From: Selaginella tamariscina
Taxonomy: Eukaryota > Streptophyta > Lycopodiopsida > Selaginellales > Selaginellaceae
Direction: 5' to 3'
DNA length: 64,000 nt
Assembly: GCA_003024785.1 (NCBI GenBank)
Contig: PUQB01000890.1
Coordinates: 1-64,000 of the forward strand
Positions 1-64,000 of this stretch are shown here, in pieces; the first letter of the stretch is position 1; every line of letters starts with the position of its first letter. The position numbers were made by a program, and so were the translations under genes. Under the pieces are notes generated by a model. That model was not told the DNA's origin, made no database searches, and saw only the letters and a list, made by a program, of their open reading frames with translations.

Positions 1-14
1 AGTGGTGCCTAACA
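1..14 (+). repeat. Tail of a Gypsy B-type LTR
   Basis: The first bases, ending GGTGCCTAACA, match the last bases of the 210-212 bp Gypsy B LTRs (ends at 8530, 13119, 26804 and 30410). The sequence switches straight into the long LTR-L family afterwards, so the window probably opens at the end of another Gypsy B element or solo LTR inserted in an LTR-L copy. The match is short. Confidence 0.55.
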
Positions 15-265
15 GGGCATGAGCATGTCTAGGTTTACAGGGACAAGATTCTAAAGTCTACTTGGGATATCCTCTAGGGTTCAGGGGATGTCATTTTAGG
101 GGACTTAGGGTGGGACTCTAAGACTTTTACCTAATTGGGCCTCTGAGTTAAACTCTTAGGGTTATTTGGAAGACTTAGCGTTGCTCACATAAGGTGATGA
201 CGCCGGATGGCCATTTGGCAGCCACATGTTGCCACGTGTTGGCCCTTCGGGTTAAAACTCTGACA
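15..265 (+). repeat. 3' end of a long LTR (LTR-L family)
   Basis: This is the 3' portion of the LTR-L family, with the same order of landmarks as 13300-13554 and 18690-18926: 'ggggacttagggt', the CACGTG-containing 'gccacgtgttgg', and the terminus 'gggttaaaactctgaca'. No primer site follows, so the piece is detached from any internal region. Confidence 0.8.
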
Positions 266-409
266 TAACCAACACCTTCTACTCGCACATCTGGATAGAC
301 GTTGAGGCCTTGTTTTGGCCTCCTCGTTTAGCCAAGTCGAAAACAACACTCACAACTCAACTAATCACGCATCTTGACTCATAATATGAGCATTGTCCAT
401 GCACATAGC
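266..409. other. Unassigned sequence
   Basis: No ORF, repeat or motif was recognised between two LTR-L-related blocks. It may be a decayed retroelement or original host DNA. Confidence 0.4.
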
Positions 410-1250
410 TAACTATGGGGGTAAGCTCTTAGGTAGACAGGTTCCTAAAGGGTATCTGAGTGTGGGCTCTAAGGATTGGCATCTGGCGAGCCACGATTGT
501 GGCATTGAGTTTAACTCTTATTTTTAGAGGGGCCTTGTCTTGGGAAGCGATGCCACACGCCCATGTGACATTAGGATGAGTCTCATACAGTGCAGTGCTC
601 AAGGCATGACCTCCATGGTCATGTCTTGGGTTCTAGGCTGAGGGGTTGGTGATCATGACAAGATAGGGGCCAAGCCTTGGGCATTTGCTCAAGGGAGGTT
701 AGGTCTCTTGGCCAAGTGTGCCTACTGGTGCACATGGCTAGGGGTGTTTGTCCTCAGGGTGTGGGAGCATATTCGAGGGTTAAGGGGGTCTTCCAAGATA
801 TAGACATGGTTCCCTTTGGAGAACAAGGGTCAAGGTTTCCCAACCTTAGCATTTAGGGTTGCTTAGGGGAACACTCGTGCCCACTGAGGCAGACACTCAT
901 GTGTTCTCTAGATACTAACCCTAATGACTTGGCCACATAAACCACAAATACTTGATTGAGGGTGATTCCTCAAAGTGTGCTTTAGCCCTATTAAGAGAAT
1001 GTGTGGAACACACAACTCCTTGATTGGTGTTAAAGCATGAGCCTGTCTAGGTCTCCTAAGGCAAGACCCTAAGTATCCCTTAGGGTTCTGAAGGTAGACA
1101 CTCTAAGGAGGCTTGGGCTAAAACTCCCAAATCTCTTTCCATTTAGACATTTGAGTCTGACCTTAGAAGTTTAGGGTTGTCCTAAAAAACTTAATGTTTA
1201 AGGTTATAATGCGTTACCTAGCAGCCACGTGTTGCCTCATTGTTGACCCT
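410..1250 (+). repeat. Strongly diverged LTR-L relative
   Basis: Blocks appear in the same order as in the intact LTR-L copies: a 'ggcatctggcgagccacgat' segment like 'ggcatttaggagccatgt' near 18035, a 'gccacacgcccatgtgacat' segment, a 'tgctcaagggaggttaggtc' segment, and an end with 'cagccacgtgttgcc'. Substitutions and indels are numerous, so this is an old member or a sister family. Confidence 0.65.
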
Positions 1251-1717
1251 ACCAGTAAAAACTTTTCTTAGGGATAAAATAAATTTACTAAGTTAATGGA
1301 AACTTTTCTTAGGGATAAACTCACCAAGTTAAGGATAATAACTAAATTTACATATTATTAAATAATTAAGCCCACCAATGGTGTGTGTACTAGTATTAAG
1401 TATAATTATTGTATTGTATTAAAACCTTGTGTCTTTAATAAATCTCTCTCTCAAACATGCGTGACATGGTCACTTCTCCTTGTGCGTGTGTGCAATGTGT
1501 AATTCTCAAAGTTTATCAAATAGTTGTTTGATTAATAATTTCTAGACATACACAAGTTATTTTGTAGTTTACATATTCAATATAGTATTGAATATCTCCG
1601 TTAGAAATATTAATAAACAAAATCAAATAAATCTTTAGCATTTTGTTGAATCCTCTTGGACTCTTAGAGAGAGAGGGGGGGGTCTTGATTATAATTTCAT
1701 AACAGGTTGAGCTATTT
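1251..1717. other. AT-rich sequence, nothing recognised
   Basis: AT-rich with a GA run near 1667-1682. Short open frames here have no motif and look random. Confidence 0.4.
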
Positions 1718-1823
1718 ATTGGTAATATTATACTTAATAGCTTAACTAAAGTACACACCACAAACACTAGATTGGTAATATTATACTTAATAGCTTAACT
1801 AAAGTACACACCACAAACACTAG
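1718..1823. repeat. Perfect 53-bp tandem duplication
   Basis: The 53-bp block beginning 'attggtaatattatac' occurs at 1718-1770 and again, apparently without change, at 1771-1823. A simple recent local duplication. Confidence 0.9.
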
Positions 1824-1839
1824 AACAAGACGCACCTTC

Positions 1840-2300
1840 AGAAGTACACCCGAGATCAACCCGAGCCTAGTGTAAGGATCATGATAATAGTTGGGGCAAG
1901 CCTAGTACAGGACTTGAACCCGAGATCAACCCGAGCCTAGTGTACACCCGAGATCAACCGAGCCTAGTGTAAGGATCATGATAATAGTTGGGGCAAGCCT
2001 AGTACAGGACTTGAACCCGAGATCAACCCGAGCCTAGTGTAAGGATCATGAGTTAATTTTTTGCCGTTTACAGGACTTGAACCCGAGATCAACCCAAGTT
2101 CAACCCGAGCCTAGTGTAAGGATCATGATAATAGTTGGGGCAAGCCTAGTACAGGACTTGAACCCGAGATCAACCCGAGCCTAGTGTAAGGATCATGAGT
2201 TAATTTTTTGCCGTTTACAGGACTTGAACCCGAGATCAACCCAAGTTCAACCCAAGCCTAGTGTAGGGATCATGAGTTAATTTTTTGCCTTTTACAGGAC
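1840..2300. repeat. Complex minisatellite at the edge of Gypsy A
   Basis: Interleaved units combine 'gaacccgagatcaacccgag', 'cctagtgtaaggatcatg' and either 'ataatagttggggcaagc' or 'agttaattttttgccg', repeated about five to six times. The 'ttgaacccgagatc' part resembles the first bases of the adjacent Gypsy A LTR (2302 on), so the array probably grew by tandem duplication across the LTR border. Confidence 0.8.
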
Positions 2301-2301
2301 T

Positions 2302-2624
2302 TGAACCCAAGATCTTTCTGCTAAGAAACATATGAGTTAGCCAACTTGTCCGTGCTGAATTACACCATCAACAGCAAGGCGTATATTCATATGCATGTTC
2401 CAGACCAGTTGTGGATCACACATTCCAGACTAGTTGTGGACCACACAATCCTCAGGACCTCAGATATATAAACAGGGTTCCAATTCCAGGTTTTTCAGAA
2501 TCATTCAACACCAGTCTTTGGTCTTGTGTTTCATTTTGTATTCATTTCTTTCTTAAATACAATCTCCTCCTTTCAGCTCAAAATTTCTGCCATTGCTCTA
2601 AAGGTTTTGCCCTTTGCACAAGGT
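2302..2624 (+). repeat. 5' LTR of Gypsy A
   Basis: About 320 bp that recurs as a diverged copy at 24719-25012. Shared landmarks are 'ctttctgctaa', 'gagttagccaacttgtccg', 'caacagcaaggcgtatattc', 'gaccacac', 'cctcagatatata' and the end 'gttttgccctttgcacaagg'. The two copies flank gag-pol remnants in the same orientation, which is what an LTR pair should do. Divergence and small indels show an old insertion. Exact borders are uncertain by a few bases. Confidence 0.75.
2465..2473 (+). promoter_or_regulatory. TATA box in the Gypsy A LTR
   Basis: TATATAAAC lies mid-LTR, where a retrotransposon core promoter is expected. The 3' LTR has the equivalent 'gatatataacaag' with a small change. Confidence 0.5.
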
Positions 2625-4230
2625 CGTGACAATTTGAATGATTCTGAGGTAATGACAAGCTTCTGCTCCCGCTTATCATCGATCCCATTTTCTTTCTTTC
2701 TTTCTTTCTTTTTTATTTTTCCTTCGATTTTCTTCTTTGAGTCATCATGTTTGAGCATGCTCTTTGTGAGCAAGTTGCTGCCCTCTAGCAGCAGATCAAA
2801 CAACTACACACTTGGAAAATGATTAGCTTTGACAGCGTGTGAATTCTCCAGAGCCGAATATCAGCATGCCCGAAAAGTTTGATGGTACCCAATCGAAGTT
2901 CTGAGGTTTTCTCAATCAAGTTCATTTGTAGATCATGATGCAAACCGAGGCACTACAGTACAGAACCTATTAAGGTCAGATTGATCAGGTCGCTGCTTTC
3001 CGATTCTGCTCTTTCGTGGTTCTCAGCCTTGCTGAAGAACAATGATCCGATCCTTGGGAATTTTGAGGAATTTGTGGAACGGTTCATGGCAATGTTCAGT
3101 GATGTGGATCGTTAGAGTGCTGCCATCACCAAACTCCGCCAACTTCACAAGGGGTATGTCGGTAGTAGAGTACGCATTGAAGTTCCAACTCCTTGCTTAT
3201 GATGTCACCTGGGGAGATTGTGCTCTCAAGGAAGTTTTCTGGTCGGGGTTGCAGGATTAGATCAAAGACATGTTGCTGAATTTTGCTGTTCTGAAAACCC
3301 TCACCAGCATAATAGAGTTGGCAATCCGTTATGACAATCAATTGATCAAGCGGAAACAAGAACGTCGGCATCCTTTTTTCTTCTCGGTGTCGTCTTCTTC
3401 CATTTTTTTAGTCCCTATTTCTTCATCTGTTGATCCATCATCTTCCTCAATAGAACCATCCCTGATGGAATTAGGGCATTCACGTCGAGGCAAGCTTTTG
3501 CCATTGAATGCCAGAAGCGGATTTAGTACAAGCTTTGTTTGTACTGTGGGGACCTGTACCAGAAGTTGGAGAATTGTCATCAACGTCCAAAACAAGCTTG
3601 TGAAGTGGCCCTTGCTGTGCTGCCGGGAAACGAGAAGATCCAACCCGAATAAGAGCCGTCCGGCTGGATTGCAGTGGAACAACTTATGTTCCTCAAGGAT
3701 CTTCACTCAAAACATCTTTCCTTCCTCATCTTGGATCCATTCCACCCACGAAAGTGTGCAAGCCATTCCATGTTCTGGTGCAGTTGAAGACGCCAGAGGT
3801 AAAGTTCTTTGGTAAAGCTTTGGTGGATAGCGGAGCGAACATAAATTTCATCGACAAGAAATTTATTGTCAAGCACAGGATTCGTCTACATCCTTTGAAG
3901 ACTCTTGGTTCTATACAGGTCATTGATGAATGAGATATCAAATCTGGAGCGATAATAAATGACACAGAGTTTGTTGAGGCCATTGCTTACGGTGTTGTGT
4001 GCAACATCCTTCAATGTTGTTTGTATTCCGGACTATACGATTATCCTTGGTTTGCCGTGGATTGAGTTGGTGGATCCTAGTTGGAGAGAACGTTTCATGA
4101 ACAGTTTCCCAGCTGTTTCAACTCCGGCCACACTCTTTGATATCGATCCTGTTCCAGTTCCTCCTCCACTTCAAGTCTTGCATATCACCTTGAAGCAGTT
4201 CAAGAAAGATAGCTAACATGACCCAGCATC
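2625..4230 (+). pseudogene. Gypsy A gag-protease remnant
   Basis: Decayed gag and aspartic-protease region of a Ty3/Gypsy element. Gag-like sequence is seen around 2860-3330 (a 'MPEKFDGTQ'-like start, then a frame reading ALKFQLLAYDVTWGD). A cysteine-containing stretch near 3535-3640 may be the former zinc knuckle. Near 3818-3860 the frame reads ALVDSGANINFID, the retropepsin D-S-G motif. The frame changes several times and stops interrupt it, so no functional protein can be made. The same coding sense continues into reverse transcriptase downstream. Confidence 0.75.
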
Positions 4231-6384
4231 CGTGTTTGCGATCACAGTCTATCCCTGCTCTGCTAAGGATGTTTATGTTCATGTTCTTCCTGCCTTACCA
4301 AAGCAGTATGCTGATTTCATAAACGTCTTCAACAAAAAGAAAGCTTTTGCCTTGCCACCACACCGTGAGTATGACTATCCTAATGATCTCGTTGAGGGTA
4401 AGCAGTCATCCTCCGGTCTCATCTACGGTCTCTCACTGATAGAGTTGGAGACATTGAGAAAATACATTGAGGAGAATCTTGTCACCGGATTTATTTGTTA
4501 TTCACGATAATCGGCTAGTGCCCTAGTATTCTTTGTTTCTAAGAAGGACGGAAGTCTTTGGCTCGTGGTGGACTACTGGGATCTGAATAAGGTCACCATT
4601 CCAAACAAGTATCCTCTCCCGCTCGTCTCCGACATGCTCGAGCATCTTTCTGGTGCTCGGTATTTCATAAAAATCAATTTAAGAAGGAGCGTACAATCTC
4701 ATCTGAATCCAAAAAGGGGACGAGTGAAAAAACAGCATTCTGTACATCCTACGAACATTTCGAGTATGTAGTAATGTTGTTTGGCATGTACGGTTAGTCT
4801 TGGAGAAGCTTCGGAAGCACCACTTGTTTGCCAAGTTGGAGAAGTGCTCTTTCAGTCAACAGTCTGTCGAGTTCCTAGGGTACATTGTTTCAGCTGAAGG
4901 TTCACATGGATCCTACAAAAGTTCGGATTGTATTGGAGTGGGAGAGACCATCAAATGTTCGTGATGTTTGATGTTTCCTCGGGTTTGCAAATTCTATCGA
5001 TGTTTAGTTCGGGATTTCTCCAAGATTGCATTGCCATTGATGAAGTTGACTGGCAAGGATGTTCCATTTATCTGGTCCTCTTAGGCTGAGGAGGCGTTCG
5101 AGTTCCTAAAGAAGGCGTTCACCTCGGCACCTGTTCTTATCCATCCTAACCCTGCGAAGCGCTATTTCATGGAAGCTAATGCCTCTGACTTTGCTATTGA
5201 TGGAGTGCTGTCCCAAAAGGTCCAAATCATCTTCTCCATCCCATTTCTTTCAATTCCCACAAGTTCACTACACTTGAGATCAACTACGATGTCTACAATA
5301 AGGAGCTGCTGGCGATCGTCGATGCCTTTGAGGAGTGGCACAGATTCCTTGAAGGTTCCCCGCACATGTGGTTAAGGTGTATTGTGATCATAAGAACCTC
5401 CAGTAATGGGCAACAGCACAAGTTCTCAATCGATGTCAAGTGCGATGGGCATAGTCTTTGTCCCGGTTCCAATATGTGATTATTCATTGTTCCAGTCGTC
5501 TAAATGGCAAAAACAGATGCTTTATCTCATTGCAGTTACCTAGCTCCAGTACAAAGTGAAATCCCATTTGATCAACAAGAACAAGTCATCTTGAGCTCCA
5601 ACCAGTTGTTGGTGAATGCACTTTCCCGTTCTTCTACTCCAGTTGACACTTTGTTTTTGGATCTAATCTGAGAAAGTCTTCCTCAAGACGAGTTTGCTCG
5701 TGATGTTCTTGCACATGTTTGACGAGTTCAACCATTGTCTTCAGGGTCACAACTACGAGATTATGCTACTTTCCATCTTCATAATGGGTTGCTGTACCAC
5801 CACATCCAAATCTATGTTCCGGACGGAGAACTGAGGTTGCGAGCTGTCCAACATTGCCATGACAACACAGCTGCGGGACATTTTGGCATTTGGAAGACGA
5901 TCGAACTGGTATAGCGTGTGTTTTGGTGGCCTCGGCTCTGCATGTATGTTGAGAAATTTGTGGGATCTTGTGACACGTGCCAGCATACACAGCTTCCTCA
6001 TCATCGACCGGTTGGACTACTACAGCCTCTTCTATTGCTCAGCAACCATGGTCCTCCATCACCATGGATTTCCTCACTGATTTACCGCCTTCTAGAGGGT
6101 TTGATGCTGTCCTAGTCATTGTTGATCAGTTTCTAAGATGGCGCACTTTGTTCCTTGCAACAAGAGATATTCGGGTCTTGATGCTGTAGATCTGGTGTAC
6201 CGGGAGGTGTTCCATCTTCATGGTCTTCATGATGAACTTGTCACTGATTGAGATCCCCAGTTCACTTTGGTATTCTGGCGGAGATTCCTAGCTTGGCTAC
6301 GTATCACTAGGAAGCTATCTACTGCACATCATCTTGAAACAGATGGCCAAACGGAGTGCACGATTCAGACTCTAGAATAATATC
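4231..6384 (+). pseudogene. Gypsy A reverse transcriptase-RNase H-integrase remnant
   Basis: The Ty3/Gypsy pol order is still visible in broken frames. Near 4340 is 'NVFNKKKAFALPPHREYD', the region just before RT. Near 4565 is VVDYWDLNKVTIPNKYPLP followed by the LSGARYFIKIN block. RNase H-like ELLAIVDAFEEWHRFL lies near 5300. The integrase has a zinc-binding remnant (GHFG... CDTCQ, about 5875-5985) and [21 protein letters not shown] (6060-6120). The RT catalytic box is deleted and there are many stops. The sequence breaks off at the LTR-L insertion and resumes at about 24298 with integrase residues. Confidence 0.8.
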
Positions 6385-8060
6385 TGTTAGAGTTTTAACC
6401 CAAAGGGCCAACACGTGGCAACACGTGGCTGCCAAGTGGCCATTCGGCATCATCACCCTGTGTGAGCAATGCTAAGTCTTCCAAGATAACCCTAAGAGTC
6501 TGACTCAGGGGCCCAATTAGGCAAAAGACTTAGAGTCCTACCCTAAGTCCCCTAGAATGATCATCCCTTGAACCCTAGAGGATAACCTGAGTAGACTTTA
6601 GGATCCTGTCCCAGTAGACTTAGACAGGCTCATGCCCTAACCCCACAAAGGAGATGTGTCTCACACATACCTCGTGACAGAGCTAAGGCATCGTCACTTA
6701 CCCCTTAAGGAATCACCCTCATCCGGGAGTACAACCCCTTTAGGCGACAAGGGGTACCCTGAACCACAACTAACCCCTAAGGATTTGAGTGGCCAAGTCA
6801 TCCCTAGACCTAAGGCTAGTACTTAGTGAGGACACAAGTGTTCTACTAAGTAAACTCCCTAAGGCTATGTTTGGAAAACCCTAAATACATGACCTTGCAA
6901 GTGCTTCACGAAAAGGCTCCTGTTAACATGCTTAGGTTGTTCAACCCTGGATTCCAAGGAGAACACTCCCCTAGCCAAGTGTGCCTAAGCACACCTAGTT
7001 ACGAGATCTAACCTCCCTTGAGCAAATGCCCAAGGCTTAACACCTAGCGCGAGCACAAGCATGCCTGTTTGTCAGAGTATCCAACCCCCTAACGACAAGC
7101 CCATGACATAAACCCAAAGGGAGTGCCTCAGGCGTTGTATCGTGTGACGTTTAGCCTAGTGTCACATCTCCATGTGACACTTCCTTCCCCAATGTGAGCT
7201 ATCATGCCATAGCCCTTAGATTCAAGAGTTGCATCAAGTGCCACAAACGTGGTTCCTAAATGTCAACTCTAGAACCCCTTAGTGAACCCTCAGGAATTGG
7301 GTAATGCGAACCATCAAACAAGATCCCAACCCACGGTTGGACAAGGACACGAATGTGCCTTGCTTGGTCATGAGTGCTACACCTAGCTTGACGTGGAGGA
7401 GAAGGCTGGAGACAAGCCTCAACCTCTGCCTCTTAGAACGTGCATTCTAATAAGACCTTCCAAGCATGGATTCACCAACGTTAAGGGTGAGCTACCCCGA
7501 AGGTGGGACGTACCCCTGTCATCTAGAAGTTAGGCAGAAGAGTAACAAACTTAGTCATGAACCCAGGAGCTCTCTTACTCATACTCTACCTTATTTATGT
7601 GACAGAGCCCCCCCCCCCCCTCTTTTCCTGAATGTGTATGTGGGCTGGCACAAATTTAGCTAGCCCCTTAATAAGTTAATGAGAGAGTGTTTAACTTAGC
7701 CTAACTCTAACCCTAAAACCCTACCCAAAGGGGTGGGTTTTTAGGGTGTGGATTAGGGCAAGACTAGGTTAGGTCAACCCTAGGGGTGTTTCTAACCCTA
7801 CTAAACACGCCGAACTCATCTACATTAACCAATCAACCTAAATGGGACATCAAAATTGGGGGTGGGTTTCTAGAAGGTAAGTTCTAGCTTCACTTAGAGT
7901 TTTTTTGCAAATACCTAATGACACTCAGCCGGACCATCACCAAATACCCAAGTGCACTAAGCGGACTTGTTTCCTACTACATCTAGGATCCATCAACATG
8001 GTATTGTAGGTAACAACAATCAACGTCCAAAGTAAAGGTTTGAGTTGTAGTAAAAACTAT
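6385..8060 (-). repeat. LTR-L copy, minus orientation
   Basis: Begins TGTTAGAGTTTTAACCC, the reverse complement of the LTR-L 3' end, and runs through the whole family in reverse order to 'gtaaaaactat' at 8060. It lacks the final bases because it abuts a plus-strand LTR-L start. It includes a poly(C) run near 7609-7620 and a telomere-like inverted repeat at 7711-7746. There is no internal retroelement region on its side, so it is a solo or rearranged LTR. Confidence 0.8.
7711..7746. repeat. Telomere-like inverted repeat inside LTR-L
   Basis: CCCTAAAACCCTACCC is followed after a few bases by GGGTGGGTTTTTAGGG, an imperfect palindrome of CCCTAA-type motifs. Equivalent blocks sit in other LTR-L copies at about 22958-22995 and 35735-35769, and a diverged one at about 17523-17556. 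Confidence 0.75.
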
Positions 8061-8318
8061 TGTCATAGTGTGCTAAAACCTTGGCATTCGCTCAAGAGAG
8101 GTATGGTCTCATAACTAGGTGTGCTTTGGCACACCTGGCTAGAGGGTGTTCTCCTTGGAATCCAAGGGTTGAACAACCTAAGCTTGTTAGCAGGAGCCTT
8201 TTCGTGAAGCACTTGTAAGGTCATGTACTTAGGGTTATCCAAACCTAGCCTTAGGGAGTTTGCTTAGTAGAACACTCGAGTCCGCCTATGACACACACTC
8301 GTGTCCTCACTAAGTAGT

Positions 8319-8530
8319 TGTTATGACCCATATAACGAATCAAAGAATATTCCCCAGAAAGGTATAAGCTAGAATATTCCTAAGGAGCTATACCTAGATC
8401 TAAGAAGAATTAAGGGCACACTATTATTGGAAGCCTTTCTTGGAGAGCAGCGTGTGGAGACTAGAGACAGCTCGGGGGAGGTCGGGTGGTATTGTGAGGG
8501 TCTCTAGATTGTACGTAGAGGTGCCTAACA
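8319..8530 (+). repeat. 5' LTR of Gypsy B1
   Basis: 212-bp LTR, TGTTATGACCC...GTGCCTAACA. It contains GAATATTCC and AGAATATTCC blocks resembling heat-shock-type GAA/TTC units, close together but not perfectly spaced. Confidence 0.95.
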
Positions 8531-8533
8531 ATT

Positions 8534-8545
8534 TGGTATCGGAGG
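8534..8545 (+). other. Primer-binding site
   Basis: TGGTATCGGAGG starts 3 bp after the LTR and matches the plant initiator tRNA-Met type site (TGGTATCAGAGC) with small changes. Confidence 0.8.
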
Positions 8546-8554
8546 AGGTTCGAG

Positions 8555-9690
8555 ATGAGTGACCGGTGGGAAGGAGAAGACAACACCAATGAGGAGTGGA
8601 CGAACCAGGAAATCGTGCTCGAATTATACGCTATGGCGAAGGATTCCAAGCAATTTCAAGAGTACGTGACTGGTTCCTTGGAGGTGATTCGTGAGCGGTT
8701 GGATACTATTGAAGATCAACTTGCTCAAGGAACCGTGACTGGTAAGAGCAGGGTGCTAGATCGTCTTCGCGTTCCACCTTTTACCGGTAAAGAATCTGCG
8801 GATGAGGCTATGAGTTGGCTTGAGATAGCAGCGAACTTGCTCACTGCACAGGGAGTAACTACCGAGCAGGCTATGATAGCTGTATCAGTAGCCTTGAAGG
8901 ATAAAGCTGCGAGGTGGTGGACACGCATTCGAAATCAGCGCCAGTTAGCTCACCAGGAGATGATTGCAACTTGGGAGGAGTTCTCTGAGCTATTTAAGAA
9001 GGAGTATGCTCCTCGGTTCGATGTGTCTCATGCAAGGCGTGAATTGCGACATTTAGAGCAAGGGAAGATGACCTTGGACGATTACATTGAGAAATTGAGT
9101 CAATTACTTTGCCGTGTACCTGACGTGTCTGTCAACCAGCAGAAGGATTATTTTGTAGATGGGCTGCGAAGTGCTAACTTGCGTAGACATCTTAACTCGG
9201 TATTCAGTCCAAGACTTTAGAGGAGCTGTTCGAATATGCTCGCTTGCTAAATGAGGAGGATAAGGTGTTTAAGGAGAATGAGCGACATGGCAAGAAGCGT
9301 GGTAGGAGCACCTCTCCAAGTCCTCGTGAGCACCAGGAGTATAGAGGGAATAGCCATCGTGCTAGGCCGAAGTCCAAGCTGGTAGCTTCTAGTTCTTATC
9401 GCACCGACAATCGGCCTAAGAAGATTGTCAAGGTGTTTGATAGTGAACGTTGCCACCTGTGTGGAGAGGTGGGACACTGGAAGGCCAATTGTCCAGGAGG
9501 AACAAGCCCAAGGGCAAGGGGTTCAATGGTGACAAGGACAAGGAGACACCTAAGAAGCTTCAGGAGATGGAGCGTGGAGAGGAACACAAGGGAGATAGTT
9601 CTAAACCACGAGGTAAATTTTTGTCTGTTCTTGCTCGACAGGTAAACTGCATGGCACGGGAGGAGCCACACACACGTGCTATTGTGGTGG
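8555..9690 (+). pseudogene. Gypsy B1 gag
   Basis: Structural Gag of the retrotransposon. The first frame (8555-9220) begins with an acidic N-terminus shortly after the primer site. It contains the retrotransposon-gag block (AARWWTRIR, ATWEEFSELFKKEY, MTLDDYIEKLSQL). A one-base loss near 9211 shifts the frame. The continuation from about 9216 encodes ELFEYARLLNEEDKVF, a basic region, and the CCHC zinc knuckle CHLCGEVGHWKANC (about 9451-9492). A second frame change near 9500 leads to the linker before the protease. As read, no single Gag is made. Confidence 0.88.
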
Positions 9691-9699
9691 AGGGACACT

Positions 9700-10186
9700 T
9701 GGTGAACGTCCAGTGCGAATCCTCTTGGATAGCGGAAGTAGCGATAACTTTGTATCAGCAAAGTTAGTGCAGGAGTGCAGCTTGCCCATGAAGACTGTGC
9801 CTCAATACGAGATTGAGGGCTCAGCTACTGTCACACAGAGCTGGAATGCTTGTGTGGAGGAGTTACAGCTGACGGTTGGCAAAACTCAGCTGGTGGAGAC
9901 TTTCTTCCTTGCGGAGCTAGCGCGTGTGGACCTCATCCTTGGGATGAGCTGGCTGGAGCGTGTGGATCCTGAGATCAAGTGGAGCATCAAGCGAGTGAAG
10001 CTTGAGTACAGTGGAGTGAAAGACACTTGGTTTGGAACAAGGCTTGAGTCTCCAAACAAGTATCTTTCTACTATGTCTTTGAAGAAATATCTCCGTAATA
10101 AAGAAGATCAAGTCTTTCTGATGTATATACGTGAGTTAGATTCTTCTAATGTCACATTGGGCGAGGCTGCTGCAAGTTGTCCTTGA
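9700..10186 (+). pseudogene. Gypsy B1 aspartic protease
   Basis: Retropepsin-type protease that would release Gag and Pol proteins. RILLDSGSSDNFVSAKL (from about 9716) carries the catalytic D-S-G. DLILGMSWLERVDPEIKW (about 9930-9985) is the conserved C-terminal G-M-W block of Gypsy proteases. It sits in a different frame from the linker before it and from the RT after it. The frame ends at 10186, overlapping the RT frame by about 38 bases, so a shift is needed to continue. Confidence 0.85.
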
Positions 10187-11657
10187 GGAATTTGCTGATG
10201 TCTTCCCTCCTGAGCTACCTCATGGCTTACCACCTGCAAGAGGTGTGGAGCATGAGATTGTGTTGGAACAGGGTACGAAAGCCATTTACCGTAAGCCGTT
10301 CCGACTGAGCCATGCTGAGGAGCAAGAGGTTAAGAGACAAGTGATGGAGCTATTGGAATATGGCTTCATACAACCGAGCAAGTCTCCATTTGGTGCACCA
10401 GTATTGCTTGTCAGGAAGAAGGATGGCACCATGAGGATGTGCATAGACTACAGAGCTCTCAACAAGCAAACAGTGAAGGACAGGATGCCCATGCCACGTG
10501 TGGATACTATCATGGATCATCTCGGTGGAGCCAGAGTGTTCACCAAGATAGACTTGCGTAGCGGGTATCATCAGATTGCTGTGAAGGAGGCAGATATCTA
10601 CAAAACTGCTTTCAACACTAGCTTCGGGCATTTTGAGTTCACTGTTATGCCATTTGGCTTAACAAATGCCCCAGCCACATTCACTCGGTTGATGACTGAG
10701 GTGTTTGGTGACTACTTGCATGACTTTGTGGAGATCTTCCTCGACGATATTCTTATTTACAGTAAGAATATGAAGGAGCATGTGGAGCATTTGCGGAGAG
10801 TTCTTCAATTGCTGAGGAAGAACAAGCTCTATGCAAAGAAGAGCAAATGTGCATTTGCTCAGTGCGAAGTGGAGTATTTGGGTCACATTGTGACGCCAAG
10901 TGGAGTGAAGACTGATCCACAGAAGGTGGCAGTGGTGGAGCAATGGCCAGTTCCTAGCAATGCACAAGAGTTACGGAGTTTCTTGGGCATGGCTGGTTAT
11001 TACCGGCGGTATGTCAAGGATTATGCCAAGAAAGCTTCTCCGTTAACTAGGTTGCTAAGGAAGGACGTTCCCTTTGCATGGAGTGCTTCAGAGGAGAGCA
11101 GTTTCCAAGCTTTGAAACAAGCTTTGGTACGTGCACCAGTTTTATGTATTGCAGATCCCTCTAAGCCTTATGAGGTATCGTGTGATGCAAGTGGAGTGGC
11201 CATTGGAGCTGTACTTATGCAAGAGGGAAGGCCTATTGCTTATGAGAGTCGTACTTTGAATCCTGCAGAGCAACGGTACTCAACGTATGAGCAAGAACTA
11301 CTGGCTATTGTTAATGCATTACGAGTTTGGAGGCACTATCTTTATGGTGCAAGTTTCAAGGTGTTTACAGATCACAAGCCTTTGGTGTATCTGTTCACAC
11401 AGAAAGAGTTAAACTCTCGGCAAGCTCGCTGGATGGTTAAGCTCATGGAGTTTGGCGAATTTCCTATTGAGCATCGCGCAGGAAAGACTAACGTGGTGGC
11501 AGATGCTTTGTCACGCGTTAGGAGAGCCACAGTAGTGGGAGAATTCCAAACACGCTTATGTAATGCATTAACAAGGACGGTCAGTGAGTTTAGCCAAGTA
11601 GTTCAACATGCTCAAGCACAAGACGCCGAGGTGCAGGAGCTCAAAGAGGACAGCTAG
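10149..11657 (+). pseudogene. Gypsy B1 reverse transcriptase-RNase H
   Basis: A 502-codon open frame encoding RT and RNase H. RT blocks are [35 protein letters not shown] with catalytic D, and FLDDILIYS with the catalytic D-D. RNase H follows with [11 protein letters not shown], the E in [20 protein letters not shown] and NVVADALSR. It makes cDNA from element RNA inside virus-like particles. The frame itself is intact, but it lacks its own natural start and is cut from integrase by an extra A near 11645 plus a small deletion, so it is listed as part of a broken polyprotein. Confidence 0.93.
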
Positions 11658-11678
11658 AGCCACCATTCTCATTTCAGG

Positions 11679-12863
11679 ATGGGGTTTTGTACTACAACAA
11701 TTGGTGTGATCAACCAGGTACTATATTTTCATCATGATCGCCCGGAGGCTGGTCATTTTGGGGGGAGGAAAACGTATGAGTTGATCAAGAGGAGGTTCTA
11801 CTGGAGGAATATGAAAGCTGATATCATAGAGTACTGCAGGACTTGTGACAAGTGTCAGCAAGTAAAGGTGCCCAGGGAGAAACCAGGTGGGCTATTAGTA
11901 CCATTGCCTATTCCAGACAGGCGATGGGGCAGTATCTCTATGGACTTTGTCACCCATTTGCCAAGGACACAGAGGCAGAATGAACAGGTGTGGGTCATTG
12001 TGGACAGGTTGACAAAGTTTGTCAAGTTAGTTCCCTTGGGGAAGAATGTGAATGCATCCGAGCTGGCTACGATGTATTTACAACATGTATTTCCTATCCA
12101 CGGATTTCCAGATGATATTGTAAGTGATAGGGACTCCAAGTTCACTTCTAGCTTTTGGAGAGGCTTTTCTAAGTGCATAGAAGTGAAGCTTAAGCTGTGT
12201 AGCGGAGATCATCCCGAAACAGATGGGCAAACAGAGAGGGTGAACCAAGTTCTGGAAGATATGCTAAGGTGCACTATTAACCAGAAGGAAGGTCAGTGGG
12301 ATAAGTATATTCCATTACTCGAGTTTGCTTATAATAACAGCCAGCACAGTGGCATTGGAATGAGTCCATACTATGCTATGTTTGGACGACATCCCAAGAC
12401 AGCTTTTGAGCTCGGTTTAGCAAGTAAGAAGGCTCAAGGCAACATGGATGAGGAAGCTAAAGATCTGAGTGTTGAACTTGAAAACATTCAGAGTTTGTGC
12501 AAGAAGAACTTACAAGCAGCTCAGAGCCGAGCTATCAAGTTTGCTAATGAGCACAGAAGCTTCCGAGAGTTCCAGGTGGGGGATTATGTATATCTCCGAG
12601 TGGTATTTGCCACACATGTAAGGCGGAACACAGTTGTGGCCTTACGGAAGGGACGCAATGATAAGTTGTCTCCCAGGTACTCAGGTCCTTATGAGATTCT
12701 GGAGCGTATCGGTAAGGTGGCATATCGACTACGGCTGCCAGAAGGAGTGAGGGTGCACCCAGTGTTTCACGTTAGCCAGTTAAAGAGAGTACTCACAAGG
12801 AACGAGTCCCGGGTAGATTCTTTGTGGATGTACGAGGCTAATGATACAGGACCAATTGAGTAA
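11679..12863 (+). pseudogene. Gypsy B1 integrase
   Basis: A 394-codon frame encoding most of integrase, which inserts the cDNA into the genome. The N-terminal H-H-C-C zinc site is visible (HHDRPEAGHFGG ... CRTCDKCQQV). The catalytic core has D in SMDFVTHLP, D in IVSDRDSKF and E in TDGQTERVNQ. The C-terminal GPYEILERIGKVAYRLRLP and HVSQLKRVL blocks are typical of Gypsy elements, and the protein ends soon after without a chromodomain. Compared with Gypsy B2 around 29340-29400, the linker before the zinc site has lost a stretch. The stop lies about 35 bp before the polypurine tract. Confidence 0.92.
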
Positions 12864-12897
12864 GTTATACTGCCCTTGAGGACAAGGACTTGCTAAT

Positions 12898-12907
12898 GGG
12901 GGGAGGA
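12898..12907 (+). other. Polypurine tract
   Basis: GGGGGGAGGA lies just before the 3' LTR and is the expected plus-strand primer. The same G-rich tract precedes the 3' LTR of Gypsy B2 at 30189-30199. Confidence 0.85.
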
Positions 12908-12908
12908 T

Positions 12909-13119
12909 TGTTATGACCCATATAACGAATCAAAGAATATTCCCAGAAAGGTATAAGCTAGAATATTCCTAAGGAGCTATACCTAGATCTAAGAAGAATT
13001 AAGGGCACACTATTATTGGAAGCCTTTCTTGGAGAGCAGCGTGTGGAGACTAGAGACAGCTCGGGGGAGGTCGGGTGGTATTGTGAGGGTCTCTAGATTG
13101 TACGTAGAGGTGCCTAACA
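12909..13119 (+). repeat. 3' LTR of Gypsy B1
   Basis: 211 bp, identical to the 5' LTR by eye apart from one base fewer in a C-run. The 5-bp target repeat follows at 13120-13124. Confidence 0.95.
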
Positions 13120-13554
13120 GTACTAGCCCTAGGTCTAGGGTATGACTTGGCCACTCAAACCTTAGGGGTTAGTTGTGGTCAAGGTATCCCTTGTCACCCT
13201 AAAGGGGTTATACTCCCGGATGAGGGTGATTCCTCAAGGGGTAATTGACGATGCCTTAGCTCTGTCATGAGGGTATGTGTGAGACACATCTCCTTTGTGG
13301 AGTTAGGGCATGAGCCTATCTAAGTCTACTAGGACAGGATCCTAAAGTCTACTAGGGTTATCCTCTAGGGTTCAAGGGATGGTCATTCTAGGGGACTTAG
13401 GGTAGGACTCTAAGTCTTTTGCCTAATTGGGCCTTAAAGACTCTTAGGGTTATCTTGGAAGACTTAACGTTGCTCACATAGGGTGATGACGCCGAATGGC
13501 CACTTGGCAGCCACGTGTTGCCACGTGTTGGCCCTTTGGGTTAAAACTCTGACA

Positions 13555-16500
13555 ATTGGTATCGGAGCCATTCTTTACGGTCAGTAGGACTGCCTAAAGT
13601 GTGGTGTGTTTTAGGGTTTAGTTAGTTTTAAATTCTTAAAGTGCTTTATCACTTTCGGCTAACGTATGATCTATAATTCTTTATAGTACACCTACTTCAT
13701 AAGTGGATGTGGGTTATGGACTTGGAAGGTAGCACTTGGAAGTTAACTTCCAAGTTGTATGCTAGGTTATTTTACCTTGTGGTCATTCAAGTTACTTTAC
13801 TATATACTTCTATAAGACATGGCATGTTAATTTGTTCTGGCTTACAAACTAAGTCTTGTGAGGTGGGTCTTGTGATATCCTAAGTCTACACATTAATGAA
13901 ATTTTTTTAAGGTGTTTGGATTTGGGATAACACATTGGAAACATACAGTGTCCATTGAGATTTGGCTTAGATCAAGATTCAATATCGGTTCCAACAATAG
14001 TGTTCAAACGGGGGAAGGCTTATGTTAAATGTGCGTCTTTGACTTCGAGAGAAGGGGCATATTCAAACATAAGAGTGAACACTACATTTTGACATAAAGT
14101 GTAAAATAGGCTCTCATTATAATGCATGTTTTCGAGAGTGTAACTCTAAAAGCAAACTATGGTGCTGAACTTGTAATACAATGAAATGTTAGATATTAAC
14201 ATATGATGAATATGTTAAGTAAGTTGGTTTGAAGATCCAATGTAATCAAAGTATTGTCTGATGTTTGTAATATTTTGATGATGTTAGTTACAAGTAACAT
14301 TAGGTGGAATAGTTTACTACGTTCAAGTCACCTGATTTGAATATGTATAACTTAAAACCTTAGTTAGTTGTAAGTATGCACTTTGTATTCAAGTTAGTTA
14401 GCTCGACTAACTTGATTATGAAGTTATCTCATGTGGGATCATAAGAATGAGATAAAAAATAGATTTTGGCAGCAGATAGATTTAATGTTGCATCCTTAAC
14501 AATGCAACTTTTTGGTAGATGGCATGATCTATTAGGAGTAATGTTGGAAATATATGTTTACATTTTCAGGTTACTGAGTAATGAAGGACTTGCATAGTGA
14601 AGGCGTTTGGCACACACTTGTGCATTTTCATTATTAACTCTTTAATATTGAAATTTATAACATTGTTTGTAATGTGGGGTTTAGCTCTTGAACAAGGGTG
14701 ATTCCTTGGTTAAGAAGAGCATGATTTGGGATTCTCCACTTTGATTATCGACTAAGTAAGGAAACTTGCTAAGTTTAATAACTTATGTTGAGAATTATCA
14801 GTAAATTAATAACAATCGGATTTCCATTGGAGGTTTAAGTGCATGTACCTCCTCAAAGAGTCGATATTCGATGAGAATCAGAAGTTGGTATTATTTTTTT
14901 TAATAATGATTTCATTTTAGAGTTGAATACGATTATTCAAAAGATGGTTTCTTAACTCTGCATCATGGTCGCAAATGTGGGCACTTAAGAATAGTTCTAT
15001 TTTTTTTTTAACTCAAGGTTTAATTGTATTCCTTAGGTTAGTTATCGGTTCTATCTCAAGGTTTGATGGTGTTCCTTGAGTTTGGTTCAAAATCCTTGAA
15101 AGTGAGATATCAAGTAGTTAGATTAGTTCAAGAAGATGGTCTCCATTCTTGACGATCGTAGTTCAACGTTCCTAATGTATGGTCCAAATCCGATTTGAGA
15201 ATATGAGGTTTCCTATCACCTCATCTGTTAAGATATTTATATTTTAGACTTTGGTAAAATTTGTGACAATCTTTTCAAGATTGGTTATAAATGACTTGTC
15301 AAAGTATGGTATGATTGGTTATGATCACATGAGGTGGCCATAATCATAAAATATAAAAACTCAAGCAGACCTGAGTTCGACACTTTGGTAAAGCATTACC
15401 TCAGTGTTGTAACTTAAAACATGTTTTCAAGTTAGTTAAGAAATGAGGAGTTTCTCAATACATTACTTGAGGAGCAATGTGGTATGTTGATGATTGCTAA
15501 GTGTCTAAAGTGAATAATGTATCTTAGTTCGATGTACTGAACAAATATCTTATTCATGTTTGGGGAGATCTATTGAATTATAAAGTATGACTGAAACATG
15601 AAGTTGATATAACACTTCAGTGTTATGATAACATTTATGTGCAGGTTGATATCTTACTAAATCAGTTAGATGAACCAAACACTAGTTCATGATTCCTTTA
15701 GCGTTGAACAAAGTTCCTCGGAATACTGTTGTGACATTATATTTTCGTTTCAAAACTGAAGTTTGATTCATGTAAACTAAGACTATATCTATATTATAGT
15801 TGTAACATTTCGATAAATTGATATGATTATAAGGTTATATCTGCTAGTGTAACAATTAGTTGGTAAACTTAGGATTTGAACGTTAAAACGATCATTATCC
15901 GTTCAAGTGTATCAATATCGAAATTGCAATTATTTATAGATTAAGGATTAGGTTGAACTTGCTTGTCAAAAACACTAATTGCTTGAATTATTGGAAATGC
16001 TATACTTTGGTATAGTGTTGGGGAACATTTATTTAATTAGTTTGAGAGTTGGAAATAGATATAATGTTACAGTAGCATGAAGTATTACAAGTTCAGGGAG
16101 ATTCTTATCGTCGAAACTAAGTTTTGAAATTTGGTATTCTTAAACTTAGTGAAATAAAGAGTTAGGAAGTATTGAATGGCATCTAGTATGATGTGCTCTT
16201 TGGGGAATGAGTACAATAAGAGTGACAATTAAGAGACGTGTTATTTAAAGGTTGTCGATTGAGGCATTGGGTTGAATTTCTTGGTTTCCACATTGGTTTG
16301 CAAAAAGATATGTTGCTTAGCTAGTCCCTGAACTGGCCGGTGTTATGAAAGAGTACAAAGTTGGTTGCGAAAGACGAATGGTAGAGCTATCACACTTGGT
16401 TGTAGATTTAACTAAATTTGATTCCTATTGGGAATAAATTATGTTAACGACACACCAAGTGGATGGCATTTGGCAGGTTGGCATGACCTTGTTGTATACA

Positions 16501-17231
16501 TGTGTGTAGCTATGCGCCTCTGTGATCACTTCTGGCCAAATTGACATGTTTACAAAGAACAAGGTTTTATAAATAATACTCTTGTATCAGAAAAGAGCTT
16601 GATTCCGATAAAAATCTCATACTTAGTCTAGCGTAGCTATATATTAACTAGGGATAGATATAGTAGCAGACCCTTATGAAAAAGGGTAATGAGAAACACC
16701 GAGGGATGCAGAAATGTAAAGCTATAATATCGTAACATGTGGAGATGTGGGACCATTAAAAATTAAAGAAATGCGAAGGTGTTTGGTCAAGCATTTGAAA
16801 AGTGCTTGTTGTGCGCTAAATGATAGAGGACATCAACAGAGTTTAATATAAAGGAATAAAGAAAGTCTTTATTTCTTATTAACCAAGGGGCCGGCAACAA
16901 CACTAACTAGACACCTCCAATATAAATTCTAGTTAAGTAAAGAAATTAACTAGTGTTGTGTGCGTTAGGTGACAAACTTTGCAGATGTACAAAAGGTCTC
17001 CAAGTGACTTCATGTTGCAGGTGGTGCCTCCGGCAGCTCGGTTTACGACTTAGTGAATGACAGTTTAAAGTACTTGGTTTCGCGTAATGCAAGGGGATAA
17101 TACAACTTATGTGAACTTTTGGTTGACTCCGCATAGAGTGATATGTTAGTTTTGGTTAATTTTTTCTAACATTATCTAGTCTTGGAGTTGGACGTCAACG
17201 AGGACGTTGACATTTTCAAAGGCAAGGAGTG
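13555..17231 (+). mobile_element. LARD-like internal region 1
   Basis: Internal region of a large non-autonomous LTR element. It opens with the primer site (TTGGTATCGGAGC, 13556-13568) and ends with a purine-rich tract (AAAGGCAAGGAG, about 17218-17229) before the next LTR. About 3.7 kb, AT-rich, with no frame above roughly 75 codons and no gag or pol motif, so it would need proteins from another element. It is colinear with 18927-22658 throughout (for example 'tttcggctaac', 'ttggcttagatcaagattc' and 'ggggccggcaacaacactaa'). Confidence 0.8.
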
Positions 17232-18926
17232 TGTCATAATTTTTACTATGACTCAACCCTTTACTTTGGAGGTTGATTGTTGTTATCTACTGTACTATAT
17301 TGACGGACCCTAGATGTAGTGAGAAACAGACCTGCTTAGTGCAATTAGGTGTTTAGGGGTAGTCTGGCCGGCTCTCTTTAGATGTCTCTCTAAACGAAGG
17401 TAGCACTTACCTTCTAGAAAACCCACCTTCGATTTTGACGTTCTAGTTAAGATGAGTTTGGCATGTTAAATAGGGTTAGGAACACCCTAGGGCTGACCTA
17501 ACCCTAGGGTTGCCCTAACCCACACCCTAAAACGCCCACCCCCTTGGGTAAGGTTTAGAAGTAGGGGTTAGTGTGCAAACTCATCTCATGGGCTGGCCTT
17601 CCGTGCCAGCCCACTTACACATACATGAAAAAGAGGCTCCGTCACATAAATAAGGTAGAGTATGTAGAAGTAAGGGTTCATGGGTTCATGACTGAGCTCA
17701 TTACTCTTCTCCCGGTGCAAGCTCTAGCTTATGTCGTCAAGGCACAACCCTCTGTTGTGCCGCCCTAACTTCCATATGACAGGGGTACGTCCCACCTTCG
17801 GGGTAGTTTACCTTTAATGTTGGCGAATCCATGTCTGGGAAGTCTTGTCGGGATGCACGTTCCAAAAGGCAAAGGTTGAGGCTTGTCTCCAGCCTCATCC
17901 TCCACATCAAGCCAGGTGTAGCACTCATAGCCAAGCAAGGCACATCCGTGTCCTTGACCAACTATGGGTGTGGGATCTTATTTGACAAATTCACATTACC
18001 AATTCCTAAGGGTTCACTAAGGGGTTCTAGAGTTGGCATTTAGGAGCCATGTTTGTGGCATTTGGTGCAACTCTTAAATCTAAGGGCTATGGCATGATAG
18101 CCCACATCATGGAAGGCAGTGTCACATGGAGATGTGACCCTGGGTTAGATGTCACACGATACAATGCCCAAGGCACGCCATTTGGGGTTATGTCATGGGT
18201 TTCTCGCCAAGGGTTGGATAGTCTAACAAACAGGCATGCTAGTGCTTGCGCTAGGGTGCTAAGCCTTGGGCAATTGCTCAAGGGAGGTTAGGTCTCATAA
18301 CTAGGTGTGCTCAGGCACAATTGGCTAGGGGAGTGTCCTCCTTGGAATCCAAGGGTGAACAACTTATGCTTGTTAGCAAGAGCCTTTTCGTGAAGCACTC
18401 ACAAGGTCATATACTTAGGGTTATCCAAACCTAGCCTTAGGGAGTTTGCTTAGTAGAACACTCAAGTCCGCCTACGACGCACACTCGTGTCCTCACTAAG
18501 TACTAGCCCTAGGTCTAGGGTATGACTTGGCCACCCAAACCCTTAGGGGTTAGTCGTGGTTTAGGGTACCCTTGTCATCCTAAAGGGGTTGTACTCTCAG
18601 ATGAGGGTGATTCCTCAACGGGTAAGTGACAATGCCTTAGCTCTGTCACAGGGGTATGTGAGACACATCTCCTTTGTGGGGTTAGGGCATGAGCCTGTCT
18701 AGGTCTACTGGGACAGGATCCTAAAGTTTACTCGGGTTATTCTCTAGGGTTCAGGGGATGGTCATTTTAGGGGACTTAGGGTAGGACTCTAAGTCTTTTG
18801 CCTAATTGGGCCTCTGAGTCAGACTCTTAAGGTTATCTTGGAAGACTTAGCGTTGCTACACAGGGTGATGATGCCGAATGGCCACTTGGTAGCCACGTGT
18901 TGGTCCTTCGGGTTAAAACTCTGACA
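17232..18926 (+). repeat. Middle LTR-L of the tandem LARD
   Basis: A 1695-bp LTR starting TGTCATAATTTTTACTATGAC and ending GTTAAAACTCTGACA. It serves as 3' LTR of the region before it and, since TTGGTATCGGAGC follows at once, as 5' LTR of the region after it. Confidence 0.85.
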
Positions 18927-21900
18927 ATTGGTATCGGAGCTATCTCTACGGTCAGTAGGATTGCCTAAAGTGTGGTGTGTTCTAGGGTTTAGTTAGTTTA
19001 AATTATTAAAGTACTCTATCACTTTCGGCTAACATTTGAATTCAACGTGGAGAGTTGGTCTTGAGATTTATAACTCTTCAGAGTACACCTACTCCATAAG
19101 TGGGTGTGGGTTATGGACTCCAATGTTGAAGGTAGCACTTGGAAGGCAACTTCCAAGTTATAGGCCAAGTTACTTTACCTTATGGATGTTCAAGTTACTT
19201 TACTATATACTTCCAAAGATGTGGCGTGCTAGTTTGTTCTGGCTTACAAACTAAGTCTTGTGAAGTGGGTCTTGTGATATCCTAAGTCTACACATTATTG
19301 AAAATTTTCTTTTTCTTTCAGATGTTTGAATTTGGGATAACACATGATTTGAGAACATGACTATGTCCATTGAGTTTTGGCTTAGGTCAAGATTCAATAT
19401 CGTGACTAGGTCGATTGAGTTTGGCTTAAGTCAACATTCAATATCGAGTCCTACTATAGTGTTCAAATGGGGAAAGACTTATGTTCAGATGTGCGTCTTT
19501 GACTTCGGAAGAAGGGTATATTCAAACAAAAGAGTGAACACTACATTTTGACAGAAGTTGTAGAATGAGCTCTCATTATAGTGCATGTTTTTTAGAATGT
19601 AACTCCAAAAGCAAACTATGGTGATGAACTTATAATACAACAAAATGTTAGATATTAACATATGATGAATATGTTAAGCAAGCTAGTTTTGAAAATCGAA
19701 TGTAAATCAAAGTATTGTCTGATGTTCGCAATATTTTGATGACGCTAGCTGCAAGTAACATTAGGTGGAATAGTTTACTAGGTTCAATTGAACATGTATA
19801 ACTTGAAACCTTAGGTGGTTGTAAGCGCGCACTTTGTATTCAAGTTAGCTAGCTCAACTAACTTGATTATGAAGTTATCTCATGTGGGATCATAAGAATG
19901 AAATAAAATAATAGATTTTGGTAGCAGACAGATTTAATGTTGCATCCCTAACAATGCAGCTTTTTGGTAGATGGCATGATCTACTAAAAGAAATATACGT
20001 TTACATTTTCAGTTTACTAAGTAATGAAGGACTTGCATAGTGAAGGCGTTCGGCACACACTTATGCATTTTCATTGTTAGCTCTTTAATCTTGGAATTTG
20101 TAACGTTATTTGCATGTGGGGATAAGCTCTTGAACAAGGGTGATTCTTTGATTAAGAAGAGCATGATTTGGGATTCTCCACTTTAGTTATCGACTATGTA
20201 AGGATACTTTTTAAGTTTAATAACTTATGTTGAGAATTACCAATGAGTTACTGGAGGTTTAAGTGCATGTACCTCCTCAGAGAGTTGGTATTTGATGAGA
20301 ATCAGAAGTTGGTATTGTTTTTCAATAACGATTTCATTTTAGAGTCGAATACAATTATTTAAAAAAATGGTTTCTTGACTTTGCATCATGGTCGCAAATG
20401 TGGGCACTTAAAGAACTTATAAAATAAGTATCTTCAGTTCTTTGGAATATCGAAAAATAGAACTATTCTTGACTCAAGGTTTAATTGTATTCCTTGGGTT
20501 AGTTGTTAGTTCTATCTCAAGGTTTGATGGTGTTCCTTGAGTTGATTCAATATTCTTGTAAGTATGATATTGAGTTGCGGGATTAACTCAAGAAGATGGT
20601 CTCCCTTCTTGATGATCGTAGTTCAAGGTTTTTAACGTATGGTCCAAAGGTTTCCTATCACCTCATTTGTTAATTCTAGACTTTGGAAGTATTTGTGACA
20701 ATCTTTTCAAGATTGGTTATAAATGACTTTTCAAAGTATGGTATGTTATCTCCTTAATATTGAGTTTGGAGCGCTCAATATTGGAACTTGGTTATGATCA
20801 CATGAGATGGCCAAATCATAAAAATATAAAAGACTCAAGCAGTTCTTAGTTCGACACTTTGGTAAGGCATACCTTAGTGTTATAACTTGAAACGTGTTTT
20901 TCAAGTTAGTTGAGAAATGAGTATTTCTCAAAATGGTGCTTAAAGAGCAATGTGGTGCTTTGTGAATTACTAGGTGTTTAATGGATAATGTATTTTAGTT
21001 CAACGTGTTGAACTAAATATCTTATTTATATTTGGGGAGATCTACTGAATTATGAGATATGATTGAAACATGAAATTAATATAACACTTTAGTGTTATGA
21101 TAACATTTATGTGGAAGTTAATATCTTACTAAATCAGCTAGATGAAACCAGACACTAGTAGTTCATGATTCCTCTTAGTCTCTGAACAGTTCCTCGGAAT
21201 ACTTTCGTAACAATATTATTTCCATCTCAAAACTGAAATTCAGTTCATGTAAACTAAGACCATATATATATTATAGTTGTAGCATTTCGATAATTGATAT
21301 GATTATAAAGTTATATCCGTTAGTGTAACAACTAATTAGTAAACTTAGGATTTAAACGATAAGACGATCGATATCCGTTCAACATTATCAATATCGAAAT
21401 TGTAATTGTTTATGGATTTAGGATTAGTGAAAATGCTATACTTCGATATAGTGTTGAGAAACATTTAGAAATCAATTTAAGAGTTGAAAATAAATATAAT
21501 GTTACGAAGGGTGCAATATTCTGAGTTTAGAAAGACTCTTATCATGGAAACTAAGTTTTGAAATTTGGTATTTTTAAACTTAATGAGATAAAGAGTTAGG
21601 AAGTATTGAACGGTATTTAGTATGATGTGCTCTTTGGGGAATAAGTACAATGAGAGTGACAATTACGAGACATGTTATCTAAAGGTTGTCGATTGAGGCA
21701 CTAGAGATGGGTTGAATTTCTTGGTTGCCACAATTGGTTTGTAAAAAAAGTATGTTAGCTTATCTAGTCCTGAACTGGCCGGTGTTATGAAAGAGTACAA
21801 GCTAGGTTGAGAAAAACAAATGGTAGAGCTATCACACTTGGTTGTAGATTTAACTAAATTTGATTTCTATCGGGAATAAATTATGTTAATGACACACCAA

Positions 21901-22658
21901 GTGGATGGCATTTGGGGGGTTGGCATGACCTTGTTGTATATATTGTACAGCCATGCGCCTCTGTGACCGCCTCTGGCCAAATTGACATGTCTACAAAGAA
22001 CAGGGTTTCAGGAATAGTACTCTAGTATCGGAAAAGAGCTTGATTCCGGTAAAGTCTCATACCTAGTCTGACATAACTATATACTAAGGGGGATAGATAT
22101 AGTAGCAGACCCTTATGTAAAAAACACCGAGGGATGCAGAAATGTGAAGCTATAATATCATAACATATGGAAATGTGGAACCATTGGGAAATCAAAGAAA
22201 CGAGAAGGCATTTGGTTAAGCACTTGAGATGGACGTCAAAGTGCTTGTTGGTGTTAAGACGACATGGTCGTCAACAGCGTTTGATATTAAGGAATAAAGC
22301 AAGTCTTTATTTCTTGTTAACTAAGGGGCCGGCAACAACACTAACTAGACGCCTCCAATATAAATTCTAGTTAAGTAAAAAAATTAACCATTGTGTTGTG
22401 TGCGTCGGGTGACAGACTTTGTAGATGTGCAAAAGATCTCCAAGTGACTTCATGTTGCAGGTGGTGCCTCCAGCAGCTAGTTTACGACTCAATGAACGAT
22501 GGTTCTAAAGTACTTGGTTTCGCATAATGCAAAGGGGGTAATAAAACTTATGTAAACTCCACATAGAATGATATATAGTTTTGGTTAATTTTTTCTAACA
22601 TTATCTAATCTTGGAGTTAGATGTCAACGAGGACTTGACATTTTCAAAGGCGGGAGTG
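18927..22658 (+). mobile_element. LARD-like internal region 2
   Basis: Second copy of the non-coding internal region: primer site (TTGGTATCGGAGC, 18928-18940), about 3.7 kb of AT-rich non-coding sequence, and a purine tract (AAAGGCGGGAG, about 22646-22656) before the LTR. It differs from copy 1 by many substitutions and indels, so the two did not arise by a very recent duplication. No coding motif was recognised. Confidence 0.8.
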
Positions 22659-24092
22659 TGTCATAGTTTTTACTATGACTCGACCCTTTACTTTGGACGT
22701 GACTATTGTTACTTACTGTACTATGTTGATGGACCCTAGATGTAATAAGAAACAGGCCCGCTTAGTGCACTTGGGTATCTGGTGATGGTCCAGCCGGGTG
22801 TCATTAGGTATTTGCAGGAAACTCTAAGCGAAGCTAGAACTTACCTTCTAAAAACCCACCCCAATTTTGACGTCCCAGTTAGGCTAATTGTTTAATGTAA
22901 ATGAGTTCGGCGTGTTTAGTAGGGTTAGGAACACCCTTAGGGTTTCCCTAACCCACGCCCTAAAAACCCCCACCCCCTTGGGTAGGGTTTTAGGGTTAGA
23001 GTTAGGCTAAGTTAAAACACTCTCTCATTAACTTAATAAGGGCTAGCTAATTTAGTGCCAGCCCACTTACACATTAGGAAAAGAGGTGTAGCACTCATGG
23101 CCAAGCAAGGCACATTCGGTGTCCTTGTCTAACCGTGGCATGGATCTTGTTTGACAGGTTCACATTACCTAGTTCCTGAGGGTTCATTAAGGGTTATAGA
23201 GTTGGCATTTAGGAGCCACATTTGTGGCACTTGGTGTAACTCTTGAATCTAAAGGGCTATGGCATGATAGCCCACAACGGGAAGGCAGTGTACATGAGAT
23301 GTGACACTGGGCTAGAAGTCACATGATACAACGCCGAGGCACACCCTTTGGGGTCATGTCATGGGTTTGTCACCAAGGGGTTGGATACCCTAGTAAACAT
23401 ACATGCTTGTGTTTGCACTAGGGTGCTAAACCTTGGCATTTGCTCAAGAGAGGTTAGTCTCATAACAAGATTGCTTTGGCAACTTGGCTAGGGTGTTCTC
23501 TTAGGATCTAAGGATTGAACAACCTAAGCTCATTAGCAAAAGCCCTATCATGAGACACTTGCAAGGTCATGTACTTAGGGTTATCCAAACCTAGCCTTAG
23601 GAATTTGCTTAGCAGAACACTCGTGTTCGCCTACGGCACACACTCGTGTCTTCACTAAGTATTAGCCTAGGTCTAGGGTATGACTCGGCCACTCAAACCC
23701 TTAGGGTTAGTTGTGGTTCAGGGTACCCCTTGTCGCCCTAAAGGGTTGTACTCCCAAATGAGGGTGATTCTTCAAGGGGTAAGTGACGATGCCTTGGCTC
23801 TGTCACGGGGGTATTGTTGAAAAACATCTCTTTGTGGTTAGGGCATGAGCCTATTCTAGGTCTACTGGGACAGGATCCTAAAGTCTACTTAGGTTATCCT
23901 CTAGGGTTCAGGGGTTGGTCATTCTAGGGGACTTAGGGTAGGACTCTAAGTCTTTTGCTTAATTGGCCCCAAAGTCAACTCTTAGGGTTATCTTGGAAGA
24001 CTTAGCATTGTTCACATAGGGTGATGATGTCGAATGGCCACTTGGCAACCACGTGTTGCCATGTGTTGGCCCTTCGGGTTAAAACTCTAACA
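22659..24092 (+). repeat. 3' LTR-L of the tandem LARD, internally deleted
   Basis: About 1434 bp from TGTCATAGTTTTTACTATGAC to AAAACTCTAACA. Shorter than the middle LTR; a segment following the 'cccacttacacatt' block (about 23070) is missing. It contains a telomere-like inverted repeat at about 22958-22995. Confidence 0.82.
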
Positions 24093-24295
24093 AAGGTTAT
24101 CCTTTAGGTTCAAGGGATGGTCATTCTAGGGACTTAGGGTAAGACTCTAAGTCTTTTGCCTAATTGGGCCCCAAAGTCAGACTCTTAGGTTATCTTGGAA
24201 GACTTAGCATTTGTTCACACAGGGTGATGACGCCGAAAGGCCACTTGGCAGCCCGTGTTGCCACGTGTTTGGACCTTTGGGTTAAAACTCTGACA
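24093..24295 (+). repeat. Extra partial LTR-L 3' end
   Basis: Repeats the last roughly 200 bp of the LTR just before it, from 'aggttatcctttaggttc' to 'aaaactctgaca'. Probably the stub of a further LTR left by unequal recombination. Confidence 0.75.
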
Positions 24296-24718
24296 ACTAC
24301 AAAATATCTCCGTGTTTCATTTCTCATCTGCAAGACCCAAACTGAACAATATCTCTAGTGTTTCATTTCTCATCTGCAAGATGATTGGGTCAATCTCTTT
24401 CTTGCTGCTGATTCGTGTTGTTGTTTTCATTTCTCATCTACAAGATGATTGGGTCGATCTCCTTCCTGCTGCCGAGTTCTTGTACAACAACACGGTAAAC
24501 TCATCCATAGGTGTGTCGCCATGTGACGTTTTTGTGTTCCATGTTTCTTTGTCATCCATAGGTGTGTCCGCATGTGACGTTTCGTGTTCCATGTTTCTTC
24601 ACGGAACTGTCACCATGTAACGTTTCGTGTTCCATGTTTCTTTGTCATCCATAGGTGTGTCGCCATGTGACATTTCGTGTTCCATGTTTCTTTGTTGGAG
24701 CCTTATTCATGTTCCTTC
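24296..24718 (+). pseudogene. Gypsy A integrase remainder with minisatellites
   Basis: Resumes the pol frame cut at 6384. The sequence reads HLQDDWVDLLPAAEFLYNNT and SSIGVSPCDV, integrase core residues downstream of the catalytic E. A short 'tttctcatctrcaagatgat' block is repeated three times (24318-24450). A unit of about 50 bp containing 'catccataggtgtgtc' and 'gtttcgtgttccatgtttct' is repeated about four times (24505-24700). These local duplications destroy the frame. Confidence 0.75.
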
Positions 24719-25012
24719 TTAACCCGAGACCTTTCTGCTAACACATATATGAGTTAGCCAACTTGTCCGTATGATCCTAGATGCTAAATTACACCATCAA
24801 CAGCAAGGCGTATATTCATACGCATTCTAGACTAGTTTGTGGACCACACCATCCTCAAGACCTCAGATATATAACAAGTTTCCAATTCATGTTTCTCAAA
24901 ATCATTCAACACTAATCTTCGGTCTTGTGTTTATTTTGTATTTGAAACAATCTCCTCCTTTCAGCTCAAAGGTTCCGCCCTTGTTCTAAAGGTTTTGCCC
25001 TTTGCACAAGGT
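24719..25012 (+). repeat. 3' LTR of Gypsy A
   Basis: Diverged partner of 2302-2624 with the same landmark order, ending 'gttttgccctttgcacaagg'. It lies at the far side of the nested insertion and closes the old element. Confidence 0.75.
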
Positions 25013-25242
25013 TGGACACCTAGCAGGACTGGCACTAGCAAAACACTTACACTCAAAAGGCATCTCTTTCCGCTTGAATGGTGTAGGAGATTATACGAGC
25101 AGATAGCTTGGACACCTACGTCTTGGACATAGGCTTCCAGATATTCATTTCTACATATCCTGAAGCACGTAGAATACTCAATTAGGAAGAGTTAACTTCT
25201 ACGCAGGAGCTTTAGTCTTCTACATGGGAGCATGTCCAACTT
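25013..25242. other. Unassigned DNA left of MULE copy 1
   Basis: No retroelement or gene recognised. It should be continuous with 41004 onward before the MULE inserted; joining the flanks gives no convincing long coding frame. Confidence 0.4.
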
Positions 25243-25251
25243 GTTCCAACA
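25243..25251. repeat. Left 9-bp target duplication of MULE copy 1
   Basis: GTTCCAACA here versus GTTCCAGCA at 40995-41003, 8 of 9 identical. Nine bp is the usual Mutator-type target duplication. Confidence 0.7.
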
Positions 25252-25337
25252 TGGTCTCGGCGAAAAGGAGGCTCCGGCTCAGGAGGCTTCATATTATTCT
25301 AGTATATTCGCGGATATTCTAGGGTTATTCTAGCATA

Positions 25338-25367
25338 TTCTAGAATATTCTCAAGAATATTCTAGAA
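25338..25367. promoter_or_regulatory. Heat-shock-element-like array, left end of MULE copy 1
   Basis: TTC-GAA-TTC units at exact 5-bp spacing (25338-25350), a 4-bp gap, then GAA-TTC-GAA (25355-25367). Two perfect three-unit matches to the nGAAnnTTCnnGAAn consensus. They lie downstream of the transposase gene, so they may be transposase sites instead. Confidence 0.6.
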
Positions 25368-26825
25368 TATATAAGTTTTTTTAATATGCCGACTGGCTTA
25401 ATATATGCCGACTGGCTTAATAAAGCATTATCCTAAACCCTAAACCATTTATCCTTGTAGCACCGGTGGGTCATGAACTCTGCTGCAATTCACCAGCAAA
25501 CGGTGGACCTCCATCTCACTGAGCGATCGCCTTTGTAGAAAATATGTGACGTCCGGGTTCAAGCCAAGCACACGGCTATAGACGAAGTACATGTGTACAC
25601 ATGGGCTCCAACTTTTGCTCTTCTGAAATGTAGAACAACTGCATGGGATAAGTATTAATAGTCACCTTTGCAGAGTCATTTCCTGCCGACACAACGAAAG
25701 CCTCCTTCCGTCCTCTAGCTGTCACTTCAACATTTCGCACACACCTAAAAACGTCTTGGCCTTGCGGAAATTCTTCTCTTGTTCCTTAGACATTTTTGTT
25801 GGAGTCCGACCATACGTCCTTCGAAAGGTGGAATTGTTGTAGATCCAGCTCCACGTGGTGGCGATGGTGTTTTGTCCTTCTGACCCTCATCTACTCTTCC
25901 TTCCCTGTAAACCTTCCAGAACAAAGCCTGCATCCTGTAGTTCTCTGACCTCCTCACTTGTCAGCTTCGTTTCCTTGAGCACAGGCCAAACCGTTGGTGG
26001 TGTTGGAATTCGTGACCGAAGAATTTTGCCGTTTGGCCGCGTGAAACACCCTGAATCTTTTGGGCAGAACCACATCATCTGTTGTACATACTCCTCATTC
26101 CCCAAGGCATCAATGTACATTCGTTTTCCATAGAATCCTGGTGCTGGCACTCTGCTTGGATAACCGATTGGTTTTCCACACAGAGCAGTTCCTTCCTGAT
26201 TCATCCCCAAACACTTAACCTTACTGGATGCTCCGATTCGTCTGATGGCCCACTCTGTTTTGAGCAATCTCTCTCTCCGAAACCTCTTCGAACCTTAACC
26301 TCTTTCTCCTGTTGTTTTGGACCACCCGCTCTGTGTACTCTACATCATGTCTGTGTGAACGTCGAGCATCAGACTGTTCTGTTCCTGTGACTGTTCTCCT
26401 AACAGTTTGCACTCGAACGTTAGTGGTACTCGTGAACTCCGGGCTGGTCAAGTGTTCCTCGCCTTCCACCAGATTGATAATTGTTGATGGAGATACACTT
26501 TTCCCCTCAGAGAGTTTGCGTTGCACTCGTTTCAACAGTTTCCCTTCAAAGGACCAACCTTGTATACCTCCCTTCTATTGCCTCTTTCACCTTTTGTTAC
26601 GACCCGTATAACAAATCAAAGAATATTCTCCCAAAAGGTATAAGCTAGAATATTCCTAAAGAGCTATACCTAGATCTAAGAGAATTAAGGGCACACTAAT
26701 ATTGGAAGCCTTTTTGGAGAGTAGCATGTGGAGACTAGAGACAGCTCGGGGGAGGTCGGGTGGTTTTGTGAGGGTCTCTAGTTTGTACGTAGTGGTGCCT
26801 AACAATTGGTATCGGAGGAAGGTTC

Positions 26826-29800
26826 GAGATGAGTGCCTGGTGGGAAGGGATAATACCACCTGTGTGGAGACGTTGGACACTAAAAGGCAAATTGTCCAAG
26901 GATAAGCAAGTCTAAGGGCAAAAGTTTCAATGGCAAAGAACAAGTAGACACCTAAGAAGCTTTAAGAGATGGAGCGTGGAGAGGAGCACAAAGAAGACTT
27001 CTCTAAACCACAAGGTAAATTTCTATTTGTTCTTGCTCAATAGGTAAACTACATGGCACGGGAGGAGCCACACACACGTGCTATTATGGTGGAGGGACGA
27101 CTTGGTGAGCATCCAGTGTGAGTCCTTGTGGATATCATGAGTAGCGATAACTTTGTGTCAACAAAGTTAGTGGAGGAGTGCAGCTTGCCCACGAAGACTG
27201 TGCCTCAATATGAATTTGAAGGCTCAGCTATCACACAGAGCTATAGTGCTTGTGTGGAGGAGTTACAGCTAGAGGTTGGCAAAACCCAGCTAGTGGAGCT
27301 GCACGAAGAGCCTCAATATGAGATTGAGGGCTCAACTATCACACAGAGCTACATTACTTGTGTGGAGGAGTTATAGCTGGAGGTTGGCAAAACCCAGCTG
27401 GTGGAGCTGCGTGAAGAGCCTCAATACAAGATTGAGGGCTCAGCTATCACACAGAGCTACATTGCTTGTGTGAGGAGTTACAGCTGTAGGTTGGCAAAAC
27501 CCAGCTGGTGGAGCTGCACGAAGACTGCCTCAATACGAGATTGAGGGCTCAGCTATCACACAGAGCTACAGTGCTTGTGTGGAGGAGTTACAGCTGTAGG
27601 TTGACAAAACCCAACTGGTGGAGCACGAAGACTGTGCCTCAATACGAGATTGAGGGCTCAGCTACACACAGAGCTACAGTGCTTGTGTGGAGGAGTTACA
27701 ACTGTAGGTTGGCAAAACCTAGCTGGTGGAGCTGAACGAAGACTATGCCTCAATACGAGATTGAGGGCTTAGTTGTCACATAGAGCTAAATTGCTTGTGT
27801 GGAGGAGTTACAGCTAAAGGTTCGCAAAACCCAGTTGGTGGAGACTTTCTTTCTTGCGAAGCTAGTGCTGTGGATCCTAAGATCTAGTGGAGCACCAAGC
27901 ACATGAAGCTTGAGTATAGTGAAGTGAAAGACACTTGGTTTGGAACAAAGCTTGAGTCTCCAAACAAGTTCTTTTACTGTCACCTTGAGCAAAGCTATTG
28001 TGTGAGGAGTTTGCTGACGTCTTCCCTCCTGAGCTACCTCATGGCTACCACATGCAAGAGGTGTGGAGCTGGAATAGGGTACGAAAGCCATTTATCGTAA
28101 GTCATTCCGACTAAGCCATGCTAAGGAGCAAGAGGTTAAGAGACAAGTGATGGAGTTATTGGAATATGGCTTCATACAACTGAGCAAGTCTCCATTTGGT
28201 GCACCAGTATTGCTTGTCAGGAAGGAAAATGGCACCATGAGGACGTGCATAGACTATAGAGCTCTCAACAAGCAAACAGTGAAGGACAACATGCCCATGC
28301 CATGTGTGGATACTATCATGGATCATCTCGGTGGAGCCAAAGTATTCACCAAGATAGTTGGGCATTTCAAGTTCATTGTTATGCCATTCGGCTTAAAAAT
28401 GCCCCAATCACATTCACTCAGTTGACGACTAAGGTGTTTGGTGACTACTTGCATGACTTTGTGGAGATCTTCCTCAACGATATTCTTATTTACAGTAAGA
28501 ATATGAAGGAGCATGTGCAGCATTTGCGAAGAGTTCTTCAGTTGTTGAGGAAGAACAAGCTCTATGCAAGGAAGAGCAAATGTGCATTTGCTCAATGCAA
28601 AGTGGAGTATTTGGGTCACATTGTGACGCCAAGTGGAGTGAAGACTAATCCACAGAAGGTGGCAGTGGTGGAGCAATGGCTAGTTCTTAGCAATGCAGAA
28701 GAGTTACGGAGTTTCTTGGGCATGGCTGGTTATTACCGGCGGTATGTCAAGGATTATGCCTAGAAAGCTTCTCCATTAACTAGGTTGCTAAGGAAGGACG
28801 TTCCCTTTGCATGAAGTGCTTCAGAGAAGAGCAATTTCCAAGCTTTGAAACAAGCTTTGAGTGGCCATTGGAGTTACTTATGTAAGAGGGAAGGCCTATT
28901 GCTTATAAGAGCCGTACTTGAATCCTGTAGAGCAACAATACTCAACGTATGAGCAAAACTACTGGCTATTGTTAATGCATTATGAGTTTGGAGGCACTAT
29001 CTTTATGGTACAAGTTTCAAAGTGTTTACAGATCACAAGACTTTGGTGTATCTGTTCAAACAGAAAGAGTTAAACTCTTAACAAGCTCGCTGGATGGTTA
29101 AGCTCATGGAGTTTGGCAAATTTCCTATTGAGCATAAAGCTAATGTGGTGGTAGATGCTTTGTCACGCGTTGGAGAGCCACAGTGATTAGAGAATTCCAA
29201 ACACGCTTATGTAATGCATTAACAAGGACAATCAGTGAGTTTATCCAGGTAGTTCAACATGCTCAAGCACAAGACGCTGAGGTGCAGGAGCTCAGAGGAC
29301 AGCTAGAGCCACCATTCTCATTTTAGGATGGAGTTTTGTACTACAATGGCCATGTGTATCTTCCTTATGTAGACCATTTGATTAACCAGGTACTATATTT
29401 CCATCATGATTACCCGAGGCTGGTCATTTTGGGGGGAGGGGAACGTATGAGTTGATCAAGAGAAGGTTCTATTAGAGGAATATGAAAGCTAATATCATAG
29501 AGTACTACAAGACTTGTGACAAGTGTCAGCAAGTAAAGGTGCCCAAGGAAAACCAAGTGGGCTATTAGTACCATTGCCTATTCCAGACAGGCAATGGGGC
29601 AGTATCTCTATGGACTTTGTCACTAATTTGCCAAGGACACAGTGGCATTGGAATGAGTTCATATTATGCTATGTTTGGACGGCATTCCAAACAGCTTTTG
29701 AGCTGGGTTTAGCAAGTAAGAAAGCTCAAGGCAACATGGATGAGGAAGCTAAAGATCTGAGTGTTGAGCTTAGAAACATTCAGAGTTTGTGTAAGAAGAA

Positions 29801-30154
29801 CTTACAAGTAGCTCAGAACCGAGCTATCAAGTTTGTTAATGAGCACAGAAGCTTCCAAGAGTTCCAGGTGGGGATTATGTATATCTCTGAGTGGTATTTA
29901 CCACACATGTAAGGCGGAACACTATTGTGGCCTTATGGAAGGGACATAATGATAAGTTGTCTCTTAGGTACTCAGGTCCTTATGTGATTCTGGAGCGTAT
30001 CGATAAGGTGGCATATCGACTACGGCTGCTAGAAGGAGTGAGGGTGCACCCAGTGTTTCATGTTAGCCAGTTAAAGAGAGTACTCACAAAGAACAAGTCC
30101 CGGGTAGATTCTTTGTGGATGTACGAGGCTAATGATACAGGACCAGTTGAGTAA
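26826..30154 (+). pseudogene. Gypsy B2 gag-pol remnant
   Basis: Non-functional Gag-Pol. A trace of the zinc knuckle lies near 26860-26890. The protease D-S-G is replaced by DIMSSDNFVSTKL (about 27128). RT blocks [16 protein letters not shown] and [14 protein letters not shown] are present, but the first catalytic D of the Y/F-x-D-D box is N. RNase H is broken near 28870-29160. The integrase catalytic core is deleted, jumping from FVTNLPRTQ to the downstream HWNE region. The C-terminal block up to the stop at 30154 is well preserved. It can only move with help from another element. Confidence 0.88.
27206..27860 (+). repeat. Tandem expansion of the protease segment in Gypsy B2
   Basis: About six units of 104-111 bp, each opening CCTCAATAYGAGATTGAGGG and containing 'acacagagctac', 'tgtgtggaggagttacagct' and 'ggcaaaacccagctggtgga'. 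Starts are near 27206, 27309, 27419, 27528, 27636 and 27747. Gypsy B1 has a single unit (9798-9905). Confidence 0.88.
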
Positions 30155-32417
30155 GTTATATTGCCCTTGAGGACAAGGACTTGCTAATGGGGGGGAGGAT
30201 TGTTACGACCCGTATAACAAATCAAAGAATATTCTCCCAAAAGGTATAAGCTAGAATATTCCTAAAGAGCTATACCTAGATCTAAGAGAATTAAGGGCAC
30301 ACTAATATTGGAAGCCTTTTTGGAGAGCAGCATGTGGAGACTAGAGACAGCTCGGGGGAGGTCGGGTGGTTTTGTGAGGGTCTCTAGTTTGTACGTAGTG
30401 GTGCCTAACACCTTTGCACTCTGCATAACTGCATCGATGAGGTCTAACATTGTCCCTCCAGCAGTGGTACTCTTTTGGCCAATCTTGCTCTTCTTGCTCT
30501 CGCATGAATCACTTCAGCATTGTTTGTAGTTGGAACGCTCGCGAGTCCTTCTTCTGTCATGTCTCCCAGTTCCGCCATTGAGATGTGGTCCTCATGCCTG
30601 ATCCACCAAGACAGCCATGTCTTAAAGCTCGAATGTTTGACGCTCGTCCTTCCCAAAAAGACTCGAGAATTGCCAGTTGTTCTTTCTTAGATTGTTCATT
30701 CAGTGCTGCAGGCCAGGCACGAGCAAGCTTCATGTGTTCTTCGCGATGTTCTTCTGCGATCCATTTCTTTGTCACCTGACGCACGGATTGCATAAAGTGA
30801 AATAGACAACTTCTTTCCCTCCCTTTCATCTTTGCTCCGTTGTTGAATACTTGGCGCAAGGCTATCCATATCGCTCCAGCCTCATCCGACATGAAACCAA
30901 CAAAGTTGACATTCTCCAAACCCTTTCTTACAAACCTCTAGCATTGTGTTCAAGAACTTCAGCACTGCAACATTATCTTCGCAGTACATATCTGCGTAAG
31001 CTATAGTCACCATGGATCTGACACTGCAAGAGAGCGTTAGATAACGAAGATTAGAAAGTGTTATGAAGAGTTTTACAACTTACAATGGGTCATAAAGGTG
31101 TATTCCAATTGTCGCCCAGTCTGGTATGCGGTGCGTGTGGTCCAGAACAACCCATTGATCATGAAGGTCTCCTCCACTTTGACACCTTCTGATGTACTCA
31201 ACTCCTGAACCCGGTCCCTCAACTGTCATTTTGAAGATCAGAGGCTGCTCCTCAGCACCATGCAGTTCCATCCCTGGAACATGTATGACGTGAATGAAAG
31301 GTATTGGCAGCTTTGTCTTCAGCTCCAGAAGACCCTCGTAACCCTCTCTAAAGTGTGTCTCCTTCTGTCTTGATTGTGTAATCCAGTCCCGAGTCCTAAA
31401 GAAAAGGTCACGTCAGTGTTAGAGATCTAAAGAAAAATACCTTCGATGGTTTGTTAGAGGTTCAAGTTTTGAGAGTAAACCAGTGTACGAGACTTCTCCT
31501 TCTTCCTTGAAAAGTTCTTCAAAGATGAGCTCACGCGCGGCTTGAAACTCAATCACTCGTTGATTGGTTCGCAGACTGCTCTTTACCACGTTGCTAACAC
31601 TAGATCTGGCTCGCTGAACGTTTGAAGCTGACACTGAGGGCTGACTGGATGCTGATGAACACCTCTGTGAATGAACAACCTTGTAAAAGAAATGTCGTCT
31701 GGCAGAATGTAGTACACATAAGCCGGACAAGTGTGCACCAGCAATGGCTCCTCTCCACAATGCTTACATTTATGCCTATTACTTTGCCTGTCTCAGTTGT
31801 CTTTGCCTTCTCCACAGCACCCTTGAAGTGACATTCATTTGCTTTCTTCTCAAAAGCCAAGTAGGGGCAGGTAGGATTGATGCATTTGAGATGTCCGACA
31901 CATGAACTTCGACTGACTCGCACCGAAACATGCCAGTGTGTTGTGCTCGGGTGTGTCCAATGGTAGCAGCCATCCTTGCGATTCATCCCCGAGTACTTCT
32001 CTGTGCTTTCTTTCTTGGGGGAAGTTCGTAAATGACATTTCCATTGTATATCTGCGGTAGTTCAGAGACTCGTTTAACTTCAGACGAACCAATGAGATCC
32101 TTCCCTATCCTACATTTGTCTGCTCTTAGAAGACACACCAGCATGGATTCCTCACGCTCCTCTGTCCGCAACCTGAACAACGGGCCCTTTGTCGGGCACA
32201 ATGTGTAAAAGACAAACTGGTTTGATGCATTGCCTTCTGGTAACAACTCCACATCTTCTCCAGAACTCGCAGAAACTGACATCAATTGAACCACATGTAT
32301 ACTGAACCAACAAGGAATGTTGAAAGCAATGTGAAGATCATGTTCAAACACAAAAGCATTTCCATCTTCATCGACTGGGAAATCTTTGTCAATGCCTTCA
32401 TAGGTAACTCTGGCCAT

Positions 32418-32906
32418 GACAACACAAGGAGAAAGCTGGTGGTTTAAAAGCAAAGCAAAAGATTAAACACACTTTCCCTCGCCAAAAAAAAATTACAATC
32501 GTTGATAATAAACGTGAATACACGTTTGTATATAATTAATTCTACGCTGCCCAGCTCACAGTGTTCTTAATGATGTCCTCTCTAGTATCACCGATTTAAT
32601 TTAATTCTACCTTTATGATTTGAAATATCTTCACATTTACCAATTATTCACATATTTTAAAATAAACCCTAAATATTAATGTCACATTTATTCCGTAGGG
32701 TTCACTGTTTTCATTGCGGCTAGGGTTTTTTGGTAGATAGGGTTTACTGTTTCCATTGCGGCTAGGGTTTTTCAATCTCAGATCTGTTTCCACTGCGCAG
32801 ATCCAGAGGGTTTTTCAATCTCAGATCTCAGAGTTACGGTTTCCACTGCGGCGCCATCCATTTCGACTCGATTCGTGCAGCGCCCAAGTATACAATGGAG
32901 ATTTCT
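32418..32906. promoter_or_regulatory. Divergent promoter region, MULE copy 1
   Basis: AT-rich spacer between the transposase start (minus) and the first exon-like unit of the methyltransferase gene (plus). It contains AAACCCTAAA and several TAGGGTTT telo-box-like motifs. Near-identical to 46351-46848. Confidence 0.5.
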
Positions 32907-33836
32907 GTGCCGATTTAGATTGTCGGCACCATCCTGCTCAGCCGGCGGCCACAAGGTATGTGTAATTTCTGTATTTTATGATTTGCTGCTCAAAGTATTT
33001 CTTTTTCAGAGATATAGGGTCTTCATTTGTGCCGACTGAGAGCGACGGCACCATCCTGGTTCAGTCGGCAAACACAAGGTATTTTCGATTTATTTATTTT
33101 TTTCTTTGCGCTCAAGTATACGTGTCACAATGTTTTTTCAGAGTTAATGGGTCTTTCCATTTGTGCCGACTGAGAGTGACGGCACCATCCTGTTCAGTCG
33201 GCAACAAGGTATTTTCGATTTTTTTTTTTTTGCTTTGCGGCTCAAGTATCCGTATCACAATGTTTTTTTTTCAGAGTTAATGGTCTTCCCATTTGTGTCG
33301 ACTGAGAGTGACGGCACCATCCTGGTTCAGTCGGCAGCCACAAGGTATTTTCAATTTATATTTTTTTGCTTTGGATCAAGTATCGTATCACATGTTTTTT
33401 TTCAGAGTTAATGGTCTTCTCATTTGTGCCGACTGAGATGACGGCACCATCCTCTTCAGTCGGCAGCCACAAGGTATTTTGAATTTGTTTATATTTTGCT
33501 TTGCGGCTAAAGTATTTTTTTTTCAGAGTTAAGTGTCTTCCCATTTGTGCCGACTGAGAGTGACGGCACCATCCTTCTTCAGTCGGCAGCCACAAGGTAT
33601 TTTGAATTAGTTTTTTTTTTCTTTGCGCTCAAGTATTTCTTTTAAACAGTTAATGGGTCTTCCCATTTGTGCCGTCTGAGAGGGACGGCACCATCCTATC
33701 TCAGTCGGCACCATTATCTCTTCAGTGCCGTCTGACAGAGTCGGCACAAACTATCTCAGTCGGCGATTTGTTTCTTCTACATCTCTCTGCCGACTGAGAG
33801 GGTCGGCACCATCTAGCTTGAGTCGGCAGCCACAAG
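32907..33836 (+). repeat. Exon-like repeat array, first set of MULE copy 1
   Basis: About seven units, each with an inverted repeat of GCCGACTGA flanked by a T-rich CAG acceptor and an AAG/GTAT donor. This array leads into a truncated methyltransferase gene. Unit lengths vary a little through indels in T-runs. Confidence 0.85.
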
Positions 33837-33913
33837 GTTAGTCATCTTTGTTTGTTTTTTTATTTTGTCTCCTAATCAATTGACTTGTGTGTTTGCTTTC
33901 CAGAGTTTACAAA

Positions 33914-36160
33914 ATGGTGAGAGCTTCAAAACGTCTACTAGAGACTGCGCCTGATGAAGAGCCACGGGAAGAGAAGAGGATATCGAAGCAGAAGCGAGGC
34001 AAGAGAGGAGAACCATCTAATGTAGCAAAGGAGGATCCTCCAGTGACTCAGTCTGGAGTAGTAGCAGTTGAGCAAGAACAGCCTCCACCAACAATCACAG
34101 ATTTCCTGGAGAGCTCGTCGCAGTTGCCTCCTTCATCCGCTGAGGTTGCAGTCCTGAACGAGCAAGTGCAGATGACAGAGGCAGCTGAAGCTAGCGAGGA
34201 TGACTTGGAGGAGGCAGTGAGCAAAAAGAGAGGCCGCGGAAAGCTGATCCAAAAGGCAAGAAGGCTGTCAGAGTTTTAACCCAAAGGGCCAACACGTGGC
34301 AACACGTGGCTGCCAGGTGGCCATTTGGCGTCATCACCCTGTGTGAGCAACGCTAAGTTTCCCAGAACAACCTTAACGATCCCTAAGGTTAGACTCTAAT
34401 GCCCAAGGACATGAGACTTAGGGTTTAGCCTAAGTCTCCCTAGAGTGTCTACCCCACAACCCTTGAGGGATAACCCTAGTTGACTTAGGGTTTAGCCTAA
34501 GTCTCCCTAGAGTGTCTGCCCCCAAAACCCTTGAGGAATAACCCTAGTTGACTTAGGGTCTTGCCCTAGAAGACCTAGACAGGCTCATGCCCTAACCCCC
34601 ATCAAGGAGACGTGTGTTTCCACACACACCCCTAGATAGAGCTAAGGCATCGTCACTTACCCTTGAGGAATCACCCTCATCCGGGAGTACAACCCTTTAG
34701 GGCGACAAGAGGTACCCTGAACCCGACTAACCCTAAGGGTTTGAGTAGCCAAGTTATACCCTAAACCTAGGGCTAGTACTTAGTGAGGACACGAGTGTGC
34801 GCCGTAGGCGGACACGAGTGTTCTGCTAAGCAAACTCCCTAAGGCTAGGTTTGGGATAACCCTAAGCACATGACCTTGCGAGTGCTTCACGAAAGGGCTC
34901 CTTCTAACACGCTTAGGTTGTTCAACCCTTGAATTCCAAGGGGAACACTCCCCTAGCCAAGTGTGCCAAAGCACACCTAGTTATGAGACCTAACCTCCCT
35001 TGAGCGGATGCCCAAGGCTTAGCACCCTAGTGCAAGCACAAGCATGTATGTTTGTTAAAGTATCCAACCCCTTGGCGACTAGCCCATGACATAACCCCAA
35101 AGGGCGTGCCTTGGGCGTTGTAGCATGTGACATTCAGCCCAGTGTCACATCTCCATGTGACACTGCCTTCCCCGATGTGGGCTATCATGCCATAGCCCTT
35201 AGATTCGAGAGTTGCACCAAGTGCCGCAAACGTGGCTCCTAAATGCCAACTCTAGAACCCCTCAATTATCCCTCAAGACTCGGTAAGGAAACCCTGTCAA
35301 TCAAGAACCCACGCCCACAGTTGGATAAGGACACAAACGTGCCCTGGTTAGCTGTGAGTGTTGCTCCTAGCTTGATGTGGAGGAGGAGGCTGGAGACAAG
35401 CCTCAACCTGCTTCTTGGAACGTGCATTCCGACAAGACCTCCCAGGCATGGATTCGCCAACGTTAAGGGTAAGCTACCCCGAAGGTGGGATGTACCCCTG
35501 GCATTTGGAAGTTAGGGCGGCACAACAGAGGGTTGTACCTTAACGACACAAGCTAAAGCTTGCACCGGCAAAAGAGCAACGAACTCAGTCATGAACCCAG
35601 GAGCTCTCCTACATATACTCTACCTTATTTATGTGACGGAGCCCCCCCCCCCTCTTTTCCTATATGTGTTAGTGGGCTGGCACTAATTTTAGCCCTTAGA
35701 TAAATATGAGCTCATAACTCACCCTTACTCCTACCCCTAAACCCTACCCAAGGGGTGGGGGTTTTAGGGCTTGGGTTAGGGCAACCCTAGGGTTAGGTCA
35801 ACCCTAGGGGTGTTCATAACCCTACTTAACACGCTGAACTCATCTGCAAAGACCAATCAGCCTATTCGGAACGTCAAAATTGGGGTGGGTTTCTAGAAGG
35901 TAAGTTCTAGCTTCGCTTAGAGTTTCCTGCAAATACCTAATGACACCCGGCCGGACCATCACCAGATACCCAAGTGCACTAAGCGGGCCTGTTTCCTACT
36001 ACATCTAGGGTCCATCAACATAGTACAGTAGGTAACAACAATCAACATCCAAAGTAAGGGGTCCAGTCATAGTAAAAACTATGACAAAGGCGAAGAGCGA
36101 TAAGGAGCCGAAGGAGTTATACAGCATACCGGCTAGCCTGCATTTGGAAAGCTCAGCCGT
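33914..36160 (+). pseudogene. Truncated duplicate of the ParB-methyltransferase first exon, split by a solo LTR
   Basis: The frame starts MVRASKRLLETAPDEEPRE and matches the first exon of the gene at 37636 and 48029. A one-base change alters the frame near 34245 (GRGKLIQKARR instead of GRGKADSKGKK). A solo LTR-L interrupts it at 34266-36086. It resumes as 'aaggcgaagagcgataagg' and ends at the duplication joint near 36160, about codon 143. Only the disordered basic N-terminus is encoded, with no ParB or methyltransferase domain. Confidence 0.88.
34266..36086 (-). mobile_element. Solo LTR-L with perfect 5-bp target duplication
   Basis: A 1821-bp LTR-L in minus orientation, TGTCAGAGTTTTAACCC...AACTATGACA, flanked by AAGGC (34261-34265 and 36087-36091). 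No internal region is present, so the element was reduced to one LTR by recombination. This copy gives the best full-length view of LTR-L, including a poly(C) run near 35642 and a telomere-like inverted repeat at 35735-35769. Confidence 0.92.
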
Positions 36161-36605
36161 TAATAATAAATGTGAATACACGTTAATACAATCGTTAATA
36201 ATAAACGTGAATACACGTTTGTATATAATTAATTCTATGCTGCCCAGCTCACAGTGTTCTTAATGATGTCCTCTCTAGTATCACCGATTTAATTTAATTT
36301 CTACCTTTTATGATTTGAAATATCTTCACATTTACCAATTATTCACATATTTTAAAATAAACCCTAAATATTAATGTCACATTTATTCCGTAGGGTTCAC
36401 TGTTTTCATTGCGGCTAGGGTTTTTTGGTAGATAGGGTTTACTGTTTCCATTGCGGCTAGGGTTCTTTCAATCTCAGATCTGTTTCCACTGCGGCAGATC
36501 CAGAGGGTTTCTTCAATCTCAGATCTCAGAGTTACGGTTTCCACTGCGGCGCCATCCATTTCGACTCGATTCGTGCAGCGCCCAAGTATAACAATGGAGA
36601 TTTCT
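36161..36605. promoter_or_regulatory. Duplicated promoter region, MULE copy 1
   Basis: Second copy of the AT-rich promoter segment in this element, starting at 'cgttaataataaa' right after the broken first-exon duplicate. A short repeat of 'taataataaaygtgaatac' marks the joint. It now drives, if anything, the second methyltransferase copy. Confidence 0.6.
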
Positions 36606-37563
36606 GTGCCGATTTAGATTGTCGGCACCATCCTGCTCAGCCGGCGGCCACAAGGTATGTGTAATTTCTGTATTTTATGATTTGCGGCTCAAAGTATTTC
36701 TTTTTCCAGAGATATAGGGTCTTCTTATTTGTGCCGACTGAGAGCAACGGCACCATCCTGGTTCAGTCGGCAAACACAAGGTATCGTCGATTTATTTATT
36801 TTTTTCCTTGCGGCTCAAGTATACGTGTCACAATGTTTTTTTTCAGAGTTAATGGGTCTTTCCATTTGTGCCGACTGAGAGTGACGGCACCATCCTGGTT
36901 CAGTCGGCAAAAACAAGGTATTTTCGATTTGTTTTTTTTTGCTTTCTGGCTCAAGTATTCGTATCACAAGGTTTTTTTTCAGAGTTAATGGGTCTTCCCA
37001 TTTGTGCCGACTGAGAGTGACGGCACCATCCTAGTTCAGTCGGCAGCCACAAGGTATGTTCGATATGTTTATTTTTGCTTTCTGGATCAGTATTCGTATC
37101 ACTTTTTTTTTTCAGAGTTAATGTGTCTTCTCATTTGTGCCGACTGAGAGTGACGGCACCATCCTTCTTCAGTCGGCAGCCACAAGGTATTTTGAATTTG
37201 TTTATATTTTGCTTTGCGGCTCAAGTATCCGTATAACAATGTTTTTTTTCAGAGTTATAGTGTCTTCCCATTTGTGCCGACTGAGAGTGACGGCACCATC
37301 CTTCTTCAGTCGGCAGCCACAAGGTATTTTGAATTAGTTTTTTTTTTCTTTGCGTCTCAAGTATTTCTTTTAAAACAGTTAATGGGTCTTCCCATTTGTG
37401 CCGTCTGAGAGGGACGGCACCATCCTATCTCAGTCGGCACCATTATCTCTTCAGTGCCGTCTGACAGAGTCGGCACAAACTATCTCAGTCGGCATTTGTT
37501 CTTCTACATCTCTCTGCCGACTGAGAGGGTCGGCACCATCTAGCTTGAGTCGGCAGCCACAAG
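36606..37563 (+). repeat. Exon-like repeat array, second set of MULE copy 1
   Basis: About seven units of the 137-bp type, in the same order as 32907-33836, leading into the gene at 37636. Each unit has TGCCGACTGA ... TCAGTCGGCA and splice-like borders. Confidence 0.85.
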
Positions 37564-37635
37564 GTTAGTCATCTTTGTTTTTTTTTATTTTGTCTCCTCA
37601 TCAATTGACTTGTGTGTTTTTCCAGAGTTTACAAA

Positions 37636-40600
37636 ATGGTGAGAGCTTCAAAACGTCTACTAGAGACTGCGCCTGATGAAGAGCCACGGGAAGAGAAGAG
37701 GATATCGAAGCAGAAGCGAGGCAAGAGAGGAGAACCATCTAATGTAGCAAAGGAGGATCCTCCAGTGACTCAGTCTGGAGTAGTAGCAGTTGAGCAAGAA
37801 CAGCCTCCACCAACAATCACAGATTTCCCGGAGAGCTCGTCGCAGTTGCCTCCTTCATCCGCTGAGGTTGCAGTCCTGAACGAGCAAGTGCAGATGACAG
37901 AGGCAGCTGAAGCTAGCGAGGACGACTTGGAGGAGGCAGTCAGCAAAAAGAGAGGCCGCGGGAAAGCTGATTCAAAAGGCAAGAAGGCGAAGAGCGATAA
38001 GGAGCCGAAGGAGTTATACAGCATACCGGCGAGCCTGCATTTGGAGAGCTCAGCAAACCTGCTCGACAAAATTACTATCAAGGGACTTGGTGATCCTCCT
38101 GATGTGCCCATCTGCAGAATACATTCAACGAGGTGGTTCGACGAGTGAACCCAGGGGACTTGGACAGGCTGGTGTCATCGTTGAAGAAGGCTGGTTATCT
38201 ACGCAACACGGCCTTGTTCATTCTGTCCATCGGAGATCGACTCACTGCTGAGGAGCTATCGGAGCTGTCGAAGGACACGATTCAGTACGAGCAGCACCGG
38301 TCTTTCGAGCAAGCTCTTACTCAGCCGGAGTACAAACAGTGGGCTTCAAGGCTCTCAAACAGGAAGTTTAGCTGCTGGGACGGGAACCATAGGCTACAGG
38401 CTTTGCAGAAGCTGTACCGAGAGGATGCAGAGGACAACCAGCGATGGGCTATTCGCGTTCGATCGAGTTTCATCTCCACGGAGAACCTCGACATTCTTCA
38501 ACTGGTTTCGATGTTCCAATCGATTAACATGTGAGTATTTTCTTTCTTTTTGTTAAGAGTTTAGACTTACAGTTTCGTTGAACAGATCTTCAGCAACATC
38601 TGTGGAAACAACGCTACCACATATTCTCCTCGCTGTAAAGGCGGTCTGCACTAGTACAGAAGGAACTCAGAAAATCCTCGAGTCACTCACGGAGGTTGAT
38701 CGTCTTGAGGTGCGGAAGTGGAAGGAGAGTTCAGCAGGAAAGACGGCTTGGCATCCTCTTCCGAACCTGATCTGCGCAAAGATCCTTTTCAAGGTAACCT
38801 CCGATTTAATTTATAGGAAAGAAATTTTTAACTTATTCTATGTGCAGAACGAGATCGACGATGATCTCGACAGAGCAGTCACCAGTGCTAAGGGCAATCA
38901 CAGGTTGAGGTGAACCTGAAGCAGCTAGTGTACAAGAAGCATGACAAGCGTATGCACAAGTTCCTCTCCATCATAGACCCAGACTTGGGGGAGGAGTGGT
39001 TCCAGAAGGTGACAAACATCTCTCATAAGCAGTGTCGCTGGATGGGCATTGAGAAGCTGTATGCGATGTCAAGGGCGAAGATTCCAAACATGCTGCGACT
39101 CCGATACCTGAACAAGCTCACCCGTCTCGAATCCAAGGCAGAACAACAGACACTTGGGCTACCGGGCATGCAGGACAAAGAGTGGATCAAGTGGTTCACC
39201 TTGGACTTATATTGGAAGGCTGTGCGCGAGGAAGCCATTCAGATCCTTAAGGGGTTGCGAGAGGATGGTGAAGAAGTTGGAACGGATGTCGACTTCATGA
39301 GCTGGTTTGACGAGATGAGAACTCGGAGCAAGTGCCTGGTCTTTCAGCCCTTCCATGACTGCATACGGTTCACTTATTCGATGGAGCCGAATGAGTTTCT
39401 GGAGCGTGAGGAATCTGCGCGTCGGATGATATGGAGGTAAGCTTTCAATCCAGCATTGCTACTGTCTGACTTTGTGTTACAGGTTCATACTGGCGAAGCA
39501 AATGACACCGTCCCATACGATGAAGCTGTGGACAGATCATACAAGCGAGCCTCACATGTGGTCGAAGAGCAGAGGAGCTCTAACACCGTTCGAACGGGAG
39601 CATGTTCCATTCTGGCTCGACTGTCCGTCGCAACAGCCACCAGCTTGGGAGAGCTCACTATTCGACATGCACGCAATGATCTACCAGCGATTGTTTGGGA
39701 GCCAGAAGAAGTAGAGGCTATCAAGAAGAGCAAGATGAAGAAGACGGTGCGGAAGACAACTACACCTGCAAAGGGATCGGGAGCGGGACCAAGCTCTTCT
39801 ACAGCACCTCCGCCGGCATTCGACTTTACAATCAATGAGGTGCAGCCACTTGTAGCTAGTTTGGACATCAAGGACGACCTGATGACCTTCATCCCGACCC
39901 TGGCTGCATCCCGTGGATCCTACGACCTAGCTGTGTGCGACATGGAGGAGATGAGCAGGTCTTTCTTCGAGCCGGGTGCTTCCCAGACAGAGGTGTACAC
40001 CAAGCTCCGACAACAGGTTGACAGACTACATACGGTTGAGTCACAAACGTGTTCCAGGAAGTGGTAGGTGAATACGGCTTCAACCTCATCATCCTCGACT
40101 TGCCCAATGAGCTTGTATATGGAGGTGCTAGCATCAACAAGGACATTGTGCAGCTAGATCCGGTGAAGTTTGAGGAGGCCTTGCAGTTCAGTGGAATGCA
40201 CTTGGCAGCGAGTGGTTTCATGGTCGTCTTCGCGAGTTCTCCTTCTGTTTCGGCGGTGATTCAGGCGGCTGCAGTAATCAACTTGGAGGTTGCAGGGACT
40301 TACAGCGTCTACCGTGCACGAGGCTGGGGATACCGTGACAAAATTAAGGTAAGCTAGCTATTCAAGTTCAAGTTTAACTTGGTCTATGTGGCAGGATAAC
40401 TTGTTAGTTCTCTTGGTGCTGCAAAGCTCTGAGAAGAAGTCGAAGAGGCCAAACCCTCTGGCGTTGACGAACACGATCCTCGTCGACACTGCCGACCGTT
40501 ATCAGGAGGCTTGGTAAGGAAGTACTTTGCTTGTTTATCCTAATGGAAGTTTGTGCAGGATATGATTCAACCGAAGAGTGTTCGACTCATGCAGCTTTTG

Positions 40601-40834
40601 ATCGAGCGTCTCAGTAGACCTGGCGACCTAGTCTGGGATATTGGTTCCGGAACCGGGTCATCATTGTTAGCTGCCGTCGAGCTCGGAAGGAATATTATAG
40701 GAACCGAGAAGAGTTTCGAACTCTCTAGGTTGGCAACAAACAAGCTGCAGAGAACATTAGACCAGAAGATTACCTACTCAAACACCTCCACGTCCAAGCG
40801 TAACTGGTGGTTCGAGAACTGCAGCTTTACTTAA
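37636..40834 (+). pseudogene. ParB-methyltransferase, MULE copy 1
   Basis: Same six-exon gene as 48029-51255, with exons at about 37636-38530, 38586-38793, 38848-39436, 39483-40348, 40395-40513 and 40559-40834. One-base losses relative to copy 2 break it near 38130 (TTCAACG for TTCCAACG), 38896 (AATCACAGG for AATCCACAGG), 39674 (CGCAATG for CGCCAATG), 40049 (ACGTGTTCC for ACGTTGTTCC), 40561 and 40744. All splice borders are preserved. Otherwise it is almost identical to copy 2, so decay is recent, or these losses are sequencing errors. Confidence 0.88.
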
Positions 40835-40994
40835 GATGAAGAAGAAACTTTAGCTAATGTATATTGAGTAATAAATTAAGCTAATATAAAAAAAAAGATA
40901 AAATACAACAGTTTTATAGAATTTTTTTTGCCGACTGAGGCCAATACTGCCGACCAGAAAGAATATTCCAAAAATTCTAGAATGGCGGCAACTC
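40835..40994. repeat. Decayed right end of MULE copy 1
   Basis: Contains the GCCGACTGAGG and GCCGACC motifs (40930-40955) and one TTCTAGAA. The GC-rich terminal block present in copy 2 (51407-51440) is missing, so this end may no longer be mobilised. Confidence 0.7.
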
Positions 40995-41003
40995 GTTCCA
41001 GCA

Positions 41004-42972
41004 CCCACTAGACGGGATTCTCTCACTAAGTAACCCCATTGGCACCGTCCTGGATAAGCTCCGTGTGGGGATAGTCCATCTTCAAGCTGCGGTAAACCGC
41101 ATAATGAGATACTCACCTTCCATAAGTCACTATACAGTAGAAGCTCTTCGATGCCGGATTCCAAGAACATCACGGACACATTCTTCAGGCCGTTCTTCGG
41201 AGGTATTTTCTTCGACCGCAAACTCCATAGACTGTTTGAGTTTGTGCTTAAGTGGCCCGAACACGCTTTCTATGTATGGTATAGGTGAGATCCCCGTTAG
41301 TTAGTCAGTACACTCCCACATGAACCATATACTTGAACACCAAGGTTGAACAGGTCCTTGTAAAGGAAGATGGTACCTTCTCATGAGCAAAGCTCAAGTC
41401 TGGAGAACTCTTAAACTCGAAATATGGCATGATACTAGTTGTAGAAGGTCCAGAGGCAGCACGTCTACTGAAAGACTACACACACGTAAGTCCCCTCAGA
41501 GTACGGTCTGTAATGTATTTCTCCACGGAGAATGTGTGTTGTACCTGAATGGATCCTGTGAAGGCATAGTGAACAACATGTGTTTCATCTCCAATGGGTG
41601 CACCACCTGGGAAAGGCCTCATATCTGTCTCTCTCATTGGAAGATACCGACGTGGAGCTTGAGAAGCTGGTGAAGGACGAGCTGGGTATATGACACTTGA
41701 GAACGATACCTTATGCACAGCCTAATCAGTGTCCTCCGACAAATCTTTTTGAGGAGACTAGAGTTTGTGGATACCTCTGTGGGGATCATCTTGACTCGGC
41801 TACTTTTGATGGGAAGAGAGCTTCACAGGCGCTTCTAAACTGAAAATTAAAAGATGAGTTTTATGTACGCCTGTGTTTGTACACACACACACACCACACA
41901 TCCCTGTTATATGTACAAACCAACTCATCCATCTTTACAACAGTTAGCAGTACACCTGCAAAAGGTGCTGACGATCCTTATTCTGCAAAGAAACGGTGTA
42001 ATCAATTATATTAAACAAACTAAAATAAGCTATTCTAGAAAATACGTACAATCATATTGTCAATTATCTAGCATATACGTTACCCATTCTTGTATGTAAC
42101 CTCGGTCACCGGCAGCAAGCACGGAATTCGACCCAGTAACTAGATCATCTCAATATCGTATCAGCCACCAGCTCTAGCTTATAATCCTCCTAATTAACAT
42201 GTAACAAAATAGTATGTTGATGTTAATATAATTAAAAGACTAACCTTACAATTATTAAGAGGGACCAACAGTTTTGTGTCCGGAAATGAAAAACATCTAA
42301 GCACTAGCAAATATTTATTATGTAAAGTAAATTGTATTCCATCGTCAACGGTACCTGCAAAAGAATGTATTTCCACACACGTACACATGCATGCACGCAC
42401 ATGTATATATAGAAGATAACGTACCTTCAATGAAGATTCCAAATAAAGGACTGGATGAACTTTACATCTGTGTTGCAGGTCTTGCATAACGTATAAACAA
42501 TATATGTACAAATGTGCACGAGAGTAATCCAAAGAACCGCAGCAGACACAGGGGTCCATTTTTACAACGGTTCTGGACGCTCTACCTGCTGAAACAAAAC
42601 CACAGTTCTATACATACATACCGGAACATTATTATGTGCTTTTCCTATATGGTCTATATAATTACTTACATTCTGATACGTGTATTGTGTGTATACGTAT
42701 ATTACCGGCTCTGCATGCTCAATTGCAATAATTGGTTGTAGCAATTCCGAGGACGTTAACTGCCTGTTAACCTGTTTAAATACTTCCCTTTTCCTGCTAA
42801 GTACAATCAGAACACACACGCACGCGTGCACACACACATGTCATAACATATATTAATAAAGGGCGTGCGTGAGATTACATATATTACCAGTTCTGAATGC
42901 TTGATCACATCTACTTTCAAGTAAGTTTCCTGTCCTACTGATGGAATCGGGTACGTACTGTTTTAAATTTAT
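41004..42972. other. Unassigned DNA between MULE copies 1 and 2; possible decayed minus-strand exons
   Basis: Not recognisably repetitive. On the minus strand near 41090-41290 a frame reads KNGLKNVSVMFLESGIEELL and then LYSDLWK before a GTGAGT donor-like site. Near 41480-41715 another reads PRRYLPMRETDMRPFPGG and then DETHVVHYAFTG. These look more protein-like than chance, but I do not recognise a family, and no continuous gene model can be built. The rest has CA repeats (41880-41897, 42815-42840) and no features. Confidence 0.35.
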
Positions 42973-42981
42973 TCTTGTCTT
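42973..42981. repeat. Left 9-bp target duplication of MULE copy 2
   Basis: TCTTGTCTT, repeated exactly at 51453-51461. It defines the element borders. Confidence 0.88.
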
Positions 42982-43077
42982 GGGTCTCGGCGAAAAGGAG
43001 GCTCCGGCTCAGGAGGCTTCATATTATTCTAGTATATTCGCGGATATTCTAGGGTTATTCTAGCATATTCTAGCATA

Positions 43078-43097
43078 TTCTCAAGAATATTCTAGAA
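43078..43097. promoter_or_regulatory. Heat-shock-element-like array, left end of MULE copy 2
   Basis: TTC (43078), then GAA-TTC-GAA at exact spacing (43085-43097). Further TTCTAG units precede it from about 43056. Confidence 0.55.
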
Positions 43098-43116
43098 TAT
43101 ATAGTTTTTTTAATAT

Positions 43117-43144
43117 GCCGACTGGTTTAATATACGCCGACTGG
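43117..43144. repeat. Subterminal GCCGACTGG motifs
   Basis: GCCGACTGG at 43117-43125 and 43136-43144, with a third changed copy (GCCCACTGG) just after. The core GCCGACTG is the same as in the internal array and near the right end (51338-51347). Candidate binding sites for an element protein. Confidence 0.6.
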
Positions 43145-43195
43145 CTTAATATATGCCCACTGGCTTAATAAAACATTATCCTAACCCTAAACCAT

Positions 43196-46100
43196 TTATC
43201 CTTGTAGCACGGTGGGTCATGAACTCTGTTGCATTCACCAGCAAACGGTGGACCTCCATGTCACTGAGCGATCGCCTTTGTAGAAATATGTGACTTCCGG
43301 GTTCAAACCAAGCACACGGCTATAGACGAAGTACATGTGTACACATGGGCTCCAACTTTTGCTCTTCTGAAATGTAGAACAACTGCATGAAGGATAAGTA
43401 TTAATAGTCACCTTTGCAGAGTCATTCCTGCCGACACACGAAAGCCTCCTTCCGTCCTCTAGCTGTCACTTCAACATTTCGCACACAACCTAAAAACGTC
43501 TTGGCCTTGCAGAATTCTTCTCTTGTTCCTTAGACATTTTTGTTGGAGTCCGAACCATACGTCCTTCGAAAGGTGGAATTGTTGTAGATCCAGCTCCACG
43601 TGGTGGCGATGGTGTTTTGTCCTTCTGACCCTCATCTACTCTTCCTGCCATCCCCTGTAAACCTTCCAGAACAAAGCCTGCATCTGTAGTTCTCTGACCT
43701 CCTCACTTGTCAGCTTGTTTCCTTGAGCACAGGCCAAACCGTTGGTGGTGTTGGAATACGTGACCGAAGAATTTTGCCGTTTGGCCGCGTGAAACACCCT
43801 GAATCTTTTGGGCAGAACCACATCATCTGTTGTACATACTCCTCATTCCCCAAGGCATCAATGTACATTCGTTTTCCATAGAATCCTGGTGCTGGCACTC
43901 TGCTTGGATAACCGATTGGTTTTCCACACAGAGCAGTTCCTTCCTGATTCATCCCCAAACACTTAACCTTACTGGATGCTCCGATTCGTCTGATGGCCCA
44001 CTCTGTTTGAGCAATCTCTCTCTCCGAAACCTCTTCGAACCTTAACCTCTTTCTCCTGTTGTTTTGGACCACCCGCTCTGTGTACTCTACATCATGTCTG
44101 TGTGAACGTCGAGCATCAGACTGTTCTGTTCCTGTGACTGTTCTCCTAACAGTTTGCACTCGAACGTTAGTGGTACACGTGAACTCCGGGCTGGTCAAGT
44201 GTTCCTCGCCTTCCACCAGATTAATAATTGTTGATGGAGATACACTTTTCCCCTCAGAGAGTTTGCGTTGCACTCGTTTCAACAGAGTTTCCTTCGAAGG
44301 CCCTGACCCTGTATACCTCCCTTCTATTGCCGCTTTCACCTTCGCACTCTGCATAACTGCATCGGTGAGGTCTAACATTGTCGCCTCCAGCAGTGGTACT
44401 CTTTTGGCCAATCTTGCTCTTCTTGCTCTCGCGTGAATCACTTCAGCATTGTTTGTAGTTGGAACGCTCGCGAGTCCTTCTTCTGTCATGTCTCCCAGTT
44501 CCGCCATGGAGATGTGGTCCTCATGCCTGATCCACCAAGACAGCCATGTCTTCAAAGCTCGAATGTTTGACGCTCGTCCTTCCCAAAAGACTCGAGAATT
44601 GCCAGTTGTTCTTTCTTAGATTGTTCATTCAGTGCTGCAGGCCAGGCACGAGCAAGCTTCATGTGTTCTTCGCGATGTTCTTCTGCGATCCATTTCTTTG
44701 TCACCTGACGCACGATTGCATAAAGTGAAACAGACAGCTTCTTTCCCTCCCTTTCATCTTTGCTCCGTTGTTGAATACTTGGCGCAAGGCTATCCATATC
44801 GCTCCAGCCTCATCCGACATGAAACCAGCAAAGTTGACATTCTCCAAACCCTGCTTCTTACAAACCTCTAGCATTGTGTTCAAGAACTTCAGCACTGCAA
44901 CATTATCTTCGCGGCACATATCTGCGTAAGCTATAGTCACCATGGATCTGACACTGCAAGAGAGCGTTAGATAACGAAGATTAGAAAGTGTTATGAAGAG
45001 TTTTACAACTTACAATGGGTCATAAAGGTGTATTCCAATTGTCGCCCAGTCTGGTATGCGGTGCGTGTGGTCCAGAACAACCCATTGATCATGAAGGTCT
45101 CCTCCACTTTGACACCTTCTGATGTACTCAACTCCTGAACCCGGTCCCTCAACTGTCATTTTGAAGATCAGAGGCTGCTCCTCAGCACCATGCAGTTCCA
45201 TCCCTGGAACATGTATGACGTGAATGAAAGGTATTGGCAGCTTTGTCTTCAGCTCCAGAAGACCCTCGTAACCCTCTCTAAAGTGTGTCTCCTTCTGTCT
45301 TGATTGTGTAATCCAGTCCCGAGTCCTAAAGAAAAGGTCACGTCAGTGTGTAGAGATCTAAAAAAAATACCTTCGATGGTTTGTTAGAGGTTCAAGTTTT
45401 GAGAGTAAACCAGTGTACGAGACTTCTCCTTCTTCCTTGAAAAGTTCTTCAAAGATGAGCTCACGCGCGGCTTGAAACTCAATCACTCGTTGATTGGTTC
45501 GCGGACTGCTCTTTACCACGTTGCTGACACTAGATCTGGCTCGCTGAACGTTTGAAGCTGACACTGAGGGGCTGACTGGATGCTGATGAACACCTCTGTG
45601 AATGAACAACCTTGTAAAAGAAATGTCGTCTGGCAGAATGTAGTACACATAAGCCGGACAAGTGTGCACCAGCAATGGCTCCTCTCCACAATGCTTACAT
45701 TTTATGCCTATTACTTTGCCTGTCTCAGTTGTCTTTGCCTTCTCCACAGCACCCTTGAAGTGACATTCATTTGCTTTCTTCTCAAAAGCCAAGTAGGGGC
45801 AAGTAGGATTGATGCATTGGAGATGTCCGACACATGAACTTCGACTGACTCGCGCCGGAACATGCCAGTGTGTTGTGCTCGGGTGTGTCCAATGGTAGCA
45901 GCCATCCTTGCGATTCATCCCCGAGTACTTCTCTGTGCTTTCTGTCTTAGGGGGAAGTTCGAAAATGACATTTCCATTGTATATCTGCGGTAGTTCAGAG
46001 ACTCGTTTAACTTCAGACGAACCAATGAGATCCTTCCCTATCCTACATTTGTCTGCTCTTAGAAGACACACCAGCATGGATTCCTCACGCTCCTCTGTCC

Positions 46101-46350
46101 GCAACCTGAACAACGGGCCCTTTGCCGGGCACAATGTGTAAAAGACAAACTGGTTTGATGCATTGCCTTCTGGTAACAACTCCACATCTTCTCCAGAACT
46201 CGCAGAAACTGACATCAATTGAACCACATGTATACTGAACCAACAAGGAATGTTGAAAGCAATGTGAAGATCATGTTCAAACACAAAAGCATTTCCATCT
46301 TCATCGACTGGGAAATCTTTGTCAATGCCTTCATAGGTAACTCTGGCCAT
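43196..46350 (-). pseudogene. MULE transposase, copy 2
   Basis: Cut-and-paste transposase of the Mutator superfamily. Exon 1 (46350-45371) is intact. It holds a Cys/His domain (CINPTCPYLAF ... KCKHCG ... CPAYVYYILP ... HRGVHQHPV) resembling WRKY-GCM1/FLYWCH-type DNA-binding folds. Exon 2 (45325-45014) ends near VVLDHTHR, a likely first catalytic D. Introns are 45 nt (45326-45370) and 60 nt (44954-45013). Exon 3 holds FMSDEAGAIWIALRQVF and CLFHF, the second D and H of MULE cores, then the SWIM region. One-base losses near 44714, 44590, 43722, 43683 and 43430 break exon 3. From combined exon lengths the intact protein would be about 1020 residues. Confidence 0.9.
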
Positions 46351-46848
46351 GACAACACAAGGAGAAAGCTCGGTGGTTTAGGAAAGCAAAGCAAAAGATT
46401 AAACACACTTTCTCTTACCAAAAAAAAATTACAATCGTTAACAATAAACGTGAATACACGTTTGTATATAATTAATTCTATGCTGCCCAGTTCACAGTGT
46501 TCTTAATGATGTCCTCTCTAGTATCACCGATTTAATTTAATTTCTACCTTTTATGATTTGAAATATCTTCACATTTACCAATTATTCACATATTTTAAAA
46601 TAAACCCTAAATATTAATGTCACATTTATTCCGTAGGGTTCACTGTTTTCATTGCGGCTAGGGTTTTTTGGTAGATAGGGTTTACTGTTTCCATTGCGGC
46701 TAGGGTTCTTTCAATCTCAGATCTGTTTCCACTGCGGTAGATCCAGAGGGTTTCTTTAATCTCAGATCTCAGAGTTACGGTTTCCACTGCGGCGCCATCC
46801 ATTTCGACTCGATTCGTGCAGCGCCCAAGTATAACAATGGAGATTTCT
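46351..46848. promoter_or_regulatory. Divergent promoter region, MULE copy 2
   Basis: About 500 bp shared by the two divergent genes. AT-rich near the transposase start, with AAACCCTAAA (46603-46612), two TAGGGTTTAC/TAGGGTTC-type motifs and repeated 'tttccactgcgg'. No single TATA box can be assigned with confidence. The last part probably belongs to the first untranslated exon of the methyltransferase gene, which ends at the AAG/GTATGT donor at 46897. Confidence 0.5.
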
Positions 46849-48018
46849 GTGCCGATTTAGATTCTCGGCACCATCCTGCTCAGCCGGCGGCCACAAGGTA
46901 TGTGTAATTTCTGTATTTTATGATTTGCTGCTCAAAGTATTTCTTTTTCCAGAGATATAGGGTCTTCTTATTTGTGCCGACTGAGAGCAACGGCACCATC
47001 CTGGTTCAGTCGGCAAACACAAGGTATCGTCGATTTATTTATTTTTTTCCTTGCGGCTCAAGTATACGTGTCACAATGTTTTTTTTTCAGAGTTAATGGG
47101 TCTTTCCATTTGTGCCGACTGAGAGTGACGGCACCATCCTGGTTCAGTCGGCAAAAACAAGGTATTTTCGATTTGTTTTTTTTTGCTTTCTGGCTCAAGT
47201 ATTCGTATCACAAGGTTTTTTTTTTCAGAGTTAATGGGTCTTCCCATTTGTGCCGACTGAGAGTGACGGCACCATCCTAGTTCAGTCGGCAGCCACAAGG
47301 TATGTTCGATATATTTATTTTTTGCTTTCTGGATCATGTATTCGTATCACATTGTTTTTTTTCAGAGTTAATGTGTCTTCTCATTTGTGCCGACTGAGAG
47401 TGACGGCACCATCCTTCTTCAGTCGGCAGCCACAAGGTATTTTGAATTTGTTTATATTTTGCTCTGCGGCTCAAGTATCCGTATAACAATGTTTTTTTTC
47501 AGAGTTATAGTGTCTTCCCATTTGTGCCGACTGAGAGTGACGGCACCATCCTTCTTCAGTCGGCAGCCACAAGGTATTTTGAATTTGTTTATATTTTGCT
47601 CTGCGGCTCAAGTATCCGTATAACAATGTTTTTTTTCAGAGTTATAGTGTCTTCCCATTTGTGCCGACTGAGAGTGACGGCACCATCCTTCTTCAGTCGG
47701 CAGCCACAAGGTATTTTGAATTAGTTTTTTTTTCTTTGCGTCTCAAGTATTTCTTTTAAAACAGTTAATGGGTCTTCCCATTTGTGCCGTCTGAGAGGGA
47801 CGGCACCATCCTATCTCAGTCGGCACCATTATCTCTTCTGTGCCGTCTGACAGAGTCGGCACAAACTATCTCAGTCGGCAGGTTTTTTCTTCTACATCTC
47901 TCTGCCGACTGAGAGGGTCGGCAGCATCTAGCTTGAGTCGGCAGCCACAAGGTTAGTCATCTTTGTTTGTTTTTTTATTTTGACTCCTCATCAATTGACT
48001 TGTGTGTTTACTTTCCAG
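46849..48018 (+). repeat. Array of exon-intron units upstream of the methyltransferase gene
   Basis: About eight units. The regular ones repeat every 137 bp: a 71-nt exon-like part starting AGTTAATG or AGTTATAG and ending GCAGCCACAAG, then a 66-nt intron-like part from GTAT to TTTTTTTTCAG. Each exon part holds TGCCGACTGA and TCAGTCGGCA as an inverted repeat, with a second nested one (GTGCCG ... CGGCAC). The first unit is diverged and the last is compound. The final acceptor (48017-48018) joins the exon carrying the start codon. Either a spliced leader of serial exons or an array of protein-binding sites. Confidence 0.85.
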
Positions 48019-48028
48019 AGTTCCCAAA

Positions 48029-51000
48029 ATGGTGAGAGCTTCAAAACGTCTACTAGAGACTGCGCCTGATGAAGAGCCACGGGAAGAGAAGAGGATATCG
48101 AAGCAGAAGCGAGGCAAGAGAGGAGAACCATCTAATGTACCAAAGGAGGATCCTCCAGTGACTCAGTCTGGAGTAGTAGCAGTTGAGCAAGAACAGCCTC
48201 CACCAACAATCACAGATTTCCCGGAGAGCTCGTCGCAGTTGCCTCCTTCATCCGCTGAGGTTGCAGTCCTGAACGAGCAAGTGCAGATGACAGAGGCAGC
48301 TGAAGCTAGCGAGGACGACTTGGAGGAGGCAGTCAGCAAAAAGAGAGGCCGCGGGAAAGCTGATTCAAAAGGCAAGAAGGCGAAGAGCGATAAGGAGCCG
48401 AAGGAGTTATACAGCATACCGGCGAGCCTGCATTTGGAGAGCTCAGCAAACCTGCTCGACAAAATTACTATCAAGGGACTTGGTGATCCTCCTGATGTGC
48501 CCATCTGCAGAATACATTCCAACGAGGTGGTTCGACGAGTGAACCCAGGGGACTTGGACAGGCTGGTGTCATCGTTGAAGAAGGCTGGTTATCTACGCAA
48601 CACGGCCATGTTCATTCTGTCCATCGGAGATCGACTCACTGCTGAGGAGCTATCGGAGCTGTCGAAGGACACGATTCAGTACGAGCAGCACCGGTCTTTC
48701 GAGCAAGCTCTTACTCAGCCGGAGTACAAACAGTGGGCTTCAAGGCTCTCAAACAGGAAGTTTAGCTGTTGGGACGGGAACCATAGGCTACAGGCTTTGC
48801 AGAAGCTGTACCGAGAGGATGCAGAGGACAACCAGCGATGGGCTATTCGCGTTCGATCGAGTTTCATCTCCACGGAGAACCTCGACATTCTTCAATTGGT
48901 TTCGATGTTCCAATCGATTAACATGTGAGTATTTTCTTTTCTTTTTGTTAAGAGTTTAGACTTACAGTTTCGTTGAACAGATCTTCAGCAACATCTGTGG
49001 AAACAACGCTACCACATATTCTCCTCGCTGTAAAGGCGGTCTGCACTAGTACAGAAGGAACTCAGAAAATCCTCGAGTCACTCACGGAGGTTGATCGTCT
49101 TGAGGTGCGGAAGTGGAAGGAGAGTTCATCAGGAAAGACGGCTTGGCATCCTCTTCCGAACCTGATCTGCGCAAAGATACTTTTCAAGGTAACCTCCGAT
49201 TTAATTTATAGGAAAGAAATTTTTAACTTGTTCTATGTGCAGAACGAGATCGACGATGATCTCGACAGAGCAGTCACCAGTGCTAAGGGCAATCCACAGG
49301 TTGAGGTGAACCTGAAGCAGCTAGTATACAAGAAGCATGACAAGCGTATGCACAAGTTCCTCTCCATCATAGACCCAGACTTGGGGGAGGAGTGGTTCCA
49401 GAAGGTGACAAACATCTCTCATAAGCAGTGTCGCTGGATGGGCATTGAGAAGCTGTATGCGATGTCAAGGGCGAAGATTCCAAACATGCTGCGACTCCGA
49501 TACCTCAACAAGCTCACCCGTCTCGAATCCAAGGCAGAACAACAGACACTTGGGCTACCGGGCATGCAGGACAAAGAGTGGATCAAGTGGTTCACCTTGG
49601 ACTTATATTGGAAGGCTGTGCGCGAGGAAGCCATTCAGATCCTTAAGGGGTTGCGAGAGGATGGTGAAGAAGTTGGAACGGATGTCGACTTCATGAGCTG
49701 GTTTGACGAGATGAGAATTCGGAGCAAGTGCCTGGTCTTTCAGCCCTTCCATGACTGCATACGGTTCACTTATTCGATGGAGCCGAATGAGTTTCTGGAG
49801 CGTGAGGAATCTGCGCGTCGGATGATATGGAGGTAAGCTTTCAATCCAGCATTGCTACTGTCTGACTTTGTGTTGCAGGTTCATACTGGCGAAGCAAATG
49901 ACACCGTCCCATACGATGAAGCTGTGGACAGATCATACAAGCGAGCCTCACATGTGGTCGAAGAGCAGAGGAGCTCTAACACCGTTCGAACGGGAGCATG
50001 TTCCATTCTGGCTCGACTGTCCGTCGCAACAGCCACCAGCTTGGGAGAGCACACTATTCGACATGCACGCCAATGATCTACCAGCGATTCTTTGGGAGCC
50101 AGAAGAAGTAGAGGCTATCAAGAAGAGCAAGATGAAGAAGACGGTGCGGAAGACAACTACACCTGCAAAGGGATCGGGAGCGGGACCAAGCTCTTCTACA
50201 GCACCTCCGCCAGCATTCGACTTTACAATCAATGAGGTACAGCCACTTGTAGCTAGTTTGGACATCAAGGACGACCTGATGACCTTCATCCCGACCCTGG
50301 CTGCATCCCGTGGATCCTACGACCTAGCTGTGTGCGACATGGAGGAGATGAGCAGGTCTTTCTTCGAGCCAGGTGCTTCCCAGACAGAGGTGTACACCAA
50401 GCTCCGAGAACAGGTTGACAGACTACATACGGTTGAGTCACAAACGTTGTTCCAGGAAGTGGTAGGTGAATACGGCTTCAACCTCATCATCCTCGACTTG
50501 CCCAATGAGCTTGTATATGGAGGTGCTAGCATCAACAAGGACATTGTGCAGCTAGATCCGGTGAAGTTTGAGGAGGCCTTGCAGTTCAGTGGAATGCACT
50601 TGGCAGCGAGTGGTTTCATGGTCGTCTTCGCGAGTTCTCCTTCTGTTTCGGCGGTGATTCAGGCGGCTGCAGTAATCAACTTGGAGGTTGCAGGGACTTA
50701 CAGCGTCTACCGTGCACGAGGCTGGGGATACCGTGACAAAATTAAGGTAAGCTAGCTATTCAAGTTCAAGTTTAACTTGGTCTATGTGGCAGGATAACTT
50801 GTTAGTTCTCTTGGTGCTGCAAAGCTCTGAGAAGAAGTCGAAGAGGCCAAACCCTCTGGCGTTGACGAACACGATCCTCGTCGACACTGCCGACCGTTAT
50901 CAGGAGGCTTGGTAAGGAAGTGCTTTGCTATGTTTATCCTAATGGAAGATTGTGCAGGATTATGATTCAACCGAAGAGTGTTCGACTCATGCAGCTTTTG

Positions 51001-51255
51001 ATCGAGCGTCTCAGTAGACCTGGCGACCTAGTCTGGGATATTGGTTCCGGAACCGGGTCATCATTGTTAGCTGCCGTCGAGCTCGGAAGGAATATTATAG
51101 GAACCGAGAAGAGTTTCGAACTCTCTAGGTTGGCAACAAACAAGCTTGCAGAGAACATTAGACCAGAAGAGTTACCTACTCAAACACCTCCACGTCCAAG
51201 CGTAACTGGTGGTTCGAGAACTGCAGCTTTACTTAAGATGAAGAAGAAACTTTAG
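48029..51255 (+). CDS. ParB-like/DNA methyltransferase-like fusion protein (992 aa), intact
   Basis: Six exons: 48029-48924, 48981-49188, 49243-49832, 49879-50746, 50793-50911 and 50958-51255. They sum to 2979 nt with all GT-AG borders in phase, which validates the model. Residues 1-150 are disordered and basic (KQKRGKRG; KKRGRGK at 104-110), likely nuclear targeting. Residues about 162-299 resemble ParB/sulfiredoxin domains, with CWDGNHRLQALQKL (DGNHR at 249-253). The middle part is unrecognised. Residues 766-774 (LIILDLPNE) sit where beta-class methyltransferases have DPPY. Residues 899-944 (GDLVWDIGSGTGSSLLAA ... GRNIIGTE) match the AdoMet-binding motif. ParB-methyltransferase fusions are known from phages and bacteria. 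The altered DPPY leaves catalysis in doubt. Confidence 0.85.
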
Positions 51256-51271
51256 CTAATGTATATTGAGT

Positions 51272-51277
51272 AATAAA
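51272..51277 (+). terminator. Polyadenylation signal of the methyltransferase gene
   Basis: AATAAA 17 bp after the stop codon, followed by AT-rich sequence and an A-run. The same motif follows the gene in copies 1 and 3. Confidence 0.5.
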
Positions 51278-51337
51278 TTAAGCTAATATAAAAAAAAATT
51301 AAAAAGAAATACAACAGTTTTAATAGAATTCTTTTTT

Positions 51338-51363
51338 GCCGACTGAGGCCAATACTGCCGACC
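51338..51363. repeat. Right subterminal GCCGACTG motifs, MULE copy 2
   Basis: GCCGACTGAG (51338-51347) and a partial GCCGACC (51357-51363), next to the heat-shock-type array. Confidence 0.55.
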
Positions 51364-51383
51364 AGAAAGAATATTCCAAAATA

Positions 51384-51406
51384 TTCTAGAATATTCTTGA
51401 ATATTC
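51384..51406. promoter_or_regulatory. Five-unit heat-shock-element-like array, right end of MULE copy 2
   Basis: TTC-GAA-TTC-GAA-TTC with exactly two bases between every unit, a perfect extended heat shock element. A further GAA-TTC pair lies at 51369-51376. Its place is inside the terminal repeat, downstream of the methyltransferase gene. Confidence 0.65.
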
Positions 51407-51452
51407 GAGCCCAGGCCTCCTGGGCCCCAAGCCTCCAAAATGGCGACACCTC

Positions 51453-51461
51453 TCTTGTCTT
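51453..51461. repeat. Right 9-bp target duplication of MULE copy 2
   Basis: TCTTGTCTT, identical to 42973-42981. Confidence 0.88.
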
Positions 51462-51782
51462 CAGGTCCCGAGTCAGATACATAATGCTCATTAATTTCTA
51501 TATATACAAGACAGAATTTTTATAAGAATAACAAACAATAACCTTTATCTAGGTGCTATTCTGTCTGCAATTGTATACATATATGAAAGCTTACACACAC
51601 CAACATGCATTACTATTGGCCTCATCCACGCTCTGGTGTTTGAACTGGGACGCTTGTTAACTGATATTAAGTTCTTATTGCTTGGCACTTTGTGTTCCTC
51701 AGCTGTAGAAAGAGGACATCAGTATTATGTCTTACACACACACAAAACATGTAAATACGCACATACTCATAAGTATCATTAA
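51462..51782. other. Spacer between inverted MULE copies 2 and 3
   Basis: About 320 bp of AT-rich, non-coding DNA with short CA runs. It would be the loop of the 8-kb inverted repeat formed by the two elements. Confidence 0.6.
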
Positions 51783-51825
51783 GAGTGCCGCCATTTTGGA
51801 GGCTTGGGCCCAGAGGCCTAGGCTC

Positions 51826-51848
51826 GAATATTCAAGAATATTCTAGAA
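51826..51848. promoter_or_regulatory. Five-unit heat-shock-element-like array, left end of MULE copy 3
   Basis: GAA-TTC-GAA-TTC-GAA with exact two-base spacing, matching the right-end array of copy 2 in the opposite orientation. The pattern is conserved between copies although flanking bases differ. Confidence 0.65.
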
Positions 51849-51974
51849 TATTTTGGAATTCTTTCTAGTCGCCAGTATTGGCCTCAGTCGGCAAAAAAGA
51901 ATTTTATTAAAACTGTTATAATTTCTATCTTTTTTTTTTTATATTAGCTTAATTTATTACTCAATATACATTAG

Positions 51975-54900
51975 CTAAAGTTTCTTCTTCATCTTAAGTA
52001 AAGCTGCAATTCTCGAACCACCAGTTACGCTTGACGGGGAGGTGTTTGAGTAGGTAATTCCTCTGGTCTAATGTTCTCTGCGAGCTTGTTTGTTGCCAAC
52101 CTAGAGAGTTCGAAACTCTTCTCGGTTCCTATAATATTCCTTTCGATCTCGACGGCAGCTAACAACGATGACCCAGTTTCGGAACCAATATCCCAGACTA
52201 GGTCGCCGGGTCTACTGAGACGCTCGATCAAAAGCTTACATGAGTCAAACACTCTTCGGTTGAATCATCATCCTGCACAAACTTCCATTAGGATAAACAA
52301 AGCAAAGTACTTCCTTACCAACCTCCTGATAACGGTCGGCGGTGTCAACGAGGATCGTGTTCATCAACGCCAGAGGGTTTGGCCTCTTCAACTTCTTCTC
52401 AGAGCTTTGCAGCACCAAGAGAACTAACAAGTTATCCTGCCAATAGACCAAGTTAAACTTGAACTTGAATAGCTAGCTTACTTAATTTTGTCATGGTATC
52501 CCAGCCTCATGCACGGTAGACACTGTAAGTCCCTGCAACCTCCAAGTTGATTACTGTAGCCGCCTGAATCACCGCCAAAACAGAAGGAGAACTCGCGAAG
52601 ACGACCTGAAACCACTCGCTGCCAAGTGCATTCCACTGAACTGCAAGGCCTCCTCAAACTTCACCGGATCTAGCTGGACAATGTCCTTGTTGATGCTAGC
52701 ACCTCCATATACAAGCTCATTGGGCAAGTCGAGGATGATGAGGTTAAAGCTGTATTCACCTACCACTTCCTGGAACACCATTTGTGACTCACCCGTATGT
52801 AGTCTATCAACCTGTTGTTGGAGCTTGGTGTACACCTCTGTCTAGGAAGCACCCGGCTCGAAGAAAGACCTGCTCATCTCCTCCATGTCACACACAGCTA
52901 GGTCGTAGGATCACGGAATGCAGCCAGGGTCGGGATGAAGGTCATCAGGTCATCCTTTAGCTACAAGTGGCTGCACCTCATTGATTGTAAAGTTCGAATG
53001 CCGGCGGAGGTGCTGTAGAAGAGCTTGGTCCCGCTCCCGATCCCTTTGCAGGTGTGTTGTCTTCCGCATCGTCTTCTTCATTTTGTTTCTTCTTGATAGC
53101 CTCTACTTTGTCCGGCTCCCAAACAATCGCTAGTAGATCATTGCCGTGCACGTCGAATAGTGAGCTCTCCCAAGCTGGTGGCTGTTGTGACGGACAGTCG
53201 AGCAGAATGGAACATGCTCCCGTTCGAACGGTGTTAGAGCTCCTCTGCTCTTCGACCACATGTGAGGCTCACTTGTATGATCTGTCCACAGCTTCATCGT
53301 CTGAGCGGTGTCATTTCTTCGCCAGTATGAACCTGTAACACAAAGTCAGACAATAGCAATGCTGGAATGAAAGCTTACCTCCATATCATCCAACGTGCAG
53401 ACCCTCACGCTCCAGAAACTCATTCGGCTCCATCGAATAAGTGAACCGAATGCAGTCATGGAAGGGCTGAAAGACCAGGCACTTGCTCCGAGTTCTCATC
53501 TCATCAAACCAGCTCATGAAGTCGACATCCGTTCCAACTTCTTCACCGTCCTCTCGCAACCCCTTAAGGATCTGAATGGCTTCCTCGCGCACAGCCTTCC
53601 AATATAAGTCCAAGGTGAACCACTTGATCCACTCTTTGTCCTCCATGCCTGGTAGCCCAAGTGTCTGTTGTTCTGCCTTAGATTCGAGACGGGTGAGCTT
53701 GTTCAAGTATCGGAGTCGCAGCATGTTTGGAATCTTCGCCCTTGACATCGCATACAGCTTCTCAATGCCCATCCAGCGACACTGCTTATGAGAGATGTTT
53801 GTCACCTTCTGGAAACACTCCTCCCCCAAGTCTGGGTCTATGATGGAGAGGAACTTGTGCATACGCTTGTCATGCTTCTTGTATACTAGCTGCTTCAGGT
53901 TCACCTCAACCTGTGGATTGCCCTTAGCACTGGTGACTGCTCTGTCGAGATCATCGTCGATCTCGTTCTGCACATAGAACAAGTTAAAAATTTCTTTCCT
54001 ATAAATTAAATCGGAGGTTACCTTGAAAAGTATCTTTGCGCAGATCAGGTTCGGTAGAGGATGCCAAGCCGTCTTTCCTGCTGAACTCTCCTTCCACTTC
54101 CGCACCTCAAGACGATCAACCTCCGTGAGTGACTGGAGGATTTTCTGAGTTCCTTTTGTACTAGTGCAGACCGCCTTTACAGCGAGGAGAATATGTGGTA
54201 GCGTTGTTTCCACAATGTTGCTGAAGATCTGTTCAACGAAACTGTAAGTCTAAACTCTTAATAAAAAAAAAAGAAAATACTCACATGTTAATCGATTGGA
54301 ACATTGAAACCAGTTGAAGAATGTCGAGGTTCTCCGTGGAGATGAAACTCGATCGAACGCGAATAGCCCATCGCTGGTTGTCCTCTGCATCCTCCCGGTA
54401 CAGCTTCTGCAAAGCATGTAGCCTATGGTTCCCGTCCCAGCAACTGAACTTCCGGTTTGAGAGCCTTGAAGCCCACTGTTTGTACTCCGGCTGAGTAAGA
54501 GCTTGCTCGAAAGACTGGTGTTGCTCATATTGAATCGTGTCCTTCGACAGCTCCGATAGCTCCTCAGCAGTGAGTCGATCTCCAATGGACAGAATGAACA
54601 AGGCCGTGTTGCGTAGATAACCAGCCTTCTTCAACAATGACACCAGCCTGTCCAAGTCCCCTGGGTTCACTCGTCGAACCACCTCGTTCGAATGTATTCT
54701 ACAAATGGGCACATCAGGAGGATCACCAAGTCCCTTAACAGTAATTTTGTCTAGCAGGTTCGTTGAGCTCTCCAAATGCAGGCTAGCCGGTATGCTGTAT
54801 AACTCCTTCGGCTCCTTATCGCTCTTCGCCTTCTTGCCTTTTGGTCAGCTTTCCCGCGGCCTCTCTTTTTTCTCACTGCCTCCTCCAAGTCGTCCTCGCT

Positions 54901-55189
54901 AGCTTCAACTGCCTCTGTCATCTGCACTTGCTCGTTCAGAACTGCAACCTCAGTGGATGAAAGAGGCAACTGCAACGAGCTCTCAGGGAAATCTGTGATG
55001 ATTGGTGGAGGCTGCTCCTGCTCAACTGGTACTACTCCAGACTGAGTCACTGGAGGATCCTCCTTTGCTACATTAGATGGTTCTCCTCTCTTGCCTCGCT
55101 TCTGCTTCGATATCCTCTTCTCTTCCCATGGCTCTTCATCAGGCGCAGTCTCTAGTAGACGTTTTGAAGCTCTCACCATTTTGTAAACT
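51975..55189 (-). pseudogene. ParB-methyltransferase, MULE copy 3
   Basis: Minus-strand copy from the start at 55189 to the stop at 51975-51977. The first exon runs to 54285 and has a one-base loss near 54845. ParB-type CWDGNHRLHALQKL is kept. The middle exon (53386-54213 region) is open for 275 codons. The fourth exon carries several indels (52830-53260), including a stop just before the S-Q-T-E-V segment. The AdoMet motif reads DLVWDIGSETGSSLL, with the second G of G-x-G changed to E. Non-functional. Confidence 0.88.
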
Positions 55190-55255
55190 CTGGAAAGCAA
55201 ACACAAAGTCAATTGATTAGGAGACAAAATAAAAAAACAAACAAAGATGACTAAC

Positions 55256-56232
55256 CTTGTGGCTGCCGACTCAAGCTAGATGGTGCCGACCCTCTCAGTC
55301 GGCAGAGAGATATAGAAGAACAAATCTTGCCGACTGAGATAGTTGGTGCCGACCCTCTCAGACGGCACTGAAGAGATAATGGTGCCGACTGAGATAGGAT
55401 GGTGTCGTCCCTCTCAGACGGCACAAATGGGAAGACCCATTAACTGTTTAAAAGAAATACTTGAGCCGCAAAGAAAAAAATAAACTAATTCAAAATACCT
55501 TGTGGCTGTCGACTGAAGAAGGATGGTGCCGTCACTCTCAGTCGGCACAAATGGGAAGACACATTAACTCTAAAAAAAACATTGTGATACGGATACTTGA
55601 GCCGCAAAGAAAAAATAAACTAATTCAAAATACCTTGTGGCTGCCGACTGAAGAAGGATGGTGCCGTCACTCTCAGTCGGCACAAATGGGAAGACACATT
55701 AACTCTGAAAAAAAACATTGTGATACGGATACTTGAGCTGCAAAGAAAAAATAAACTAATTCAAAATACCTTGTGGCTGCTGACTGAAGAAGGATGGTGC
55801 CGTCACTCTCAGTTGACACAAATGGGAAGACCCATTAACTCTGAAAAAAGAAATACTTTAGCCGCAAAGCAAAATATAAACAAATTCAAAATATCTTGTG
55901 GTTGCCGACTGAACCAGGATGGTGCCGTCACTCTCAGTCGGCACAAATGGAAGACCCTATTCTCTGAAAAAAGAACATTGTCACGGATACTTGAGCCACA
56001 AAGAAAAAAATAAATAAATTGAAAATACCTTGTGGCTGCCGACTGAACTAGGATGGTGCCATCACTCTCAGTCGACACAAATGGAAGACACATTAACTCT
56101 GAAAAAAAAACATTGTGAATGGATACTTGAGCCGCAAAGAAAAAAATAAATAAATCGAAAATACCTTGTGGCTGCCGACTGAAACAGGATGGTGCCGTCA
56201 CTCTCAGTCGGCACAAATGGGAAGACCCTATA
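55256..56232 (-). repeat. Exon-like repeat array, MULE copy 3
   Basis: About eight units of roughly 130-140 bp on the minus strand, with the same inverted repeats and splice-like borders as copy 2. The upstream-most unit is missing, replaced by 'ataccgggatctgccg' near 56299. Unit sequences have diverged in parallel, and some inverted-repeat arms are mutated. Confidence 0.85.
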
Positions 56233-56694
56233 TCTCTGAAAAAAGAACATTGTGACACGGATACTTGAGCCGCAGAAAAAAAATAAATAAATCGAAAATA
56301 CCGGGATCTGCCGTAGTGGAAACAGATCTGAGATTGAAAAACCCTAGCCGCAGTGGAAACAGTAAACCCTATCTACCAAAAACCTAGCCGCAATGAAAAC
56401 AGTGAACCCTACGGAATAAATGTGACATTAATATTTAGGGTTTATTTTAAAATATGTGAATAATTGGTAAATGTGAAGATATTTCAAATCATAAAAGGTA
56501 GTAATTAAATTAAATTGGTGATACTAAAGAGGACATCATTAAGAACACTGTGAGCTGGGCAGCGTAGAATTAATTATATACAAACGTGTATTCACGTTTA
56601 TTATCAACGATTGTAATTTTTTTTTGGCGAGGGAAAGTGTGTTTAATCTTTTGCTTTGCTTTTCTAAACCACCGAGCTTTCTCCTTGCATTGTC
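56233..56694. promoter_or_regulatory. Divergent promoter region, MULE copy 3
   Basis: Counterpart of 46351-46848 with the same telo-box-like motifs; partly deleted at the array side. Confidence 0.5.
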
Positions 56695-59600
56695 ATGGCC
56701 AAAGTTACCTATGAAGGCATTGATAAAGATTTCCCAGTCGATGAAGATGGAAATGCTTTTGTGTTTGAACATGATCTTCACATTGCTTTCAACATTCTTG
56801 TTGGTTCAGTATACATGTGGTTTAATTGATGTCAGTTTCTGCGAGTTCTGGAGAAGATGTGGAGTTGTTACCAGAAGGCAATACATCAAACCAGTTTGTC
56901 TTTTACACATTGTGCCCGACAAAGGGCCCGTTGTTCAGGTTGCGGACAGAGGAGCGTGAGGAATCCATGCTGGTGTGTCTTCTAAGAGCAGACAAATGTA
57001 GGATAGGGAAGGATCTCATTGGTTCGTCTGAAGTTAAACGAGTCTCTGAACTACCGCAGATATACAATGGAAATGTCATTTACGAACTTCCCCCAAAGAA
57101 AGAAAGCACAGAGAAGTACTTGGGGATGAATCGCAAGAATGGCTGCTACCATTGGACACACCCGAGCACAACACACTGGCATGTTCCGGCGTGAGTCAGT
57201 CGAAGTTCATGTGTCGGACATCTCAAATGTATCAATCCTACCTGCCCCTACTTGGCTTTTGAGAAGAAAGCAAATGAATGTCACTTCAAGGGTGCTGTGG
57301 AGAAGGCAAAGACAACTGAGACAGGCAAAGTAATAGGCATGAAATGTAAGCATTGTGGAGAGGAGCCATTGCTGGTGCACACTTGTCCGGCTTATGTGTA
57401 CTACATTCTGCCAGACGACATTTCTTTTACAAGGTTGTTCATTCACAGAGGTGTTCATCAGCATCCAGTCAGCCCTCAGTGTCAGCTTCAAACGTTCAGC
57501 GAGCCAGATCTAGTGTCAGCAACGTGGTAAAGAGCAGTCCGCGAACCAATCAACGAGTGATTGAGTTTCAAAGCCGCGCATGAGCTCATCTTTGAAGAAC
57601 TTTTCAAGGAAGAAGGAGAAGTGTCTCGTACACTGGTTTACTCTCAAAACTTGAACCTCTAACAGACCATCGAAGGTATTTTTCTTTAGATCTCTACACA
57701 CTGACGTGACCTTTTCTTTAGGACTCGGGACTGGATTACACAATCAAGACAGAAGGAGACACACTTTAGAGAGGGTTACGAGGGTCTTCTGGAGCTGAAG
57801 ACAAAGCTGCCAATACCTTTCATTCACGTCATACATGTTCCAGGGATGGAACTGCATGGTGCTGAGGAGCAGCCTCTAATATTCAAAATGACAGTTGAGG
57901 GACCGGGTTCAGGAGTTGAGTACATCAGAAGGTGTCAAAGTGGAGGAGACCTTCATGATCAATGGGTTGTTCTAGACCACACGCACCGCATACCAAACTG
58001 GGCGACAATTGGAATACACCTTTATGACCGTTGTAAAACTCTTCATAACACTTTCTAATCTTCGTTATCTAACGCTCTCTTGCAGTGTCAGATCCATGGT
58101 GACTACAGCTTACGCAGATATGTGCTGCGAAGATAATGTTGCAGTGCTGAAGTTCTTGAACACAATGCTAGAGGTTTGTAAGAAGCAGGGTTTGGAGAAT
58201 GTCAACTTTGCTGGTTTCATGTCGGATGAGGCTGGAGCGATATGGATAGCCTTGCGCCAAGTATTCAACAACGGAGCAAAGATGAAAGGGAGGGAAAGAA
58301 GCTGTCTGTTTCACTTTATGCAATCCGTGCGTCAGGTGACAAAGAAATGGATCGCAGAAGAACATCGCAAAGAACACATGAAGCTTGCTCGTGCCTGGCC
58401 TGCAGCACTGAATGAACAATCTAAGAAAGAACAACTGGCAATTCTGGAGTCTTTTTGGGAAGGACGAGCGTCAAACATTCGAGCTTTGAAGACATGGCTG
58501 TCTTGGTGGATCAGGCATGAGGACCACATCTCCATGGCGGAACTGGGAGACATGACAGAAGAAGGACTCGCGAGCGTTCCAACAACAAACAATGCTGAAG
58601 TGATTCACGCGAGAGCAAGAAGAGCAAGATTGGCCAAAAGAGTACCACTGCTGGAGGCGACAATGTTAGACCTCACTGATGCAGTTATGCGGAGTGCAAA
58701 GGTGAAAGCGGCAATAGAAGGGAGGTATACAGGGTCAGGGCCTTCGAAGGAAACTCTGTTGAAACGAGTGCAACGCAAACTCTCTGAGGGGAAAAGTGTA
58801 TCTCCATCAACAATTATCAATCTGGTGGAAGGCGAGGAACACTTGACCAGCCCGGAGTTCACGAGTACCACTAACGTTCGAGTGCAAACTGTTAGGAGAA
58901 CAGTCACAGGAACAGAACAGTCTGATGCTTGACGTTCACACAGACATGATGTAGAGTACACAGAGCGGGTGGTCCAAAACAACAGGAGAAAGAGGTTAAG
59001 GTTCGAAGAGGTTTCGGAGAGAGAGATTGCTCAAACAGAGTGGGCCATCAAACGAATCAGAGCATCCAGTAAGGTTAAGTGTTTGGGGATGAATCAGGAA
59101 GGAACTGCTCTGTGTGGAAAACCAATCGGTTATCCAAGCAGAGTGCCAGCACCAGGATTCTATGGAAAACGAATGTACATTGATGCCTTGGGGAATGAGG
59201 AGTATGTACAACAGATGATGTGGTTCTGCCCAAAAGATTCAGGGTGTTTCACGCGGCCAAACGGCAAAATTCTTCGGTCACGAATTCCAACACCACCAAC
59301 GGTTTGGCCTGTGCTCAAGGAAACGAAGCTGACAAGTGAGGAGGTCAGAGAACTACAAGATGCAGGCTTTGTTCTGGAAGGTTTACAGGGGATGGCAGGA
59401 AGAGTAGATGAGGGTCAGAAGGACAAAACACCATCGCCACCACATGGAGCTGGATCTACAACAATTCCACCTTTCGAAGGACGTATGGTCCGGACTCCAA
59501 CAAAAATGTCTAAGGAACAAGAGAAGAATTTCCGCAAGGCCAAGACGTTTTTAGGTTGTGTGCGAAATGTTGAAGTGACAGCTAGAGGACGGAAGGAGGC

Positions 59601-59853
59601 TTTCGTTGTGTCGGCAGGAAATGACTCTGCAAAGGTGACTATTAATACTTATCCTTCATGCAGTTGTTCTACATTTCAGAAGAGCAAAAGTTGGAGCCCA
59701 TGTGTACACATGTACTTCGTCTATAGCCGTGTGCTTGGCTTGAACCCGGACGTCACATATTTTCTACAAAGGCGATCGCTCAGTGAGATGGAGGTCCACC
59801 GTTTGCTGGTGAATTGCAACAGAGTTCATGACCCACCGGTGTTACAAGGATAA
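56695..59853 (+). pseudogene. MULE transposase, copy 3
   Basis: Starts MAKVTYEGIDKDFPVDEDG at 56695. Exon 1 (to 57674) carries several indels. The exon 2 donor is lost (CCGTTGTAAAACT in place of CCATTGTAAGTTG). Exon 3 (58086-59853) is open over its whole 1768 nt except for one TGA at 58930-58932, where copies 1 and 2 have CGA. Exon 3 shows FMSDEAGAIWIALRQVF, CLFHFMQSV, and the SWIM zinc finger CSCSTFQKSKSWSPCVH (about 59661-59711), which in MULE transposases lies near the C-terminus. This copy defines the true C-terminus (NCNRVHDPPVLQG). Confidence 0.9.
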
Positions 59854-59885
59854 ATGGTTTAGGGTTTATAGGATAATGTTTTATT

Positions 59886-59916
59886 AAGCCAGTCGGCATA
59901 TATTAAGCCAGTCGGC
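59886..59916. repeat. Subterminal CAGTCGGC motifs, MULE copy 3
   Basis: Two copies of CCAGTCGGCATAT about 19 bp apart, reverse complement of the pair at 43117-43144. Confidence 0.6.
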
Positions 59917-59936
59917 ATATTAAAAAAACTTATATA

Positions 59937-59966
59937 TTCTAGAATATTCTTGAGAATATTCTAGAA
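59937..59966. promoter_or_regulatory. Heat-shock-element-like array, right end of MULE copy 3
   Basis: TTC-GAA-TTC (59937-59949), a 4-bp gap, then GAA-TTC-GAA (59954-59966), the mirror of the copy 1 left-end array. Confidence 0.6.
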
Positions 59967-60053
59967 TATGCTAGAATAACCCTAGAATATCCGCGAATAT
60001 ACTAGAATAATATGAAGCCTCCTGAGCCGGAGCCTCCTTTTCGCCGAGACCCC

Positions 60054-63000
60054 ATTTATTATAGATATCCAAACATATATACATATATCTATATAGACTG
60101 CATCCACCACAATATTATATTACAATATGATAAAGCTCAAGTAAGTTAAAGTACCTCAAACGAGGGACCGCTGGCTTTTTCCATGTTGTATGTCTGACCA
60201 CCTTCCTTTCTTGTTGCTCGATAGCCCACTGGATATGGGTACCTATTCTTTCCCTGCATTTTTTTTTCAAAGTAGTTTCAGTGTGTGTGTGTGTGTAAAA
60301 CACTTGAAACTATAGCAAGTATTTATATAATAATGTTAAAAGATTATACCTCATATCTACATGTTATATGTATACTTATGTTTAATAAAAAAACGCGACT
60401 CCGTTTTTTCTCCCCTGGTCCTCTGTATATTGTTCCAAGTGATTCCATCTCAACTGATGATTGCCGTGACTTTAATCTAACTCTTGTTAATTATATTTTA
60501 TATATGACATTCGCCGCATATGTCCTGTCTTTTGCACCAACGCCATAAGAGAGAGAGAGAGAGACCCGCCATTGGCTTTTCGCATCTGCAAACAAATGAT
60601 CATAATGAAGCCATTTAGAACTATTTTATTTAAAACACTTTTAAAATATTAATATTTTTGAAATTTCCTTTGAATTATCTTTAAGTAAATAAATTCAAAA
60701 TTTAACATTTAAGTTGCATTCAGAAAAGATGAAAGTAAAATAGTCCAAAATAGTTTGAAGGCCCCTTTAATATGCAGTATATAGAAAATATATATATATA
60801 TATATGTATGTATGTATGTATGTAGAGAGAAAGAGAGAGAGAACCAGTTGTAATATTCCAAAATGGTCAACCACTTATTATTTAAATAACATGTACACAT
60901 GTACTCCTTAATAATTTGTGTTATATGTATGTGTGTGTAATTATAAATGATCGTATATACCTATATATGCGCATAATGTAACAATATGTTCCTATTATGA
61001 AATGGCATTTTAACAATGTCTTTTATTTATCAAAACTTTTCTATATTTAATTTACATAATTATAAACATATATATATATATATTGAAACATGAGCCTTTA
61101 ACGAGCTTGTTTTAAATAAAACAAGCTTAGGCTAAGTTTCATGTTTCACATTCATATTACAAATATTTGTATATATTATTGTATATATTAATAAGTTATA
61201 TATTAGAAAATTTAAGGTATTATTTATCAAAAAAAAATGTAAATAGAGATAAATACGATTTTGCTTGTGTATATAACATATATGTTTTTTAATTCTGTAT
61301 ATACATATGTATTCTTCACAAGTCTTTTAATATTTATTTTAGTTTGTAAATATGACAAATAATAAAATCTTATATATAATGGTTTAATTTTTGATTAAAT
61401 AATCTTTTTATATAAACTTGCTAATCTTAAATTTGTTTTAGTTGGATATTCTTATTTGTACTTCTGGATGAAATTTGAGTCGTTGCTTTAGAATATTATA
61501 AGTATATTCTAAATTATTCTAGAGATATCCTGGTATAAAAGCAATGTTAATATATTAAATGTATTTACATATATTTATGTATTTAATCTTTTGTTTAATG
61601 TGTTACGATTTAGGGTTAGGGTATCCGGACGAATTTTGAGTCTGCTTGCTAGTGCCGTTAGCAGAGGTGAGTCTTCTTACAAACCTTAATATTATTCATT
61701 TTTAATTTTAAAATTTCTTGGACAGTAAGGATAAAAATCATGAAAATGATTAAGCAACCAAATATATATCTTCACACTCATATAAAGAAAATCTAACCCA
61801 TCCAATTATGACACAATCCTTTTACATTAAATATATAATATAAAACGCATATATCGCACACTCTAATAACTACAATTAATTGATTAATTATCTTACTTAC
61901 TTTAAATGAAATATAGTTAAATGCATATACAATTGACACTCTAATACCTTATGTTTTATAACCTTTAATATTAATAAGAATGTTTAATAATTGAGGAAGC
62001 TAAATTAATTTTGTTGCATAAAATTAATAATATTAATTAAAAATAAATAATTTAAATAAGGTTATTTACATAAACAATGCTTCGGTTATTATAATATTGT
62101 TTTATATATTAAATATGTGATTTATTAATTATAATATGTAATTGTATAATATTAATTTTGTTTTTCTAAGTTATTAGATAAGGCTTGCTTAATGAGTTAA
62201 AAAATTTCATCTTAAGTAATATAGTTAAGTAAGGGTTAATAGGTTAAATTTTTATTTATTACTTTATAGATTTTTAAAAATACATATATTACAGTTCTAC
62301 ATGAGAAATTATAAAAAGTAATAACAAAAAGATACGAATATCATGCATTTTATGGTTTTGGAATGGCAAGGTTTATATCATTTAAAAGTAATATTTAAAC
62401 ATATTTATTAGTTTAAGACTTTCTCAATGATGTTTATTATTATTATCTTTAATTTTATTTGGTTGTATATTAATTAATTAAAGACTATAAAATTTTGTTT
62501 AGTTAATGTAAAAACAAGATAACAATACTAGTTTAAAACAATTATTATTTTTGTATTATGTGTTAATGATATAATTTATTAGTGGTTATATGGGTCAATA
62601 TACAATAACATTAAAATGCCTTAGAAAATTATTATTAAAGACATAAATATAAAGTTTAAAAACTTTAAGTATGTGTAAACATGTTTTGTTAGGGAAATTA
62701 ATAATTTTAAGTATTTTAATACAAAATTTTTAACAAGTGAGACATAAATAATTGTTTAAATTATAAGTTTTTAGCAGTTTAAAAAACTTTTTATACATTG
62801 TATAATATTATTTTAAAGGAACAAATACATGATTTATTATGCATGTTGTATATAAAAATTGAAATTAATAACCTTAATTTATATTTAGAGAAAGGCGTAT
62901 AAAGTGAACATGAAAATTAAATGAAAGGTTATTAAAAAATGCAATATTTCATGATATTAAAATTTTAAATGCATAGTAAAAGGAATATTATTATTATACA

Positions 63001-64000
63001 TACAATGTCTCATTTGTTATAAATAAAGATTATATGTGAAAGATTTATGTACATTATGTAATTTAATAAAATGCAAAAAGATTTATGTATTAAAAAAAAT
63101 GTTCACTTTATACAAATGATCGATAAACATTTATAACATCTTATGTTATTAAAAAAGGTTTTTATATTAACACTTCACAAATTTATATTTAAAATGTTTA
63201 TTGAGATTATAAAAACATCAATATAATTCAACATTTTATCTTTTTATTAAGTGTTAAATATGGGTCTTTTCTTGTAAAGAAGGTTCACTACATTATGTTT
63301 TTATATTACAATATGAAATATAAATATTTTTTATATAAAAAGTGTAATAAACAATAAAATTCTTTTTTTCTCACTACTTTATTTTATATACACTAATATT
63401 TATAGATAAATTATCATAAGTAATTACTTGTAATAAATAATAAAAAAAATTTATTACTCTCACACACACATTTCAATTATTTTTAGTAATTACGGTAATG
63501 ATGAAGGATATAAAGATAACACTTAAATTATTCCTAGATACCTTAAGAAATGAATAAACAAATTAAAATATATAAAATGCAAACTCAAAATTTTTCATCG
63601 TTACAAATGAAAACTCTTTAATCGTATAATATCATACAAATCTAAAGTATTATTTATGTCCTTTTCTTTTTTACATCCTTCAATAACATTATATTCTTTT
63701 TTATATCCTTTAATATTCTGCACCTTTCAATAACCAACTTTACATTTCTACATCTAGAAATAACTTTTTCTTTCCCCAACCGTCTCTGCTTCTTCCTCCA
63801 TAATATTGAAATAAAATCAACAAGTTTATTCAAGGACATCTTTCTTAAAAACCTTCAATGTTCCTCACTACAAATTAAAAGTAAATAAAATTATTATATG
63901 TTCATTTGGTTTGTAAGCACACATAACAAGCTGTATCATACAATTTGTGCAATTTGTACAACAAAAAAATATAAATACATTTAAACCATTAACTCTATAT
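60054..64000. other. Very AT-rich non-coding DNA
   Basis: Base composition changes sharply at the MULE border. There are TATA/TATG and GA microsatellites (60550-60562, 60788-60842, 61069-61082), long A and T runs, and no frame with a recognisable domain. A short telomere-like 'tttagggttaggg' lies near 61610-61622. No conserved gene, tRNA or retroelement was recognised. Confidence 0.6.

What the first reader, a model, noticed from the sequence alone, without database searches (positions are those of the whole stretch)
48029..51255. A eukaryotic DNA transposon carrying an intact ParB-DNA methyltransferase fusion gene
Seen: six exons sum to exactly 993 codons with in-phase GT-AG borders. The N-terminal half has a ParB-like CWDGNHRLQALQKL block and the C-terminus has DIGSGTG...IIGTE after a P-K-S-V-R-L-M-Q-L-L-I lead, the order of beta-class N6/N4 DNA methyltransferases. 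Known: ParB-domain plus N6/N4 methylase fusions occur in phages and bacterial mobile DNA. Inference: the MULE captured a prokaryotic-type gene, which acquired introns and is kept as a second element gene. I know of no described plant MULE with this cargo.
Basis: partly seen in the sequence, partly recalled or inferred. Interest (0 to 1): 0.95.

Follow-up and report, generated by a model that had tools for sequence, protein, structure and literature searches.

The report
Plant jumping gene carrying DNA methyltransferase
A high-copy plant "jumping gene" carries, beside its own mobility gene, a second gene joining a probable DNA-binding (ParB-like) part to a bacterial-type DNA-methyltransferase part, along with arrays of one short DNA motif that may be what this protein binds, which would suggest a way for mobile DNA to mark itself in a genome.

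Summary
The gene is real: six GT-AG exons (48029-51255), 992 aa, inside an 8,471-bp element (42982-51452) with an exact 9-bp target duplication. Near-identical elements lie across this land-plant genome: 15 of 19 assessable copies have exact 9-bp duplications (0 of 342 control pairs), and 346 copies of one tip were counted. It is a transposon gene, not a host gene. The C-terminus is the SAM-binding half of a beta-class N6/N4 DNA methyltransferase (Pfam above cut-off). Motif IV reads DLPN instead of the usual D/S/N-P-P-Y/F/W, so activity is uncertain. The ParB part rests on motifs alone. The fusion is old: a second family (55-60% protein identity) keeps the ParB-like block, DLPN, motif I and four intron positions. 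Both families have a tandem array just before the gene (family 2 read in one copy); the arrays share one abundant 9-mer, CAGTCGGCA (15 and 18 copies), a palindrome in family 2. Best reading: a protein that recognises the element's own arrays to regulate or un-silence it, working like Arabidopsis VANC but built from an unrelated protein. My searches found no described MULE with this cargo.

The parts
42982..51452 (.). Complete element copy B (8,471 bp); tips GGGTCTCGGCGAAAAGGAGGCT... and, on the other strand, GAGGTGTCGCCATTTTGGAGGCT...
42973..42981 (.). Left 9-bp target-site duplication TCTTGTCTT
51453..51461 (.). Right 9-bp target-site duplication TCTTGTCTT
43186..46350 (-). Transposase gene (about 46350-45371, 45325-45014, 44953-43186; the end by transfer from L012); frame broken in exon 3 of this copy; intact 1,019 aa in L012
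   Evidence: C-terminal piece matches SWIM at 19.9 bits, cut-off 19.6; whole protein 13.9 bits, below cut-off
46944..47751 (.). Tandem array, 137-bp unit x5.9, six exon-like 71-nt cores; the wider motif region 46848-47960 holds 17 of the element's 19 AGTCGGCA sites
43110..43170 (.). Subterminal repeat at the transposase end, TGCCGACTGG-type motifs (43116, 43136)
51337..51364 (.). Subterminal motifs at the methyltransferase end (TGCCGACTGAG and TGCCGACC)
48029..48924 (+). Exon 1 of the ParB-like/methyltransferase gene; CWDGNHRL at 48767-48790 (aa 247-254)
48981..49188 (+). Exon 2
49243..49832 (+). Exon 3
49879..50746 (+). Exon 4; candidate motif IV DLPN at 50495-50506 (aa 771-774)
50793..50911 (+). 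Exon 5
50958..51255 (+). Exon 6; motif X/I region (Pfam N6_N4_Mtase aa 898-953), DIGSGTG from 51037
51785..60052 (-). Copy C of the element, inverted, tail to tail with B, reading frames broken
36187..40983 (+). Copy A, truncated, gene frameshifted
25253..34265 (+). Copy 0, truncated and interrupted by an LTR-retrotransposon-like insert (26594-30409)

Best explanation
This is the second gene of a very recently active Mutator-like (MULE-type) DNA transposon of a land plant. Its protein joins an N-terminal ParB/Srx-like block, a middle region of unknown fold and a C-terminal beta-class amino-methyltransferase half. Proposed mechanism: the protein recognises the 9-mer CAGTCGGCA, probably as a dimer on inverted copies as ParB does on parS. 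That motif is arrayed in the element's own leader and also lies near its ends. The protein then acts there to keep the element's promoters open or to control transposition, either by methylating adenine or N4-cytosine on the element or by occupying the DNA with a methyltransferase-fold body. SHOWN: mobility, both genes, conservation of the fusion, arrays in two families (one copy of family 2) that share only this motif in number. INFERRED: that this protein (not the transposase or a host factor) binds the motif; that it methylates; that the result is anti-silencing; that a copy with both genes intact is autonomous.
For: TSD 9 bp exact in 15 of 19 and one mismatch in 2 more, with up to 2 bases of slack at each tip; same test on cross pairs 0 of 342. 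346 copies of the transposase-end tip with at most 3 mismatches, reversed-pattern control 0. Intact 1,019-aa transposase plus the gene in one 8,458-bp copy, L012 (its 992-aa gene is identical to the window's). PF01555 E=1.1e-8, 35.8 bits, cut-off 26.7; 7.4e-9 for a family-2 composite. PF01555 genome-wide: 739 candidates, 150 scored, all 150 over cut-off; by exon-6 frame length most of these look like family 2, three loci read in detail. Codon positions 1/2/3 differ 0.34/0.235/0.62 over 469 codons, dN 0.33, dS saturated. Family 2 keeps CWDGNHRL and four intron positions. CAGTCGGCA occurs 15 times in the family-1 leader and 18 times in the family-2 leader; every other shared 9-mer listed has a minimum count of 1. 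65 of 65 AGTCGGCA in the window lie in element copies. Array unit number varies 5-7 among 20 copies, like VANC-target repeats (abstract of PMC10398659; passages of PMC5735166).
Against: No binding, expression or methylation data. Motif IV is DLPN in both families; the aromatic residue is missing. The half of the domain before motif X, tested alone, aligned over only 30 columns at 51% probability, not including DLPN. The ParB fold was not confirmed by any profile or model. The motif also lies near both ends, where transposase-binding sites usually lie, so the transposase may be the binder. The family-2 transposase, and so a whole family-2 element, was not read. The family-2 leader and ParB block come from a single copy, whose frame is broken.
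Confidence: 0.5

Rival explanations
1. Transposition cofactor: the protein binds the motif at the ends and in the leader to help the transposase assemble or to time transposition (as Dam methylation does for Tn10/IS50, or as MURB is thought to help MuDR; recalled), with no role against silencing.
For: The motif lies in both subterminal regions as well as the array; near-identical copies at different sites show efficient transposition.
Against: 17 of 19 motif copies in element B sit in the leader of this gene, not at the ends. Two transposase truncations are each shared by 5 of 20 copies, and 7 of those ten copies have exact TSDs, so little seems needed in cis.
Confidence: 0.25
2. Catalytically dead methyltransferase fold used only as a DNA- or SAM-binding regulator (METTL14-like; recalled).
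For: DLPN in place of (D/N/S)PP(Y/F/W) in both families. Pfam matches only profile positions 164-219 of 221.
Against: Two of the eight phage enzymes fetched have DLPY, one residue away. Motif I and residues around DLPN are invariant between the families.
Confidence: 0.35
3. The motif is bound by the transposase or a host factor, and the methyltransferase gene is unrelated to it.
For: Subterminal transposase sites are common in DNA transposons (recalled). The motif contains CG and CCG, plausible for a host methylation reader.
Against: In both families the dense motif block lies directly before the methyltransferase gene.
Confidence: 0.25
4. Artefact or ordinary host gene caught next to a transposon.
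For: None beyond the absence of database relatives.
Against: The gene lies between the two element tips in 19 of the 20 fetched copies (one tip not found in L016), at sites with unrelated flanks.
Confidence: 0.02

Closest known systems
VANDAL MULEs with VANC (Arabidopsis; PMC5735166 passages; PMC10398659 abstract)
   Same: MULE with an extra gene; a short motif concentrated in tandem repeats of the element's non-coding regions; repeat number varies among copies.
   Different: VANC is described as a sequence-specific DNA-binding anti-silencing protein; no methyltransferase domain is mentioned in the passages seen. Here the protein has an N6/N4 methyltransferase half and a ParB-like block; binding and anti-silencing are untested.
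ParB-methylase fusions of prokaryotes and their mobile DNA (e.g. Bce_0392; PMC5512222 passages)
   Same: ParB-like block plus an adenine-methylase-type domain in one protein.
   Different: Eukaryotic gene with introns, a long middle region without detected relatives, DLPN motif IV, inside a DNA transposon; ParB part at motif level only.
DIRS retrotransposons with Dam-like methylase, and dinoflagellate/charophyte retrotransposons with DNMTs (PMC5890265 passages)
   Same: Eukaryotic mobile elements carrying DNA methyltransferases, possibly marking their own DNA.
   Different: Those are retrotransposons with Dam-type or C5 enzymes; this is a DNA transposon with a beta-class N6/N4-type domain.
Fungal DNA transposons with TET/JBP dioxygenase, and oomycete MuDR/Harbinger with SET methyltransferase (PMC12730594 passages)
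   Same: DNA transposons, some MuDR, carrying an epigenetic enzyme.
   Different: Different enzyme classes and hosts; no motif array was mentioned in the passages seen.

Membership tests
Mutator-like elements (MULE) | 8-10 bp (typically 9) target-site duplication | tested here: met
   15 of 19 exact at 9 bp, 2 with one mismatch; control 0 of 342
Mutator-like elements (MULE) | Terminal inverted repeats | tested here: inconclusive
   Short imperfect TIRs by eye (GGGTCTCGGCGAAAAGGAGGCT / GAGGTGTCGCCATTTTGGAGGCT)
Mutator-like elements (MULE) | MULE DDE transposase domain (PF10551) | tested here: inconclusive
   No PF10551 match. D, D and CxxH spacing looks MULE-like by eye (signature recalled)
Mutator-like elements (MULE) | SWIM zinc finger (common, not universal) | tested here: inconclusive
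   19.9 bits vs cut-off 19.6 on the C-terminal piece, but 13.9 bits in the whole protein
Beta-class N6/N4 DNA methyltransferase (PF01555) | SAM-binding motif X/I region | tested here: met
   35.8 bits vs 26.7; hhalign P 1.7e-16 over 70 columns against eight phage enzymes chosen from its own tblastn hits
Beta-class N6/N4 DNA methyltransferase (PF01555) | Catalytic motif IV (D/N/S)-P-P-(Y/F/W) before motif I | tested here: not met
   DLPN in both families; only a global alignment places it on D-[PLI]-P-Y. Filed as methyltransferase-fold, not as a proven enzyme
ParB/Srx superfamily | Profile or fold match | tested here: inconclusive
   ddrB-ParB E=0.2; none; AF2 pLDDT 37.9
ParB/Srx superfamily | DG-x-hR-h core motif in a beta-alpha arrangement | tested here: inconclusive
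   CWDGNHRL present and invariant between two families at about 60% identity; motif recalled, secondary structure not established
VANC anti-silencing system | Sequence-specific binding and loss of silencing marks | not testable with these tools
   Only the array/motif anatomy could be compared

The most novel reading that the evidence does not exclude
A DNA transposon encodes its own ParB-like, parS-array-guided DNA methyltransferase that writes a non-5mC mark (6mA or 4mC) on its own copies to escape plant silencing. Protein and binding array have been kept together through the divergence of two element families.
Probability: 0.25. Interest if true: 0.94.

Novelty: new variant of a known kind. 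Interest (0 to 1): 0.8.

Why it matters
Whether N6-adenine or N4-cytosine methylation does anything in plant genomes is disputed (recalled), and how transposons defeat silencing is known for only a few systems. Here the enzyme-like gene, its likely binding array and hundreds of copies sit together, so self-targeted DNA marking by a eukaryotic transposon can be tested directly with long-read methylation calls and a binding assay. If only binding is found, it is still an independently evolved parallel to VANC that uses a prokaryotic-type module.

Tried and rejected
Host gene beside a transposon: rejected. Recent capture with later gain of introns: rejected, since family 2 shares the fusion and introns. 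Close prokaryotic or viral donor: none found. The 5.8-billion-protein searches scored 8000 candidates (no hit) and 5030 (two weak hits, E 0.3 and 0.78, PF01555 proteins). The scans of viral contigs and genome contigs were keyed on two middle-region peptides only, so a donor of the end domains alone would be missed. tblastn on phages matched 677 records (limit E=10); the 30 listed cover only the C-terminal part, most annotated as DNA methylases. The ParB region gave one hit at E=2 in phages (DNA primase), and the loop-less ParB piece ten at E=9 in plasmids (adenylate cyclase); none is ParB. Fold of the ParB region: pLDDT 37.9, no use. Organism: assembly size and contig number fit my recollection of Selaginella tamariscina; the paper searches did not confirm it, so only "land plant" is claimed. 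Print searches for a MULE or plant element with this cargo found none: (listings) and passages of six papers.

Full report
WHAT WAS CHECKED. The gene lies inside an 8,471-bp element at 42982-51452 whose flanks repeat TCTTGTCTT exactly. The window holds three further copies: C, inverted and tail to tail with B; A, truncated; and copy 0, broken by an LTR-like insert.

IT IS A MOBILE GENE. A DNA search of the 300.7-Mb own genome listed 41 matches (40 of 886 first-look candidates were scored). 38 span the gene: 34 at 100% after rounding, three at 99%, one at 94%; one of the 38 stops two bases short. I fetched 20 of these 38 with flanks. In 19 both tips could be placed: 15 have exact 9-bp duplications, two have one mismatch, two do not match (4 and 2 mismatches). 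The same test on flanks of different copies gave 0 exact of 342. A 35-base tip pattern occurs 173 times on each strand with up to three mismatches, the reversed control 0. The gene is intact in 11 of the 20 (these 20 were picked by similarity to it). The transposase is intact in one of 20 by my splice model, L012, whose 992-aa gene is identical to the window's. Some indels may be assembly noise, but two transposase truncations are each shared by five copies. WRKY gives 45 matches, all over cut-off, in this genome and none in 14 prokaryote controls, so the host is a land plant.

THE PROTEIN. Pfam finds only N6_N4_Mtase, E=1.1e-8, at aa 898-953. The best PHROGs matches are phage DNA methyltransferases over the same region. 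PDB gives MboIIA at 0.0021, or 0.00017 with the two-family profile, plus CcrM and DpnA. A profile alignment of both families to eight phage methylases gives P=1.7e-16 over 70 columns of the motif X-I region; those eight were chosen from the protein's own hits. A global alignment puts DLPN (aa 771-774) on the D-[PLI]-P-Y motif, but the half before motif X, tested alone, aligned only 30 columns at 51% probability and not at DLPN. The order would be beta-class: motif IV, then motif I 150 residues later. Two of the phage enzymes have DLPY, so only the aromatic residue is changed, but it is changed in both families. Activity must therefore be tested, not assumed.

THE PARB-LIKE PART. CWDGNHRL and its surroundings look like the ParB/Srx core (recalled), but no Pfam profile reached significance, PDB searches gave nothing, and the AlphaFold model had pLDDT 37.9. 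The block is conserved at about 60% identity in family 2, so it matters, but its fold stays a motif-level inference.

A SECOND FAMILY. Searching PF01555 in the genome gave 739 candidates; 150 were scored and all 150 are over the cut-off, many with a 106-aa exon-6 frame unlike ours. Three loci read in detail (L042, L043, L045) belong to a family about 55% identical over aa 442-992 (the second row is a composite). Differences by codon position are 0.34, 0.235 and 0.62 over 469 codons, with dN 0.33 and dS saturated: strong past constraint on the protein. Introns 1, 3, 4 and 5 lie at the same places (for intron 5 the clean border is in L045/L046, while L042 has one base less there); intron 2 was not covered. 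The fusion is thus an old, stable second gene. Family 2 has tip-like ends of its own, judged by eye in three loci.

THE ARRAY. Directly before the gene, family 1 has 5-7 copies of a 137-bp unit. Each holds a 71-nt core bounded by CAG and AAG|GT, as if it were a repeated leader exon, with an inverted pair TGCCGACTGA...TCAGTCGGCA. The one family-2 leader read has 7.8 copies of a 40-bp unit whose consensus holds the perfect palindrome CCCAGTCGGCATGCCGACTGGG. The two leaders share one abundant 9-mer, CAGTCGGCA: 15 and 18 copies. The next shared 9-mers have a minimum count of 1. In the window all 65 AGTCGGCA lie in element copies (26.7 kb) and none in the other 37.3 kb. One copy lies near each end of element B, and a matching site lies near the family-2 3' end in L043 and L045 but not in L042. 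A motif kept while everything around it changed is best explained as a protein-binding site, and palindromy suggests a dimer. That the binder is the 992-aa protein is inference.

HOW IT PROBABLY WORKS. Arabidopsis VANC proteins bind short motifs in tandem repeats of their own MULE and remove silencing (abstract of PMC10398659; passages of PMC5735166). The anatomy here is the same in kind, with a different protein. I therefore favour self-recognition through the array, followed by methylation or occupancy that keeps the element active. Rivals are a transposition cofactor, a dead methyltransferase fold, or the transposase as the binder.

LITERATURE. Eukaryotic elements with DNA-modifying cargo are known: DIRS with Dam-like methylase and retrotransposons with DNMTs (PMC5890265, passages); fungal DNA transposons with TET/JBP and oomycete MuDR with SET methyltransferases (PMC12730594, passages). 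The MULE survey PMC6446971 mentions extra ORFs; the words methyltransferase, methylase and ParB do not occur in its text (find), nor in that of the 2026 review of gene capture by plant elements, PMC13317346 (find). No MULE or plant element with this cargo turned up. Subscription papers and bioRxiv preprints are largely outside that library, and Repbase was not searched.

Noticed in passing
43023-43100 and 51368-51406: Arrays of GAATATTCTAGAATATTC-like sequence just inside both tips, resembling heat-shock elements (nGAAnnTTCn, recalled); a similar AT-rich repeat lies near the family-2 3' end.
   Followed up: no
46953-47710: Six 71-nt cores with splice-acceptor-like and donor-like edges: possibly a leader made of duplicated non-coding exons.
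   Followed up: partly
L016, L022, L023, L025, L026; L011, L020, L021, L027, L028: Two transposase truncations, each shared by 5 of the 20 fetched copies (212 aa; 563-564 aa); 7 of these ten copies have exact TSDs, so lineages with a broken transposase still spread, presumably in trans.
   Followed up: partly
8318-13119 and 26594-30410: Two related LTR-retrotransposon-like elements, each with 211-213-bp ends about 99.5% alike and polyprotein-like ORFs; the second is inserted inside element copy 0.
   Followed up: no
6385-8060, 13119-22990, 34266-36086: Other repeats with several pieces, roughly 74-93% identical, between the MULE copies; not identified.
   Followed up: no
51453-51784: Copies B and C stand tail to tail only 332 bp apart in inverted orientation.
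   Followed up: no
59974-60102 and 51755-51905: Copy C shows no obvious matching 9-bp duplication by eye, unlike B; perhaps rearranged.
   Followed up: no
43710-44615: The C-terminal part of the transposase gives a sub-threshold match to DUF951 (17.9 bits, cut-off 25, in the whole protein of L012), a small zinc-binding-looking patch of unknown meaning.
   Followed up: no
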